Part shown: positions 1 to 59,686 of the stretch, piece after piece
Layout of the letters: each line of letters starts with the position of its first letter
Numbering within the stretch: position 1 is the first letter of the stretch
Assembly (NCBI GenBank): GCA_003223515.1
Contig: QHVI01000041.1
Coordinates: forward strand, 1 to 59,686
DNA length: 59,686 nucleotides
From: Candidatus Angelobacter sp. Gp1-AA117
GTDB taxonomy: Bacteria; Acidobacteriota; Terriglobia; Terriglobales; Acidobacteriaceae
Reading direction: 5' to 3'
Position numbers and translations under genes: made by a program
Notes under the pieces: generated by a model
What the model saw: the letters and a program-made list of their open reading frames with translations, nothing else
What the model was told of the DNA's origin: nothing
The model's database searches: none

Positions 1-1
1 G

Positions 2-523
2 AGTGTAGGCAGGCTCTGGGACGCAGGCAAGAACGCGGCCATGCTCCTGCGTGAAGAGATGCCGCTGCCGATCTGCATCATCGGCAATGACCGGCACCCG
101 GAATCGCAGGGGAATGCTTTTACCGGAATCCCAAGCAGGGCCGGAGTGCAATTTGAGCCTCCGCAGAGTGAGAACCAATTGAGCCAGTTTTTCGCCCGGG
201 CTGCCATTTACGCAGCTACATCACGCTATGAACCCTTTGGCCTGGCCCCGGTGGAAGCGGGGTTATCGCGCTGCGCCATTGTCGCCAGTGACATTCCTTC
301 ATTTCGTGAGCTGTGGAATGGCGCTGCTCTCTTTTTCCGCAATGATGATGCCGTCAGCCTGAAAGAAGCGGTAACGCAGTTGGTGAATGACTGTGAGCTG
401 CGCCGGCATTATGCAGATGTGGCCTATAAACACGCCCTGGAGCGCTTCAACTCCGAACGCATGATCGATGATTACCTGAACTTTTATCAGACTCTTGTAC
501 CTGTGAATGCACTGCCGGCATGA
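2..523 (+). CDS. Glycosyltransferase family 4, C-terminal part (cut by window edge)
   Basis: This is the C-terminal half of a GT-B fold glycosyltransferase. The frame is open to the left edge and reads GRLWDAGKN, a typical start of the second Rossmann domain, so the true start lies outside the window. The visible part carries the nucleotide-sugar binding region: SRYEPFGLAPVEAG (EPFG/E-x7-E-like signature) followed by IVASDIPSFRELW. It ends in an ATGA overlap with the next gene, so the two are probably co-transcribed and translationally coupled. It is cytoplasmic or membrane-associated and transfers a sugar from an activated donor. Donor and acceptor cannot be read from the sequence. Confidence 0.85.
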   Translation, partial: SVGRLWDAGKNAAMLLREEMPLPICIIGNDRHPESQGNAFTGIPSRAGVQFEPPQSENQLSQFFARAAIYAATSRYEPFGLAPVEAGLSRCAIVASDIPSFRELWNGAALFFRNDDAVSLKEAVTQLVNDCELRRHYADVAYKHALERFNSERMIDDYLNFYQTLVPVNALPA

Positions 524-1650
524 AACAGAAGTTAAATATTGCTTTATTCGCCCACTCCCTGGTTTCCGACTGGAACCACGGCAACGCCCACTTCCTGCGC
601 GGCCTGGTGCGCGAACTCATGCGCATGGGAAACCGCGTGACCTGCTATGAAGAACTCGGCTCGTGGTCGCTCACCAACCTGATGCGCCATGAAGGCGAGC
701 GCGCCATCGAGGCCATCGATCATTTCCGCCGCATCTATCCCGAACTCGACATCCGATTCTACAAATCCAAGGAAAACCTTCAGGAATTCCTGGAGCAGGA
801 ATTGAAGGAAGTCGATGTCGTCCTGCTACACGAGTGGAACGATCCCTTCGTGATCAACAGCATTCTGGCCTTCAAGTCGCGCTACAAGTTCCTGGCCTTG
901 TTCCATGACAGCCATCACCGGGCCTATACGAGCGCCGGAGAGATACTCAGGTTTCATCTGCACCTGGTGGATGGCGTGCTGGCCTTCGGTGAAGCCATCC
1001 GCCGCATCTATGCCGATGGTTTCGGCGTGCCGCGCGTCTGGACCTTCCATGAGGCCGCCGATGTAGAAGCCTTCAAACCCATTCATCGCCGCAAGGAAAT
1101 CGACGTGGTCTGGATCGGCAATTGGGGCGACGATGAACGCACGCGCGAGCTGGAGGAATTCCTGATTGGTCCGGCTGCCGCTCTTCCCGGCCGCCAGATC
1201 GTCGTGCATGGCGTCCGTTATCCTGATGGGGCGCTGGAAAAACTCCAGCAGGCGGGAATTCACTATCGCGGCTACCTGCCTAACCTGTTTTCTCCGGAAG
1301 TCTATGCCCATAGCGCTGTGACAGTGCATGTGCCCCGGCGGCAATATGCCAACGGGCTGAGAGGGATACCGACGATCCGGGTTTTTGAGGCGCTGGCCTG
1401 TGGTATTCCGCTGGTCTGCTCCCCCTGGAATGATGAGGAGCACCTCTTCACCCCCGGACAGGATTACCTGATCGTAAACGATGGCAAGGAGATGCAGGCG
1501 GTACTGGCGGAACTGCTCCGCGATGAAAAGGCGCGTAAACAACTGGCTGCCCACGGATTGAAAACTATCCGCGAGCGCCACACCTGCGCCCACCGCGCCC
1601 AGCAGCTCATCTCGATCTGCGAAGAAATTGCACAGGAACGCGCCGCATGA
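520..1650 (+). CDS. CgeB-like glycosyltransferase
   Basis: A 376-residue GT-B type protein resembling the CgeB/GT1 family of spore and capsule glycosyltransferases. The N-terminus has FAHSLVSDWNHGNAHF, a variant of the 'S-x-x-S-W-G-N-G' loop found in the two following genes. The C-terminal domain has DVVWIGNWGDDERTRE and then IRVFEALACGIPLVC, the family's donor-binding segment, and GQDYLIV. The start overlaps the previous stop by four bases (ATGA). It is the first of three consecutive CgeB-like genes. The substrate is unknown. A large antisense open frame inside it is judged a shadow of the high-GC coding strand. Confidence 0.82.
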   Translation: MKQKLNIALFAHSLVSDWNHGNAHFLRGLVRELMRMGNRVTCYEELGSWSLTNLMRHEGERAIEAIDHFRRIYPELDIRFYKSKENLQEFLEQELKEVDVVLLHEWNDPFVINSILAFKSRYKFLALFHDSHHRAYTSAGEILRFHLHLVDGVLAFGEAIRRIYADGFGVPRVWTFHEAADVEAFKPIHRRKEIDVVWIGNWGDDERTRELEEFLIGPAAALPGRQIVVHGVRYPDGALEKLQQAGIHYRGYLPNLFSPEVYAHSAVTVHVPRRQYANGLRGIPTIRVFEALACGIPLVCSPWNDEEHLFTPGQDYLIVNDGKEMQAVLAELLRDEKARKQLAAHGLKTIRERHTCAHRAQQLISICEEIAQERAA

Positions 1651-1760
1651 ATGTTGGTTTATGAATCATTTTGAGGTTGATCCATGCTGTTGACGTTCCT
1701 TTGCAAAACGGTTTGTATCAGGGCACTCGTGCCGAAAAGCTTTCATTCATTTGGAATTTT

Positions 1761-1772
1761 GGGCTTTAGCCC
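1761..1772. repeat. Short perfect hairpin, REP-like (GGGCT-TT-AGCCC)
   Basis: A 5-bp perfect stem with a two-base loop lies in the 134-bp spacer between two glycosyltransferase genes. It matches the core of the hairpins at 20368-20419 (GGGCT-GA-AGCCC). It is probably a member of the same dispersed small-repeat family, but a stem this short could arise by chance. Confidence 0.35.
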
Positions 1773-1784
1773 CTGCGAGCTCAC

Positions 1785-2873
1785 ATGACCTACAACATCT
1801 TCGTTTTCGGCTCCTCCATCACCTCTTCCTACTGGAACGGGGCCGCAACCTACTACCGTGGCATCTACAAACAACTCAACGCCCTCGGCCACCAGATTAC
1901 CTTCGCCGAGCCCGACGCTTACGGCCGACAGCAAAAACGTGATAGCGGCGACTTCTCTTACGTCCGCTCCATCGTCTATAAGACGGAAGCGGATCTTCCC
2001 AGCCTGCTCTCGGAAGCCTGCTATTGCGATCTGGTCATCAAGCACAGCGGCGTTGGTGTTTTCGACCAGGAGCTGGAAGCGGGCGTGCTCGACTGCCGCT
2101 CCGACAAAACCAAGGTCGCCTTCTGGGATGTCGACGCCCCCGCCACCCTGGCACGCGTGGAACAGAACCTGCGTGATCCTTTCCGCAAGCTAATTCCACA
2201 ATACGACTTCATCTTTACTTACGGCGGCGGTCCGCCGGTGATCGAACACTATCGCAGGCTGGGCGCACAAAACTGCCACCCGATTTATAACGCCCTCGAT
2301 CCGGAAACACATCATCCGGTTCCGGCAGACGAGTCATTGCAGTGCGATCTGGTATTCGTCGGCAACCGACTGCCGGACCGCGAGCGTCGGGTGGAAGACT
2401 TTTTCCTGCGGGCCGCCGAACTCGCTCCCGAATTCCAGTTTGCCTTAGGCGGTGAAGGCTGGGCCAACAAGCCGATGCCGAAGAATGTCCGCTGGATCGG
2501 CCACGTAGGCACCGGAGATCATAATCGCGTGAACTGCTCTGCGCGCATGGTGCTCAATATCAACCGCGACTCCATGGCCGGAGTGGGCTTCTCGCCGCCG
2601 ACGCGGGTCTTCGAGGCCGCTGGAGCCGGAGCCTGCCTGATTACCGACCAGTGGACCGGCATCGAGACTTTTTTCAAGCCGGAAAGAGAAATCCTGGTAG
2701 CCGGCAACGCCGGGCAGATTGTGCATTACCTGCGGACAATTTCGGCAGGACAGGCAAAACAGATTGGCGAAAACATGCGCCAGCGCGCCCTGCACGAGCA
2801 TACCTATGCACTGCGCGCCCGTGAATTCGATAGCATCGTAGCCAACGCTCTCGCCGCACAATCCGCAGCGTGA
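1785..2873 (+). CDS. CgeB-like glycosyltransferase
   Basis: A 362-residue GT-B type enzyme. The N-terminal loop reads FGSSITSSYWNGAATYYRG. The middle has YDFIFTYGGGPPV. The C-terminal domain contains CDLVFVGNRLPDRE, the acceptor/donor cleft segment SPPTRVFEAAGAGACLITD and the metal-free GT-B tail. ATG at 1785 is the first in-frame start and places the Rossmann strand directly at the N-terminus. Only a weak ribosome-binding site is visible. It shares the SITSS loop, the TGGP/YGGGP segment and the RVFEAA motif with the next gene, so the two are probably paralogues from tandem duplication. Substrates are not predictable. Confidence 0.82.
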   Translation: MTYNIFVFGSSITSSYWNGAATYYRGIYKQLNALGHQITFAEPDAYGRQQKRDSGDFSYVRSIVYKTEADLPSLLSEACYCDLVIKHSGVGVFDQELEAGVLDCRSDKTKVAFWDVDAPATLARVEQNLRDPFRKLIPQYDFIFTYGGGPPVIEHYRRLGAQNCHPIYNALDPETHHPVPADESLQCDLVFVGNRLPDRERRVEDFFLRAAELAPEFQFALGGEGWANKPMPKNVRWIGHVGTGDHNRVNCSARMVLNINRDSMAGVGFSPPTRVFEAAGAGACLITDQWTGIETFFKPEREILVAGNAGQIVHYLRTISAGQAKQIGENMRQRALHEHTYALRAREFDSIVANALAAQSAA

Positions 2874-2883
2874 ATAAAATCGC

Positions 2884-2994
2884 ACCACGGAGTCACAGAG
2901 ACATTGAGAAACACGGAGAAATGCAATGATTCGATTAAGCGCATTTATGACCTCGTCTTTTCTCCGTGCCTCCGCGCCTCCGTGTCTCCGTGGT
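2884..2994. repeat. Interspersed inverted repeat (CACGGAG/CTCCGTG type)
   Basis: The left arm (2884-2921) and right arm (2957-2994) are near-perfect reverse complements, made of degenerate 7-9 base units such as CACGGAG and CACAGAG. The same unit type, in CGCAGAG form, recurs at 7684-7838, 21640-21670, 24882-24910 and 53250-53310. It lies just upstream of the start of the next gene. This is a non-coding dispersed repeat family. No transposase is associated with it. Confidence 0.75.
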
Positions 2995-3019
2995 GGGCTT
3001 TCTGCGAGGGTCTGAACCC

Positions 3020-4117
3020 ATGAAGATCACCATTTTCGGATTGTCGATCACTTCCTCCTGGGGCAACGGACACGCTACCACCTTCCGTGCTCTTTGCAAT
3101 GCCCTGCATAATCGCGGACACCGCATCGTCTTCTTCGAACGCAATGTGGAGTGGTACCAGAACAATCGTGATCTTCCCCATCCACCTTACTGCGATACCC
3201 GCATCTTCGAAAGCTGGCAGGAGATTCTGCCCTCGGTACGCGCTGAACTCAAAGACAGCGATGTCGCCGTGGTCGGCTCCTATTTCCCTGATGGCATCGC
3301 CGCCCTGGATGAAGTGCTCGACTCCAATGTTCCAGTCAAAGCTTTCTACGATATCGATACGCCTATCACCGTTGCCGCATTGCGCGAGCAGGGCAAGACC
3401 GATTACCTGCTGAAGCGCCACCTGCCCGAACTGGATATCTACTTCAGCTTTACCGGTGGTCCCACGTTGCAGGAACTGATGGTGAAATTCGGAACGCCGC
3501 TGGCCGTGCCTCTCTATTGTTCTTTCGATCCGCACAAGTATCGCGAACTGCCTCCCAATCCGGAGTTCGTCTGCGACCTGAGCTACATGGGCACCTACGC
3601 CGCCGACCGCCAGCCCAAGATCGAAGAGCTGCTGTGTGTTCCAGCGCGCAAGTTGCCGCAGAGAAAATTTATCGTCGCCGGGCCCCAATATCCCGATGCA
3701 GTCGAGTGGCCGGCGAACGTCGAGCGCATCATCCATCTGAACCCGCGTCATCATGCCGAATTCTATTGCTCTTCGCGGCTCACGCTGAATGTGACTCGCC
3801 GCGATATGGTGATGGCTGGATATTCTCCCTCGGTGCGCCTGTTTGAAGCTGCCGCCTGCGCCGCCAGCATCGTTTCGGATAACTGGCCGGGACTCGATAC
3901 GTTCTTGGTCCCCGGAAAAGAAATTCTGCTGCCGGTGGGCAGTGATGACGTGGAACGCTACATTACCGGCTATGACGATGCAGAGCTGAAGAAGATCGGC
4001 CGAGCAGCACAGCAGCGCGTGCTCGCCGCGCACACCAGCGCAGTCCGCGCCCACGAATTCGAGCAAATTGTAGAGGCCACAATGAAACGTGATAAAGAAA
4101 CCAACGTTACGGCATAA
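3020..4117 (+). CDS. CgeB-like glycosyltransferase
   Basis: A 365-residue GT-B type enzyme, closely patterned on the preceding gene: FGLSITSSWGNGHATTFR at the N-terminus, YFSFTGGPTLQEL in the middle, and CDLSYMGTYAADRQ plus SPSVRLFEAAACAASIVSD in the C-terminal half. The ATG at 3020 is chosen over an upstream in-frame ATG at 2966. The upstream codons fall inside the dispersed CACGGAG repeat, whereas MKITIFG starts cleanly at the first beta strand. The protein probably acts on surface or storage glycans with its neighbours. Donor and acceptor are unknown. Confidence 0.82.
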   Translation: MKITIFGLSITSSWGNGHATTFRALCNALHNRGHRIVFFERNVEWYQNNRDLPHPPYCDTRIFESWQEILPSVRAELKDSDVAVVGSYFPDGIAALDEVLDSNVPVKAFYDIDTPITVAALREQGKTDYLLKRHLPELDIYFSFTGGPTLQELMVKFGTPLAVPLYCSFDPHKYRELPPNPEFVCDLSYMGTYAADRQPKIEELLCVPARKLPQRKFIVAGPQYPDAVEWPANVERIIHLNPRHHAEFYCSSRLTLNVTRRDMVMAGYSPSVRLFEAAACAASIVSDNWPGLDTFLVPGKEILLPVGSDDVERYITGYDDAELKKIGRAAQQRVLAAHTSAVRAHEFEQIVEATMKRDKETNVTA

Positions 4118-4129
4118 TTCTGTGGTTGA

Positions 4130-4192
4130 TTTTATCGACGTAAATCAGTGTTTATCGACGTCATCAGCGTCATCAGCGATAAGGTTTCCTTG
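4130..4192. repeat. ATCAGCG-type interspersed repeat
   Basis: The segment contains reiterated ATCGACGT/ATCAGTG/ATCAGCG units ending in CAGCGATAAGG. Related copies, some in inverse orientation, occur at 17157-17203, 53338-53370 and 56187-56236. It is non-coding and follows the stop of a glycosyltransferase gene. Confidence 0.6.
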
Positions 4193-4295
4193 CCTGGTTT
4201 CTCGGTAAACCTGATGAAACGGACTAAGATTCTTTCCCTCAATCGCCAGCTCTCGATTCTGCATCTGTACTAAGGTTAGCCTTCATATTTTATCT

Positions 4296-5351
4296 ATGAG
4301 AATTGCCCTGATTGCCCCTCCGTTTATCGCAGTGCCGCCCAAGAAATATGGAGGAACGGAATTATTCATTGCCGAACTGGCAGTCGGCCTGAAAGAAAAG
4401 GGAATTGATATAACGCTCTATACCAATGGTGAATCCACTGTGCCTGTGGATATCCGTTACCTATTTAAGAAAGAGCAGTGGCCGCTGCGAACGGAGATGG
4501 AAACCACCTTGCGGACCATGACTCATTCTTCATGGGCGGTCAAAGATGCGGCCAGCCGCCAATTCGATCTCATCCACGTAACCACCGCACCCAGCCTGAG
4601 CTTCTCCCGGTTTGTAGATGCTCCGTTTGTCTACACCGTTCATCACGATTTCCAGCCGGAACTTGCAGAATATTACGAAACTTTTCCCGAAGTCTTTTAC
4701 GTGACCATCAGTGACTTTCAGCGGTTCAAGTTGCCCATGTCAAAGATGCGCACCGTTCATCATGGCATCGATCCCAGTCTCTACGAGCTGCACGAAGAGA
4801 AGCAGCAATACCTGACGTTCCTCGGACGCATTGCTCCTCCCAAGGGCACGCATCTGGCCATTGAGATCGCAAAGAAATCCGGCATTCCGCTCAAGATCGC
4901 AGGCGAAATTCAGCCTATCTATCAGGACTACTGGGAGAATGAAGTTAAGCCCCACGTGGATGGAAAGTTCATCGAGTATGTGGGCGAAGTCGGCATCGAA
5001 GAGAAGAACGGTCTTTTGGGAAACTCCCTGGCCATGCTCTTTCCTATCCAGTGGGACGAGCCCTTCGGACTGGTGCTGATCGAATCGATGGCCTGCGGTA
5101 CTCCGGTGCTGGCCATGCCGGGCGGCTCGGTGGCCGAGATCGTGAAAGAAGGCGTCAGCGGATATGTGAATTCTTCTGTAGACGAGTTGGCAAACAGCGC
5201 CAAGAATCTTGATCTTAATCCCAGGGCGGTCCGGCAGTACGTGGAAGAAAACTTCTCGCTCAATCGCATGGTGAACAAATACATCCAGTTGTATATGGAA
5301 ATCGCCGCTTCCGATGAAAGCGAAGAGGAAGCCGAACGCATCGTCGCATAA
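4296..5351 (+). CDS. Glycosyltransferase family 4
   Basis: A 351-residue GT4 enzyme with the two Rossmann domains intact. The N-terminal glycine-rich acceptor loop is KKYGGTELFIAELAVGL. Linker and C-terminal motifs are VHHGID, YLTFLGRIAPPKGTHLAIEIA (the FLGR..P.KG signature), and the E-x7-E segment EPFGLVLIESMACGTPVLA followed by GGSVAEIV. The ATG at 4296 begins exactly at the first strand. It lies 104 bp upstream of a debranching-type amylo-1,6-glucosidase and on the same strand, so a shared role in alpha-glucan or compatible-solute metabolism is possible. That link is inferred from position only. Confidence 0.88.
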   Translation: MRIALIAPPFIAVPPKKYGGTELFIAELAVGLKEKGIDITLYTNGESTVPVDIRYLFKKEQWPLRTEMETTLRTMTHSSWAVKDAASRQFDLIHVTTAPSLSFSRFVDAPFVYTVHHDFQPELAEYYETFPEVFYVTISDFQRFKLPMSKMRTVHHGIDPSLYELHEEKQQYLTFLGRIAPPKGTHLAIEIAKKSGIPLKIAGEIQPIYQDYWENEVKPHVDGKFIEYVGEVGIEEKNGLLGNSLAMLFPIQWDEPFGLVLIESMACGTPVLAMPGGSVAEIVKEGVSGYVNSSVDELANSAKNLDLNPRAVRQYVEENFSLNRMVNKYIQLYMEIAASDESEEEAERIVA

Positions 5352-5454
5352 TGAGGTGGAAGCGCCGGACTTGAATGAATCAAACCCGCGTAGTGGGCAA
5401 AATAATTTCCAGACGTCTGTGTAGTTCGATTATTCGCAAGAGGGAACCTAAGAG

Positions 5455-7671
5455 GTGAGCGCGAAACTGATTGTCCCCCAGCACGATCTTGTCGAGATTC
5501 CGGCGCCCTACCCGGAGCCTCGCGTCGCCTACCACAATACCGAGCCGCGCAAGGTCAACAACCTCACTCTCATCGACGGCAAGACCTTTCTCTCCACCAA
5601 TTTCTCCGGAGACATCATGCCTCCGGGCGCTCCCGACGTGGGCTTCTTCCACAATGACACGCGCTTTCTCAGCCGCCTGGAGTTGCGCGTCGATGGTTAC
5701 CGCACCGTAGTGCTGTCATCGAGCACCGAGCAGACCTTCGCTTCGCAGATCGAGCTGACCACCGGCCAGAGCACGCTGCGCGATACCTATGAGATTCCCG
5801 AGAACACGGTGCACATCCGGCGTGAGCAGCTTCTCCACTCTGAAATTCTCTACGATTACCTGACCTTCGAGAACTTCAATTTCCAGGAACTGGAGCTGGC
5901 CATCGAGCTGGCTTACGAGGCCGACTACATGGACGTCTTCCAGGTGCGCGGCGTCGCCCGCCAGGAACTCGGCCACTATTACAAACCTGTCGCGCAGCGC
6001 GATTGCATCCTTTTCTTTTACCGTGGCCGCGACGGCGTGGCCCGCGAGACCTCCATCCATCTCTCCCCGCCGCCGGATGAAGTGAACGGCACCACCGCCC
6101 GCTGGAAGCTGAAGCTGCCGCCCTTCAAGCGCTTTCACATCCAGACCACCATCACGCCGCTGGTCGAAGATAAGCGCTCGCGCGCCGGACGCATCGATTT
6201 CGGCTACAGCCTGCGCGCCCGTCGCGAAGCTTTTAACGAATGGGAATCGCACTCCACGCATTTCGAATCGAGCAACCGCATCTTCGACCAGATGATGGGC
6301 ACCTGCGTCGGCGACTTCCACGCCCTGCAGATTCCTGATGGCAAAGAGCACGTGATCGCCGCCGGCATTCCGTGGTTTGCCACCATGTTCGGTCGTGACT
6401 CCATCATTGCGGCCTTCCAGTCGCTGCTGCTGAATCCGCAGCTTGCCGGCGAGACCCTGCGCGTGCTCGCCCGCCACCAGGGCAAGGAACAAAATGACTG
6501 GCGCGATGAAGAGCCGGGAAAGATCCTGCATGAGTACCGTGAAGGCGAGATGACCCGCTCCGGCGAGATGCCCTTCGGCCCGTATTACGGATCGGTGGAT
6601 GCCACCCCGCTGTGGCTCATCCTGCTGAGCGAAACCTTCAATTGGACGTCGGACGAACAGCTCGTCAAAGACATGCTCCCGCACGCTTATCGCGCGCTCA
6701 ACTGGATTGACGAGTACGGCGATCTCGATGGAGATGGTTTCATCGAGTTTCAGCGCCGCTCCCCCAAAGGTCTTGCCAACCAGGGATGGAAAGATTCCTG
6801 GGACGCCAACATGCACCGCGACGGCCAAGTGGCCAAGTCCCCCATCGCCTTGTGTGAAGTGCAGGGATACGTCTACGAAGCCAAGTACCGCATGGCCTCG
6901 CTGCTGCGATCTTTTGGCGACACCGCCACCGCCGACCGCTGCAAGAAGGACGCCAATGACATGGCCAAACGTTTCGAGAAAGCTTTCTGGATGCCGCAGC
7001 ACGGCTTCTACGCCATGGCCCTCGATCGTGAGAAACGCCAGCTTCAGGTGATTTCATCCAATCCCGGACATCTGCTGTTTACCCGCATGCTGCCGCAGGA
7101 GCGCGCCCGCTCTGTGACACAGCGCTTCATGCAGCCCGATATGTTCAGTGGATGGGGATGGCGCACCATGGCCCAGAGCGAACGAGTCTTCAATCCACTG
7201 AGCTATCACCGTGGCTCAATCTGGCCGCATGACAATTCCATCGCCGCTCACGGCATGGCGCTCTATGAATTTCGCGACTGTGCCTTGAAGCTCTTCACCG
7301 GATTGGTGCAGGCGGCGCTCAATTTCCGCGACTACCGCCTGCCTGAACTCTTCTGCGGCATCGAGCGCCGCGAGCATGACAAGCCGGTGCAGTACCCGGT
7401 CTCCTGCTCGCCCCAGGCCTGGGCCTCAGGAGCCAGCTTTCTGCTGCTGACCTCGGTTCTCGGAATTCGTCCCAGTGCCCACCGCAAAGAATTGAACATC
7501 GTGAATCCCACGCTGCCCAATTGGCTCGATCATCTGAACATCCGCAATCTGCGCATCGGCGGCAGCCGCGTAGGTTTAGATTTCACCCGCCGCGGCGACC
7601 GGACGTTCTGCAATGTTGTCGATATCGAAGGCGAAAAGCTCCTAGTCAACATCGCTTTCAAGAAACGGTAA
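5455..7671 (+). CDS. Amylo-alpha-1,6-glucosidase / glycogen-debranching-type enzyme
   Basis: A 738-residue cytoplasmic enzyme of the amylo-alpha-1,6-glucosidase family, expected to hydrolyse alpha-1,6 branch residues or related alpha-glucosides. The N-terminal domain (about residues 35-270) has the diagnostic GKTFLSTNFSGDI and DVGFFHNDTRFLSRLE. The (alpha/alpha)6 catalytic domain follows, with GIPWFATMFGRDSIIAA, FGPYYGSVDATPLW, DGDGFIEFQRR and NQGWKDSWDA (candidate acidic residues), and near the C-terminus SYHRGSIWPHDN. The start is GTG at 5455, preceded by a purine-rich AAGAGG that partly overlaps it. The next in-frame ATG would delete part of the conserved N-domain. A 428-residue antisense frame is a shadow. 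Confidence 0.9.
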   Translation: MSAKLIVPQHDLVEIPAPYPEPRVAYHNTEPRKVNNLTLIDGKTFLSTNFSGDIMPPGAPDVGFFHNDTRFLSRLELRVDGYRTVVLSSSTEQTFASQIELTTGQSTLRDTYEIPENTVHIRREQLLHSEILYDYLTFENFNFQELELAIELAYEADYMDVFQVRGVARQELGHYYKPVAQRDCILFFYRGRDGVARETSIHLSPPPDEVNGTTARWKLKLPPFKRFHIQTTITPLVEDKRSRAGRIDFGYSLRARREAFNEWESHSTHFESSNRIFDQMMGTCVGDFHALQIPDGKEHVIAAGIPWFATMFGRDSIIAAFQSLLLNPQLAGETLRVLARHQGKEQNDWRDEEPGKILHEYREGEMTRSGEMPFGPYYGSVDATPLWLILLSETFNWTSDEQLVKDMLPHAYRALNWIDEYGDLDGDGFIEFQRRSPKGLANQGWKDSWDANMHRDGQVAKSPIALCEVQGYVYEAKYRMASLLRSFGDTATADRCKKDANDMAKRFEKAFWMPQHGFYAMALDREKRQLQVISSNPGHLLFTRMLPQERARSVTQRFMQPDMFSGWGWRTMAQSERVFNPLSYHRGSIWPHDNSIAAHGMALYEFRDCALKLFTGLVQAALNFRDYRLPELFCGIERREHDKPVQYPVSCSPQAWASGASFLLLTSVLGIRPSAHRKELNIVNPTLPNWLDHLNIRNLRIGGSRVGLDFTRRGDRTFCNVVDIEGEKLLVNIAFKKR

Positions 7672-7683
7672 GAACCCTTTCAA

Positions 7684-7838
7684 CGCAGAGGCCGCAGAGA
7701 GCGCAGAGGAGAATAGGTAAATAAGTAAATTGGCAAATGGGTAAATTTAAGGCCCGGATTTATCAACGAATTTCATTTACCCATTTACCAAATTACCCAT
7801 TTACCCACTGGCTTTGCGTCCTTCGCGTCCTTTGCGGT
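7684..7838. repeat. Nested inverted repeat: CGCAGAG arms around TTTACCCA-like arrays
   Basis: The outer arms (7684-7709, 7813-7838) are inverted CGCAGAG/CTTTGCG units. Inside them an inner pair of arms (7716-7748 and 7774-7808) consists of 7-8 base reiterations of TTTACCCA/TGGGTAAA. A further one-armed array of the same kind lies at 8408-8478. The element separates the debranching enzyme from the CDGSH gene and has no coding potential. Confidence 0.7.
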
Positions 7839-7870
7839 AAATTGCTTGATGAAGTCTCCCGGAGGAACTT

Positions 7871-8116
7871 ATGCCGCTCAAAGTCACGATCCGCAAGAAT
7901 GGCCCTTATCTGGTCTCAGGCGATCTCAACGAACTTGAACTCACCGATGCCGACGGCAACAAATACGACCTCACCGGCAAGCAGGCCGTGGCCCTGTGCC
8001 GCTGCGGCGCTTCTGTGAATAAGCCGTTCTGTGACGGCACCCATTCCAAGATTGGCTTCCAGGCCGCCGAAGCCGCCGTAAAGAACGAAGGCGGGCCGAT
8101 GGGCACCAAGATGTAG
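7871..8116 (+). CDS. CDGSH-type iron-sulfur protein
   Basis: An 81-residue soluble protein with one CDGSH domain. The cluster ligands are visible in CRCGASVNKPFCDGTHSKIGF: C-x-C, a spacer ending in K-P-F-C-D-G, and the single histidine ligand of a 3Cys-1His [2Fe-2S] site. Such proteins act as redox or cluster-transfer proteins. The partner is unknown here. A good ribosome-binding site (GGAGG, eight bases upstream) supports ATG 7871. The length is typical for a single-domain bacterial member. It stands between two repeat-rich spacers and is probably transcribed alone. Confidence 0.92.
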   Translation: MPLKVTIRKNGPYLVSGDLNELELTDADGNKYDLTGKQAVALCRCGASVNKPFCDGTHSKIGFQAAEAAVKNEGGPMGTKM

Positions 8117-8153
8117 CGAAGAATCTCTTGATAAGAGCCACACCCTCCCTTCT

Positions 8154-8388
8154 GTCATCCTGAGCTTCGCGCTTCGATGTGCCTCAATCCATGAAATGCG
8201 GTGGCGCGAAGCGTAAGGATCCCGCGGATGCTTACGCCACCATGCCGCATCAAGGCGTTTTCACGATGCATTTTCGTTGAAATGCCTTGCCGCTGCACCG
8301 TGGCTTAAGCATCCTCGGGGTCTTTCGCTGCGCGCCACAGAGTCTTGTTGTAGAGATGATGATATTCAGGCGCTGCGCTCAAGATGAC
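8154..8388. repeat. Imperfect palindromic element, about 235 bp (GTCATCCTGAGC termini)
   Basis: The ends GTCATCCTGAGC (8154-8165) and GCTCAAGATGAC (8377-8388) are inverted repeats with one mismatch. Internal arms also pair: GGTGGCGCGAAGCGTAAGGATC-like with the distal TAAGCATCC...GCTGCGCGCCAC, and CAAGGCGTTTTCA with TTGAAATGCCTTG around the centre. The whole 381-bp gene-free gap is filled by this element and a following array of CATTTACC/CATTCACC units (8408-8478). It resembles the dispersed long-hairpin elements common in acidobacterial genomes. No open reading frame is present. Confidence 0.65.
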
Positions 8389-8497
8389 AAGTGATAAGGG
8401 TTTTGCCTTTCATTTACTCATTTACCAAATTACCCATTCACCCATTCACGCATTCACGCATTCACCCATTCCCAATTATCTCTGCATCTAATACAAC

Positions 8498-9083
8498 GTG
8501 CCTCCCCGCCGTCCCGTCCTCCTGGCCGAACTCCCTGAAGGCTTTCTCTACCAGCCAGATTTCCTCAGCGAACATGAGGAATCCGAACTGCTGCAAACCA
8601 TTCGCTCTTTGAATTTCGAGAACTTTGATTTCCACGGCTACACCGCCAGACGCCGCATCGTGGAGTACGGCATGGAATATGACTTCTCCACGCGCAAGGC
8701 CACTGCCACCGAGGAGTTCCCGGATTACCTGCTCCCTTGCCGTGAGCGCGCCGCCCAGTTCGCTGGAATACCGCCGGAGGCATTGGTGGAATGCATTGTG
8801 ACCGAATACCCGCCCGGCGCTCCCATAGGCTGGCACCGCGACGCCCCGCAATTCGAGATCGTAATTGGCGTCTCCCTGGCCAGCACCTGCCGCATGCGCC
8901 TCAAGCCCTACAAAGGAGAAGGGAAGGATCATCTACCTGGTATTGGAACCCCGCTCCATCTATGTGATCCAGGGCAAAGCCAGATGGCAATTCCAGCACA
9001 GCATCACGCCGGTAGAAGAGACGCGCTATTCGATTACGTTTCGGACGTTGCGCCAGTCAAAGAAAATCCGTATGCCTGCATAA
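8498..9083 (+). pseudogene. AlkB-family 2-oxoglutarate/Fe(II) dioxygenase, frameshifted
   Basis: The gene encodes an AlkB-type oxygenase split over two frames. The first part (GTG 8498 to about 8930) includes FLSEHEESELL and the iron ligands H-x-D in GWHRDAPQF. Continuing in that frame gives nonsense, but the +1 frame from about 8925 reads YLVLEPRSIYVIQGKARWQFQHSITP, which supplies the second iron-binding His and ends in RYSITFRTLR with the 2-oxoglutarate-binding Arg, to a stop at 9083. One extra base near 8925-8937 explains it. Joined, the product is about 195 residues, the usual length of ALKBH2-like bacterial proteins. This is either a recent pseudogene or a sequencing error. Confidence 0.85.
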
Positions 9084-9090
9084 ATCAGGA

Positions 9091-9438
9091 CTACTTGCTT
9101 CCTTTGGCCGCCGTTACTGACTCGGCAGTGATGGTGTTGCCGCTTACCGTCCCTTTCACCGTCACTTGCTCTCCGGCATACTTATCCAGATCGGCAGCAT
9201 TGCCCTTCAGCGTATAGACCTTCTCGCCAACAACAAGAGCATAGTCTGAACCACTCTTCACACATTCGCGTGTACAGTCGGCTGCGCTCTTATCCTTCGC
9301 CATGTGCTTCGCTCCGCACATGGAATCGCTGATAACACCGGTCAGCGTCTTAGTCGTTGGCTTGTTATCCGCCGCGGAAGATGGCACACTGGCAACGCCC
9401 AGCAGTAACAGAATCATCAGAATCGCTTTTTTCGACAT
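9091..9438 (-). CDS. Small secreted Cys-containing protein at the end of the cus operon
   Basis: A 115-residue exported protein. A signal peptide (KKAILMILLLLGVASVPSSAA) is followed by GVISDSMCGAKHM, a C-x3-C pair (CTRECVKSG) and a small beta-rich domain with YALVVGEKVYTLKG and YAGEQVTVKGTV, which looks like an OB-like fold. ATG 9438 is chosen over an upstream start because GGGAG precedes it by seven bases and it sits right at the signal peptide. It lies 23 bp downstream of cusA on the same strand, so it is probably the last gene of the copper/silver efflux operon. Metal binding through the Cys/Met/His residues is a guess. Similar proteins recur in Acidobacteriota. Confidence 0.75.
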   Translation of the reverse strand: MSKKAILMILLLLGVASVPSSAADNKPTTKTLTGVISDSMCGAKHMAKDKSAADCTRECVKSGSDYALVVGEKVYTLKGNAADLDKYAGEQVTVKGTVSGNTITAESVTAAKGSK

Positions 9439-9461
9439 TACTTTTCTCCCTTTGAAAATCT

Positions 9462-12449
9462 TCAGGCTTTGGCCTGAGATTGTTGTGGTTGCAAGGTTCC
9501 CCGTTTCAGGGCCCTTTCTTTCATCAGCACAAAAAACACGGGAACCAGAATGAGCACATGGATGGTTGAGGTAATCATGCCACCCACAATGGGTGCGGCG
9601 ATCGGTTTCATCACGTCTGAGCCGATGCCTGTTTCCCACAAAATAGGAATGAGGCTGGCAAGCACCGCCGTGACTGTCATTAGCTTAGGTCGAAGTCTTT
9701 GTACTGCGCCCTCAATGGTTGCCTCTTCAATATCCTGGCTGGTCAATACTGCATCGGAATGTAGACGCTTATCAAGCGCCTCGTGCAGGTAGATCACCAT
9801 GACCACCCCGGTTTCTACGGCAATACCAAACAGGGCGATATAACCTACCCACACGGCCACACTGAAGTTGTATCCCATTATCCATTGCAGAAGCAGCCCG
9901 CCGGTCATCGCATAAAAAGTGGGGAAGATCAGGACAAGGGCTTCTGCGACTGAATGAAAAACCATGTAAAGCAGGAAGAAAATGGCGGCAAATACAATGG
10001 GCAGAATGACCTTCAGGCGCTCTTTCGCCCGGAGTTCAAATTCGTACTCGCCTGACCAGTGAAAAGCAAATCCTGGCTGCATCTTCAGGTTATCACGCAA
10101 CAGCCGGCCGGCTTGCTCAACAAAGCCTCCGTAGTCTTTGGTATTCAAGTCGAGGTAAACATAGCCTGTGAGTTGTCCATCTTCATCGCGGATCATCGCC
10201 GGCCCGCGAGAGATTGAAATTTTTGCCACCTGTTCAATCGGAATCTGTCCGCCTGAAGGTGTAGCCAGTAATACCCGATTCAGTGAGCCGATGTCGTCGC
10301 GAAAATCGCGCTCATAACGGACATTGACGGGATATCGCTCGCGGCCTTCAACGTTCTCCGTCATGTTCATTCCGCCAATGCCGGAAGAGACGGCCTGCTG
10401 CACATCGGCTACTGTCAACCCATAGCGAGCAGCTTCGGCACGATTCACTTCTACGTTGAGGTAGAACCCCTGGGAAACACGCTCGGCAAACAGGGAACGA
10501 ACCTGCGGCATTCCGGCGATGATCTGCTGAATTTTTGCGCCCATTTCCTGAATGCCATCCAGAGACGGGCCTTGTATCTTCATGCCGATGGGTGTCTTAA
10601 TGCCCGTTAATGCCATATCAAGGCGGTTCTGCACCGGCATGGTCCAGGTGTTGGAGAGGCCTGGGAACTGGAGTTTCTGGTCCATCTCCTGAATCAACTT
10701 CTCATAGGTCATTCCGCTGCGCCATTTCTCCCGCGGCTTGAGCATGATGGTGGTGTCATACATATCGAGCGGAGCATTGTCAGTCGAACTGTCGGAACGC
10801 CCAACTGTGCCGAACACCGTCTCCACCTCCGGGAATGAATGGATGATGCGGTCCTGCTCCTGCAGGAGTTGCGTAGCATCCGTAATGGCGATGCCCGGTA
10901 ATGCGGTCGGCATGTATAGAGAAGAGCCTTCGTAAAGCGCGGGCATGAATTGGCTGCCCAGCTTCCACGCCAGAGGAAAAGTCAGTACGAGGAAAAGCAG
11001 GTTCAACACCAGCGTGAGGGTTTTATGGCGCAGGCAGAACTTCAGCACCGGAAGATAGATAGCCTTGGTTGCGCTGGCGGCAGGGTTACTGGATTCAGGG
11101 TGAAGCTTGCCCCGGATGAATAACACCATCAGGACGGGAACAAGGGTGATCGCTAGTAAGGAAGAAAATGCTACAGCCAGCGATTTTGTCCAGGCCAGGG
11201 GCCGGAACATGCGTCCTTCCTGTGCTTCCAGCAGGAACACCGGCAGAAATGAGACCACGATAATAAGCAGTGAAAAGAACAATGCAGGGCCAACCTGCTT
11301 AGCGGCGGCAATCAGAATGCGGCGGCGTTCCGCATCGGGAACAACGCCACTTTCGGATAAGTGCCTGTAACCATTCTCGACCATCACGATGGCCGCATCC
11401 ACGAGTACTCCAATGGCCAGTGCCAGCCCGCCGAGTGACATGATGTTGGAACTCACATGCAGGTAATACATGGGAATAAAAGAACCGATGACTGCAATAG
11501 GCGGCGGCAGTGTTTTTTGAATCTCAGCCAGCTTTTTCTTGACGCCATTGATCACGTTGAGCGCATTGAGTCCATAGCGCATGATCACGATGCCGCCGAC
11601 GGTTTCACCCTCTCCCTGCCATTCGGCCACGCCTTCGCGGATGTCCGGGCCGAAGGAAACATTGCCTAGGTCTTTCAGCAAAACAGGCGTTCCATTTTTG
11701 ACAGTGACAGGAACATTCTCTAAATCAGACAAGCTGCGCAGATAACCCAGGCCGCGAATCATGTAACGCGTTCCTGCAAGTTCCATCACCCGCCCACCGA
11801 CCTCATTGGTGCTCGATTTCACACGGTCGAGAACTACTGAGAGCGGTATGCCATAGGCCAGCAGTTTGTTGGGGTCGAGTTTCACCTGGTACTGGCGTAC
11901 AAACCCGCCGATGGTTGCCACTTCCGCCACGCCGGGCACAGTTGCCAGATCGTAGCGCAGATGCCAGTCCTGAAGGCTGCGCAGATCGGCGAGGCTGTAG
12001 CGGTGAGTGTGATCCACCAAAGCGTATTCATAGACCCATCCGGCGCCGGTGGCATCCGGGCCAATCATCGGACTCACGCTCTGCGGCAGTCTCCCCCGGA
12101 TTTGCTGCATGTACTCCAGCACGCGGGAGCGGGCCCAATACATGTCGGTGCCATCCTCAAAAACTACAAACACGTAAGAGTCGTTCAGCATCGTCTGCCC
12201 GCGCACCGCTTTCACTCGCGGCGCGGCCAGCAACGCGGTCACGATGGGGTAGGTGACCTGGTCTTCAATGATGTTCGGCGGTTGGCCTTCCCAGTTGGTA
12301 TGGATGATCACCTGCACGTCGGATATGTCGGGCAGAGCATCCAGTGGAATATTGCTGATGGACCAGATTCCCGCCAGCACAACCGCAAGGGTTCCGGCGA
12401 AAACCAGAAAGCGGTTTTCTGCGCACCATTCAATAATTCGGGAGATCAT
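9462..12449 (-). CDS. cusA: Heavy-metal RND efflux pump, CusA/CzcA family (Cu/Ag type)
   Basis: A 995-residue inner-membrane proton-driven RND transporter that exports monovalent metal through the CusB/CusC channel. It starts MISRIIEWCAENRFLV, the first transmembrane helix. Recognisable segments are DVQVIIHTNWEGQPP, GVLVDAAIVMVEN (the TM4 region with its acidic relay residues), GTVGRSDSSTDNAPLDMY, and the pore loops GIGGMNMTENVEGRERYPV and GPAMIRDEDGQLTGYVYLD, whose methionines match positions used by CusA for Cu(I)/Ag(I). ATG 12449 is preferred: the stop of cusB is one base away and GGAGG lies seven bases upstream, inside cusB. It is slightly shorter than E. coli CusA. Confidence 0.93.
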   Translation of the reverse strand: MISRIIEWCAENRFLVFAGTLAVVLAGIWSISNIPLDALPDISDVQVIIHTNWEGQPPNIIEDQVTYPIVTALLAAPRVKAVRGQTMLNDSYVFVVFEDGTDMYWARSRVLEYMQQIRGRLPQSVSPMIGPDATGAGWVYEYALVDHTHRYSLADLRSLQDWHLRYDLATVPGVAEVATIGGFVRQYQVKLDPNKLLAYGIPLSVVLDRVKSSTNEVGGRVMELAGTRYMIRGLGYLRSLSDLENVPVTVKNGTPVLLKDLGNVSFGPDIREGVAEWQGEGETVGGIVIMRYGLNALNVINGVKKKLAEIQKTLPPPIAVIGSFIPMYYLHVSSNIMSLGGLALAIGVLVDAAIVMVENGYRHLSESGVVPDAERRRILIAAAKQVGPALFFSLLIIVVSFLPVFLLEAQEGRMFRPLAWTKSLAVAFSSLLAITLVPVLMVLFIRGKLHPESSNPAASATKAIYLPVLKFCLRHKTLTLVLNLLFLVLTFPLAWKLGSQFMPALYEGSSLYMPTALPGIAITDATQLLQEQDRIIHSFPEVETVFGTVGRSDSSTDNAPLDMYDTTIMLKPREKWRSGMTYEKLIQEMDQKLQFPGLSNTWTMPVQNRLDMALTGIKTPIGMKIQGPSLDGIQEMGAKIQQIIAGMPQVRSLFAERVSQGFYLNVEVNRAEAARYGLTVADVQQAVSSGIGGMNMTENVEGRERYPVNVRYERDFRDDIGSLNRVLLATPSGGQIPIEQVAKISISRGPAMIRDEDGQLTGYVYLDLNTKDYGGFVEQAGRLLRDNLKMQPGFAFHWSGEYEFELRAKERLKVILPIVFAAIFFLLYMVFHSVAEALVLIFPTFYAMTGGLLLQWIMGYNFSVAVWVGYIALFGIAVETGVVMVIYLHEALDKRLHSDAVLTSQDIEEATIEGAVQRLRPKLMTVTAVLASLIPILWETGIGSDVMKPIAAPIVGGMITSTIHVLILVPVFFVLMKERALKRGTLQPQQSQAKA

Positions 12450-12450
12450 C

Positions 12451-14016
12451 TCACATGCCTCCCGTTGCATTTACGTTCAATTGTTTGCCGGCAAGGGTAC
12501 GTCCGTTCTGCTGGGCTGTGATGGTGACCTGCCAGGTTCCACCCGACTCTAGTTCTCCGCTGCCTTCGTAAATTCCGTTGCCTTTATCCGAACAATTCAC
12601 CACAGTTTTCATGGCGCTCATTCCCATAGCGGGCATGGCGGGCATGAAGAAAGTGACGGTCACCTGTGCGCCGGTAATTGGCGAGCCGTTGTTGTCTAAA
12701 AGTTTTATGCGGAAGACATTCTCGCCTTTGTGCGGTGGCGAAGGTTCGGTGGTAAGCGTCACATCGGCGGTGGCCGCATTCATGGCGGCGGCTCCGCCAG
12801 CACCCGGCGGTGGTGGAATGAACGCTCCTGCGGCGGCCTGCAACTGGCTTTCTGAATCGATCAGGAAATTCGCTGAAGTAGCAAGAGCATCTCCGGCCTG
12901 AATGCCTTTCGTGATCACCACCTGCTCGCCCACCTGCAGGCCAGTTTGTACCTCCCGTGGCTCAAACTGTCCGGTTCCATGGCTGATGAAGACCACCTGC
13001 CGCGTGCCTGAATGAAAGACCGCGGAGGCCGGCACAACCAACTGCCGTCCCAGCGGAAGTTTCATCAGCACGTTGACATACATGCCGGGAGTCAGTTTCA
13101 AGCCAGGGTTCGCGAACACCAGACGCACCCGCGCTGTGCGGGTATTCATGTCTACCTGCGGCAGAATGGTTTCAACTCTTCCGCGAAAGGTCTTGCCGGG
13201 ATAAGCATCTATGGTAACTTCGGCGGCATCTCCCGGCTTGATCCTGCCTAAGTCCGTCTGAAAGACCTGCGCATATATCCAGACAGTGGAGAGATCGACA
13301 ACCGTGTACAGCCGAGTTTCCGGCTGAACGTACATGTTGGGCAGAGCATTTTTTTCTGTGACATAACCGGAGGCCGGAGAATTGAAAGTAAGATCAGTAA
13401 TCACCCTGCCGGTGGTTTCCAGCTTCTCGATTTCACTGGCAGGCACCTCCCATTGCGCCAGCCGTGCCCGCGCCGCTTCCAGCAGTGTTTGTGCGCCCGA
13501 GGCTACTCCGGTCACCGTGCTGGTTTTCATCGACTCGGAGTTTTTCCTGGCCAGCAGATATTCCTGCTCCGTGGTAACCAGGTCAGGGCTGTAGATGGTG
13601 AAGAGCGGCTGGCCTTTGCCAATGTACTGATATGTAGCATTCGCGTAAACCTTGCGAATCCAGCCGGGGAAGCGGGTCTGGACGTAAGAGATGCGGCGCT
13701 CATCAGCATCCACACTCCCGGTAACGCGCAATTCAGATTCAACCGTTTTCCATTGTGCTGTGCCGATCTTCACGCCGATACTCTGCATGCGCTGCGGAGT
13801 GAGTTGTACCGGGGCCAGAGGTGTTTCCGATGCGGGCGCGGCATTCGCGTTCATGCTCACTTGAGAGCTGCTTTGGGGGGATGCAGCAACGGATTTATCC
13901 TCAGGCGCGGGCTTGTGAGACTTCCACCACCAGAACCCTGCCACCGCCAGCAGCACCACGTTCACAAGCAGAGCCAGCATGAAAGCATTTCGATAATTGC
14001 GTTTTTCGGTGTTCAT
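12451..14016 (-). CDS. cusB: RND periplasmic adaptor CusB with C-terminal YtkA-like domain
   Basis: A 521-residue membrane-fusion protein bridging CusA and CusC. It has an N-terminal anchor (about residues 12-30), then QRMQSIGVKIGTAQWKTVESE, RFPGWIRKVYAN (lipoyl/hairpin segment), the beta-barrel VDLSTVWIYAQVFQTDLG and the membrane-proximal VPASAVFHSGTRQVVF. After an Ala/Pro-rich linker (about 400-420) comes an extra domain with FFMPAMPAMGMSAM and a beta-sandwich pattern (GNGIYEGSGELESGGTWQVTITA), like the YtkA/FixH-type domains found with copper proteins. That domain is absent from classical CusB and is methionine-rich. The gene overlaps cusC by four bases (ATGA). Confidence 0.92.
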   Translation of the reverse strand: MNTEKRNYRNAFMLALLVNVVLLAVAGFWWWKSHKPAPEDKSVAASPQSSSQVSMNANAAPASETPLAPVQLTPQRMQSIGVKIGTAQWKTVESELRVTGSVDADERRISYVQTRFPGWIRKVYANATYQYIGKGQPLFTIYSPDLVTTEQEYLLARKNSESMKTSTVTGVASGAQTLLEAARARLAQWEVPASEIEKLETTGRVITDLTFNSPASGYVTEKNALPNMYVQPETRLYTVVDLSTVWIYAQVFQTDLGRIKPGDAAEVTIDAYPGKTFRGRVETILPQVDMNTRTARVRLVFANPGLKLTPGMYVNVLMKLPLGRQLVVPASAVFHSGTRQVVFISHGTGQFEPREVQTGLQVGEQVVITKGIQAGDALATSANFLIDSESQLQAAAGAFIPPPPGAGGAAAMNAATADVTLTTEPSPPHKGENVFRIKLLDNNGSPITGAQVTVTFFMPAMPAMGMSAMKTVVNCSDKGNGIYEGSGELESGGTWQVTITAQQNGRTLAGKQLNVNATGGM

Positions 14017-15299
14017 GGCAGTGTGACTCCTGTGAGTGCTTCAATCTTTGCCAGCCCTGATTCATGGTCCGCGAGTTCCCGCTGATACTGAAGATCAACA
14101 TCAAGCGCATCAAGAAACGATGAAAGCAGGGTTTGAAAGTCCTGCCGGTTGGTCTGATAAGCAGCCAATGCCGCGCTGAACGTGGCGGCGGCCTGGGGAA
14201 TCAATCCTTCTTTGTAAATCTTCAGTTGTTCCGTGGATGTCTGCACGGCCACAAACTGCTCCTGCAGATCGGCCATCTGCCGCTGAGTTTCAATTCGCAC
14301 TTCCTGGGTCGCTCTTTCCTGTTTTTCGCGGGCTTCCGCGAGTTCGGCCCGCCGCCGTCCCCGGTTAGGCAGGTTGATGCCGAAGGTAAGTATGTAGTAA
14401 TCACGGAATTTCCGGTCGGTGTTCTGGTACATGTATTGCACGTTGAAATCAGGGCGAAACTCTTTCTGTGCCAGCGCCACCTGGGATTGCGTTTGCTTGA
14501 GCATTTCCTGCTGTGCGTGAACCTGGGGGTTCTGCTGCTGTATAAGCTGCAGGAGCTGGGATTGGGAATAGGGCTGGACTCGCTGCGCCAGCGGTTCGGC
14601 CACGATATCAGGCGAGTCCTGCGGGCGATCGAGCAACTGCTTGAGTTGTGCTTCGAGCTGCCCTTCATCGCGGCGGCTCATGGTGATTTCCTGCAGGATC
14701 TTTGTGTGCTGAAGCTGCGCTTTCAGAACCTCCTGCTGGCTTCCCTGACCTACGCGGTAACGGGATTCAGCGATCTGCTGCATCTCCCCCAGCACCTGGT
14801 CGTGATGCTCAAACACATGAATCGATTCCTGCACATAAGCCAGCCGGAAATAGGCTGATTTGATGCGCTCCAGCACATCGCGGCTGGTCGATTCGAGCTG
14901 TACATGCAGAGACTGGGCCTCGCGGCTGGCAACTTCCGCCCGCAGTTTTCTTTTGCCGGGATAAGGAATCTCCTGCGAGATACCAAGGCCGAGATAGGCG
15001 AAGTCGCTGTTCGTATATCCGGCAAAGGGGCGCGGACTGCCGACCGATACGTGCTGCAGCATCACCTGCGTATCCGGCAGTGCGGCGGCGCTTTCGGGCG
15101 CATGACTGGCGGCTTTCCAGGCATGACTGGCGGCCAGAATCTGCGGATTCTTTTGAGCAGCTTCTTCCACCAGGCTGGCCAGGGATGTGGCCCCTGGCGG
15201 GTGCTGCATCCCTTCCATGCGCTTCTGTGAAAACGCAGCTGGGAGTGCCATCAGCACCAATGCGGACGCAATAATTCCTGAACAATGAAAGGCTTTCAT
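14013..15299 (-). CDS. cusC: TolC-family outer-membrane factor of the Cus system
   Basis: An exported protein of 428 residues from ATG 15299, which has a strong GGAGGAAAG ribosome-binding site. An ATG 21 bases upstream is rejected because it lies within or before that site. A signal peptide (KAFHCSGIIASALVLMALPAAFS) precedes two outer-membrane-efflux-protein repeats. These have long coiled-coil stretches such as REAQSLHVQLESTSRDVLERIKSAYF and a second copy around AEAREKQERATQEVR. The protein is expected to form the outer-membrane exit duct for CusA/CusB. It is the first of the three core genes in the order C-B-A, all with overlaps or a one-base gap, so translational coupling is likely. Confidence 0.9.
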   Translation of the reverse strand: MKAFHCSGIIASALVLMALPAAFSQKRMEGMQHPPGATSLASLVEEAAQKNPQILAASHAWKAASHAPESAAALPDTQVMLQHVSVGSPRPFAGYTNSDFAYLGLGISQEIPYPGKRKLRAEVASREAQSLHVQLESTSRDVLERIKSAYFRLAYVQESIHVFEHHDQVLGEMQQIAESRYRVGQGSQQEVLKAQLQHTKILQEITMSRRDEGQLEAQLKQLLDRPQDSPDIVAEPLAQRVQPYSQSQLLQLIQQQNPQVHAQQEMLKQTQSQVALAQKEFRPDFNVQYMYQNTDRKFRDYYILTFGINLPNRGRRRAELAEAREKQERATQEVRIETQRQMADLQEQFVAVQTSTEQLKIYKEGLIPQAAATFSAALAAYQTNRQDFQTLLSSFLDALDVDLQYQRELADHESGLAKIEALTGVTLP

Positions 15300-15372
15300 C
15301 TTTCCTCCAAATGGAAACACAAATGCGCGAGCACACTTCAGGTATGCCTGCGCCGGAAAGCGAAAGCCAAGG

Positions 15373-15744
15373 CTAGATTCTTAGAATAGAGAGGGTTTCA
15401 GGCGGTGATTCAGGTGGAGAATGGGCCTGCATGAAAAGCTGCGCCTGGCTGAAAGTTGCAGGCGCCCATACGTCCATTCCCGTAACGTGCGTTGTGACTG
15501 AATATGCGATACCGGCGTTAAAGCGGGAGTTTGCCAGGTAAGAATCGCTATGACGGACAGTGACTTTGCAGCAGGAGTGCGAATCAGGCATCATTGCCGA
15601 TCCGCAGTGCTCGGCCATATGCCGGCAGCATTCGCGCTCGGATTCGGTGAACGTCTCGCCCGGAACCATGCAGGCCATCAAAGGCGAAGCCAACACGGAT
15701 AGCGCCAGGATGGCAGCAGCGAGTTTGCAAGTCCAGTTCAACAT
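15373..15744 (-). CDS. Small secreted Cys/His/Met-rich protein upstream of cusC
   Basis: A 123-residue protein with an N-terminal signal peptide (KLAAAILALSVLASPLMA) and a dense potential metal-binding stretch, ECCRHMAEHCGSAMMPDSHSCC, followed by a low-complexity tail. I do not recognise a named family. It is 73 bp upstream of cusC on the same strand, so it is probably the first gene of the copper/silver operon. A periplasmic metal buffer or sensor is a reasonable guess, since the stretch offers five Cys, three His and three Met residues. No enzymatic motif is visible. Confidence 0.65.
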   Translation of the reverse strand: MLNWTCKLAAAILALSVLASPLMACMVPGETFTESERECCRHMAEHCGSAMMPDSHSCCKVTVRHSDSYLANSRFNAGIAYSVTTHVTGMDVWAPATFSQAQLFMQAHSPPESPPETLSILRI

Positions 15745-15906
15745 GATTAGTTTAATCGCTCAGACAGAATGCGGCAATTTGCCTGCCTTTCAAGTCTCTG
15801 CTCTCGCGGAACTTCGGTCTGTGATCAGCGTCACAAGGCAATCGGCGTGTATTACCTGATAAACATTTGCCTTTTACCGGAACTCTCATTAAGATTCGCC
15901 CCGCTG

Positions 15907-15923
15907 GACAGGATTCCCCTGTC
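15907..15923. promoter_or_regulatory. Inverted repeat GACAGG-N5-CCTGTC upstream of the lysyl oxidase gene
   Basis: A perfect 6-bp inverted repeat with a five-base spacer lies 19 bases before the TTG start, in the divergent spacer between the cus operon and the lysyl oxidase gene. It could be an operator shared by the divergent promoters or an RNA hairpin near the ribosome-binding site. Position is the only evidence. Confidence 0.3.
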
Positions 15924-15941
15924 TAATGAAGGAGACTTCCC

Positions 15942-16820
15942 TTGAAGACTATAAAAATAATTGCTCTCTGCCTCTCTTTGCTGCTGCCGCTGATCGCCAG
16001 CGCGCAGAGCCCCCAAAGTCCCAGCAGCCAGCCTGATACCGTTGGGTTGCCCGATCTGGTTGTGAACAGCAACCTGCTGGGTGAACAGTGGGTCGTGCGT
16101 GATGAACAGCTCGATGGCACTTTGTGCAGCGTTGAAGAAGGCGGCATTACCCCTGGAATGCACACCCTTATACGCTTCACCGTGGAAACACCCAACATCG
16201 GCAATGCCGACATCGTTGTGGGTGATCCCAATGCTCACGTCGCTGCCGGTGATGGCTTGTTTGAATTTGCCACCTGCCACCACCACTATCACTTCCGCCA
16301 CTATGCCAAGTACGAACTGATCGATCCCGTAACCGGCTTTGTATGGAAGGCGGCCAAGAAGGGTTTCTGCATGCTGGATACCGATCCTGCTCCAACAGCC
16401 ACCAGCGGCCAGCAACCGCAAAGCCCGCAATTCAGGAATTGCGGAACCATCGGCATCCCCGGCAACCAGGGCATCAGCCATGGCTGGGCCGATACCTACC
16501 GCTTCTTCCTCGGTGGACAGTACTTCATCCTTGATGGTGGAGATGGACAACCTCCCGTCCCTTCGGGAACGTACATCATTCGCATCACCGTCAACCCACC
16601 CTTCAAGCCGGCTCCCGGCGAGCCCTGCAGATTCCTGGAGAGGATCGACACGGATGGACAGCCGATCTGCCACCAGTTGCCGGAATCCGATTTCAGCAAC
16701 AACGTAGGCGAGGCGACCGTCTTCATTCCCGATCATCCGGGGAAGCAGGGAGTCGGTCCCGGCGCTGGAACACCTGCCCAGGAAGACAAGGACGAGCACG
16801 GGAATCAGATTCCCAAATAG
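15942..16820 (+). CDS. Secreted lysyl oxidase-like copper protein
   Basis: A 292-residue exported protein (signal peptide KTIKIIALCLSLLLPLIASA) resembling lysyl oxidase. The copper-binding motif is present as CHHHYHF, followed by YELIDPVTG. KKGFCMLDTD matches the conserved lysine region of LOX (K-x-x-F-C). GISHGWADTYRFFLGGQYFIL carries the tyrosine that could form the lysyl-tyrosylquinone cofactor with it. GTYIIRITVNPPF and ESDFSNNV match the LOX C-terminal strands. Known members oxidise primary amines such as peptidyl lysine. The TTG start is supported by AAGGAG seven bases upstream. It is divergent from the copper efflux operon, which suits a copper-dependent secreted enzyme. Substrate is unknown. 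Confidence 0.82.
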   Translation: MKTIKIIALCLSLLLPLIASAQSPQSPSSQPDTVGLPDLVVNSNLLGEQWVVRDEQLDGTLCSVEEGGITPGMHTLIRFTVETPNIGNADIVVGDPNAHVAAGDGLFEFATCHHHYHFRHYAKYELIDPVTGFVWKAAKKGFCMLDTDPAPTATSGQQPQSPQFRNCGTIGIPGNQGISHGWADTYRFFLGGQYFILDGGDGQPPVPSGTYIIRITVNPPFKPAPGEPCRFLERIDTDGQPICHQLPESDFSNNVGEATVFIPDHPGKQGVGPGAGTPAQEDKDEHGNQIPK

Positions 16821-16844
16821 TAAATCTCAGAGCATTGCCGCAAA

Positions 16845-16878
16845 CACGAAGGCGAGATCAGGGCATCTCGCCTTTGTG
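16845..16878 (+). terminator. Strong hairpin after the lysyl oxidase gene
   Basis: The stem CACGAAGGCGAGAT/ATCTCGCCTTTGTG (14 bp with one G-U pair) and loop CAGGGC lie 24 bases after the stop codon. The trailing TGTGTATT is only a weak U-tract, so efficiency is uncertain. Position and stability fit an intrinsic terminator for the upstream gene. Confidence 0.6.
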
Positions 16879-17292
16879 TATTACAGCAGCGGATTTTCAT
16901 GATACAACACGAGGATTCTCAACGCACATGTAAATGCGATTCGTCATCCCGAGGGCTCTCCACGTAGTGGAGATTCGGAGGCACCCCTTGTCTGACTGAA
17001 ATGCCCGGACATCCCTGGAAACAGTGGCGCGATGGTGGACTGCCGATGGAGCATCTCGATTTGGCCGAGATTCTCCGCCAGACCTCCCCCTGAAAACACA
17101 AAAGCCGGCGAATTGAAACAGAGCCGCCAAGCCCGTGAGACTTTTCTTTCACGAAAATTGATCAGTGTGAATCAGGGTCATCTGCGTTATCAGCGGTAAG
17201 ATTTTTCATTATGTGTCAACACGAAAATTTCCTGCTAATTTCTGAAACCTTTTGTCGTCTAACCCCGTATTCATAGGAACAGAGGGGTCTAG
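16879..17292. other. Non-coding spacer with decayed repeats
   Basis: No gene was found. The segment contains TCGTCATCCCGAGGGC followed by CTCCAC-GTA-GTGGAG, which looks like a one-ended remnant of the GTCATCCTGAGC-type element. An ATCAGTG/ATCAGCG-type repeat lies at 17157-17203, and its reverse complement matches 56187-56236. The ADOP gene begins after a GAGGGG ribosome-binding site at the right edge. Confidence 0.55.
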
Positions 17293-19686
17293 ATGAATCT
17301 TGTTGGAAATATTCGTTATGCCCTGCGGCAGTTCAGGTTGTCGCCTGTGTTTACTGGTGCGGCGGTGCTCACGCTGGCCCTGGGAATCGGGGGAACTACC
17401 GCGATTTTCACGCTCATTCATGCAGTGATGCTGCGGTCGCTGCCGGTTTCTGATCCTGCCCGGCTGTACCGCGTGGGCGAAGGCGATGACTGCTGCGTGG
17501 AAGGCGGGCCGCAGGATCGCTGGGGGATGTTTTCTTATCCTCTGTACGAGCGGCTGAAGGCAGAGACGCCGGAATTTGAAGAGGTGACGGCATTCCAGGC
17601 CGGGCCAAACCGTATGGCCGTGAGGCGGGAAAAAGTTGAATCGGTGGCGCGCACGCTACGCACCGAATATGTGACGGGAACCTATTTCTCCGTACTGGGT
17701 GTGGGAGCGTTTGGCGGACGGGTATTGACGCCAGCCGATGACACGCCCGCGTCTACACCAGTGGCGGTGTTGAGCCATCATGTCTGGCAGACGGTTTATG
17801 GCAGCGATCCGGCGGTCGTGGGTTCGACATTCATGATTGAGGGGCATCCATTCACAGTTGTGGGAATTGCGCCGCCGGGATTTTTCGGGGAGACGCTGCG
17901 CAGCGATCCTCCGGATCTATGGGTTCCCCTGCAGCAGGAGCCATTGATTGCAGGAGACAGTTCCTTGCTGCACCAATCCATTTCGGCATGGCTGCGCATG
18001 ATTGGCCGGTTGAAGCCCGGAGCGTCAGTGCAGGGAATGTCACCGCGCCTGACGGGGCTTCTGCGGCAATGGATCGAGCATGATTCCGGGTATCCTGCCA
18101 ACTGGCTGCCGGACATTGTTCGAATGCTTCCCAAGCAGAATCTCAATGTGGTGCCTGCGGGCGCAGGGGTGGCGGTGATGAAAGAGGAGTACGGGCGCAG
18201 CCTGCAAATCCTGCTGGTGGTGTGCGGGCTGGTGCTGCTGATTGCCTGCGCCAACGTAGCCAACCTGCTGCTGGCGCGCGGAGTGGCGCGGCGCACACAA
18301 ACCGCGGTGCGGATGGCGGTGGGCGCCTCGCGGCGGCAGATCATTCATTACGCCCTGACGGAAAGCATCCTGCTGGCGATTGGCGGGGCGATTGCCGGAC
18401 TGGTGGTTGCCATTGGAGCGGCAACATTGCGCGGGTCGGGCCGGAGCACCAGCGACCGCTCAACCTTCGCGCGCAAAGCGCTGCTGGTGGTGCAGGCTAC
18501 TTTATCGGTGGTGCTGGTGTCAGGCGCAACCATGCTGGCGCGCAGCCTCAACAAGCTGGAGCACCAGGATTTCGGATTCCAGGTGCAGAACCGGGTCATG
18601 GTGGCGCTGCACGAACCACCAGCCAGCTACCCGCTGCCGAAGCTGATGTCGATTTACCGGCAGCTTGAAGAGCGGCTCAGCAGTTTGCCGGGAGTACAAG
18701 GCGCAGGGCTGGCCATGTACAACCCGCTCACCGATAACTGGGGTGAGGGAATTCTGGTACAGGGGCATCCGCAGCCCAAGATGGGTGAGGAATCGGGCGC
18801 TTCATGGGACCGGATGAGCGCGAGCTATCTCCAGAACCTGGGCATGCCGATGGTGCGCGGACGTTACTTCACTGCCGCGGACAACGAGACGGCGCAACTG
18901 GTAGCAATCGTGAATGAAGCTTTTGTGAAACGCTTCTTCAAGAGCAATGAAGATCCCCTGGACCAGCACTTCGGCATCGACCTGCCGGAACTTGCCAGCA
19001 CCTTCCGAATCATAGGAGTAGTGCGCGACGCCAAGTTTGCGGGATTCCAATTGAGCAAGCCGGCACGCCCCATGTTTTATGTACCGCTGATGCAGACGGT
19101 GAATTATCCGCACCCACTGCTGAAGAAGATTGAGCTGCGCTCGCATTACATCAGCGGAATCATGCTGGTGACGCAGGCCTCGCCGGGCGCACTGGAGCCG
19201 GTGCTTACGCGGGCGCTGGCAGAGGTGGACCCGAACCTGACTATTGACAACGTGCGAACGCTGCAACAGCAGGTGGATTACTCTTTTGAGCAGGAGCGCT
19301 CCGTGGCCGGACTCGCCGCCCTGTTTGGCATCGTGGCGCTGCTGCTGGCGGCGGTGGGGCTCTACGGGGTGACGGCGTACACGGTGGCGCAGCGGACGCA
19401 GGAGATCGGCATCCGCATGGCGCTGGGCGCTGACCGCGCCAACGTGGTGCAGATGGTACTGCGGGGAGCGTCGATGCGGGTGCTGACGGGAATCGTTCTT
19501 GGGTTGCCGCTGGCTGTGGGCGCAGGCAAGCTGATCTCGGCACAGCTCTATGGGGTTTCGATCTACGATCCTCCGGCGTTGGGTGCAGCGACCATTGCGT
19601 TGTCGGTTTCGGCGTTTCTGGCGGCGATCATCCCGGCGGGCAGGGCGGCGTCGATCTCGCCGATGAGAGCGTTGCGAACGGAATAA
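17293..19686 (+). CDS. ADOP-type MacB/FtsX ABC transporter permease
   Basis: A 797-residue inner-membrane protein of the acidobacterial 'ADOP' permease type (two FtsX units). It has an N-terminal helix in LTLALGIGGTTAIFTLI, a periplasmic MacB-PCD region (about 45-290), the first FtsX block (ILLVVCGLVLLIACANVANLLLARG, RTQTAVRMAVGASRRQI), a second periplasmic region, and a C-terminal FtsX block (LFGIVALLLAAVGLYGVTAYTVAQRTQEIGIRMALGA). No ATPase is adjacent, as usual for ADOPs. After GLVVAIGAA (near 18420) the sequence passes straight into TLRGSGRSTSDRSTFARKALLVVQ. The family normally has about 55-60 extra residues there, including a helix, so an in-frame deletion is likely. Function unknown. 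Confidence 0.88.
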   Translation: MNLVGNIRYALRQFRLSPVFTGAAVLTLALGIGGTTAIFTLIHAVMLRSLPVSDPARLYRVGEGDDCCVEGGPQDRWGMFSYPLYERLKAETPEFEEVTAFQAGPNRMAVRREKVESVARTLRTEYVTGTYFSVLGVGAFGGRVLTPADDTPASTPVAVLSHHVWQTVYGSDPAVVGSTFMIEGHPFTVVGIAPPGFFGETLRSDPPDLWVPLQQEPLIAGDSSLLHQSISAWLRMIGRLKPGASVQGMSPRLTGLLRQWIEHDSGYPANWLPDIVRMLPKQNLNVVPAGAGVAVMKEEYGRSLQILLVVCGLVLLIACANVANLLLARGVARRTQTAVRMAVGASRRQIIHYALTESILLAIGGAIAGLVVAIGAATLRGSGRSTSDRSTFARKALLVVQATLSVVLVSGATMLARSLNKLEHQDFGFQVQNRVMVALHEPPASYPLPKLMSIYRQLEERLSSLPGVQGAGLAMYNPLTDNWGEGILVQGHPQPKMGEESGASWDRMSASYLQNLGMPMVRGRYFTAADNETAQLVAIVNEAFVKRFFKSNEDPLDQHFGIDLPELASTFRIIGVVRDAKFAGFQLSKPARPMFYVPLMQTVNYPHPLLKKIELRSHYISGIMLVTQASPGALEPVLTRALAEVDPNLTIDNVRTLQQQVDYSFEQERSVAGLAALFGIVALLLAAVGLYGVTAYTVAQRTQEIGIRMALGADRANVVQMVLRGASMRVLTGIVLGLPLAVGAGKLISAQLYGVSIYDPPALGAATIALSVSAFLAAIIPAGRAASISPMRALRTE

Positions 19687-19735
19687 AAAAACCCTTTCAC
19701 CATAGCGCGGCAGGCCGCAACCAAACGGCAAGCTG

Positions 19736-20329
19736 TTATCTGGCTTTCACGATGGCGTTGTAGCCGTCGCTGGCGAGACGGCTGCGCATGGATTCGGCTT
19801 CTTTTTGATCGTTGAACGGGCCTACCTGCACGTGAAACAGGGAATCACCCGCCACGTTGGAAACGACCAGCACCGGATACTGCTTCTTCCTCAGAGCGGC
19901 TCCGAGGATTTCCGCGTCTTCCTGCTTGGAGACGGCTGCTACCTGCACCATGTATGTCCCGTTACCGGCAGCTTTGAATTCCGGAGGAGTGTTCCTGGCG
20001 GAATCGTTTTGATCCTGTGTTTTGGTCGCGTCAGCCGCGGGAGTGGCAGCCGAAGTATCAGGAGGAGTGCCGGCGGCCGGCTGCGTCACTACGGGCGTGG
20101 CTGCGGGTACGGCTTCTGTGTTCCTGCCAGCAGCAGGTTTATTCGCAGGAGTGCCGCTGTTCGGGACATTGGTCACGAGAGTGGTGGCGCCGCTGGGCGA
20201 GCCGCTATGGCCGAGCATATAACCCAGAGTGAAGAAGACAGCGCAGAGGATGACCAGTCCAAAGAAAATGCCCAGGAGCTTGCCTGTGCCTAAAGTGATT
20301 TCCGTATCCTGAGAGGGTGTGGTGAACAT
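19736..20329 (-). CDS. SPOR-domain membrane protein
   Basis: A 197-residue protein with a short cytoplasmic tail, one transmembrane helix (GIFFGLVILCAVFFTLGYMLG, about 19-39), a Pro/Ala/Thr-rich periplasmic linker (about 45-115) and a C-terminal SPOR domain (about 125-197). The SPOR pattern is YMVQVAAVSKQEDAEILGAALRKK...FHVQVGPFNDQKEAESMRSRL. SPOR domains bind denuded peptidoglycan at division sites, so a role in envelope or septum biology is likely. GGAG precedes the ATG by seven bases. It is convergent with the ADOP gene and has no obvious operon partner. Confidence 0.88.
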   Translation of the reverse strand: MFTTPSQDTEITLGTGKLLGIFFGLVILCAVFFTLGYMLGHSGSPSGATTLVTNVPNSGTPANKPAAGRNTEAVPAATPVVTQPAAGTPPDTSAATPAADATKTQDQNDSARNTPPEFKAAGNGTYMVQVAAVSKQEDAEILGAALRKKQYPVLVVSNVAGDSLFHVQVGPFNDQKEAESMRSRLASDGYNAIVKAR

Positions 20330-20367
20330 TATTACTCCAGCGTGTACAACTTCCTCCCATCAATGCA

Positions 20368-20510
20368 CCAGGGCTGAAGCCCTGGAGTGCGTGGCTGTAA
20401 CGCGGGCATGAATGCCCGCTCTTCCACCACATGCGCTAAAGCATATTCATGAGACGGCTTCTACTTACAATCGTATCCCAGATTGCATTGGCCCACACTA
20501 GGGCCAATGC
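20368..20510. repeat. Cluster of three perfect REP-like hairpins
   Basis: Three perfect stems occur within the 405-bp gap between the SPOR and slipin genes: CCAGGGCT-GA-AGCCCTGG (20368-20385), GCGGGCAT-GA-ATGCCCGC (20402-20419) and GCATTGGCCC-ACACTA-GGGCCAATGC (20485-20510). The first two share an identical two-base GA loop. The rest of the gap shows nothing recognisable. None has a U-tract, so they look like dispersed REP elements rather than terminators. Confidence 0.65.
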
Positions 20511-20734
20511 CCGGTATTCGTTTAAGTAACAACACGGGAATTCGCCTGGAGTTGTTGCATCGCAGAGGTTTGAAAGGAGCCTGGTGGAAATGCCCTGATG
20601 CTGCATGGTTCGCACCGGCATTGTCGGGGTTCTTCGCTACGCCCTCCCTCCTGCGTCGGTTGGGCTTGCTTGATTTCATGACAGCAGGAGAGAGTGTGGT
20701 TCAGCGAAGCATTTCATCCAACCCGGCAGCTTCT

Positions 20735-21511
20735 TCACTTCTGCGGTGGCTTGCCGGCAATCTTGTTGAGAGCGTCGGTCAAGGTTGAGAGGAAGTCCAT
20801 GGGCAGCGGGAACACGATGGTGGTGTTCTTTTCCACGCCTATCTCAGTGAGCGTCTGAAGATAGCGGAGCTGCAGGGTAATAGGTTCGGTGGCAAGCACG
20901 TGGGCGGCATCAGCCAGGCGCTGGGAGGCTGAGAATTCGCCTTCCGCATGGATGATCTTGGCGCGCTTTTCGCGTTCCGCTTCAGCCTGCTTGGCCATGG
21001 CACGGAGCATAGACTCGGGCAGATCAACCTGCTTCACTTCCACGTTGGAGACCTTTACGCCGTAAGGCGAGGTGTGCTGGTCGAGAATGCTCTGGATGCG
21101 GGCGTTCAGCTTGTCGCGGTGGGCCAGCAGTTCATCGAGGTCCACTTCGCCGAGCACGGAGCGCAGCGTGGTCTGGGCAAACTGCTGGGTCTGGTAATAG
21201 TAGTTCTGCACCTGCACGATGGCCTGGGGAGCATTGATGACGCGCCAGTACACAACGGCATTTACCTTCAGGGTGACGTTGTCACGGGTGATGATGTCCT
21301 GAGGCGGAACTTCGAGCGCCTGCTGGCGAAGATCTACGCGGACGATGCGGTCAATGGGGCCAAAGACCAGGATCACGCCGGGACCTTTGGCGTCCTGGAG
21401 CAGGCGGCCCAGGCGGAAGATTACGCCGCGTTCGTATTCGCTCAGGATCTTGATGGAACTGAGAAGGTAAAGTCCGATGATGACGACGACGATAAAGCCA
21501 AAGTATTCCAC
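20735..21511 (-). CDS. Slipin / SPFH (band 7) membrane protein
   Basis: A 258-residue stomatin-like protein. It has an N-terminal membrane segment (FGFIVVVIIGLYLLSSI) and the SPFH domain beginning SEYERGVIFRLGRLL, with GVILVFGPIDRIVRVDLR and VDAVVYWRV-like NAVVYWRV. The coiled-coil region is KQAEAEREKRAKIIHAEGEFSAS, and the tail is TTIVFPLPMDFLSTL. Slipins form membrane microdomain scaffolds and pair with NfeD proteases, and a NfeD gene lies 374 bp upstream on the same strand. The start is GTG 21511 with GGAGG four bases upstream. It is probably the last gene of the TPR-NfeD-slipin group. Confidence 0.92.
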   Translation of the reverse strand: MEYFGFIVVVIIGLYLLSSIKILSEYERGVIFRLGRLLQDAKGPGVILVFGPIDRIVRVDLRQQALEVPPQDIITRDNVTLKVNAVVYWRVINAPQAIVQVQNYYYQTQQFAQTTLRSVLGEVDLDELLAHRDKLNARIQSILDQHTSPYGVKVSNVEVKQVDLPESMLRAMAKQAEAEREKRAKIIHAEGEFSASQRLADAAHVLATEPITLQLRYLQTLTEIGVEKNTTIVFPLPMDFLSTLTDALNKIAGKPPQK

Positions 21512-21639
21512 AATGCCTCCGTACAGCTTGTGTGAGAGTCGGACCGGATTCTATGGCATGGAAGAGAGAAGCGAAAGAGAAAATTTTCAGGAGGGGAAAT
21601 ATTACAAGGCTGCAATTAAGCCTTACACAAAAATCTTTC

Positions 21640-21870
21640 ACCGCAGAGATCGCAGAGACCGCAGAGGAAGAAAATGCATAGGTTCTTCGGCCGCAAAGAA
21701 CGCGGCCTCAGAATGACAAAAACGGTACTCATTCAGAAAGAACGCGGCCTCAGAATGACAAAACGGTTCTCAGTCAGAAAGAACGCGGCCTCAGAATGAC
21801 AAAACGGCTTCAGTCGCAAAACCTTGCCTCAGAATGACAAAACACGATAAGGACGCTAAGGCCGCAAAGG
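21640..21870. repeat. Tandem degenerate repeat (about 38-42 bp period) plus CGCAGAG repeat
   Basis: The spacer between slipin and nfeD holds a CGCAGAG-type repeat (21640-21670) and then four head-to-tail copies of a unit containing GAACGCGGCCTCAGAATGAC. The core GCCTCAGAATGAC starts at 21705, 21747, 21788 and 21826, giving periods of 42, 41 and 38; the fourth copy is degenerate. There is no coding potential and no CRISPR-like regular spacing with unique spacers. Confidence 0.8.
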
Positions 21871-21885
21871 TAACTTAGCTATTTG

Positions 21886-23178
21886 TTACTGTGCAGCGAC
21901 GTTTGCGGGTTCCACTTCCAAGGTCAGGTCATGCACGCCACGAACAATGACAGGCTGGCCTATGTCTACATGGGGGCCGATGGCGTCCCAGAGCTCGCCG
22001 TGGACAAAGACCTTGCCTACGGGGGTGAGCGGGGCGCGGACAACGCCGACCTCCCCAATCAGGCCCTGCTCGCCGGTGACAACCTTATTTTGCCGGGCCT
22101 TCAATGCAATGGACATCAGAAAGATGGTGATTGCACCAAGCGGAATACTGAGGCCGAGAGCGGTCAGCCACTTGACGCGCATCTCCGGTATGGGACCATC
22201 CACCAGCAGAAGCGCACCGAGAAACAAGATGACTACGCCGCCGATGCCGAGCACACCATGGGTCTGGTACTTGGCCTCGAGAGCAAACAAGATGAATGCT
22301 CCAACGATCAGCGCCAGGGCAGCATAGCGGGTGGGCAACAGGTGCAGCGCAAATAACGCCAGCAGAATGGCAATGAAGCCAACAACGCCGGGAACCACAG
22401 CTCCGGGATGATTGAATTCGGCATAGAGAGCGAAAACGCCGATGAGCAGGAGAATGGCGGTGATATTGGGATCCATGAGCACGGAAAGGACGCGCTCGCG
22501 TAAGGTCATGTCATAGGTCTGCACATTCTTGCCGGCGAGATGCAGCACCACTTTGGTGCCGTCGAAGCGGGTGATGGTTTTGCCATCAGCCTGGCGGAAG
22601 AGATCTTTTTCATCATTGGCAATGTAGTCGATCAGATGCTGTGCCAGGGCTTCATCGGCGCTGAAAGATTTTGACTGGCGTATGGCGCTCTCGGCGATTT
22701 CGGCATTGCGTCCACGTTTGGAAGAGTAGGAGCGCATGAAGGCGGCGGCGTCATTTTCCATCTTGTCTCTCATAACGGGATCCATCCTGGAGCCGTCGCC
22801 CAGCACGGGATGGGCAGAGCCGGTATTGGTCCCCGGGGCCATGGCGGCCACATCAGCAGATTCAAGGATGAAAAAACCGGCGGAGGCTGCGGTGCTGCCT
22901 GAAGGAGTTACGTAGATGAGGACGGGAACAGGAGAATCGAGGATGCTATGAATAATGTCGCGAGTGGAGTAGAGGAGGCCGCCGGGCGTGCGAATTTCGA
23001 TGAGCAGGGCTTCGGCATGGGTGCGCTGGGCTTCCTGAATGGCGCGGTCGATGTGCTCGCTGACCAGAGGATGAATGGTGTCATCGATGACAACTTTGAC
23101 CACGTCTGCACGGCAGACCGACGAGGCAAAACAAACTGCCAGTGCAAGCAGGAATGAGACACGGATACGGCGATACAT
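21886..23178 (-). CDS. NfeD-family membrane serine protease (long form)
   Basis: A 430-residue long NfeD protein. Signal peptide (RRIRVSFLLALAVCFASSVCRA), then a ClpP-like serine protease domain: VSEHIDRAIQEAQ, IRTPGGLLYSTR, and PSGSTAASAGFFILESAD with the nucleophile Ser in AASAGFF. Four to five transmembrane helices (about 235-370, for example ITAILLLIGVFALYAEF) and a C-terminal OB-fold NfeD domain (GLIGEVGVVRAPL...GELWDAIG) follow. Family members cleave the C-terminus of stomatin/slipin partners, and a slipin is downstream here. ATG 23178 is chosen because AAGGAGG lies seven bases upstream. An earlier start would sit inside the upstream gene. Confidence 0.92.
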   Translation of the reverse strand: MYRRIRVSFLLALAVCFASSVCRADVVKVVIDDTIHPLVSEHIDRAIQEAQRTHAEALLIEIRTPGGLLYSTRDIIHSILDSPVPVLIYVTPSGSTAASAGFFILESADVAAMAPGTNTGSAHPVLGDGSRMDPVMRDKMENDAAAFMRSYSSKRGRNAEIAESAIRQSKSFSADEALAQHLIDYIANDEKDLFRQADGKTITRFDGTKVVLHLAGKNVQTYDMTLRERVLSVLMDPNITAILLLIGVFALYAEFNHPGAVVPGVVGFIAILLALFALHLLPTRYAALALIVGAFILFALEAKYQTHGVLGIGGVVILFLGALLLVDGPIPEMRVKWLTALGLSIPLGAITIFLMSIALKARQNKVVTGEQGLIGEVGVVRAPLTPVGKVFVHGELWDAIGPHVDIGQPVIVRGVHDLTLEVEPANVAAQ

Positions 23179-23188
23179 AAATCCTCCT

Positions 23189-24805
23189 TCAGGGTTGCGG
23201 CTGCGTCCTGACCGGGACGGCGGCCGCGATGTCACGTTTCAATGATGTTGCAGCAGCATTGGCAGGGTCGAGCGCCAATGCGTGTTCTACATTCTGTTCT
23301 GCGGATGCCGGATTCTTGTCGGTGAGATCGAGACGCGCCAGCACCAGATAGGCATCGGCAGAAGGCTTCAGTCGCAAGGATACACGGGCTTCGTTGCGGG
23401 CGCCTCTGGCATCCTGGTTCGATTCGAGCACGAGCGCAAGCCCGGAATGAGCATCAGCATTGACGGGATCGAGAATCACCGCCTCGCGGAATTCCTTTTC
23501 TGCCTCGTTGACCAGGCCCTGGTCGAGCAACTGGCGGCCGCGCTGGACATGGAAGGCAGCATGCGTGGAGGAATCGGTTTTCTGCAGCTTAAGCTCGTTG
23601 GCGTTCTCGATCTCTGCAGCCAACTGGCGGAATGAAGATTCGTCATAGTTGCGCTTGATCCGCTCCAGAGGCAGATGATCTTTGGATTGTGTTCCGGCCA
23701 TTACGGAATCGAGAAATGTCCTGGCTTCAGTATCAGGACGGATCGCGAGCAGCTCACGCAGTTGTCGCGCAGTTCCGGCGGTGTCTCCTTCGCGGAAAAG
23801 TTCGACGGCAAGATTGAAGCGGTAATCGCTATCGTTAGGATCGGTCTGGCTGCTTTTCTCGAAATAGCTGCGCGCATGCTTGTCGCCACGACGCGAGGCG
23901 ACTACGCCAAGGTTGTTGTAAACCTCGGTGAGTGGCAGCCGGGTGGCAAGAAAGTTGAAGGCAGCTTCGGCCTTGTCATAGTGGCCGGAAAAATAGGCGG
24001 CCATGCCGAGATAAAACCGGGCTTCGTTTGCATTGCGGTCGGTGTTGGGAATTCTGGAAAACCAGTTGATGGCCTGCTCATACTCGCGGCTGTCGTAGTA
24101 CGTCTTGGCCAGTTGCAGCATGGCGAGGGTGTGATTGGGTTCCAGGCGTAGCGCTTCCTTGAAATACTTGAGTTTCTCCGCGGCGTTGCCGGCGACGATG
24201 CCGCGAATGTAGTTCTCAAGGGCGTCGAGGCGGATGGGCGGGAACTGCGCGATGAACTGCTGCCTGGAGATGGTGCTGGTGAGGTTGAGGCTGTTCAGCA
24301 CGTCCCAGGTGAGCGCCGTCTGGATGGTGATCAGGCTGGTGAGCGGGCCGGATTCGACCAGCTCAGGGCTCAAGCGAAGTTTGCCCAGATCCATGACGTG
24401 AGCGCGCGCGGTGAAGGTGTTGCCATCAAAGCTGTAGCGGCCGACCACCACATAATCGGCATCAATCTGCTGCGCGATTTCATAAATGGTTGCGCGGGAT
24501 GGCTTGGCGGTAGCCGGAATGCCGAGACGATCGAACGCGTAGATGCGATCATCACGGCTGATGAGAAACAGTGAAGAGGAATTCAAACGGCTGCCGAGCA
24601 CTTCAGGAAACGATTCGCCAATCCAATCGATGCCGGGCACGTTGGAAGCATTTTCAAACGGCATGATCATGAGCATCTGATTGAACCGAACAGGTTGGGC
24701 CTGCTGGGCCGGTGCACAGTGCATCAGCAGAAGCAAGAAGGAGGCAATAAGGACAGATTTCCTCAAGATACTAAAATTATAGGACAGGTGCTTCCGGATT
24801 TTCAC
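23189..24805 (-). CDS. Secreted TPR protein with TolB/CsgG-like N-domain
   Basis: A 538-residue exported protein. Signal sequence about residues 15-33 (SVLIASFLLLLMHCAPA). The N-domain (about 42-190) has LMIMPFENASNVPGIDWIGESFPEVL and DADYVVVGRYSFDG, the pattern of TolB-N/CsgG-like 'FlgO' domains fused to TPRs. It is followed by tetratricopeptide repeats over about 200-350 (for example NHTLAMLQLAKTYYDSREYEQA) and 420-530 (HVQRGRQLLDQGLVNEAEKEFREAV). It probably scaffolds protein assembly in the periplasm. The stop is ten bases before nfeD, whose ribosome-binding site lies at the junction, so the two are likely an operon. The ribosome-binding site for its own start is weak. Confidence 0.8.
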   Translation of the reverse strand: MKIRKHLSYNFSILRKSVLIASFLLLLMHCAPAQQAQPVRFNQMLMIMPFENASNVPGIDWIGESFPEVLGSRLNSSSLFLISRDDRIYAFDRLGIPATAKPSRATIYEIAQQIDADYVVVGRYSFDGNTFTARAHVMDLGKLRLSPELVESGPLTSLITIQTALTWDVLNSLNLTSTISRQQFIAQFPPIRLDALENYIRGIVAGNAAEKLKYFKEALRLEPNHTLAMLQLAKTYYDSREYEQAINWFSRIPNTDRNANEARFYLGMAAYFSGHYDKAEAAFNFLATRLPLTEVYNNLGVVASRRGDKHARSYFEKSSQTDPNDSDYRFNLAVELFREGDTAGTARQLRELLAIRPDTEARTFLDSVMAGTQSKDHLPLERIKRNYDESSFRQLAAEIENANELKLQKTDSSTHAAFHVQRGRQLLDQGLVNEAEKEFREAVILDPVNADAHSGLALVLESNQDARGARNEARVSLRLKPSADAYLVLARLDLTDKNPASAEQNVEHALALDPANAAATSLKRDIAAAVPVRTQPQP

Positions 24806-25869
24806 CGGAGAGGCCGCAAAGGTAACCCAACCGAGTCAAAAACCCTCAACACAGCGTAGCGAAGCCACAACCAAAACCTTTTAACCGCAGAGGACGCAGA
24901 GAACGCAGAGAAATAACAAAAGTAGTTGATGTGTATTGAATTTGGCGGTGTGTTGCTCCTTATGGACCGCACGCGCCCTTGGCTGCGCGGGAGAATTCAT
25001 CGCAAGCAGAGAAGAATTCGATCGTTAGTAATAACAGAGAAAAGCTGATAAGAATTTTGTACACGCGACTTCCATGCAAATGCCAGAATTTATGGGTTGC
25101 GATGGCGTGTCGCCCAAAAATGTAGGCGCGCCGCGCCTGTGGACGGTCAGTTAAATAACTCTAATGAATTAACCTGCCCTTCCTTATGGCTCGCCCTTGG
25201 TACATGTCCTTATTCCTTAAAATGGGTACTAAGGGGCATGCCCTTCCAATTCTAGATTTCCTGTTTCCGGTACGTCATTCCGAAACTTAAGCGTTATCTA
25301 ATAAAGTGGGAATACTTCAAGTGTGTTCCTTATTCGTAAACACATCGAACAAGTTTTATTAGTTTAACATACTTATAATAAACGGCTTATGTGCAATAAA
25401 TTCGCATTTAATTCCTCCTGTGGATATCCGTAAGTATTGCCTATATTTTTTACGAATTCGGAAATCATTATTTATTTTGCGAATGTTTCCAGAGTAGATG
25501 CTCCTCGTTGGATACTCCTCAACAGGTTATCAGGTACTAAGGTTAAAGGATTCAAATAAAAGTCACTGCGTAGCGTGACGGCGGGCGAGAGCACAATTTG
25601 GCTTAGTGCTTATAAAGTGCGCCGCAAAAAAGTAAGAGGAGAGTGAAACGAATTGAGCTCTCCAGGCACTAGTAGTTGAGTTTATGAAGAAACCCTAATT
25701 CCGGACTGCCTAAGTGCCCTGGGGAGGGACACTGAGGCAAGTACACCAGGGAATTTCTTCTGCGAGAAAAAACGGATGAGCTTTGCGCACCACCCACGGT
25801 GGCCCGCAGAGTTTAAGACCCTCAACAATTAACAAATGAGCAGTTTTCTCACCAAGCGGGAGGTGGGAT
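24806..25869. other. 1.06-kb gene-free region, AT-rich in its centre
   Basis: No convincing gene on either strand. It starts with a CGCAGAG-type repeat (24882-24910). From about 25140 to 25520 it becomes clearly AT-rich, with stop codons in every frame and many T/A runs. A small palindrome GGGCATGCCC occurs at 25234-25243. The distal part carries the leader of the response regulator, ending in GGGAGGTGGG before its TTG start. Candidates for content are a long 5' leader, a regulatory RNA or decayed foreign DNA. None can be decided from the sequence alone. Confidence 0.6.
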
Positions 25870-26541
25870 TTGCGTATTCTTGTTATCGAAGACGAGCCGA
25901 AAGTTGCACGTATTCTGGTCAAAGGCCTTGAAGCCGACCATTTTGCGGTAGACCAGTCCACCGATGGGGAAGATGGCCTGCAACTGGCCACAGAGATTGA
26001 TTACGACCTCATCATTCTTGATTGGAACCTTCCAAAACTTGATGGCCTGACGGTACTGAAGAGACTGCGCAAGTCAGGCTCGAACGTGCGCGCCATTCTG
26101 TTGACGGCGCGCGGAGAAGTCGCCGACCGGGTGTGCGGGTTACACGCGGGGGCTGACGACTACCTGGTTAAGCCTTTCTCCTTCGAAGAACTGCTGGCCC
26201 GTGTGTACGCGCTGTTGCGACGTCCGAACGAGCTGATCGACAAGCTAAGCGTGGAAGACCTGGAGCTGGATCGCATGCGGCACTCGGTAACACGCGGAGG
26301 CAAGCCGATCACTTTGACGCAGCGGGAATATGCGGTGCTCGAGTACCTGATGCGCAATGCCGGTCGAACGGTGACGCGCACCATGGTGGTGGAGCACGTA
26401 TGGAACCTGGGCTTTGAAGGCCTAACCAACATTGTGGATGTGTATATCAATTATCTGCGGGCCAAGGTGGACCACGGATTCGAGAAGCCATTGATTCACA
26501 CGGCCCGTGGGGTTGGATACATGCTCGCATCACCACGATGA
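25870..26541 (+). CDS. OmpR-family response regulator
   Basis: A 223-residue two-component regulator. The receiver domain has the acidic pair E7/D8, the phospho-acceptor D51 in LIILDWNLP, T79 in LLTARG and K101 in LVKPFSF. The C-terminal winged helix has TLTQREYAVLEYLMRNAGRTVTRTMVVEHVW and TVRGVGYML-like TARGVGYML. It binds DNA as a dimer after phosphorylation by the adjacent kinase. The start is TTG 25870, supported by the strong purine tract GGGAGGTGGG and by placement of the first strand (RILVIEDE). It overlaps the kinase gene by four bases (ATGA). Similarity to CusR/CopR-type regulators is possible, but the signal is unknown. Confidence 0.93.
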   Translation: MRILVIEDEPKVARILVKGLEADHFAVDQSTDGEDGLQLATEIDYDLIILDWNLPKLDGLTVLKRLRKSGSNVRAILLTARGEVADRVCGLHAGADDYLVKPFSFEELLARVYALLRRPNELIDKLSVEDLELDRMRHSVTRGGKPITLTQREYAVLEYLMRNAGRTVTRTMVVEHVWNLGFEGLTNIVDVYINYLRAKVDHGFEKPLIHTARGVGYMLASPR

Positions 26542-28001
26542 AGCTCCACAGCACTCGCCGTTTACATTTCAGACTGGCACTCAAACAGACCATGTGGTTT
26601 GGAGTGCTGGTGTGCCTGGTGGCATGGGGCGTTTATGCCTTCATGGAGCGGCGAATCTACGACGAGGTGGATGAGGAATTGCAAAATGGCGCTATTGCCG
26701 TTCGCAGCATGTTGCAGGTTCGTGAAGACCGGGTCACGTGGTTAAACAAGCAGGCGGACGCCGAGGTGCGGGAGCAGTTTGAGAAATTAGTCCGCTATTA
26801 CCAGATATTGGACGCTGAAGGACGGGTGCTCGAAGCTTCCGGCGAGTTCCCGGCCTTGCAGCGTCCGATAAGCTCTGTAGCCTGCGAGTCCCTGCAGACC
26901 GGGCATTTGGGATGGGAGACCTTCAGCAGTACCGGCGACCGCGTGCGCGTACTCGATTTTGTGGTGATTGGACCGCAGGGCCGGCGTTACCTCATGCGCA
27001 TCGGCGCTTCACTGGCCGACGCTGAGGAAGATTCCCACCGTCTCGTTGTCCTTATCCTGCTGCTGGTTCCGGTCATCATTCTTGTGCATGGGATGATTTG
27101 CTGGTTGATGGCGGGTGCAGCGTTGCGTCCTCTGCAACAAATCAGCGCAGCCGCCCGGCAAATCACGCCTGGTGATCTGGATCGCCGGCTTCCGGTATCC
27201 AGTACAGGCGATGAACTGGAGCAGCTCAGCGCCGCGCTGAATACGATGATCTCGGGCTTCCAGAAATCGTTTCAGCGGGTGAATGAATCGATTTCCAATC
27301 TCAGACATGAATTGAACCAGCCGCTGACCGTGTTGCGGGCTGAAACGGAGCAGGCATTACGCGGAGGCGACCTGCGGGCTGATGCGCGTGACGTTCTCTC
27401 CAGGCAACTGGAACAGGTGAAGCGCCTGGGGCGCACGGTCTCTGAGCTTCTGGCGGTAGCGCGCAATGATTCCGGCGGAGTCCAGTTGCAGCGCGAAACC
27501 GAAGATTTAGGCGAACTGGTGCGGGCGGCTGTGGACGGTATGAGAATGACGGCCAGCGAGCACAATGTGATGCTCTCCGGCAACGTGCAGGACAAATTGA
27601 TCGGGCAGGTCGATGCAGGCCAGATATGGCGGCTGCTCCTGAACCTGATTGACAATGCCATCAAATTCAACCGCCCGAATGGCCGCGTAGATGTGATGCT
27701 CAAAGAGCAGGACGGCTTCGCGGTGATCTCGGTGATCGATACGGGATGCGGCATGGCTCCGGGAGAGCAGGCGAACCTCTTTGAGCGCGGCTACCGGACG
27801 GCTTCAGCCAGAAGATCCGGAGTCCAGGGAAGCGGTCTGGGACTTTATTTTGCGCACTCCATAGCTGAAGCTCACGAAGGAACGATCGAGGTAAACAGTT
27901 CTCCCGGGGAGGGCACGTGCGTCTGGGTGTTTCTGCCTCTGAGGAGCAAGGTCGTTGATTTTCCGACAGCTTTGGGAGCGCGGGCGGGTTCGATTCATTA
28001 A
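26538..28001 (+). CDS. Sensor histidine kinase
   Basis: A 487-residue membrane kinase partnered with the overlapping response regulator. Helix 1 (about 19-36, MWFGVLVCLVAWGVYAF), a periplasmic sensor of about 130 residues, helix 2 (about 168-190, VVLILLLVPVIILVHGMICWL), HAMP (ALRPLQQISAAARQITPGDLDRRLPV), and HisKA with His257 in LRHELNQPLTVLRAE. The ATPase domain contains the N-box LLLNLIDNAIKFN, the G1 box VIDTGCGMAP and the G2 box GSGLGLYFAHSIAE. All catalytic boxes are intact. The architecture resembles heavy-metal sensor kinases, but the sensor region has no visible metal-binding cluster. The ligand is unknown. Confidence 0.93.
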   Translation: MKLHSTRRLHFRLALKQTMWFGVLVCLVAWGVYAFMERRIYDEVDEELQNGAIAVRSMLQVREDRVTWLNKQADAEVREQFEKLVRYYQILDAEGRVLEASGEFPALQRPISSVACESLQTGHLGWETFSSTGDRVRVLDFVVIGPQGRRYLMRIGASLADAEEDSHRLVVLILLLVPVIILVHGMICWLMAGAALRPLQQISAAARQITPGDLDRRLPVSSTGDELEQLSAALNTMISGFQKSFQRVNESISNLRHELNQPLTVLRAETEQALRGGDLRADARDVLSRQLEQVKRLGRTVSELLAVARNDSGGVQLQRETEDLGELVRAAVDGMRMTASEHNVMLSGNVQDKLIGQVDAGQIWRLLLNLIDNAIKFNRPNGRVDVMLKEQDGFAVISVIDTGCGMAPGEQANLFERGYRTASARRSGVQGSGLGLYFAHSIAEAHEGTIEVNSSPGEGTCVWVFLPLRSKVVDFPTALGARAGSIH

Positions 28002-28019
28002 AGATTAAATTCTTTAATG
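27996..28019. other. Hairpin overlapping the kinase stop codon
   Basis: CATTAAAGA (27996-28004) and TCTTTAATG (28011-28019) form a perfect 9-bp, AT-rich stem around the TAA stop of the kinase gene. It has no U-tract and may stabilise the 3' end of the two-component transcript. Low stability makes this uncertain. Confidence 0.35.
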
Positions 28020-28211
28020 CGTGATTAAGGATGTCTTAACCTTGTTCAGGGAGAATAGCACCCAGAATTGAGTGATGCCGTTCGTTGAATTGGCGCTACT
28101 CAGACGGGGAGCAACTACTTCCGGATGCTTCTCCGTTGAGGCGAGATTTTCAGGGGATGGTCACTGTACAGATTTTTTGAAGACTTGGTTCTGTTACTCG
28201 TAGGTAATTAC

Positions 28212-28240
28212 AAGCCGCCCGGAAAGGGCGGCTTTTTTTT
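28212..28240 (+). terminator. Intrinsic terminator
   Basis: A perfect 9-bp GC-rich stem AAGCCGCCC/GGGCGGCTT with loop GGAAA is followed by six further T residues, a canonical rho-independent terminator on the plus strand. It lies 210 bases after the kinase stop and only six bases before the ATG of the next gene. It either ends the two-component transcript with a long 3' UTR or acts as an attenuator in the leader of the downstream gene. Confidence 0.88.
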
Positions 28241-28246
28241 AAGCGA

Positions 28247-29005
28247 ATGCTGAACTGTAAACAAATCGCAATGCTGCTGGTTGCGGGGCTACTGCCGATG
28301 ACGGTGGCCGCGCAGGCGGCAGACACGCCTGATCCTCTGGCTTCCATTCTCGAAGTGATCGGCATTCCTCCCACTCCAGCGACTCCTGTAGTCACTGTGA
28401 CTGCAAATCCGGCTCCTCAAATCAACGTGGAATACAGCAACGGGCAACTGACGCTGGCCACGGAAAACGCCACCCTGGAAGCAGTGCTGGCCGCAGTGAG
28501 CGCCAAAACCGGAATAGAAATCGAGGTAGCGCCGGCAGCAGGTTCTGAAAAGGTGGATATCGAATTGGGGCCGGGGGACGCAAAAGAAGTTCTGGTGAAG
28601 CTTTTGAGCAGTCCGCATCTCGATTACATCATGATGGGCTCAGCGGACGATCCGAATACCTTAGGACATATCGAGGTTAGAACCAGCCTTGTTCCGCTGG
28701 TCGCCGAGGCACGTCCGGTTGCAGGAGGCGACGAGCAGAATTCCGCAACACCAGACGAAGCGGCCGCCGAACCTATAGCGCAGACGACTGAGGCACCGAC
28801 ACTTCCTCCTGATCAGATGGCGGACTACTGGAAGAGAGCAGAGGCCTACCAGCAGTCACTGGAGCGCGAGCGCAACCTGCGTCAGATTCAACTCATCGAC
28901 AAGACGGCTGAAGGGCAAAAGAAACAGTACAACGAGCCACCTGGCAAAGAAGAAGAGAAAAAAGAGCAGGAGCAGGAAAAAGACAAACCCGCCGAGCCGA
29001 AATAG
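28247..29005 (+). CDS. Secreted STN/secretin-N-like protein of unknown function
   Basis: A 252-residue exported protein (signal peptide KQIAMLLVAGLLPMTVAAQA). The middle part (about 60-145) follows a secretin/TonB short N-terminal (STN) pattern: GQLTLATENATLEAVLAAVSAK, then VDIELGPGDAKEVLVKLL and LDYIMMG. The C-terminal half is a charged, low-complexity, helix-prone tail rich in Glu/Lys/Gln. No catalytic motif is visible. The ATG at 28247 immediately follows a terminator hairpin and has no Shine-Dalgarno sequence. Met9 at 28271 is an alternative that shortens the signal peptide. Whether it belongs to a pilus or secretion apparatus cannot be told from its neighbours. Confidence 0.7.
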   Translation: MLNCKQIAMLLVAGLLPMTVAAQAADTPDPLASILEVIGIPPTPATPVVTVTANPAPQINVEYSNGQLTLATENATLEAVLAAVSAKTGIEIEVAPAAGSEKVDIELGPGDAKEVLVKLLSSPHLDYIMMGSADDPNTLGHIEVRTSLVPLVAEARPVAGGDEQNSATPDEAAAEPIAQTTEAPTLPPDQMADYWKRAEAYQQSLERERNLRQIQLIDKTAEGQKKQYNEPPGKEEEKKEQEQEKDKPAEPK

Positions 29006-29529
29006 TCTATCGGCAGAGTTTCTTTAGCCCTCAACATCACTGCACAGTCCAGAATGAGCCATCGTATGCCGTAGTCTCATCAACGACGGCAGAAGGGCTG
29101 CGTTTGTCTTCCCGCCTGGAAGCCAGGTGATTAAGAGTCCCTGTCCAAAAGGTTTCCTCAGGCGGAAAGGAAGCCTGTAATATATCCTAGAGAACACTGG
29201 GTTTCCGGCACCTCAGGCCAGGCTCAAGATCAGGCGCGAACGAACGAGTTAAGGTAAGAGCCGGAGCAAAGGCATCTTTATTCAGAGCGGGACAGAACTT
29301 TCAGGATGAGGCCGTGTCATTGTAGTAAACACGTGTGCCGTCCGCCTGCGGGGGCCGGGCATCTGAAAGCGATGTTATGCTGGTAAACATTTAGCGCTGT
29401 TTCTTACGTCACACCAAGGTGCAGTACACATACTTTTTCCACTCTGCGAAGTTGGAAAGGAATTGAAGCAGTAATGAATTATCTCCAAACCGCGGCGGAC
29501 CAGCCCAATTACCTGCCGGAGGCTGCCGC
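29006..29529. other. Long non-coding leader ahead of the exopolysaccharide genes
   Basis: About 520 bp without a convincing long gene. GC-rich and AT-rich patches alternate, with no clear terminator, tRNA or recognised riboswitch. The last part contains a possible 21-codon leader frame (29474-29539) that overlaps the wzz start. The length suggests a regulated 5' leader for the polysaccharide operon. Confidence 0.5.
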
Positions 29530-29539
29530 GTGCCGCTGA
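29474..29539 (+). CDS. Possible 21-residue leader peptide overlapping wzz
   Basis: The ATG at 29474, preceded by GGAAAGGAATTGAAGCAG, opens a short frame encoding MNYLQTAADQPNYLPEAAACR. Its TGA lies inside the first codons of the wzz-like gene in another frame, and the wzz ribosome-binding site (GGAGG) sits within it. Such an arrangement can couple translation. A frame this short may also be chance. Confidence 0.3.
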   Translation: MNYLQTAADQPNYLPEAAACR

Positions 29540-30855
29540 GTGAAACTACCAGAGAAGTATTGGAAAGAGAAGACCACGACCTAGCAGAACCTGAAGTGCA
29601 TTGGTCAACGTGGCCGGAGGCATTAGACCGGCTGTGGATGCAGCGCCGCCGCATCCTGGTGTGGATCCTGGTGGGCGTGATGCTTTCCATCCCACTGGCC
29701 TGGAGATTGCCTAAATACCAGAGCACTGCGCAACTGATGCCGCCAGACAACAACAGCGGCGCAGGCCTGGCTGCACTGGCTCTGCCTACTCTCTCAAAAT
29801 CACCAGGACTGGCAGGACTCGCCGGCATGGCGGGCGACATGTTCGGGCTGAAGAGCACTGGGGCCTTGTTCACGAAGGTGCTGCAGAGCCAGAACGTGGA
29901 TGATCGCATCATCAAGCGCTTTAATTTACGCAAGCGGTGGGGATCTCCGTATCAGGAAGCGGCCCGCGAAAAACTGCTTTCACGCACAACCATAGAAGAA
30001 GACAAAAAGAGCGGTGTTATTTCCATCAGCTTCAAAGACCGCGACCCCAAGCTGGCGCAGGGCGTGGTTACCGCCTACATAGACGAGCTGAATAACGTGC
30101 TGAAAGAGGTTTCAACCTCGAGTGCGACAAAAGAACGAGAATTCCTGGAGCAGAGGCTGAAGGAAGAACAGCAGGCGCTGGATGATGCGCAGCAGAAATT
30201 CAGCCAGTTTGCCAGCAAGAACATGGCGCTGGATATTCCTGAACAGACCCGCGTCACGGTGGAGGCTGCTTCCCGCCTGCAGGGAGAATTGATTGCCAAC
30301 CGCGCTCAACTGCAAGCCCTGGAGCAGACATATACGCCGGAAAACTATCGCGTTAAATCCCTGCAGGCACACGTGAATGAATTGGAAAAAGAACTCAACC
30401 GGCTGAACAACGGCAGGTCATCTCAGATAGCGCCGGACCCGAGCAATCCTTATCCTTCGGTGAAGAACCTTCCAGTATTGGGAGTACAGTGGTCAGACTT
30501 GTACCGCAATACGAAGATCCACGAGACCGTGTATGAATTGCTGACGCAGCAACTTGAAATGGCCCGAATCCAGGAGGTCAAGGACATTCCCGTTGCCAAG
30601 CAACTCGATCCGCCTTTGGAATCGGAGCGCAAGACCCCATCGCCAGTCATCATTGTTGGAATCGCAATTATTTTGAGCATGCTGTTGGCCTGTGCGGGAA
30701 TATTGCTAAGGGATAGATGGGAAATGTTGAACGTTAACGACCCCCGCCGTATGCTGCTTTCCAAGGTGTATTCCGGGATACGCGAAAGCCTCACATCCAT
30801 GTGGCCGGGGCGCGGCAGCAGGAGCAAAGATCGGGAACGCAGTTACAGGCCGTAG
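29530..30855 (+). CDS. Wzz-type polysaccharide chain-length determinant
   Basis: A 441-residue inner-membrane co-polymerase. A short cytoplasmic N-terminus, helix 1 (about 40-58, RILVWILVGVMLSIPLAW), then the Wzz motif YQSTAQLMPPD, a long periplasmic coiled-coil region (about 195-300, for example EREFLEQRLKEEQQALDDAQQKF), the proline-rich segment before helix 2 (LDPPLESERKTPSP) and helix 2 (VIIVGIAIILSMLLACAGILL). A basic cytoplasmic tail lacks a kinase domain. GTG 29530 has GGAGG at a good distance. It is the first gene of the exopolysaccharide locus and sets polymer length with a Wzy polymerase that is not in this window. Confidence 0.9.
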   Translation: MPLSETTREVLEREDHDLAEPEVHWSTWPEALDRLWMQRRRILVWILVGVMLSIPLAWRLPKYQSTAQLMPPDNNSGAGLAALALPTLSKSPGLAGLAGMAGDMFGLKSTGALFTKVLQSQNVDDRIIKRFNLRKRWGSPYQEAAREKLLSRTTIEEDKKSGVISISFKDRDPKLAQGVVTAYIDELNNVLKEVSTSSATKEREFLEQRLKEEQQALDDAQQKFSQFASKNMALDIPEQTRVTVEAASRLQGELIANRAQLQALEQTYTPENYRVKSLQAHVNELEKELNRLNNGRSSQIAPDPSNPYPSVKNLPVLGVQWSDLYRNTKIHETVYELLTQQLEMARIQEVKDIPVAKQLDPPLESERKTPSPVIIVGIAIILSMLLACAGILLRDRWEMLNVNDPRRMLLSKVYSGIRESLTSMWPGRGSRSKDRERSYRP

Positions 30856-30878
30856 GAACCTGAGCGAAGGAGAATTGA

Positions 30879-32360
30879 GTGGCGACAACGCAAGACGTGC
30901 ACCCGGAACGCAGCCAGGTTATTGAACTCTCGCAACTGGCGGCGAAACGTGTCCCGCCCCGATCATCACGGCAGCCGGCCAGCGGCTACGGCCTGCTGGC
31001 ATTCGCCGATATCCTCATTATCATTGGTTCAGGGCTGCTGGCTTATGCTGTGCGCCGCCATCTTCCCGGCATCGGCGATTACAACGTGCTGCAGATCTCG
31101 CACACTCGCCTGGCCGGTTTTCTTCTCTGCTACGCGATTCTCACCGTGATCTCGAATGCCGCACAGGATCTATACGCAGAAGCAGCCCGCTATTCCGCCA
31201 AAATCTCACGCATCAGGATCTTCAAGAGCTTCCTGCTCTCTTCCATGCTTACGGTGATGGTGGTGTTCCTGGTCAATGAAAAGCCGGCGCCGCGAGTGGT
31301 GTTTGCGGCGACCATGGTCTTCAGCCTGGTGGGCCTGCTCACATTGCGTTCCGTGTTGCAGCATTATGACGTGCGGCGCTGCGAGCGCGGCATCGGCACG
31401 CAGCACGTACTGATTGTGGGCGCAGGACAGATCGGCCAGACCTTCCAGCAGTATCTTGAAACTCATCGCTACCTGGGAAAGATGTTTTGCGGATTTGTGG
31501 ATGGCACACGCCATGACGATCCGCACTGGCTGGGAACGCCGGAGGACCTGCCCCGCATCCTGAAAGAGTATTTCATCGACGAGATTTATTTCACCCCGGA
31601 GATCCATCGCGACCTCATCATGCAAGTCGCTTTCCAGGCGCGGCAGGAAAGAATCAGCGTGAAGGTAGTTCCTGATCTTTATGGCGGATTGGCTCTGGGC
31701 GCTGGGGTAACGTATATCGGCAACGTTCCGGTGCTGGAGCTAAATCACCAGCCCATCCCCGCGCTGGGACTATTCCTGAAGCGGGTGATGGATCTGACTC
31801 TGGCGACGACGATCCTGGTCGTCGGTGCGCCAGTCATGCTGCTGGCGGCGCTTCTCATCAAGCTGGATTCGCCGGGCAAGGTCTTTTATTCTGCCTGGCG
31901 GGTGGGACGCAAAGGCCGGAAATTCCGCTGCCATAAATTCCGCACCATGGTGGCGGATGCGGATGCAAAGAAAGACGATCTTCGCCACATGAATGAGCGC
32001 AACGGGGCCACATTTAAAATCACGAATGATCCCCGCATCACGCGGTTTGGACGTTTGCTGCGCATGTACAGCATCGATGAGCTGCCGCAGCTCTTCAATG
32101 TATTGAAGGGCGAGATGAGCGTGGTGGGGCCGCGTCCGCATCCGGTAGATGACTACAACCAGTATCAGTTGGAAGACCTGCGGCGGCTGGATGTGCTGCC
32201 GGGCGTGACCGGCTTGTGGCAGGTGAGCGCGCGTCGCGATCCCTCCTTTGAAAAGAACGTGATGCTCGATCTGGAATACATCCAGAACTGGAACGTGCTG
32301 CTGGACATGAAAATTGTGATGAAGACCATTCCCGAGGTATTTCGAGGGTCGGGGCACTAA
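30879..32360 (+). CDS. Polyprenyl-phosphate sugar-1-phosphate transferase (WbaP/EpsE-like)
   Basis: A 493-residue initiating phosphoglycosyltransferase that loads the first sugar-phosphate onto undecaprenyl phosphate. Four N-terminal transmembrane segments (about 40-175) precede a CoA-binding-like Rossmann region (HVLIVGAGQIGQTF). The catalytic domain begins at the re-entrant helix (LKRVMDLTLATTILVV) and has GRKGRKFRCHKFRTMVADAD, DPRITRFGRLLRMYSIDELPQL and KGEMSVVGPRPHPVDDY, all diagnostic. GTG 30879 has AAGGAG upstream, 23 bp after wzz, so one operon. The sugar is probably a hexose-1-phosphate such as glucose or galactose. Specificity is not readable. Confidence 0.93.
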   Translation: MATTQDVHPERSQVIELSQLAAKRVPPRSSRQPASGYGLLAFADILIIIGSGLLAYAVRRHLPGIGDYNVLQISHTRLAGFLLCYAILTVISNAAQDLYAEAARYSAKISRIRIFKSFLLSSMLTVMVVFLVNEKPAPRVVFAATMVFSLVGLLTLRSVLQHYDVRRCERGIGTQHVLIVGAGQIGQTFQQYLETHRYLGKMFCGFVDGTRHDDPHWLGTPEDLPRILKEYFIDEIYFTPEIHRDLIMQVAFQARQERISVKVVPDLYGGLALGAGVTYIGNVPVLELNHQPIPALGLFLKRVMDLTLATTILVVGAPVMLLAALLIKLDSPGKVFYSAWRVGRKGRKFRCHKFRTMVADADAKKDDLRHMNERNGATFKITNDPRITRFGRLLRMYSIDELPQLFNVLKGEMSVVGPRPHPVDDYNQYQLEDLRRLDVLPGVTGLWQVSARRDPSFEKNVMLDLEYIQNWNVLLDMKIVMKTIPEVFRGSGH

Positions 32361-32426
32361 GTTGCGTACCGGTATATGACGAGCACGATCATCTTATAAT
32401 CCAAAGCTCTCCGCGGCAGTTTATTC

Positions 32427-33824
32427 ATGTTGTCTATATTCCAGCGACTTGCCCAAACCCGAACAGATTCCGTAAACAAGAAAATCTTTCGCGCGGCATT
32501 GATTGTGGGGTCGCTGAGTGTCGTCGCCCGGACGGCAACGATCTTCAAAGAGCAGGTGGTGGCCCGGTTTTTCGGCCGGGGAGACTCGTTTGATGCGTTT
32601 CTCATCGCGTTTCTGCTGCCATCCTTTGTACTTACCCTGGTTATGGGGGCGCTGGGTTCAGCCATGGTGCCGGTGCTGTTGGAGACGCACCGCAAACAGG
32701 GCCATGAAGCTACAGAAAGGCTGCTGTCAGCCATGGTGCTGATCAGCGGCGTGGTGCTGATCGCAATCGCGCTGCTTCTCGCGATATTTGCTCCATATTA
32801 TCTGCCCTATCTGGCCCACGGCTTCTCTCCGGCCAAAGTGGCGCTTACACGCAAGCTGCTCTATTTCCTGCTGCCCTGGCTGGTGTTCAGCGGCATGACG
32901 ATGTTTGCCGCCTTTGTGCTAAATGCCGGGGAGCGGTTTGCGCTTCCGGCTCTGGCGCCGCTGCTGACCCCATTGATCACCATTGCTTTTGTTGGAATCG
33001 GCGCAAAAGTGGCGGGACCATTTGCGCTGGCTGCGGGAACGATGGTGGGCAGTTTGCTGGAGGCTGCTGTGCTGTTCCATCTGCTGAGAATGCATGGGGT
33101 CCGGTTGCGTCTCGAATGGAAGGGATTGGATCCTAATGTGCGGGCGGTGCTGATACAGTATGCGCCCTTGATGGCAGGGGCATTGTTAGTCGGGAGCACC
33201 CCAGTGGTCGATCAAGCCATGGCGGCCATGCTTCCATCCGGAAGCGTCTCTGCCCTGAGCTACGGGAACAAGCTGATCAGCGGGATTGTGGCCATTGGCG
33301 CGAATGCCCTGGGCACGGCCTTGCTTCCATATTTTTCCAGAATGGCCGTGGAGCATGACTGGCAGGGCTGCCGCCAGACGCTGAAGCGATATTTCGGAAT
33401 CATTCTTCTGGCGACCGTACCGCTTACCCTGGTGCTTATCCAGTTTTCGCATCCGATCGTCAAGCTGCTCTTTCAGCGGGGCGCGTTTTCCAGGGCAGAT
33501 ACCGAGCTGGTAAGCTGGGTGCAAATCTGCTATGCAATACAGATCCCATTCAACATGCTTGGCATTCTGTTCGTGCGGTTCATCTCGGCGGTCCGGCGCA
33601 ATGATCTGCTGATGTACGTGACAGCCGTCAATCTCCTGGCTGACGTGGTGCTCAACCTGGTCCTGATGAAAAAGTGGGGAGTCGCCGGAATCGCGCTTTC
33701 AACCTCACTGGTCTGCATGATTTCATTTCTGCTGATGGCCGGATTATCCGTCTGGCTGCTGTATCAGGAACGTTCATCTACAGTGGTTGTCGCCCAGGCA
33801 CAGCAAGCCAGCCAGCAGCTATGA
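32427..33824 (+). CDS. MurJ/MviN-family lipid-linked sugar flippase
   Basis: A 465-residue polytopic protein with about 13-14 helices of the MOP superfamily. The N-terminal signature FFGRGDSFDAFLIAFLLPS retains the aspartate matching MurJ D39, and GSAMVPVLLE and QRGAFSRADTELV are typical of MurJ. The arginines near MurJ R24 and R52 are replaced (K in TIFKEQ, none in SFVLTLVMG). This suggests specialisation to a ligand other than lipid II. It stands where a Wzx flippase is expected, between the initiating transferase and a glycosyltransferase overlapping by four bases, so it most likely flips the exopolysaccharide repeat unit. Confidence 0.85.
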   Translation: MLSIFQRLAQTRTDSVNKKIFRAALIVGSLSVVARTATIFKEQVVARFFGRGDSFDAFLIAFLLPSFVLTLVMGALGSAMVPVLLETHRKQGHEATERLLSAMVLISGVVLIAIALLLAIFAPYYLPYLAHGFSPAKVALTRKLLYFLLPWLVFSGMTMFAAFVLNAGERFALPALAPLLTPLITIAFVGIGAKVAGPFALAAGTMVGSLLEAAVLFHLLRMHGVRLRLEWKGLDPNVRAVLIQYAPLMAGALLVGSTPVVDQAMAAMLPSGSVSALSYGNKLISGIVAIGANALGTALLPYFSRMAVEHDWQGCRQTLKRYFGIILLATVPLTLVLIQFSHPIVKLLFQRGAFSRADTELVSWVQICYAIQIPFNMLGILFVRFISAVRRNDLLMYVTAVNLLADVVLNLVLMKKWGVAGIALSTSLVCMISFLLMAGLSVWLLYQERSSTVVVAQAQQASQQL

Positions 33825-34963
33825 GACTTGTTTTAGTCACGTCTTCACTGGCGCGTGGCGGTGCAGAGCGGGTCATGTCATTGCTGGCCAGTTTCTGGGC
33901 AGAGCAAGGCAAGGAAGTAACGATTCTCGTTCTCAATCGCGGGGATGTGACAGCTTATCCTCTTCATCCCTCGGTCAAGCTGCGAAATTTAGGCGTGAAT
34001 GCTGAACCCGCAGGTAATTTCTTGCGGAAGTGGTTTCGCAATATCAGGAAAGTTTCTGCGTTACGCAAGGCAATTCGCGAAATCCAGCCAGAATTGGCGA
34101 TCAGTTTCATTGATCAGGTGAACGTGGTTACTTTACTGGCCACGCGGGGACTGGGTATTCCAGTGGTTGTTTCGGAACGGGTCGATCCTACGCAGTACAG
34201 CATTGGCGGAATCTGGAACACACTGCGGAAGCTGACTTATCCCTACGCAGATGCGCTGGTCTGTCAGACTGGCGCCAGCTTATCCTATTTTCAGCAGAGA
34301 ATGACGGTGAAAGGATATGTAATATCCAATCCAGTTACTTTGCCCCCGGCCGGAGTGGTACGTGCCCAGCAATCTTCGACCCATTCCTGTGTGGCAATGG
34401 GAAGGTTGGTATGGCAGAAAGGTTTTGATCTTTTAATAGCAGCTTTTGCGCGTGTTGCCGAGCGGCATCCTGAGTGGGTGCTTAAAATGATTGGCTCCGG
34501 ACCCACCAAAGACCAGTTGGAGGATCAGGTCCGAAAGCTGGGGTTGGAATTGCGGGTAGTGTTCACCGGAGAGCTGGCCGATCCTTTTCCTGTGCTGTGC
34601 GCGGCTGATCTGTTTGTTCTTTCATCGCACTTTGAGGGTTTCCCTAATGCCTTGTGCGAAGCGATGGCCTGTGGGGTGCCTGCGATTAGCTTTGATTGTC
34701 CTTCAGGGCCGGCTGAGATCATTCGCGATGGGATGGATGGAGTGCTGGTTCCAGCGGGTGATGTTGCTGCACTGAGTGCTGCGATGGATCGCTTGATGGC
34801 GAATGATGAAGAGCGGGCGCGCCTTGCAGCACGTGCCCCGGAGGTGGTTTCCCGCTTCAGTAAAGAAAAGGTTTTAGCGCAATGGGAACAGCTTTTCGAT
34901 AATGTGCTTTCCAAGGTTCCGCAGGGCGAGACGCGGACGGCTTCCGCAAACTTAAGGCAATGA
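33821..34963 (+). CDS. Glycosyltransferase family 4
   Basis: A 380-residue GT4 enzyme: N-terminal SSLARGGAERVMSLLASFW (the glycine-rich acceptor loop), AMGRLVWQKGFDLLIAAFARV (GR...KG signature), and the C-terminal SSHFEGFPNALCEAMACGVPAISFDCPSGPAEII. ATG 33821 overlaps the flippase stop (ATGA). An upstream in-frame ATG at 33674 is rejected because it lies deep inside the flippase gene. It probably adds one residue of the exopolysaccharide repeat unit on the cytoplasmic side of the membrane. The closely similar gene at 39664 shares the GGAERV loop and the PNALxEALA motif. Confidence 0.92.
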   Translation: MRLVLVTSSLARGGAERVMSLLASFWAEQGKEVTILVLNRGDVTAYPLHPSVKLRNLGVNAEPAGNFLRKWFRNIRKVSALRKAIREIQPELAISFIDQVNVVTLLATRGLGIPVVVSERVDPTQYSIGGIWNTLRKLTYPYADALVCQTGASLSYFQQRMTVKGYVISNPVTLPPAGVVRAQQSSTHSCVAMGRLVWQKGFDLLIAAFARVAERHPEWVLKMIGSGPTKDQLEDQVRKLGLELRVVFTGELADPFPVLCAADLFVLSSHFEGFPNALCEAMACGVPAISFDCPSGPAEIIRDGMDGVLVPAGDVAALSAAMDRLMANDEERARLAARAPEVVSRFSKEKVLAQWEQLFDNVLSKVPQGETRTASANLRQ

Positions 34964-35066
34964 CCTGTGGAGGAATCTTCCACCGCACCCTCTCTGGTAA
35001 GGAAACTTGAGAAAGCTTGCTGCCGCCTTGATTACAATGCAAGTTAACTGATCGGAGGGGAACCGG

Positions 35067-36158
35067 ATGCCTGACAAACGCGCACTCATTACTGGTGTTA
35101 CCGGACAGGATGGCGCGTACCTGGCTGAATTTCTTCTCAGCAAGAATTACGAGGTGCACGGAATCAAGCGTCGTGCCTCATCTTTCAATACGGAAAGAAT
35201 CGATCATCTGATTCAAGACCGGCATTCTCCGGGATGCCGCTTCTTCCTGCATTACGGCGACATGACGGACTCGAGCAGTCTCGTCCGCATTATCCAGCAG
35301 GTGCATCCGGACGAGATTTACAACCTCGCTGCCCAGAGTCATGTGGCCGTCTCGTTCGAAGAGCCTGAATACACTGCACAGTCAGACGCCTTGGGGCCGC
35401 TGCGGGTGCTGGAGGCGGTACGCATCCTCGGACTGGAGAAGAAAACGCGCTTCTATCAGGCATCTACTTCGGAGCAGTTCGGCAAGGCGCAGGAGTTTCC
35501 ACAACGCGAAAGCACGCCGTTCTATCCGCGCTCGCCGTATGGAGTGGCCAAGCTTTACGCCCATTGGATCACTGTCAACTACCGCGAAGCCTATGGAATC
35601 TTTGCCTGCAACGGCATTCTCTTTAATCATGAATCGCCAATCCGGGGCGAGACATTTGTTACACGGAAGATCACCCGGGGATTGTCACGCATCAAGCTGG
35701 CCTTGCAGGATTGCCTCTACCTCGGCAACCTCGATGCGAAACGCGACTGGGGCCATGCCCGTGATTATGTGGAAGCCATGTGGTTGATGCTGCAACAGAA
35801 AGAGCCGCAGGATTATGTGATTGCCACCGGCATCCAGCATTCAGTGCGGGAGTTTACCCAGGCGGTTGCGAGTGAACTGGGAATTACCATTCGCTGGACC
35901 GGTTCAGGAAGTAGCGAAAAAGGAATCGATACCGCGAGCCAAAAGCCGGTTGTGGCCATTGATCCTCATTACTTTCGTCCTACGGAAGTGGATTCGCTGG
36001 TGGGTGATGCCAGCAAAGCCAGAGAAGAACTGGGCTGGAAACCGAAGACCAGTTTTGCCGAACTGGTTACGGAGATGGTGAAGGAAGAACTGGAACTGGC
36101 CAAATACGAGGCGCTGTGCAAGCAGGAAGGCCTGCGTGTCTTGAAGCACCATGAATAA
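35067..36158 (+). CDS. gmd: GDP-mannose 4,6-dehydratase
   Basis: A 363-residue SDR enzyme converting GDP-D-mannose to GDP-4-keto-6-deoxymannose, the first step to GDP-L-fucose. It has [17 protein letters not shown] (NADP-binding GxxGxxG), [19 protein letters not shown] (family hallmark), the catalytic region [17 protein letters not shown], the Y-x3-K pair in [12 protein letters not shown], and [19 protein letters not shown] for GDP binding. The usual 'SELYG' is SEQFG here, a known-looking variant. GGAGG lies seven to eight bases before ATG 35067. It overlaps the next gene by eight bases, and that gene carries out the following steps. Confidence 0.95.
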
Positions 36159-37116
36159 GAGCGACAAAATCTATGTTGCCGGTCACACCGGGCTGGCAGG
36201 TTCTGCCATTCTCCGGCGATTCAAGGCCGCAGGATTTCACAACCTTGTCACACGCACTCATGGCGAACTGGATCTCATGGAGCAGAACACGGTTGCCGGT
36301 TTCTTTGCACAGGAGCGGCCGCAGCATGTGATCCTGGCGGCAGCGCGGGTGGGCGGCATCCTGGCCAATGACACTCAACCGGCAGAGTTTATTCGAGAGA
36401 ACCTGCTGATCCAGACCAATGTGATCCATGAAGCTTATGCCCACGGTGTGAAAAGCCTGCTGTTTCTTGGCTCCTCGTGCATCTATCCGCGCGATTGTCC
36501 GCAGCCCATTCGGGAAGAATACTTTCTGACCGGGCCGCTGGAGAAAACCAACTTCGCTTATGCGGTGGCCAAGATTGCAGGAGTAGAGATGTGCCATGCT
36601 TACAACCGGCAATACGGGACCAGCTACATTTGCGTGATGCCGACGAACCTGTACGGCAGCAACGATCACTTCGACCTCAACAGCTCTCATGTTTTGCCGA
36701 CCATGGTGCGCAAGTTTCACGAAGGCAAGCTATCGGGTAGGCCGGTCGTGTTATGGGGCACAGGCGCGCCGCGCCGTGAGTTTTTGCATGCAGACGACAT
36801 GGCTGATGCTTGTCTTCACATTCTGGTGCAGCCGCCGGAGCGGCTCGGGAGCGTCTTTCCTGCAGATATGGCGCCCCTTATCAATGTGGGTTGTGGAGAA
36901 GACTTAACCATCAAGGAGCTGGCGAAACTTATCGCAGAGATTACCGGCTATCAAGGGAAGACCGAGTGGGATCGCTCAAAGCCGGATGGCACTCCACGGA
37001 AGCTGCTGGACGTTTCACGCATGAAAGCTCTTGGATGGCAGCCTCGAATTAACTTACGGGATGGAATCCGGGAAGTCTATGAACGCTTTCAGCAGGCGGC
37101 CACGGTCAACCAATGA
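36151..37116 (+). CDS. fcl: GDP-L-fucose synthase
   Basis: A 321-residue SDR enzyme catalysing the 3,5-epimerisation and 4-reduction that yield GDP-L-fucose from the Gmd product. It has [16 protein letters not shown] (NADP site), [13 protein letters not shown] (hallmark), [15 protein letters not shown], the Y-x3-K pair in [15 protein letters not shown], and [14 protein letters not shown] with a C-terminal [14 protein letters not shown]-type motif ([14 protein letters not shown]). All are conserved. It overlaps gmd by eight bases and the following methyltransferase by four, so the three form a tight operon. It means fucose, or a related 6-deoxyhexose, is a likely component of the polysaccharide. 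Confidence 0.95.
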
Positions 37117-37643
37117 AACTCCACTTAGGTTGCGGAAAAAAACATATTCCGGGATTTATTCATGTGGATATCGAGAATCATCCGCACGTGGATCATCGTG
37201 TAGCGGTAAACGCGCTCACCTTCGCCGAAGACAATTCCGTGGAACTGATCTATGCCGCGCACGTGCTCGAACACTTCGGAAGGCATGAAGTGGATCAGGT
37301 GCTGCACGAGTGGTTTCGAGTCTTACAACGCGGCGGTATTTTGCGGCTCGCGGTACCGGACTTTGAAGCCGTGTCCACGCGCTACCAGAAAACCGGCGAG
37401 ATCAGCGAGCTGATAGGGCTGGTCTGCGGCGGACAGCGTAATGAATATGATTTTCATAAAATGATCTTTGACGAGAAATCCCTGCAGGAACGGCTTTTGC
37501 ATGCGGGCTTCACCTCTGTGAAACGCTACGATTGGAGAAACACCGGGCACTCCTGGCTGGATGATTATTCTCAGGCCTATCTACCACATATGGAGAAGGA
37601 ATCCGGCCAGCTCATGAGCCTGAACGTGGAGGCGGTGAAGTGA
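37113..37643 (+). CDS. Small SAM-dependent methyltransferase
   Basis: A 176-residue class I methyltransferase (type 11-like). The SAM motif is LHLGCGKKHIPGFIHVDIE. VLEHFGRHEVDQVLHEWFRVLQRGGILRLAVPD is the post-I/motif IV region. The start is an ATGA overlap with fcl. Methyltransferases of this short type are usual in O-antigen and exopolysaccharide loci and methylate sugars or the chain end. The substrate is not predictable. The protein is shorter than most relatives but shows no frame disruption. Confidence 0.85.
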   Translation: MKLHLGCGKKHIPGFIHVDIENHPHVDHRVAVNALTFAEDNSVELIYAAHVLEHFGRHEVDQVLHEWFRVLQRGGILRLAVPDFEAVSTRYQKTGEISELIGLVCGGQRNEYDFHKMIFDEKSLQERLLHAGFTSVKRYDWRNTGHSWLDDYSQAYLPHMEKESGQLMSLNVEAVK

Positions 37644-37662
37644 AGGCGCATAAGGTGGGCAG

Positions 37663-38805
37663 GTGAAAAAAGTCTGCTTCTTCCATATCCCCGGAATTGA
37701 GAGCTTCCACGGCTATTCCATCGACAGCCTGGATCCCGCTCCCTACTTTCCGCAATGGAATCCGGCGACACTGTTCCAGAAGCTTACGGAAGCAAAGTCT
37801 ATTGACCAGATGTACCGGGAGCGAGACCGATGCTACATGCGTTTCCTCCAGGACTTTGTAGATAAGTTTCAGGATGCCGATATCATCCTGCTGGCCATGC
37901 ACAATCCGGTTCATCCCGAGGTGCTGTGGAACCAGTTGCAGAAGCCAATCAAGGTCATGGGGTTCATTGATGATCCGTACTCTACATATACACGGGGCAT
38001 TCCTTATCTGTGGGCCTTTGATGGAGCCTTCTACATTTCTCCCGGATACAGCGAGCAGGTTCTTTTCAAAGAAGCGTTGAAGCAATGGGGATGCGAGCAG
38101 ACTTACTGGTGGCCGCTGGTCTGGCCGGGCAGCAACGCCACCAGCCAGACCGGATTATGGCCGCTGGCGGCTGCCCGTGACGAATTTCAGCGGCGCGGAG
38201 ACGCTTTTTTTCACGACCGTGATCTCGATGTGATTTATGTCGGCGGGGGCTATGCGTCGAAGATGGATCGCCTCGCGCAGTTGAAACAGCGGTTCGGCGA
38301 GCGCCTGGTCATCCATGGGAACTGGAGTTATGGCGGATATGTAGGAATCTTGCGCGGGTTGCGAGGCAAGCCAGCCATATGGGGCAGGGTCTTTCCCATT
38401 TCCAGCGAGCAACGCGCGGCGCTTTACTACCGCACTAAAATTGGACTCAATATGCATCTCTCTGAAGTCCCCGCGGAAACAGGAAACATGCGCATGTATG
38501 AAATCCCGGCACATGGAATGATGCAACTCTGCGATAAGGCGGCGATGAATGCCCACGAGCAGATTTTTGAGCCCGGCAAAGAGGCCGTTTTCTATGATTC
38601 GACCGCAGATGCGATTGAAAAGATTGAATACTACCTCGCCCATGACCAGGAGCGCGAACAGATTGCCCGTGCCGGATTTGCACGGATGCACCGGGATTAC
38701 GATGGCGAGAGCGGGTTCAAGAAGCTTCTGGATTGGGCTGCAGGACTGCCGCGCAAACGGGATCTGCAGCGCCAAGGAGCCGCAATGACAGAGGTTCACC
38801 GATGA
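37663..38805 (+). CDS. CgeB-like glycosyltransferase
   Basis: A 380-residue GT-B protein with the CgeB pattern: IKVMGFIDDPYSTY, GAFYISPGYSEQVLF, LDVIYVGGGYASKMDRL in the second domain and MRMYEIPAHGMMQLCD near the donor site. The C-terminal GKEAVFYDSTADAIEKIEYYL is typical. GTG 37663 is chosen, with GGTGGG just upstream, and lies 19 bp after the methyltransferase stop. It overlaps the next gene by four bases. It is a more divergent relative of the three tandem genes at 0.5-4.1 kb. It is expected to add a sugar during exopolysaccharide assembly. Substrates are unknown. Confidence 0.8.
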   Translation: MKKVCFFHIPGIESFHGYSIDSLDPAPYFPQWNPATLFQKLTEAKSIDQMYRERDRCYMRFLQDFVDKFQDADIILLAMHNPVHPEVLWNQLQKPIKVMGFIDDPYSTYTRGIPYLWAFDGAFYISPGYSEQVLFKEALKQWGCEQTYWWPLVWPGSNATSQTGLWPLAAARDEFQRRGDAFFHDRDLDVIYVGGGYASKMDRLAQLKQRFGERLVIHGNWSYGGYVGILRGLRGKPAIWGRVFPISSEQRAALYYRTKIGLNMHLSEVPAETGNMRMYEIPAHGMMQLCDKAAMNAHEQIFEPGKEAVFYDSTADAIEKIEYYLAHDQEREQIARAGFARMHRDYDGESGFKKLLDWAAGLPRKRDLQRQGAAMTEVHR

Positions 38806-39680
38806 CGCCGTTTTCCAATACCGCCCTGGCTGCCGATGCCGGGCCTGAGCAGGAGATCAGGTTTGCTTTTGGTAAGAACTGGCAGAGATTTCTTCAGCAT
38901 TTGAAGGATGACCGGATTGTTGAAGCGGAGAAGTCCCTGCGCTTCATGTTGCAGGTGGAAGACCTCAAAGGCAAATCTTTCCTCGATATCGGCTGCGGCA
39001 GCGGCCTCTTCTCACTCGCCGCCATGCGTCTTGGGGCGGGGAAGGTATTTTCCTTTGATTATGATCCGCAGAGCGTGGCCTGCGCGCAGGAGCTTCGCCG
39101 CCGTTATTTTCCCGAAAGCGAGCGCTGGATAATCGAGCAGGGAAGTGCCTTGGATAGTTCGTACCTGAACCAACTCGGACAATTTGATGTGGTGTATTCA
39201 TGGGGTGTCCTGCACCACACCGGAAACATGTGGCAGGCATTGGAGAACGTGGTCGGCGCTGTGCAGCCGCATGGAAGGCTCTTTATTGCCATTTACAATG
39301 ACCAGGACCGCCGCTCGATCTTGTGGAGAAAGGTGAAAGAGCTTTATTGCCGCAGCGTTTTCTGGCGTGTGCCCATCATCGCGGGGTTTGGCTTCTATGT
39401 GATTGTTGCTGGATTTATGAAAGATGTTCTCATTGTGCACAAGAATCCACTTGCCCGTTACCGTGAATACAAATTAAATCGCGGCATGTCCTACTTTACC
39501 GATGTGCTTGACTGGCTGGGCGGCTATCCCTACGAAGTCGCAAAGCCGGAGGTGATTTTCGATTTCTATCGAGCGCGGGGATTTGAGCTGATCAAGCTGA
39601 AGACCGACCAGAGTTTTGCCAACAATGAATTCGTATTTTTGAAACGAAACACGTCTGCTTCTGATGAGCACCGGCCGTAA
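38802..39680 (+). CDS. Class I SAM-dependent methyltransferase
   Basis: A 292-residue methyltransferase. The SAM-binding motif I is SFLDIGCGSGLFSLAAMRLGA, the acidic loop is VFSFDYDPQSVACA, and the catalytic-face motif is FDVVYSWGVLHHTGNMWQAL. The C-terminal part (about 180-292) contains a hydrophobic stretch (PIIAGFGFYVIVAGFM) that may bind a lipid-linked substrate or membrane. ATG 38802 forms an ATGA overlap with the previous gene. An upstream in-frame start inside that gene is rejected. It probably methylates a sugar of the repeat unit, or the terminal sugar. Confidence 0.85.
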   Translation: MTPFSNTALAADAGPEQEIRFAFGKNWQRFLQHLKDDRIVEAEKSLRFMLQVEDLKGKSFLDIGCGSGLFSLAAMRLGAGKVFSFDYDPQSVACAQELRRRYFPESERWIIEQGSALDSSYLNQLGQFDVVYSWGVLHHTGNMWQALENVVGAVQPHGRLFIAIYNDQDRRSILWRKVKELYCRSVFWRVPIIAGFGFYVIVAGFMKDVLIVHKNPLARYREYKLNRGMSYFTDVLDWLGGYPYEVAKPEVIFDFYRARGFELIKLKTDQSFANNEFVFLKRNTSASDEHRP

Positions 39681-40755
39681 GCGCGTGCTCTTTCTGGTAC
39701 CCGCGTTCGCAGGAGGCGGAGGCGGGGCAGAGCGCGTTATCTCCATCCTGCTGCGTCACCTCGATCGCACCAAGTTTGAACTGCACCTGGGCGTGATTCA
39801 GGAGAGAAGCGCAGTTTTCCAGGACATTCCTGACGATGTGATTGTCCACGACCTGAGGGTCTCGCGCATGCGTTACGCGCTTCTCCCTATCATTAATTTG
39901 TTGTGGAAGGTGAGACCACAGACTGTATTGTCTACGGTGGTATACCTGAACGTCCTGCTGGTACTGGCGCGGCCCTTTCTGCCGCGAGTCAAACTTTTGT
40001 TGCGGGAAGCCACCATTCCCAGTGCTTTCATCGCGCAGCAGGCCCGGCATCCGCGAGTGTGGAGATGGTTCTATCGCCATTTGTACAAGCGCGCCGATTC
40101 GATCATCTGTCTCTCCGATTTCATGCTGAAAGATCTAGCGGAGCAATTTGGGCTGCCGCAGGAAAAGCTCATTCGTATCTATAACCCTGTGGATGTGGAC
40201 TATGTTCGACGATCTGCGGAGAGTTTTGGGAATCCCTATTCAGGAGACGGGCCGCACCTGGTTACTGTGGGCAGGCTGCAAAGGGAAAAAGGTCTGGATG
40301 TACTTCTGGAAGCCATGCCTGGCATACTTCAGGCATTTCCTATGGCCAGGCTTGCTGTGCTCGGTGAGGGACCGCTTGAAGCAGAGTTGAAAGCTCAAAT
40401 CCGGAAGCTTGGACTAGGCGAATCAGTCAATTTTCTGGGATTTCAGCCGAATCCCTGTCCTTACCTGAAATACGCTGATCTGTTCGTGCTGCCTTCCCGC
40501 GTTGAAGGCATGCCCAATGCTCTGCTGGAAGCGCTGGCGCTGGGAAAAGATGTAGTAGCCAGTGACTGCCCGGGCGGGGTGCGGGAAATTCAGGATGCAG
40601 TCAAAAGTATGGTACTGGTGCCGCCGGAAGATCCGCAGGCGCTGGCGGAAGCGATCATCGCGGCACTGCAAAGTCCGTCCTCAAGCCGAACAGGTGAAGG
40701 TCTGGGAAGATTTAAGGTGCAGACTGCCATAGCTGAATACAGTGCTCTTCTATGA
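39664..40755 (+). CDS. Glycosyltransferase family 4
   Basis: A 363-residue GT4 enzyme: VPAFAGGGGGAERVISILLRHL at the N-terminus, TVGRLQREKGLDVLLEAMPGIL at the linker (GR..EKG), and PSRVEGMPNALLEALALGKDVVASDCPGGVREI in the donor site. The GGAERV and PNALxEALA motifs resemble those of the gene at 33821. It overlaps the preceding methyltransferase by 17 bases. It is the last gene of the first exopolysaccharide operon block, before a 477-bp spacer. Donor unknown. Confidence 0.9.
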   Translation: MSTGRKRVLFLVPAFAGGGGGAERVISILLRHLDRTKFELHLGVIQERSAVFQDIPDDVIVHDLRVSRMRYALLPIINLLWKVRPQTVLSTVVYLNVLLVLARPFLPRVKLLLREATIPSAFIAQQARHPRVWRWFYRHLYKRADSIICLSDFMLKDLAEQFGLPQEKLIRIYNPVDVDYVRRSAESFGNPYSGDGPHLVTVGRLQREKGLDVLLEAMPGILQAFPMARLAVLGEGPLEAELKAQIRKLGLGESVNFLGFQPNPCPYLKYADLFVLPSRVEGMPNALLEALALGKDVVASDCPGGVREIQDAVKSMVLVPPEDPQALAEAIIAALQSPSSSRTGEGLGRFKVQTAIAEYSALL

Positions 40756-41232
40756 ATCAGGCTTATCGATTCCTCTGCTCACTGGTTAAAGCAGGACAGG
40801 CATGGCGAGAACTCAGATACGTAATGGAGCGAGCATCTTCGCGAGCTAAGAAGTGCCAGCCAAGAAGCCTGCTGAATGCTCAGGATGTGACAGCTACAAA
40901 TTTGCCTACAATTATTTGATCTGAGCTGCCTAAACAATTGACTTAAAATGCTTTGCCTTACTTATTTAGGGCAAACCACCTGATGTCGCACTAGATTGCC
41001 GACTCAATCGGCTGTTCGCCTGTGGCAACGTGGGAAATCGTGAGGCTGAGCCGATTTCCTCAGATCTCACAATTATAGGCCATTGATGAAACGCTTTGGT
41101 TGTATTCTGCACTATACCTTTAGAAGGTCCGCTGGCGATGTGAGCGCTGGTTACCGAGACGCACGGCACTGTTCGATATTGTCCTCCTGCAATCATTGTG
41201 CGGTAGCTCAAGCGGTTACAGGAGGAGGAAGC
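40756..41232. other. Gene-free spacer upstream of the GMC-DUF1080 gene, with possible promoter
   Basis: No gene found. TTGACT (40938-40943), seventeen bases and CTTATT (40961-40966) form a weak sigma70-like promoter, and the ribosome-binding site GGAGGAGGAA ends three bases before the ATG at 41233. An in-frame ATG at 41083 exists, but the 50 residues it would add have no family match. GCGGTAG near 41201 resembles the ops/JUMPstart core, but the match is too short to claim. Confidence 0.4.
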
Positions 41233-43911
41233 ATGAAACTCGACTTACCTACACCCGACACCAATTTCACACGAGATGCACTCGGGCGATACATCTGTAA
41301 CACGTTTGACGAGGTTCTCGTCACAATCGATGCGAACGCTCGCACAGCGGCAGGTTTGCCCTCGCGCGGTGATCTGCGCCCCTTTGACTTCATTGTTATC
41401 GGTGGCGGAACCTTCGGCTCAGTTCTCGCCGAAGATCTGTGGTTTCGGGCGACCAATCGAGCTGAGCGCATCCTTGTACTCGATGGTGGCCCCTTTCTGT
41501 TGCCAGAGCACGTGCAGAATCTGCCTGTGCTCGGCCTGAATCCTGGGGATCCGCGGAAGGATCATTTGCCTCAAAAGGAAGTTTGGGGACTCGCTTGGAA
41601 TTCTAAGGACCCTATTGGCTTTCCTGGATTGGCCTACTGTCTAGGCGGCCGTTCGGTCTACTGGGGTGGATGGTCGCCGCGACTGCTTGACTCGGAAACG
41701 CCGGATACCGTCTGGCCGCAAACGGTGCTGGATGATCTCAATCCCAAGAGGCTGCCTGACGGGAGCAAAGGATATTTTCGGCAGTCGAGCGATCAGATCG
41801 GAGTTACTGCCACTAATGATTTCATCTTCGGTTATCTACATCATGCGATGCGCTCTCAGCTTTTCGACAGATTGTCTGCTGGCGGTGTCCCCGACGCGAT
41901 TGATCTCACGAGCCTTCCCGACCACCCTGCCGTGGCGAATAGCGACACTCCGGTAACTCTTGACGATTTGGCAGCTTTGCTCGGTATCCCCTTGCCGAAC
42001 CCTCTGCCGACGGGTATCCAACTCAAACAATTGGAGCAGAAATTTCGTAATCTGGCGAAACTAGAAGCACCGCTCGCTGTGCAAGGACAAGCAGGCCACG
42101 CCGGATTTTTTCCATTCAATAAGTTCAGCGCCGTCCCTCTGCTCACAAAAGCGGCTCGTGAGGCGTACAACGAATCTCCTAGAGACGATGTGAAGAAGCG
42201 AGTGATGGTTGTTCCGCGCTGTCATGTGATTCTGCTAAAGACTGTTGTAGACCCCGCAGGACAGCGGATATCGGAAATCATCACGGAACGTGGGCCTATC
42301 CCGGTTTCGCCAGATACCAAGGTGATCCTTGCCCTTGGCACTGTGGAAAATGCAAGGCTGGCACTGCTTTCATTGGGTAGCGATGACAAGATCGGCACAA
42401 ATTTAATGGCGCATCTCCGGTCAAACGTGGATTTCCGTGTGCCGCGGGCGGCGCTCACAGCTTTGCCCGCTGCAGCCATGGCGCTAGAGGCCTCCGCACT
42501 GTTGGTTAAGGGCCGTCACCAGTTTAAGAAACCCGACAATTCGCCAGATGGCGTCGGACATTTCCATTTTCAAATTACAGCTTCAGGATTGAGTGCAAAT
42601 GGGACCGACTCCGAAGCAGAACTCTTCAAAAAGATTCCCGATATCGACACCTTCGATGCGCACAAGAATGCAACTGATACCCACGTGGTGATCACCATCC
42701 GTGGCATTGGCGAGATGCAACCCAACAACGGGAGTAGCAACGTTACCCTAGACCTGAATCCACAAGAGAATGATGAATTTCAGACCCGTCGTGCCTTCGT
42801 CAATCTTCAACCGACCAGTCGCGATCTCGAATTGTGGAATGCAATGGATACGGCCTCGGACGATGTGGCGCGAATCTTCGCCGGCGGCCAGAAGATCGAC
42901 GTTATTAAGAATGGATTGGTAATTCGCAGTGGTGTCGACGCCAGTTTGCTCTCGACAATTCTGCCGTTTAAACCCTCGGATGCTAACGGCCCCGGCCGCC
43001 GCGATGGTCTTGGCACAACTCATCATGAAGCCGGTGTGCTGCGAATGGGCGTCGATCCGAATCAATCCGTAACCGATCCAAACTGTCGCCTTCACAATGT
43101 GAGCAACGCATACGTCGTCGGTCCTGCGCTCTTTCCCACTATAGGCTCGCCAAACCCAATGCTCACTGGTGTCGCTCTTGCCCGCAGGCTGGGGGCCCAT
43201 TTGATGCCAGATCCACCGCTCGCAACTCTTGACTCCGGATTTACCTATTTGTTTGATGGCACCGACGCCCAATTTGCAAACTGGCAAATGGCGGGTGGAG
43301 GGTTTTTCTCGCGATTCGGACGAACCATCATCGCCCAACAAGATGGGAGAGGTATCGGTTTATTCTTCTATGCCCTGCAGCAGTTCGAAAATTTCATTCT
43401 GCGGCTTGATTTCTTGTTGCCCCACCCTCGAGGCAATGCGAATGATAACTCGGGCGTGTTCATTCGATTCCGCGATCCACGGTTGCCAGACCCGGCGCCG
43501 GACCCCATAGATCCGGCCAATAACGCAGCGTTTGTGGCGGTGCATACCGGCTATGAAGTGCAGATCGACGAGGAGGCTCGCGGGGACACGCGCTTCAACG
43601 AGCCCGATGGTTCGTTCTTCAGCCGGACAGGTGCGATTTACAAGGTCAAGTCGCTGGGTACCGGACCCGGTCAGCAGAATTATCAAAACAAACAGAGCTT
43701 GGCCGCGCGTCAGTGGCACAAATATGAAATCGAGGTGAAGAACCAAGATTACATCGTCCGGCTCAACGATCAGGAAGCTACTCGGTTCCGACGGGCAGTC
43801 AGCGATACGACCCGCGGCAACCCGCCAAGCGTTGACTCCAAATCAGGTTTTATTGGGTTACAGACGCACACCGGCAATGTGGCTTTCGCGAATGTTCGGA
43901 TCAAGGCATAG
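41233..43911 (+). CDS. GMC-type FAD oxidoreductase fused to a DUF1080 (3-keto-disaccharide hydrolase-like) domain
   Basis: A single 892-residue chain. Residues 50-660 form a GMC flavoprotein: FDFIVIGGGTFGSVLAEDL (FAD site, glycines 57-59), GLAYCLGGRSVYWGGWSPR, the C-terminal active site H597/H598 in GTTHHEAGVLRMG, and SPNPMLTGVALARRL. Residues 667-892 are a laminin-G-like DUF1080 domain: SGFTYLFDGTDAQFANWQM, a lectin-like core with NSGVFIRFRDP and VHTGYEVQIDEEARGD, and ending SKSGFIGLQTHTGNVAFANVRI. GMC sugar 3-oxidases and DUF1080 hydrolases act in succession in the known 3-keto-glycoside pathway. A fusion is an inferred bifunctional enzyme. No signal peptide is evident. GGAGGAGGAA supports ATG 41233. 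Confidence 0.85.
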   Translation: MKLDLPTPDTNFTRDALGRYICNTFDEVLVTIDANARTAAGLPSRGDLRPFDFIVIGGGTFGSVLAEDLWFRATNRAERILVLDGGPFLLPEHVQNLPVLGLNPGDPRKDHLPQKEVWGLAWNSKDPIGFPGLAYCLGGRSVYWGGWSPRLLDSETPDTVWPQTVLDDLNPKRLPDGSKGYFRQSSDQIGVTATNDFIFGYLHHAMRSQLFDRLSAGGVPDAIDLTSLPDHPAVANSDTPVTLDDLAALLGIPLPNPLPTGIQLKQLEQKFRNLAKLEAPLAVQGQAGHAGFFPFNKFSAVPLLTKAAREAYNESPRDDVKKRVMVVPRCHVILLKTVVDPAGQRISEIITERGPIPVSPDTKVILALGTVENARLALLSLGSDDKIGTNLMAHLRSNVDFRVPRAALTALPAAAMALEASALLVKGRHQFKKPDNSPDGVGHFHFQITASGLSANGTDSEAELFKKIPDIDTFDAHKNATDTHVVITIRGIGEMQPNNGSSNVTLDLNPQENDEFQTRRAFVNLQPTSRDLELWNAMDTASDDVARIFAGGQKIDVIKNGLVIRSGVDASLLSTILPFKPSDANGPGRRDGLGTTHHEAGVLRMGVDPNQSVTDPNCRLHNVSNAYVVGPALFPTIGSPNPMLTGVALARRLGAHLMPDPPLATLDSGFTYLFDGTDAQFANWQMAGGGFFSRFGRTIIAQQDGRGIGLFFYALQQFENFILRLDFLLPHPRGNANDNSGVFIRFRDPRLPDPAPDPIDPANNAAFVAVHTGYEVQIDEEARGDTRFNEPDGSFFSRTGAIYKVKSLGTGPGQQNYQNKQSLAARQWHKYEIEVKNQDYIVRLNDQEATRFRRAVSDTTRGNPPSVDSKSGFIGLQTHTGNVAFANVRIKA

Positions 43912-44022
43912 GTGATACGCACTGCGTATTCTCGATGATCGATATCTTACAGCTACAAAATCGACTGCAGTGCTCGCTCGGAGCAGCACTATCTTCTTCT
44001 CCCCCCACCATTTATTTGCGGG

Positions 44023-44841
44023 CTATTCTGTCGCCGGTGTTAGTTCATGCCTCGGCAGCCCCAGAAAGTTTCCTGCGGTGGTGCGTCCTTTGATGAGAAA
44101 GCCGCCTCCTGATGCCATGGCCACCATCTTTTCAGGTTTGTCCTTAAGGAATTCGTCGACGGCGAGGGTTGCTCCCGGACATCCAGAGAAGCCGTAGTCA
44201 TCGCATACAAGAATGCCGCCTTCGTTCATTCGGGAATAGAAGAACTCAATGCTGTCGCGGGTCGGCTGATAAAGATCGACATCTATGTGCACGAACGCGA
44301 AGCGCCGGTCAGCGGCCTGCGCGAACCTGTCCGGAATCCAGCCTTTCTGCCAACTGATGTTGCTGAAGGGAAGGTTAGCCTTAGTGGCTTCGAGCGAATG
44401 AGAAAGCAGTCCCTTTGACCATTCCAAGCCATCTTCAACCGACGGCTGCGATAAGCCTTCAAACGAATCAAAGATGAAGTGGGTGCACGCCTGGCTCTTA
44501 GATTGCAGAAAACGGCAAATCAGGTAGGAAGACGCTCCTGCAAATACACCGCATTCTGCCGTGTCGCCAGGAATAGGTTCCGCTAAACGCAGAAGTTGAT
44601 AAACCATCCAGCGGCTTCGAGACCTCAGACTGGATGCTCCCTGAAGCTCACCGAACTGCTGCAAGTAGGCATTAAATGATTCATCATTCCACCAGTCGAG
44701 AGAAGGCCATTCGAACCGGTATCGCGGCAGGATCAGGCGCGCCATAAACCGCACGATATCAAGGCGGGCGTAATCACGATGATGTGGGGTCTCTGGAGAG
44801 ATCAGGTTCTTTAAAATACGAAAAGCAGTCTTTAGGTACAT
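44023..44841 (-). CDS. TylF/MycF-type O-methyltransferase
   Basis: A 272-residue enzyme of the macrocin O-methyltransferase (TylF) family, which methylates hydroxyls of deoxysugars using SAM and Mg2+. Visible motifs are TAECGVFAGASSYLICRFL (SAM site), FIFDSFEGLSQPS, FAFVHIDVDLYQPTRDSIEFFY (metal and catalytic acidic residues) and GGILVCDDYGFSGCPGATLAVDEF. The C-terminus ends FLIKGR. It is nine bases downstream of another methyltransferase on the same strand, so the two form a small operon on the strand opposite to the exopolysaccharide genes. It probably O-methylates a sugar of the same polymer. Confidence 0.9.
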   Translation of the reverse strand: MYLKTAFRILKNLISPETPHHRDYARLDIVRFMARLILPRYRFEWPSLDWWNDESFNAYLQQFGELQGASSLRSRSRWMVYQLLRLAEPIPGDTAECGVFAGASSYLICRFLQSKSQACTHFIFDSFEGLSQPSVEDGLEWSKGLLSHSLEATKANLPFSNISWQKGWIPDRFAQAADRRFAFVHIDVDLYQPTRDSIEFFYSRMNEGGILVCDDYGFSGCPGATLAVDEFLKDKPEKMVAMASGGGFLIKGRTTAGNFLGLPRHELTPATE

Positions 44842-44849
44842 TGAGCAGT

Positions 44850-45605
44850 TTATTGCCTGAAAGCAATGAATAGAAGATTAGAGTTTTGGTTGTGGACACC
44901 CGCAAAAGCAAATGTCTTGCGTGCAGCAGCCAGAGCCTTCCCTTTCCAGTTGAGCGAAATCCAGGGCACCCAATATACCGGATGGACTTTTCGTACTGAC
45001 AAATATTTGCTCAAAACAGACTGTAGTTTGGCTTCGTCAAACGACTGCTCATGCCCCCAGCGATGGAAGCGCTTTTTGCAGTCTGGGCAAAATACTTCGT
45101 TATCGGCCAGGTTCTCGCGGTAGGGCACACTTCCGATCAGCACGCCACCAGGAACCAGCACTCGCCGGATCTCTTTGAGGCCCGTTTCCATGGTTTCAGG
45201 TTTGAGGTGTTCGAATACTTCGGTACAGATCACCGCGTTCACACTGTCTGAAGCAATGGGCAGAGATTCAATCAGTCCGCAATGAGCCTCTATGCCTTCT
45301 GCCTGCAGCCGTTCGATCGATTGCCGGTCGGGATCAACAGAAAGCACTTTCCAGTTTCGCTGCTTTGCGGCGCGTTCCAGGTAGCCGTTGCCACAGCCGA
45401 TGTTCAGAAGAGTTCTTCCGTTGGCGTGTTTTTCTGCAATGCGGACGAGCGAATCCAGCCGCTTCTGTGAACCCTCAAAAACGTCGAGACGCTCTGTTTG
45501 AATGTGCGACCACAGGCGTATCTGTGATGTCTCAGGAGGCATTGCGAATGATTTTACCGCAAAGGAGCAGCGCAATTCAGATGCTGAGGTGATGCTTACA
45601 GCCAT
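44850..45605 (-). CDS. Class I SAM-dependent methyltransferase with CxxC motif
   Basis: A 251-residue methyltransferase. SAM motif LLNIGCGNGYLERAAK, motif IV VICTEVFEHLKPETMETGL, and VLVPGGVLIGSVPYRENL. An inserted CPDCKKRFHRWGHEQSF stretch with a C-x2-C pair and two His may bind zinc. This insertion is common in methyltransferases of polysaccharide loci. The start is uncertain: ATG 45605 follows TTG 45608 in frame, and ATG 45542 (MPPETSQIR) would fit most homologues. None has a clear ribosome-binding site. It precedes the TylF-type gene and probably methylates a sugar. Confidence 0.82.
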   Translation of the reverse strand: MAVSITSASELRCSFAVKSFAMPPETSQIRLWSHIQTERLDVFEGSQKRLDSLVRIAEKHANGRTLLNIGCGNGYLERAAKQRNWKVLSVDPDRQSIERLQAEGIEAHCGLIESLPIASDSVNAVICTEVFEHLKPETMETGLKEIRRVLVPGGVLIGSVPYRENLADNEVFCPDCKKRFHRWGHEQSFDEAKLQSVLSKYLSVRKVHPVYWVPWISLNWKGKALAAARKTFAFAGVHNQNSNLLFIAFRQ

Positions 45606-45657
45606 CAAGCGGTGCTCTGCAGCTACTTACTATGCCTCGTCCCTGGGATCCAGGCCA

Positions 45658-46257
45658 TCACTTGCTGATACATTTCCAGCAGACACAAACGTCTTTCCCG
45701 TCGATTTTTTGCGTTTCTACGCACACCCGTGATTCCTCGCATGCCAACATGGTGCTTTGAGCGTCTGCAGTGTGGACTATTCCATCGAGCTTCCCACCGA
45801 AGAGCCTCTCTGCATCGCCGGGCTTGGCTGGCGCTTTCTTAGGGTCTACCAGCACAGTCACAAATGCTGGTTTCTGGTCGATGTTGCCTACTTGATACGC
45901 AACAGAAATGGGGTGGTCAGACGCGGTATTTTCCAGATTGATAGTCTTGTCTAATTTATATTCGTTTCCGTTTTGAAGCGTGAATTCATCATTTCTTACA
46001 GCATTCTGGACAGCTTGCTCCGTTCCTTTCGGCGTTTCGGACTCAGTGCTGCTATGCTTCTTTGCACTCGCCGCTTTCTGTGTTTTTACTTCTCCTTCAA
46101 TGGGAAGCTTGCCTTTGAGCCCGTCTGTTGCTGTCCCTGCGTGCTTCCCACTTTTTTGCCCACCAGCAGCGGATGCAGTGCCTGCGCCGGTCTGAGCCGG
46201 AAGGCAAGCAGGAAAAAACAGCAAAACGGCAAGGACACTAGGTAGAGTAGATTTCAT
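45658..46257 (-). CDS. Secreted protein of unknown function
   Basis: A 199-residue exported protein (signal sequence KSTLPSVLAVLLFFPACLPAQ, where a C-terminal Cys before the cleavage site could also make it a lipoprotein). A low-complexity Ala/Gly/Lys-rich linker (about 22-90) leads to a C-terminal domain containing NEYKLDKTINLEN, PISVAYQVGNIDQKPAFVTVLVDP and a Cys-rich end (LACEESRVCVETQKIDGKDVCVCWKC). I recognise no family. ATG 46257 has AAGGAG upstream and overlaps the preceding gene by four bases, so it is probably translated together with the membrane protein encoded there. Confidence 0.6.
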   Translation of the reverse strand: MKSTLPSVLAVLLFFPACLPAQTGAGTASAAGGQKSGKHAGTATDGLKGKLPIEGEVKTQKAASAKKHSSTESETPKGTEQAVQNAVRNDEFTLQNGNEYKLDKTINLENTASDHPISVAYQVGNIDQKPAFVTVLVDPKKAPAKPGDAERLFGGKLDGIVHTADAQSTMLACEESRVCVETQKIDGKDVCVCWKCISK

Positions 46258-47111
46258 GGGGTACTCCTTGGATAAAATTTCATGAAGACCAGTAAAAAGA
46301 GCAAACAGAATATGGTCAGAATACAGTAGTCGACGATGGTGGGGAAAACAGTGATGGAGGATGGAACTATCAAGTTCCGCAAGCCCCACAAAGCAGCAAA
46401 GAAGCCCAGCGATTTCGGCAAGAGATCATCCGGATTCCCAGTCGCTACCAGGTGCACCAGAAAAATGATAGAAAAGACCAGAAAGATGATGCTCACCATC
46501 CGGACAAAAAATTTGCGCGAGAGTACGAGATGGGAAACTCCCGGCCTGGAACTTTCGTCCGTGAGGGTACCGGTAAAATTCTGATCGGCAACAACGGCTT
46601 CAAGAGAATTGATTGAGGCGTTGTCCTCAATGCAGGCACCGGTTTTATTGTTGACACATACCCGGGGAAAAAGCCGCATCTGGTAAGAGTCGAACGGATA
46701 CCAGATTTCCTGGGCTGAGACACGGTCCGTCAATATAAGTTCGGAGCAATCAAAGGTAGCAGCGGAACGCGGCTTGCCGCCATCGCTCTTTTCAAAAGTT
46801 TGTATCTTGCAATCTTGAGTCGCAGATAACAGCCATTTGCGACTCCCTCGTCGATCAGTTTCAAAAGGACTGAAGGATATTGAGCTGATTGGTGCGTCAT
46901 CTGGACCGCTCAATTCGAGACGGATATCAGTTTTGATTTTGTGCAACTGCGAATCGTATTTGATGCCCAATAACTGTAGCGTGCCGTGGAATGGCTGAGT
47001 GCCTGTTCCTCCATTGCTGACCGTTAGTGGACTAGGGAACTCTTTAAAAACAAAGTCATAGATAAAGAGAAGGATAGTAAGGCAAAGTGCTGCGCCAATT
47101 AGTTTCCTCAT
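46254..47111 (-). CDS. Membrane protein, DUF4436-like
   Basis: A 285-residue protein with an N-terminal helix (about 4-20), a periplasmic domain (about 25-205) and three C-terminal helices (MVSIIFLVFSIIFLVHLVA, SLGFFAALWGLRNLIV, YCILTIFCLLFLLVFM). EIWYPFDSYQMRLFPRV and the helix motif FAALWGLRNLIVPSSITVFPTIVDY resemble the DUF4436 family, whose role is unknown. This assignment is weak. It overlaps the secreted protein gene downstream by four bases, an arrangement suggesting the two proteins interact at the membrane. Both are transcribed away from the flanking DinB-like gene. Confidence 0.5.
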   Translation of the reverse strand: MRKLIGAALCLTILLFIYDFVFKEFPSPLTVSNGGTGTQPFHGTLQLLGIKYDSQLHKIKTDIRLELSGPDDAPISSISFSPFETDRRGSRKWLLSATQDCKIQTFEKSDGGKPRSAATFDCSELILTDRVSAQEIWYPFDSYQMRLFPRVCVNNKTGACIEDNASINSLEAVVADQNFTGTLTDESSRPGVSHLVLSRKFFVRMVSIIFLVFSIIFLVHLVATGNPDDLLPKSLGFFAALWGLRNLIVPSSITVFPTIVDYCILTIFCLLFLLVFMKFYPRSTP

Positions 47112-47305
47112 TGCAGCTTTGTCTCCTCTCCTGCATTGAGCTAGTGTTCCAGAAGTAGCACAAGCCAGCTTAATTATGGTAACGCGAACCAGAGCCGATA
47201 CCCTTTACCCAGACTGGCATACGCAATGGTGCATTCCTGCTTGGACTCATTAGACAGTATGATTCCAAGGTGATTTGCTCTCGACGGAGCAGCGCCGATA
47301 TCAGC

Positions 47306-47311
47306 TATAAT
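47306..47311 (+). promoter_or_regulatory. Possible -10 element ahead of the DinB-like gene
   Basis: TATAAT occurs at 47306-47311 in an otherwise gene-free 325-bp spacer. No good -35 box lies at the expected distance (GACGGA at 47283-47288). It is placed about 125 bases before the DinB gene, so it may drive it. This is a weak call. Confidence 0.3.
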
Positions 47312-47436
47312 CCTTGCAATGTTTCACAATCATCCGCATTTGATGTCCTCTTCCAGATGCTGGATCATCGCGTCTCTCCGGTCGTTTTGCAACCATATTC
47401 CCGGCCCCGAGTTTATTCAGACACCAGGAGGTACTC

Positions 47437-47991
47437 ATGCATAAGCCCGTGAGTGTATGGATTCTTGCTGTTGTGCTCTTGAGTTCATGCCTTGTAAGCG
47501 CGCAGAAGCGCCCGCCTGAGCCCAAAACCATTCCTGATTCCATTGATCTCATCTGGAACAAAATTGAGCATGACTTCACGGCGCTGGCAGAGGCCATGCC
47601 CGAAGATAAATGGAGCTTCAAGCCCACGCAGGGCGAATTCAAAGATGCGCGCACATTTGCGGAGCAGGTAAAGCACGTGGCATGCGCCAATGAGGCCTGG
47701 GCAAAACAGATGTCGAGTGAAAAGCCTCCGGCGCGCTGCGCCCTTGGAGGCCCGAACCCAGCCAAGACAAAAGCTGAGATCCTCAAGTACCTGCAGGATT
47801 CCTTTGCAATGGTCGATAAGGCGATTGCCGAGACGACCGCCGAGAACCTGTTGCATTCCAATCCCGGTCCCTACTGGGGGCCAAACCGGCTTTCCGCTCT
47901 GACTGCAACGGTGTGGCACATCTCAGATCATTACGGCCAATTAGTGGAGTACTTGCGGATGAATGGAATTGTGCCGCCGGCCAGCAAATAA
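47437..47991 (+). CDS. Secreted DinB-superfamily protein
   Basis: A 184-residue exported protein with signal peptide VSVWILAVVLLSSCLVSA and a four-helix DinB domain. The three candidate metal-ligand histidines are in AEQVKHVACANE, TVWHISDHYGQLVEYLRMNG (H-x3-H) and a pattern typical of the family. DinB proteins include metal-dependent thiol transferases and DNA-damage-inducible proteins of unknown role. Acidobacteria carry many secreted versions. ATG 47437 has AGGAGG seven bases upstream. It is four bases before the asparagine synthase gene, so co-transcription is likely, but no functional link is obvious. Confidence 0.85.
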   Translation: MHKPVSVWILAVVLLSSCLVSAQKRPPEPKTIPDSIDLIWNKIEHDFTALAEAMPEDKWSFKPTQGEFKDARTFAEQVKHVACANEAWAKQMSSEKPPARCALGGPNPAKTKAEILKYLQDSFAMVDKAIAETTAENLLHSNPGPYWGPNRLSALTATVWHISDHYGQLVEYLRMNGIVPPASK

Positions 47992-47994
47992 CGT

Positions 47995-49971
47995 ATGTGT
48001 GGAATTGCGGGCTTCTGGCAGAGCAAAGCGGGAGAAGAGAATCCCCGGGAAATCCTGGAGCGCATGGGCGCAACTCTGGCTTACCGCGGTCCTGATGATT
48101 CGGGAATTCACTATGACAGTTCTTCCGGCCTGGGCTTTGCGTTCCGCCGTCTTTCGATTATTGACCTTTCACCTGAAGGTCACCAGCCCATGTCCTCGAC
48201 CTCTGGCCGTTACACCATCATTTTCAATGGCGAAGTCTATAACTTTGAACAGATAAGGTCGGAACTCGGAAGCCATGCGTGGCGCGGCCACTCGGATACT
48301 GAGGTCATGCTGGCGGCCATTGAACGGTGGGGATTACGTTCCACTGTGGAACGATTCGTGGGGATGTTTGCCTTCGCTCTCTGGGATCGTGAAGAGCGAA
48401 AACTCTACCTGGTACGCGACCGCCTGGGCATCAAGCCGCTCTACTATGGATTGGTTGCCGGCAGCTTCGTCTTTGCTTCAGAGTTGAAGGCGATTCGCGA
48501 ATTTCCCGGGTTCGACGCCAGGATCGATCGCGATGCCCTGGCGCTCTACATGCGGTTCGCCTATGTGCCTGCGCCGCATTCCATCTATGAAGGCATTCAT
48601 AAGCTAAAGCCGGGACACATTCTCTCATTGAGTTCTCCTGATGAAGCGCCTGCGGTGACGCCATTCTGGTCGGCGTTGGATATCGCCAGGCAAGGTGTGC
48701 AGTCTCCCATTCAAGCCAGTGATGCGGAGGTGGTGAAGGAACTCGAAAGCAAATTGGCCACGGCTGTAGGTTTGCGCATGATTGCCGATGTGCCCATCGG
48801 AGCGTTTCTTTCCGGGGGAATTGATTCCTCCACGGTCGTTGCCTTGATGCAGGCGCAGAGCGGCCGCCCGGTAAAGACCTTCAGCATCGGCTTTCATGAG
48901 GCAGCTTATAACGAGGCTGTCTATGCGAAGAAGGTTGCGGAGCATCTTGGTACCGGGCACACCGAGTTGTATGTAACTCCCCAGGAAGCGCTGGACGTGA
49001 TTCCGCTACTGCCCTCCATGTATGACGAGCCTTTTGCCGACTCCTCACAGATTCCCACGCATCTGGTTTCGAAACTGGCGCGCCAGCACGTGACCGTCAG
49101 CCTCTCTGGCGATGGGGGAGATGAACTCTTCGGCGGGTACACGCGCTATTTCTTTTTCAATTCGATGTGGGGCAAGCTGAAGAAAATTCCCCGGCCGCTG
49201 AGTCAGGGACTGGCAAAGCTGATTCACTCAATACCTCCAGCCAGGCTTAGTTCTTTCTTAAGCATCGTTCCGCTTCCGCAGCGATTGAAATATTCTCCCG
49301 GCGAAAAGCTGCACAAGCTGGCAGACTTTATTTCTGCGGGTACACCTGAAGCCATCTATTTGTATGCAATTTCTCAGTGGAAGAATCCAGATGAGTTGGT
49401 TCTGGGCGGACATGAGCCGGACACGGTATCGCGGGTGATCTCTGATATGAAATGGCTTCCTTCGATGGAAGAAAGAGGCATGCTCACCGACCTTACCAAT
49501 TACCTGCCAGATGACATTCTCACCAAGGTGGATCGGGCCAGCATGGCCGTGAGCCTTGAAGCCCGTGTTCCCTTGCTCGATCATCGCGTGGTTGAGTTTG
49601 CCTGGAGACTGCCACTCCGTTGCCGGATTCGTGACGGTAAGGCAAAGTGGGCGTTGAGGCAGGTGTTGTACCGCTATGTTCCTGCGGAACTGGTCGAACG
49701 GCCTAAGATGGGGTTCGGCGTTCCTGTGGATGAATGGCTGCGCGGGCCACTGCGGGAATGGGCTGAAGATCTTCTCAGCGAGCACCGGATCCAACAGGAT
49801 GGCTTCTTGGCAGCGCCGCCTGTCCGCCGCTTATGGCAGGAGCATCTTTCCGGAGCTCGCGACTGGCAATACCTCCTGTGGCCTGTCCTCATGTTCCAGG
49901 CATGGATCGCACAAACCAGGCATCCGGCGGAGCGCGGTGAATTCATCAGCAGCGTAGGCCGGTCCCGCTAA
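47995..49971 (+). CDS. asnB: Glutamine-dependent asparagine synthase-like amidotransferase
   Basis: A 658-residue AsnB-type enzyme. The Ntn glutaminase domain has the catalytic Cys2 exposed after Met removal (MCGIAGFW), [12 protein letters not shown] and [14 protein letters not shown]. The synthetase domain has the PP-loop SGGIDSS (residues 273-279), [16 protein letters not shown] and [33 protein letters not shown]. It would amidate a carboxylate using glutamine and ATP. In polysaccharide loci such enzymes amidate uronic acids rather than make asparagine. The next gene is a glycosyltransferase starting at the base after its stop, which supports that role. There is no strong ribosome-binding site. 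Confidence 0.92.
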
Positions 49972-51162
49972 ATGCACATTCTGATGCTCCACAACCGCTA
50001 TCTGGTAGCCGGCGGCGAAGATCATGCCACCGCTGCCGAGGTTGCACTGCTCAAAGAATACGGCCATCCAGTCGAGCTGCTGGAGCACGATAACCGCGAG
50101 ATTGAGAAACTGGGCAAGACCAGGACGGCATTTCGGACGGTGTGGTCGCCGGACTCACACCATGTGATCTACGAAAAACTGCGCACCGGCTCCTTCGACC
50201 TCCTGCACGTACAGAACTTTTTTCCTCTCTGGTCGCCTTCTGTTTACTATGCCGCAGAGCGTGCCGGTGTCCCGGTTGTCCAGACTCTGCACAACTACCG
50301 CCTGATGTGCGTGAACGCCACTTTCTTCCGTGATGGACACCTGTGCGAGGACTGCCTGGGCAAGAGTGCTCCCTGGAGTGGCGTGGTGCATGGCTGCTAC
50401 CGGGAAAACCGTGCTGCCAGCGCGGTGCTTGCCACTATGGTGGGCTGGCACAAACTGCTGGGCACCTGGAAAAACAAAGTCCAGGTGTATGTGGCCCTTA
50501 CAGAGTTTGCGCGTGAGAAGTACGTTGCAGGCGGCCTTCCTGAAGAAAAGATCATGGTGAAGCCCAACTTTATTCATCCGGCGCCCGCGCCTGGCAATGG
50601 AGGTGGCGGATACGCGCTCTATGTTGGCCGCCTGAGTCCCGAGAAGGGGATAGCAACCATGCTGGAGGCATGGAAAGCGGCAGCGAATCCAATTCCCCTG
50701 AAGATTGCCGGTGACGGCCCGCTCAAAGATCTTGTGCTGGCTGCGTGCTCAGGAAGCTCGATTGAGTACCTGGGAAGCAAATCGCCGGTTGAGGTCATGG
50801 ACTTGATGCGCGCTGCCGAATTTCTGATCTTTCCTTCCGAATGTTACGAAACCATGGGACGAACGATGATTGAAGCTTTTGCCGCAGGCACACCGGTCGT
50901 GGCCGCCAATGTGGGGCCGCCTGCCTCGATGGTCATCCATGGAAAAACCGGATTTCACTATCGTGCAGCAGATGTCTCTGCATTGCGGGAACAGGTGGAA
51001 TGGTGCTCGCGCCATCTGCAGGAAGTCCGGTCACTCAGAGGCAACGCCCGCAAAGCTTTTGAAGAAAAATACACAGGCAAAGCGAACCTCGAAATGCTGC
51101 TGGCTATCTACCGCAAAGCGCTTGCGGCATCTTCTGAATCTCCATCTCCTGCGCAGGATTGA
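49972..51162 (+). CDS. Glycosyltransferase family 4
   Basis: A 396-residue GT4 enzyme. N-terminal LHNRYLVAGGEDHATAAEVALL (glycine-rich acceptor loop), then a Cys-containing insertion with NATFFRDGHLCEDCLGKSAPWSGVVHGCYR (about 110-150), YALYVGRLSPEKGIATMLEAW at the linker, and FPSECYETMGRTMIEAFAAGTPVVAANVGPPASMV. The insertion with C-x2-C is a recognised feature of capsule GT4s such as those preceding amidated sugars. It starts immediately after the asnB stop, so the two are coupled. It ends the second exopolysaccharide block. Confidence 0.9.
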   Translation: MHILMLHNRYLVAGGEDHATAAEVALLKEYGHPVELLEHDNREIEKLGKTRTAFRTVWSPDSHHVIYEKLRTGSFDLLHVQNFFPLWSPSVYYAAERAGVPVVQTLHNYRLMCVNATFFRDGHLCEDCLGKSAPWSGVVHGCYRENRAASAVLATMVGWHKLLGTWKNKVQVYVALTEFAREKYVAGGLPEEKIMVKPNFIHPAPAPGNGGGGYALYVGRLSPEKGIATMLEAWKAAANPIPLKIAGDGPLKDLVLAACSGSSIEYLGSKSPVEVMDLMRAAEFLIFPSECYETMGRTMIEAFAAGTPVVAANVGPPASMVIHGKTGFHYRAADVSALREQVEWCSRHLQEVRSLRGNARKAFEEKYTGKANLEMLLAIYRKALAASSESPSPAQD

Positions 51163-51237
51163 GTTAAATCACGCCTTAAGATCCAGGCCATTTCAGCCGA
51201 AGACTTAGAGTGATGTGTCCTCTCGGGGCTGCAGGCG

Positions 51238-51278
51238 GCATATCGTAAACCGGTTGCGGAATGGACATTACGATATGC
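51238..51278. promoter_or_regulatory. Perfect 11-bp inverted repeat in a gene-free leader
   Basis: GCATATCGTAA (51238-51248) and TTACGATATGC (51268-51278) are perfect inverse copies separated by 19 bases, in a 315-bp spacer ahead of the DUF11 gene. It can form a strong hairpin or serve as an operator for a dimeric regulator. The rest of the spacer shows no gene and no recognised riboswitch. Confidence 0.5.
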
Positions 51279-51477
51279 ACGTCCAAATGCAGGATTCGAC
51301 TTGACAAACTGCGGCAGCCCAAGCAGAGTACTTGCACAGTCCCCTAAAAGTGTAATGCAGGCGATGGATGCCTTTCCTGCCGGAGACGGAATTCTGTCTG
51401 GCAGGCGGGGTCTCCAGTTGCCCCGGCTGTATAAGAACTCCACGATTGGCCGGAACTTCCGGATATGAGGCCCGACG

Positions 51478-53235
51478 GTGAAAGTTTTCCATCTTTTCTC
51501 TCAAATTGGCTGCCGCCGTTTTCTTGCTTATCTCATTTTGCTGGCGCTCTTCAGCGTGCTTCCAGCCGCAGTCTGGGCGCAATCGCCGCCCACCATCAGC
51601 AAGGCGTTTGGCGCGGCGAACGTCCCGGTCAATGGCAGCACCACCCTTACGTTTACGATTACGAATCCGAATCCGGCGACCGATCTAACCAACGTCAGCT
51701 TTACTGATAATTTGCCTGCGGGCCTGATCATTGCCAATCCCGACAGCCTTACCCCTGATCCAGTTCTGGGCGATTGCGATTCCACCGGAACCACGGGAGT
51801 CATTACTCCGGCCACCACCAGTATCAGCCTTAGCGGCGGGCAGATTCCCGCGAATGCCACCTGCACTTTTTCCATTGATGTGTTCGCGATTTCCGGGGGA
51901 GACCAAGTCAATACTACCGACCCTATTTCCTCGACCGAGGGCGGCACCGGCGGTACGGCCACGGCTACAGTCACCGTTGACGTTTCCGATCTCACGATTG
52001 CCAAGACCCATACCGGCACGTTTCAGCAGGGGCAACCGGGCGCAACCTACACAATCACCGTAACGAATTCCGGCAGCGCCACAACTACCAATCCAGTCAC
52101 AGTCACAGATACCCTGCCCGCAGGCTTGACCGCCAGTGCGATTGGCGGTGTGGGATGGACGTGCAGCACGCCTCCAACGCTGCAATGCTCGCGCGCCGAT
52201 GCGATCGATCCAGGGGTAAGCTTTAGTGACCTCACTGTTACGGTCAATGTGGCTGCGAACGCGCCACCATCGGTCACGAATTCGGCCACCGTCTCCGGCG
52301 GAGGCGAAGTCAATACTTCCAATGACACAGCCACCGATGTCACAGCAATAGGACCGGCTCCCGATCTCACCATTACCAAGAGCCATTCCGGTTCTTTTAC
52401 TCCAGGGCAGACGGGAGCGACCTATACGCTGACGGTTTCCAATGTCGGCAGCGGGGCGACGAATGCAACCGTCACGGTTACCGACACTCTGCCGAATGTG
52501 CCTAACACCTTGGTGCCCACTGCCATCAGCGGTACAGGCTGGACGTGCACGCTGGCGACTCTCACCTGCACGCGCAGTGACGTCCTGGCTGCGGCCGCAA
52601 GCTATCCGGCAATCACCCTCGTCGTAAATGTGCCGGGTAACATCGCTCCTACTGTCACCAACACCGCCACTGTTTCGGGTGGTGGGGAGATCAATACTGC
52701 GAATGACACGGCGAGCGATCCCACGCATATCGGCACATCCCCTCTGATCATCAGCGCCCAGACCGTCAACTTGCAGGTTTCACGCGGGAAGTCCGTCTTC
52801 ACGGTTTTGAATGTGGATGCCAGCAGCGGTGTTGCGCCTATTACGTTTGCCTGCAGTGGACTCCCGGCAGGCGCAAGTTGCAGCTTCACTCCACCATCGG
52901 GCAGCGCGCTTTCGTTCCAGGTCACCATGATCATCAACACCACCGGAGCGGGAGGGGCATGGACGTTCCCAGGTCCGGGTGACATACCGGGCCTTTATCC
53001 AATACTCATGCCGGTGTTTGGAGTCATGATGTTCTTGAGCTGGAGGCGAAGCAAAAAGCTTCAGGTGCGCCTGGCATTCGCTCTGGGACTGCTGCTTCTG
53101 CTGGCTGTGGCTGGCTGCGGAGGCGGCGGCAATGACACACGCACTCCCATCGGTACGTTCCCGGTGACGGTAACCGCCACAAGCCCGAGCACCGGCGCTT
53201 CATCCAGTACTACGGTGAATCTCACGGTGCTGTAG
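51478..53235 (+). CDS. Secreted DUF11-repeat surface protein
   Basis: A 585-residue exported protein. Signal peptide about residues 13-35 (RFLAYLILLALFSVLPAAVWA). There are three consecutive DUF11-type Ig-like repeats (about 40-155, 170-285, 290-420). Each has a TNTDTLPAG/TVTDTLP-like turn, an ITKSHSGSF/IAKTHTGTF start, and VTNSATVSGGGEVNTSND-type ends. A further beta domain with VSRGKSVFTVLNV and a C-terminal hydrophobic segment (GLYPILMPVFGVMMFLSW), plus a Cys-containing tail, complete it. It is likely a surface or cell-wall protein, perhaps adhesive. GTG 51478 has no strong ribosome-binding site. Confidence 0.85.
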   Translation: MKVFHLFSQIGCRRFLAYLILLALFSVLPAAVWAQSPPTISKAFGAANVPVNGSTTLTFTITNPNPATDLTNVSFTDNLPAGLIIANPDSLTPDPVLGDCDSTGTTGVITPATTSISLSGGQIPANATCTFSIDVFAISGGDQVNTTDPISSTEGGTGGTATATVTVDVSDLTIAKTHTGTFQQGQPGATYTITVTNSGSATTTNPVTVTDTLPAGLTASAIGGVGWTCSTPPTLQCSRADAIDPGVSFSDLTVTVNVAANAPPSVTNSATVSGGGEVNTSNDTATDVTAIGPAPDLTITKSHSGSFTPGQTGATYTLTVSNVGSGATNATVTVTDTLPNVPNTLVPTAISGTGWTCTLATLTCTRSDVLAAAASYPAITLVVNVPGNIAPTVTNTATVSGGGEINTANDTASDPTHIGTSPLIISAQTVNLQVSRGKSVFTVLNVDASSGVAPITFACSGLPAGASCSFTPPSGSALSFQVTMIINTTGAGGAWTFPGPGDIPGLYPILMPVFGVMMFLSWRRSKKLQVRLAFALGLLLLLAVAGCGGGGNDTRTPIGTFPVTVTATSPSTGASSSTTVNLTVL

Positions 53236-53248
53236 ATTCAATCCATTT

Positions 53249-53370
53249 TTAACCGCAAAGGACGCGAAGGACGCAAAGGCACAAAACCAGGGGTTGCTAT
53301 TGCTTCCTTTGCAGCCTTCGCGATGAATGCTTCCTAACCTGTGTCGATCAGTGTTAATCTGTGGTGAGAT
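53249..53370. repeat. CGCAAAG-type and ATCAGTG-type interspersed repeats
   Basis: TTAACCGCAAAGGACGCGAAGGACGCAAAGG (split into units here) is followed by CTTTGCAGCCTTCGCG in opposite orientation and then GTCGATCAGTGTTAATCTGTGGTGAG. Both dispersed families are therefore represented in one 156-bp spacer. There is no coding potential. Confidence 0.6.
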
Positions 53371-53391
53371 TCTGGTTTTAGTGAGTCTGCT

Positions 53392-53916
53392 GTGCTGAGA
53401 ATTACCTTCATTTTGTCCTGTCTTGTAGCGCTGGTTTCCGGCTCCAGCCTTGCTGCCGATCACCCGGAGCAGGTTTACCGGCTGCGCCTGTATCACACCC
53501 ACACCAACCAGCATATCGACGTGGTTTACAGGGAAGGGGACACTTACGTTCCCAAAGGCATTCACGAACTTGATCATTTCCTGCGCGACCACCGCACCGG
53601 CACTGTGCATCATTTTGATCCGCGGGTGTTTGACGTTCTGCATGATCTGATAGCTGCGGTGGGCGAGCCCGATGCCGAAATCAACATTGTCTGCGGCTAT
53701 CGCACTCCCTGGAGCAATCATTTTTTGCGCGGCCGCTCCCGTGCAGTGGCCAAACACAGCCTGCATATGAAAGCCATGGCTATTGATATCCGGCTGCCCG
53801 GCGTGGACACAGCCCAGCTACGGGATACCGCCCTGACGTTGCACCGGGGTGGCGTGGGCTACTACCAGCGCGAGGATTTCATCCACGTGGATGTTGGCCG
53901 TGTGCGCCGCTGGTAA
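53392..53916 (+). CDS. DUF882 (YcbK/MepK-like) exported peptidase-like protein
   Basis: A 174-residue protein with a signal peptide (RITFILSCLVALVSGSSLAA). The DUF882 domain, related to peptidase M15 zinc DD-endopeptidases, contains NIVCGYRTPWSNHFLR, SLHMKAMAIDIRL (zinc-ligand H-x-x-x-x-x-x-D type) and DFIHVDVGRVRRW with the final His ligand. Family members such as MepK cleave cross-links in peptidoglycan, so a role in envelope remodelling is likely. The start is GTG 53392, in a region without a strong ribosome-binding site. It lies 87 bases upstream of a peptidase S10-like gene on the same strand. Confidence 0.88.
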   Translation: MLRITFILSCLVALVSGSSLAADHPEQVYRLRLYHTHTNQHIDVVYREGDTYVPKGIHELDHFLRDHRTGTVHHFDPRVFDVLHDLIAAVGEPDAEINIVCGYRTPWSNHFLRGRSRAVAKHSLHMKAMAIDIRLPGVDTAQLRDTALTLHRGGVGYYQREDFIHVDVGRVRRW

Positions 53917-54002
53917 TTCTTCTATACCTTGAGAATCTCCGCCCTGTATTATTCTTCCGCGCAGTCCTGAACAAATTCTTGCCTATTGGAGGAGACTCTT
54001 TC

Positions 54003-55655
54003 ATGAAGATGAACTGGTTTCTGGTTGCCGGAATCCTGCTGCTGGCCGCGAATTGTGCCGCAGCGCAGGATGACCCGCAACAGCCGGAACGCAACCGGGC
54101 GCAGTCCCAGGCTTCCCAGCCGTCGCAGTCAGCGCCAGCATCAGATCAGCAGACGGTCCCGCAGGCGCAGCAACAGCAAGGCAGGGAGCGGGAGCGCACC
54201 CGCCTGCCCCAGGAGCAGCAACCCCAGCTCCAGAGTGAGCCCGGCCAAGGGCAACCGGGACGCCGCGCACCTGCTCCGGAAGAAAAAAGTTCCATTACCC
54301 ATCACAGCGCGAAGATCGGCGGGCAGCAGATCAACTACACCGCCACCGCCGCCAGCTACATCATCAAGGCCGATGATGGCGCCCCCAAAGCCACAATGTT
54401 TTATGTGGCCTACACCAAAGACGGCGTAAGCGACATCACGCGGCGTCCGATTTCGTTTGTCTATAACGGAGGTCCCGGTTCGGCTTCGCTATTCACTCAC
54501 ATGGGCATGGGCCCCAGAAGGGTTGTGCTGACTGCGGATGGCCATGGGACGCCTGCGCCCTATGAGGTCACGGACAACGAAGATTCATTCCTCGATGCCA
54601 CCGACCTGGTATTTATCGATGCCATTTCTACCGGCTACAGCCGTCCTGCGCCGGGAGAGAATCCGGCCCAGTTCCATGGCATCGTGCAGGATGCAAACTG
54701 GTTTTCCGATTTCATTTACCAATACATCAATCGCAACCAGCGCTGGGGTTCACCCAAATTCCTGATTGGGGAAAGCTACGGAACCACACGTTCGGCGGAA
54801 CTGGCTGGAGTATTGCAGCAGCGCCATGAGATTTACCTGAATGGCATCGTGCTGGTTTCAGCAGTGGCCTTTTCCAACTTCGGCGGGGATGACCGCTCTG
54901 AATTCTACCTGCCGACTTACACCACCACCGCCTGGTATCACCATCTGCTCCCGCCTGACCTTCAGAATCTGACCATCGAGCAGGTTGCGCAGAAGGCGCG
55001 CGATTTCGCGCATGGCGACTATGCGGCAGCGCTGGAGAAGGGAAGCCGCCTCACGCAGGCTGAACATCAGAAGATCGTTCAGGATATAGCGCACTTCACC
55101 GGGCTCTCGCCGAAATACATTGAACAAACGAACCTGCGCATCAGCCCCTTTCGCTGGTTCAAGGAACTGGAGCGCGATAAACGCCGCACCATTGGCCGCC
55201 TGGATTCACGCTTTGAAGGCATTGACGTGGATGCCGCCGGCGAGCGCGCCGAATACGACTCCAGCGAGGCCTCTTATGAAGGCGCCTTCGCCGCTACTTT
55301 CCACGATTACACCCGCCGTGAGTTGAAGTGGGAGAGTGATACGTATTACACCATTACGGCGAATGTGCGTCCGTGGGATCAGACCGGAAATACTGAGGTG
55401 GCGGAGGTGCTGCGCGCTGCCATGACCCAGCAGACCCACTTGAAGCTCATGGTAGTTTGCGGTTATTACGATGTGGCCACGCCCTTCAATGGAATTGAGC
55501 ACACGGTAGACCACATGAACCTGGAGCCGCCCATTCAGAAAAATGTCAGCTTCACCTACTACGAGGCTGGACACATGATGTACATCGACGACAAGGAGCG
55601 CCATAAGCTGCACCGGGACGTAGATGCGTTCATCAACTCCGGCTATAAACACTAA
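54003..55655 (+). CDS. Peptidase S10 (serine carboxypeptidase)-like exported protein
   Basis: A 550-residue exported alpha/beta hydrolase. Signal peptide NWFLVAGILLLAANCAAA, a long Gln/Arg-rich disordered linker (about 25-95), then the catalytic domain with VYNGGPGSASLFTHMG (oxyanion and substrate-binding), the nucleophile Ser258 in LIGESYGTT, Asp490 in VCGYYDVATPFNG and His524 in YEAGHMMYID. All triad residues are intact. It would release C-terminal residues from peptides in the periplasm. ATG 54003 has GGAGGAG seven to eight bases upstream and begins the signal peptide. An earlier in-frame ATG at 53979 is rejected because it lies upstream of that site. Confidence 0.9.
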   Translation: MKMNWFLVAGILLLAANCAAAQDDPQQPERNRAQSQASQPSQSAPASDQQTVPQAQQQQGRERERTRLPQEQQPQLQSEPGQGQPGRRAPAPEEKSSITHHSAKIGGQQINYTATAASYIIKADDGAPKATMFYVAYTKDGVSDITRRPISFVYNGGPGSASLFTHMGMGPRRVVLTADGHGTPAPYEVTDNEDSFLDATDLVFIDAISTGYSRPAPGENPAQFHGIVQDANWFSDFIYQYINRNQRWGSPKFLIGESYGTTRSAELAGVLQQRHEIYLNGIVLVSAVAFSNFGGDDRSEFYLPTYTTTAWYHHLLPPDLQNLTIEQVAQKARDFAHGDYAAALEKGSRLTQAEHQKIVQDIAHFTGLSPKYIEQTNLRISPFRWFKELERDKRRTIGRLDSRFEGIDVDAAGERAEYDSSEASYEGAFAATFHDYTRRELKWESDTYYTITANVRPWDQTGNTEVAEVLRAAMTQQTHLKLMVVCGYYDVATPFNGIEHTVDHMNLEPPIQKNVSFTYYEAGHMMYIDDKERHKLHRDVDAFINSGYKH

Positions 55656-55767
55656 GGGAAGCGCTAAAATTGCCATCAATGCCAGAATTGCCATAATTGA
55701 GGCGGGACAGGACGTGCATATTTTGTCCTGTTCCTTGTTTCCCATAGAATATTTGCGGAGCCAAACT

Positions 55768-56166
55768 GTGTCCGACGAAATCACTGAACTGCTGAATCGC
55801 GCAAAAACCATCGCCGTGGTTGGCCTTTCCGACAGCCCCTTGCGGCCCAGTTACGGCGTCTCTGCCTACATGCAGAGCCACGGCTACCGCATTATTCCGG
55901 TGAACCCCACCATCAAAGGCGCACTGGGAGAGAAAGCCGTCTCTTCACTCTCTGAGATTCAGGAGAAGATCGATATCGTGGATGTCTTCCGGCGCTCCGA
56001 AGCCGTGCCGGAAGTCGTGGACGAGGCCATCAAAGTTGGTGCATCAGCGATCTGGATGCAGGAAGGCGTGATCCATCAGGAAGCCGCAGACAAAGCCCGC
56101 AAAGCCGGAATTTTTGTGGTGATGGACAGGTGCATTCTGAAGGAGCACCGGCGGCGGTTCTCGTAA
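55768..56166 (+). CDS. CoA-binding domain protein (YccU-like)
   Basis: A 132-residue soluble CoA-binding protein of the YccU/succinyl-CoA-synthetase-N type. KTIAVVGLSDSPLRPSYGVSAYM begins the Rossmann fold, followed by HGYRIIPVNP, VDVFRRSEAVPEVVDEAI and AIWMQEGVIHQEAADKARKAGIFVVMDRCILKEH. GTG 55768 has GGAG eight bases upstream. The open frame continues upstream to 55624, but that part overlaps the previous gene and a low-quality spacer and has no family similarity. Function in the cell is unknown. Confidence 0.88.
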   Translation: MSDEITELLNRAKTIAVVGLSDSPLRPSYGVSAYMQSHGYRIIPVNPTIKGALGEKAVSSLSEIQEKIDIVDVFRRSEAVPEVVDEAIKVGASAIWMQEGVIHQEAADKARKAGIFVVMDRCILKEHRRRFS

Positions 56167-56186
56167 TTTTCGCGAAGGGCAAAGGC

Positions 56187-56236
56187 AAAATCTTACCGCT
56201 GATGACGCTGATAAACGCAGATCAACGCTGATACTT
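56187..56236. repeat. ATCAGCG-type interspersed repeat (inverse orientation)
   Basis: The segment reads AAAATCTTACCGCTGATGACG followed by CTGATAAACGCAGATCAACGCTGATAC. Its start matches the reverse complement of 17157-17203. It is the fourth visible copy of this dispersed family and lies between the CoA-binding and antitoxin genes. Confidence 0.6.
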
Positions 56237-56498
56237 GAGGGTAAATAACGAATTGAAGAACTGGACCATAACCGAGGCAAAGGCGAGATTTTGCGAACTC
56301 TTGGAGCGGGCAAGCTCAGACGGACCACAAACGATTACTCGTTATGGCCGAAAGGTCGCCGTGGTTGTGGCTTCCAAAGAGTACGAGCGGAAAAAGGTGC
56401 GCAAGGGCAGTCTTGCTGACTTCTTTGCGGCATCTCCATTGCGCGGATCAGGATTGGTGGTAAGCCGAATTCGAGGTCGTCTGCGGGCATTAAAATAA
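56235..56498 (+). CDS. Orphan Phd/YefM-type antitoxin
   Basis: An 87-residue DNA-binding antitoxin-like protein. TITEAKARFCELLERASSDGPQTITRYGRKVAVVVASKEYE matches the Phd/YefM fold, followed by a basic toxin-binding-like tail (about 55-87). The start is uncertain: TTG 56235 is the longest option, and TTG 56253 (giving MKNWTITEAK) fits homologues better. No toxin gene follows. The next 320 bp are occupied by a MITE-like element, so the toxin was either lost or the element inserted at its place. Such orphans may still neutralise another toxin or repress transcription. Confidence 0.75.
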   Translation: MRVNNELKNWTITEAKARFCELLERASSDGPQTITRYGRKVAVVVASKEYERKKVRKGSLADFFAASPLRGSGLVVSRIRGRLRALK

Positions 56499-56564
56499 AA
56501 GTCTTCGCGATAAAGGCAAATCTCTTCGAAAAGACCGTTTTAACAGCTTCCCCAATTGCGATAA

Positions 56565-56779
56565 ATAGCTCCCCCAGGGCAATCGCATGAAAACCTTTTA
56601 ACGCGCCAAAGTCCGGTATTTGAGGAGTTGAATGGCAGTCTTAACGGTGTGAGGCTGGATTTTAATTGCCAAAGAACCTCTCAGCCGTGGATGTTGAACC
56701 ATATTCAACAACATTAGCTCTGGCATGAACCTGCAATCAGATGGAAAATTCTTTCATGCGATTGCCCTGATAGCTCCCC
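56565..56779. mobile_element. MITE-like element with 18-bp perfect TIRs and 10-bp direct repeats
   Basis: CAGGGCAATCGCATGAAA (56575-56592) and its exact reverse complement TTTCATGCGATTGCCCTG (56752-56769) bound a 195-bp gene-free segment. Directly outside both ends lies the direct repeat ATAGCTCCCC (56565-56574 and 56770-56779), as expected for a target-site duplication. No transposase frame exists inside, so it is non-autonomous. The terminal sequence and the 10-bp duplication would suit an IS4-family parent, but this is from memory and untested. The rest of the 322-bp gap shows nothing else. Confidence 0.85.
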
Positions 56780-56820
56780 AAAGACCCACGACACAAATCG
56801 GAGTGATAGGTAATATATAG

Positions 56821-59556
56821 CTAATCCCCATTTCTTACAAGATGTAAATCGGTAATTAATTGCAAGCATGGATCTTGCGCAAAAAAGTGTTGTAGTTGCT
56901 TCAGAAGGGGGGCGAGGCCATTTGTCCCTGGGGAGATTGACAGCGGACAATTATAATTTGCAGCCTTGTATGTAGCGTGTTGTTTCTCTCCATTCCCTTG
57001 TAATTTGTCAAATAGAAAACAGTGTCCATTTTCTGGGTCACGATGAGTAGCACATGGATACCAAAATATCAGGGGTGTTAAAGGAAGAGCTATGCCACGT
57101 TCAGGCCATATGATGAATGATTCTGCTTCTGAGTAAGAATGAATACCAGAGTATCGGAGATAGTCAGTATGGGGAGGTTTGCCATGGCTAATGCGGAATC
57201 TCCCCGAATATTGTTGAGAAAATGGTTCTTTTTGGATATTTTCAAAAAAACCGAATGGTGTTTTTGAGAATATTTCGTTGCTAACATTCGATAAGACCTT
57301 CACAGCTGTCAAGATTTCATCTTTTTCGCTCACGGCAAGCTCATGCCGAGCTTGGGCCCACAATTTTATTGCATGATCAAATATTTTTTCGTTATTTCCC
57401 TCTAAGAGCTTTTTGTATGGGGCTGTGAGTTCGGCTCGTTTTCCAAGGTGATATTGCGCCACCTCCAGCATTTTCCATAAGTAACTCGCAGAACGGTGAG
57501 GGAAATTGCTAAAAATCCGAGTCGCCCCGCGTCGGTCTATGCTGCACATCTCCATATAACTGACGTATGCCGCTAAGCATATCCCGGCTTCCAAGAAACT
57601 TACTCCTGGTGGAACAATTCCATGTTGCTGATAGTCCCCTATGAACTTGGCCAGAGGAACAGCTAATGGACTTGGCAGTGATTCGACAAGTTCACCAATC
57701 TCTTTCCAGCTTGCATCTCGACTTCGACTTTCTATCAGTTGAACCCAATTTCGGTCGATATACGACACCGCAGTATTGCTTGTACCAAAATCCAGTCCAA
57801 CATATGCCTCACCTGAACTGCCTGACGCATCAGTCATATCAACAAAAAACTTCCGTCCCTCTTTTGAAATCTCAGGAGCATTCGGAGTGGCACACCGATA
57901 CACAAATTTAGGAAGGGCTGTGCCATCAGATCGAATTGTTAGCTGCACCTGTAAAGCCGCATCGAATTCGCACTTGGCAGGAGTGTGAAGGATTGTTTCC
58001 TCTACATTCTGGCGATTTTTTACGTCTGATGGATCCATAGTCGACTGCAAAAAATAATAATCAAGCCGTTGCCGGGGAGCTCGACTCAGTTTTACCCTCC
58101 ACTGCATTGGCCGATCAACAAAAGACGAAAGCAAGCTTGCTGTGGGAACGAGTAACCCAGGACGCTGCCTCACGTCCGGCAGCCCTTCGGAGCGTCCTGC
58201 AAATGCCTTTAGTTCACAGCCAGCGTCGTCCGGATTTAAAAGTAAAAACAAAGGATTATAAGTAACCCCTTTGAAGTCACTATTACCTGTAGCAAATTCT
58301 CGAGCACAGTCCACCGCTAATCCCTGTGCAACCACCTGCTGGTAATCAGGGATTTGAACCACAGGGACCCGAGACAAGTATTCCGAAAAGTCCCGTCTAA
58401 GAAGTTGTGTCAACCAGCCAAAATTGGCAGACCCGCCCGACAAAAGAATCACAGTTAAAGGAGCTCCCTCCAGAACTGCCTTTCCAGCACGCAGGCGGTC
58501 AGAAAAAAATGGCTTTAGAAGGGGTGAGTATATTTTTTGAATAAAGACTTCACGTAATTCGTTAACCGACATAGTTGCCGGGGTTAGTCTTCCATTCAAC
58601 ACAAAAGGATCTAAGGGTATAGGTACAGATGCTGAGAACCGCTGTTCCTCTGATAAAGACCAATCTGTAACTGATCGTGAGAGGGCTAATTTGAGCACTT
58701 CTACCTGATGTACAATACGGTGAAAATTAGAAATGAAATTTCTGTATTTTTCATGAATTGCTTCTATTGAGCGTCGTCCTTCTTGCCAATCTCTGTATTC
58801 ATGAAGACCAGTTTTAATTTGTGCTTCGAACTGGCCGCAGATCTTTCGTATGAGATACTCCGCGATAGCCCGGTTTATGCTGAATCCACCAATTGGTAAT
58901 GATTTACCGGCGAGAGGTCTCTTGTTCGCTCCGCTTCCACTGATATCTCCTTCTTTTGTGCTTTGGATAATACAAACGTCACATGTCCCTCCACCAAAAT
59001 CAATGACCAAAGCATTCATCTGGGCTTGCTGTGAGACCAGTGGATGCCGAATCCCGTGTCGATAATATTGAAATGCAGCAAAAGGTTCCGGGATGAAGCG
59101 AACATTGACACCTCCATTTGAAAGAACAGTTTTGCCTTCAAGTAATCGGCGAACGGCATTTCTATAGTTAGCAAGCCACTCAGGTGAAACTTCTTCAGTG
59201 TGCATCGAAAGTGGCTCTGCTACTACCAGATTTTTGCATTCGACTATTCCACGACTGACTAGCCATGATTTAATTATTTTCTGGATTTCATATAAAAAGT
59301 CATCTGCAATTTGAAGCGCAGTTTTCCGTTGACCGATTGCCGTCAAATACATTCTCTTAGATTGCGCAGTGGGAGAAAATCGGCCGAGGTCAATTTTGAA
59401 ATCTTCATGGATGATTGTGTCATCTGAAGCTGCGGAGAGCGCAGCATTGCCTACAACAACTGCATTTTGATCATACAGAACAGCTGTTGGTATATTCCAA
59501 CTGCCGTCTACCTCGACCATTTGAACACTATGAATAAAAAATTCTTTTTCAGCCAT
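56821..59556 (-). CDS. Hsp70/actin-fold ATPase-like protein with permuted motif order
   Basis: A 911-residue protein, AT-richer than its neighbours. It begins directly with what normally follows the phosphate-1 hairpin of Hsp70 (SWNIPTAVLYDQNAVVVGNAAL). Then come the connect-like FIPEPFAAFQYYRHG, phosphate-2 ALVIDFGGGTCDVCII (D186) and the adenosine motif LLSGGSANFGWL (G374/G375). A classical phosphate-1 motif, AYVGLDFGTSNTAVSYID (D589), appears only after about 200 further residues. Upstream codons contain a stop within 24 codons and no start, so the N-terminus is not simply truncated by start choice. The C-terminal 300 residues match nothing I recognise. No partner gene is in view; the promoter side is at the window edge. 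Confidence 0.78.
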   Translation of the reverse strand: MAEKEFFIHSVQMVEVDGSWNIPTAVLYDQNAVVVGNAALSAASDDTIIHEDFKIDLGRFSPTAQSKRMYLTAIGQRKTALQIADDFLYEIQKIIKSWLVSRGIVECKNLVVAEPLSMHTEEVSPEWLANYRNAVRRLLEGKTVLSNGGVNVRFIPEPFAAFQYYRHGIRHPLVSQQAQMNALVIDFGGGTCDVCIIQSTKEGDISGSGANKRPLAGKSLPIGGFSINRAIAEYLIRKICGQFEAQIKTGLHEYRDWQEGRRSIEAIHEKYRNFISNFHRIVHQVEVLKLALSRSVTDWSLSEEQRFSASVPIPLDPFVLNGRLTPATMSVNELREVFIQKIYSPLLKPFFSDRLRAGKAVLEGAPLTVILLSGGSANFGWLTQLLRRDFSEYLSRVPVVQIPDYQQVVAQGLAVDCAREFATGNSDFKGVTYNPLFLLLNPDDAGCELKAFAGRSEGLPDVRQRPGLLVPTASLLSSFVDRPMQWRVKLSRAPRQRLDYYFLQSTMDPSDVKNRQNVEETILHTPAKCEFDAALQVQLTIRSDGTALPKFVYRCATPNAPEISKEGRKFFVDMTDASGSSGEAYVGLDFGTSNTAVSYIDRNWVQLIESRSRDASWKEIGELVESLPSPLAVPLAKFIGDYQQHGIVPPGVSFLEAGICLAAYVSYMEMCSIDRRGATRIFSNFPHRSASYLWKMLEVAQYHLGKRAELTAPYKKLLEGNNEKIFDHAIKLWAQARHELAVSEKDEILTAVKVLSNVSNEIFSKTPFGFFENIQKEPFSQQYSGRFRISHGKPPHTDYLRYSGIHSYSEAESFIIWPERGIALPLTPLIFWYPCATHRDPENGHCFLFDKLQGNGEKQHATYKAANYNCPLSISPGTNGLAPLLKQLQHFFAQDPCLQLITDLHLVRNGD

Positions 59557-59686
59557 GTAAATACTGAGAGATGTGAATAGCGATACGAGATAATATCTGA
59601 GCCGCTGGATATTACTACTGTGTTAGAAATAACTTCGTAGGCAGCAAGGACATCTGGGCAGGATACGAGCGAGATGAGTTGCGATG
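59557..59686. other. Upstream region of the Hsp70-like gene
   Basis: The remaining 130 bp are non-coding in every convincing frame. In the frame of the Hsp70-like gene a stop lies about 22 codons before its ATG. No clear ribosome-binding site or promoter was identified. The region is AT-rich up to about 59640. Confidence 0.5.

Follow-up and report, generated by a model that had tools for sequence, protein, structure and literature searches.

Introduction

To our knowledge, ATPases of the Hsp70, actin and sugar-kinase types share one order of the segments that form the ATP site, namely phosphate-1, connect-1, phosphate-2 and adenosine. The coupling between the two parts of Hsp70 is an old question. 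With respect to restriction-type defence, we know of no gene of the type described here among the core genes of DISARM or BREX.

The ATP-site motifs of the superfamily are named in passages of PMC1079889, and CoCoNuT type IV restriction systems contain Hsp70-like units with a proposed role in RNA binding, according to passages of PMC11090510. A permuted Hsp70 does not appear in the passages of PMC4664246, PMC7824862 and PMC8195603, and titles, abstract beginnings and passages, covering few subscription papers, yielded no description of a permuted Hsp70 or of such a gene beside BREX or DISARM.

The window analysed here, an entire contig of 59,686 bases from a source genome of 206 contigs, carries on its minus strand an intact open reading frame of 911 amino acids (56821..59556), which has full-length homologues and starts 130 bases from the contig end. 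The original prediction had seen in it an ATPase of the Hsp70/actin fold with permuted ATP-binding motifs, explained either by circular permutation or by fusion with a second, truncated ATPase copy, and possibly belonging to a defence or stress system. As judged from profile alignments and motif order, it is close to certain that the protein is a single, circularly permuted Hsp70-type ATPase, and the neighbours of its relatives in other genomes make a role in defence likely, if by indirect evidence.

Results

In the window protein, the phosphate-2 motif (DFGGGTCD, residues 184-193 with D186, G188-G190 and D193; 58978..59007, minus strand), which is included in the best-scoring stretch of the Pfam, NCBIfam and PDB searches, and the adenosine motif located by alignments (LLSGGSAN, residues 371-378 with G374/G375; 58423..58446, minus strand) both precede the sole phosphate-1 hairpin (residues 584-609, including LDFGTSN with D589, G591, T592 and S593; 57730..57807, minus strand), an order that had been predicted and that a motif scan and a check of the open reading frame confirmed. 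The main part of the NBD, delimited by hhalign to residues 17-424 (58285..59508, minus strand), holds K54 and E157 besides the first two motifs. Its residues 17-418 align with residues 31-374 of the DnaK encoded in the same genome, and residues 581-609, at the hairpin, with DnaK 2-28; jointly, the two pieces cover the parent NBD once and in swapped order. A motif scan of the window protein detected no second phosphate-1-like or phosphate-2-like motif, and the presence of only one phosphate-2 and one adenosine motif indicates one domain in swapped order and not two ATPases. Circular permutation, the first of the two explanations offered originally, is thus borne out by complementary Hsp70 pieces.

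The second explanation, a fusion of two ATPase copies, was rejected, as phosphate-2, adenosine and phosphate-1 are present once each and no second copy of the phosphate-2 or adenosine motif accompanies them.

The hhalign E-values, each that of a single comparison, amount for the main part to 5.6e-9 against three Hsp70s of the source genome and to 4.7e-21 against an alignment of 12 Hsp70-type open reading frames (12 of 13 were aligned, L009 being left out). On the profile of the latter, the hairpin is placed at positions 4-27 with an E-value of 2.4e-8 if compared separately and of 1.3e-5 as part of the whole profile, while its second-best placement, at positions 189-209, reaches only 0.049. The match of the hairpin to the three Hsp70s of the source genome is weaker (8.1e-5 alone and 0.0028 within the whole profile). 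As the 12 open reading frames had been selected for having phosphate-1, they provide no evidence on how common this motif is.

The N-terminus begins past phosphate-1, as had been proposed, and seems to be complete: an in-frame stop ends 66 bases 5' of the ATG, and the stretch of 130 bases that remains upstream to the contig end (59557..59686, minus strand; motif scan and stop check) contains no phosphate-1 motif in its three forward frames. Most homologous open reading frames start at or near the same residue as the window protein. The longest open reading frames of L022 and L028 extend further upstream, without a phosphate-1 motif, and a single motif match upstream, in one frame of the Aureimonas locus, is taken as chance.

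Searches of the window protein against Pfam and NCBIfam gave no family above cut-off, and PADLOC assigned no family either to it or to the copy of the Bradyrhizobium barranii plasmid. For the Hsp70 family PF00012, with a curated cut-off of 20.6 bits, the window protein scores 10.4 bits, the B. barranii copy 20.2 bits and the G869 copy 17.2 bits, all below. DnaK, MreB and actin-like proteins give weak library matches that cluster for the most part around the phosphate-2 stretch, and the top PDB sequence match is an actin-family protein aligned over the phosphate-2 and adenosine stretches. Within the source genome, a protein search found no other relative at E 10, and the Pfam Hsp70 model matches four other places. 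With a GC content of 0.442 against 0.546 for the contig, the gene has the foreign base composition noted at the outset.

A protein search of plasmids recovered a full-length copy, 34% identical, on the B. barranii plasmid (two records carry identical copies), a C-terminal fragment of the gene on a B. japonicum plasmid (L019), and two further plasmid records with weak matches only. A DNA-level search of plasmids, a first genome scan with a single-sequence query and a search of phage records and viral contigs found no relative. A scan of genome contigs with a two-row profile added nine loci, from a Terriglobia MAG, a Nitrospinae MAG, Geomonas oryzae, Aureimonas, a Sphingomonas MAG, Sphingopyxis flava, Mesorhizobium, an Acidobacteria gp1 MAG and Bradyrhizobium BTAi1, and genome searches contributed the loci G437, G869 and G1724. 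Together with the window, 15 distinct loci are available, of which ten are intact, four broken (L026, L027, L029 and L039) and one is the fragment L019. The intact members derive from Acidobacteriota, Nitrospinota, Geobacteraceae and Alphaproteobacteria and from three other genomes.

The gene family is rare and spread across phyla. Besides the source genome itself, the sample of its phylum held no full-length copy in 395 genomes (with 11 weak partial matches), the sample of its order one in 199, which is broken, and further genome samples 0/296, 1/194, 0/297, 0/1 and 1/384; since only a few first-look candidates were scored per genome, the absences among these counts are not firm. The GC content of the gene is below that of its flanks in 9/9 members, from near equality in Nitrospinae (0.448 against 0.451, a difference of 0.003) to G1724 (L054), where the gene has 0.427 and the locus 0.610. 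For at least four copies, the contig measures 3.6 Mb or more.

Phosphate-1 stands last in all ten distinct intact members, the window included, each of which carries DFGTS far downstream; broken copies and the fragment are excluded from these motif counts. The conserved permuted order that the original prediction had called for among homologues was thus found, and homologues with a normal N-terminal phosphate-1, which were to count against it, did not occur among the same ten. In Geomonas, an additional DFGTT is present at residue 439, just past the adenosine region, where it faces other letters in the alignment. Truncation, frameshift or a contig artefact as the origin of the order is ruled out by the intact homologues that share it.

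Invariant in the nine aligned members are K54, E157, D186, G188-G190, D193, G374 and G375 and, on the side of the hairpin, G587, D589, G591, T592 and S593. Residue 191 is T in eight members and S in one, and at residue 427, which might also belong to the site, eight members have D and one has E. With K54 opposite DnaK K70 (by visual counting along the hhalign alignment), equivalents of DnaK D8, T11, K70, E171 and D194, which we take to be ATP-site residues, are present and invariant in 9/9. The window copy is long-branched (1.29 changes per column, compared with 0.38 for L022, its neighbour with a pairing support of 82/86) and thus seems to be fast-evolving; its core ATP-site residues are nonetheless intact.

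The model of the whole protein, built from seven sequences with the plasmid row left out, is of moderate quality (pLDDT 68.6, pTM 0.46). It matches Hsp70 and Hsp110 structures, with a best Foldseek E-value of 4.9e-13 and with structures of these two types making up nearly all of the 50 matches listed. Targets that consist of the NBD only superpose with a TM-score of 0.60-0.64 of the target and an rmsd of 5-7, and longer ones comprising NBD and SBD poorly, with 0.38-0.50 and 14-27. The length of most of the top 25 targets exceeds that of the NBD, suggesting that the strand-rich middle region (residues 425-583; 57808..58284, minus strand) was matched to the peptide-binding sandwich; in this low-confidence part of the model, the middle region thus possibly resembles the peptide-binding beta sandwich of Hsp70, for which hhalign against the Hsp70 sets gave no sequence support. 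For the hairpin, the model shows two strands (584-590 and 594-601) in a block with a pLDDT of 55-59, and residues 575-582 and 603-614 around it have a pLDDT under 50.

One title among the 50 Foldseek matches listed, that of a ciliary complex, names neither Hsp70 nor Hsp110, and another title is truncated.

The C-terminal domain (residues 610-911; 56824..57729, minus strand) is predicted to consist of helices followed by a strand-rich part, and modelled separately as residues 600-911 it reaches a pLDDT of 80.8 and a pTM of 0.82. At E 1e-3, neither the PDB nor the viral library yields a match to its fold (best 0.017), and by sequence its best PDB hit has an E-value of 0.19; the region of about 300 residues initially noted as unrecognised accordingly has no match in the libraries searched.

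At six of the 15 loci, or five if the related Bradyrhizobium plasmids are counted once, defence genes lie directly downstream on the same strand. In B. barranii, the start of drmD, of which only a short N-terminal piece is left, overlaps the gene by 4 bases, and genes matching ZacA-C lie further downstream of this piece. In B. japonicum, the gene fragment is followed by drmD (again with a 4-base overlap, and split into two open reading frames) and then drmMI. An SspF/DndF-like gene is located directly downstream in the Terriglobia MAG; a search performed without positive control found no SspF-like gene elsewhere in the genome of the window. In Mesorhizobium, GmrSD with a Schlafen AlbA-type domain comes directly after the gene, then a cytosine methylase, and two genes upstream show weak, below cut-off likeness to ParB. 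G869 is followed by type III Mod and Res, with a 6-base gap between the gene and the type III methylase, and is preceded on the same strand by a DrmD-like helicase, GmrSD, a HARE-HTH gene and DUF2130. In G1724, a BREX operon begins 261 bases downstream, in which BrxB, BrxC, PglX and BrxL were recognised; relatives of its first gene occur in seven plasmid records, the same as for BrxB, and a 757-aa gene of the operon has no PDB match.

Among the neighbours scanned at the other nine loci, no defence gene was recognised. These are Nitrospinae (near secA and dnaX), Geomonas (near an AcrB-type gene), Sphingomonas (near lepA), BTAi1 (near rpoD), Aureimonas, where a 595-aa gene behind the copy has neither a family nor a PDB match, Sphingopyxis, the gp1 MAG, G437 and the window. 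The last offers a short antitoxin-like open reading frame and a gene of CoA-binding type on the other strand, both named by eye, and its upstream side lies off the contig. Across loci, no single neighbour is constant. The link to defence that had been suspected hence draws indirect support from the neighbourhoods in other genomes and none from the window itself.

Defence genes account for 5 of 11 scanned downstream genes. As a control served one contig, that of the window, on which 2 to 5 of 39 other open reading frames match any PADLOC model at E 1e-5; the p-values are 0.004, 0.009 and 0.03 against 2, 3 or 5 of 39, and 0.012, 0.025 and 0.07 if the related Bradyrhizobium copies are counted once (4 of 10). 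The statistic leaves aside the BREX locus of G1724, includes two of 11 loci with more than 700 bases to the next gene, takes for L019 the second open reading frame downstream as the drmD entry, and compares test and control genes that were selected differently. The excess over the one-contig control, weak at the upper bound of the control, is an indication only.

Discussion

The order of segments suggests that the phosphate-1 hairpin (Asp-x-Gly-Thr) moved from the N-terminus to a position that follows the beta-rich middle part and precedes a new C-terminal domain, from where it would fold back into the N-terminal lobe and complete one ATP cleft. Since the hairpin is joined to the middle region as well as to the C-terminal domain, the ATP state could act directly on them, and binding or hydrolysis of ATP would pull directly on both. 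To judge from the neighbourhoods in other genomes, the protein may work in restriction-type anti-phage islands, either as an optional partner or on its own, and there it might serve as a switch or chaperone timed by ATP, capturing or remodelling a protein of the phage or of the restriction complex. The changing partners point to a role usable by several systems and not to that of a fixed subunit of one. Taken together, we favour, with some reserve, a permuted Hsp70-type ATPase with a composite cleft and a switch or chaperone role in restriction-type defence.

The permutation could be real and the protein still a general chaperone or stress ATPase without a role in defence, with neighbours that reflect islands catching foreign genes, a reading which we regard as unlikely but which deserves attention. 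It accommodates the nine of 15 loci without a recognised defence neighbour, the copies near housekeeping genes and the modest excess over the one-contig control; rarity, low GC content and broken copies, however, fit a co-regulated defence gene better, as do the 4-base overlaps with drmD and the 6-base gap to the type III methylase.

We give a low probability to an Hsp70-like sensor that binds RNA or nucleoproteins and hydrolyses ATP weakly if at all, as has been proposed for CnuD of CoCoNuT. Passages of PMC11090510 place Hsp70-like NBD/SBD units in restriction systems, with RNA binding as a suggested function, but they also report degenerate Walker A-like motifs, whereas the core site residues are invariant in the family described here, and the neighbours scanned, a part of all neighbours, include no recognised McrB or McrC gene.

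An actin-like filament former, active in plasmid segregation or as a scaffold in place of a chaperone-like switch, is very improbable. The top PDB sequence match and the two weakly ParB-like genes upstream in Mesorhizobium would agree with it; yet Hsp70 and Hsp110 structures dominate the listed Foldseek matches, no constant ParB-like partner was seen, and at least four copies are carried by megabase-sized contigs.

That an ordinary Hsp70-like protein lost its N-terminal hairpin by truncation, frameshift or at the contig end and that its later DFGTS is a chance match can be dismissed, as, despite the closeness of the contig end and the broken copies at four other loci, the in-frame stop 5' of the start, the absence of phosphate-1 before phosphate-2 in all ten intact members and the distinct placement of the hairpin on Hsp70 positions 4-27 contradict it, and intact homologues in other genomes have in our view already refuted it.

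Beyond the favoured permuted switch or chaperone of restriction-type defence, it is plausible, and put forward here tentatively, that permuted Hsp70s constitute an undescribed class of defence ATPases, wide but thin in distribution, which serves BREX, DISARM, Ssp/Dnd and type III and IV systems and in which the nucleotide state is coupled through the hairpin, located between the sandwich and the C-terminal domain. A permutation kept across phyla would, if true, imply that the order of segments is unnecessary for the ATP site. It would also link the peptide-binding part with the ATPase core by a novel connection, making Hsp70 coupling testable from a new angle, and would bring in a further ATPase found repeatedly next to different restriction-type systems.

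Compared with described systems, the permuted gene shares with class 1 DISARM (drmD, drmMI) and BREX that it directly precedes their genes in some genomes. It is not constantly present with their core genes: the systems differ by genome, in other genomes none was recognised, and protein searches found no match to the permuted gene in seven plasmid records with BrxC matched over 80% or more. With CnuD/CnuCD of CoCoNuT, it has in common a Hsp70-like NBD/SBD unit in restriction-type defence loci; those proteins are linked to McrB/McrC and have degenerate motifs, unlike the intact core residues here, and the passages of PMC11090510 do not mention a permutation. Hsp70/DnaK (PF00012) resembles the permuted protein in the NBD as aligned by profiles, in the core ATP-site residues, in the fold of the model and possibly in the beta sandwich, whereas the permuted protein adds a C-terminal domain of about 300 residues, unmatched in the libraries searched, and carries its phosphate-1 hairpin behind the middle region.

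Four of the 15 distinct loci of the permuted Hsp70-type ATPase gene, namely L039, L026, L027 and L029, carry copies that are broken by frame changes or stops, as exemplified by the copy at positions 7436-10142 of L039, and the host of one of the four is a two-contig genome from the window's own family. These broken copies are consistent with rapid gain and loss of the gene, although those in the MAGs may reflect draft errors.

In the window, the 3' end of the gene is adjoined by a 196-base element (positions 56574-56769), which is probably a small transposable element; its ends are 25-base inverted repeats with 88% complementarity, and one other copy, of 97% identity, is present in the same genome (G000:C131). 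Nearby, at approximately 56182-56233, lies a dispersed repeat some 45 bases long, which has, among the matches listed, many copies in the same genome and in genus-mates. A short plus-strand open reading frame (56235-56498) was judged by eye to resemble a Phd/YefM-type antitoxin, and no toxin partner was seen for it.

At L038, the locus of the G869 copy, a long run of genes all on one strand (3587-17685) encodes, in this order, a DrmD-like helicase, GmrSD, HARE-HTH, DUF2130, the permuted Hsp70, and type III Mod and Res, and is adjoined by a gene for a UvrD/GajB-like helicase; this run may represent a composite restriction system. Downstream of the Bradyrhizobium barranii copy (L018, 16066-22757), genes for DUF6361, PLD-like and helicase proteins match ZacA, ZacB and ZacC of PADLOC.
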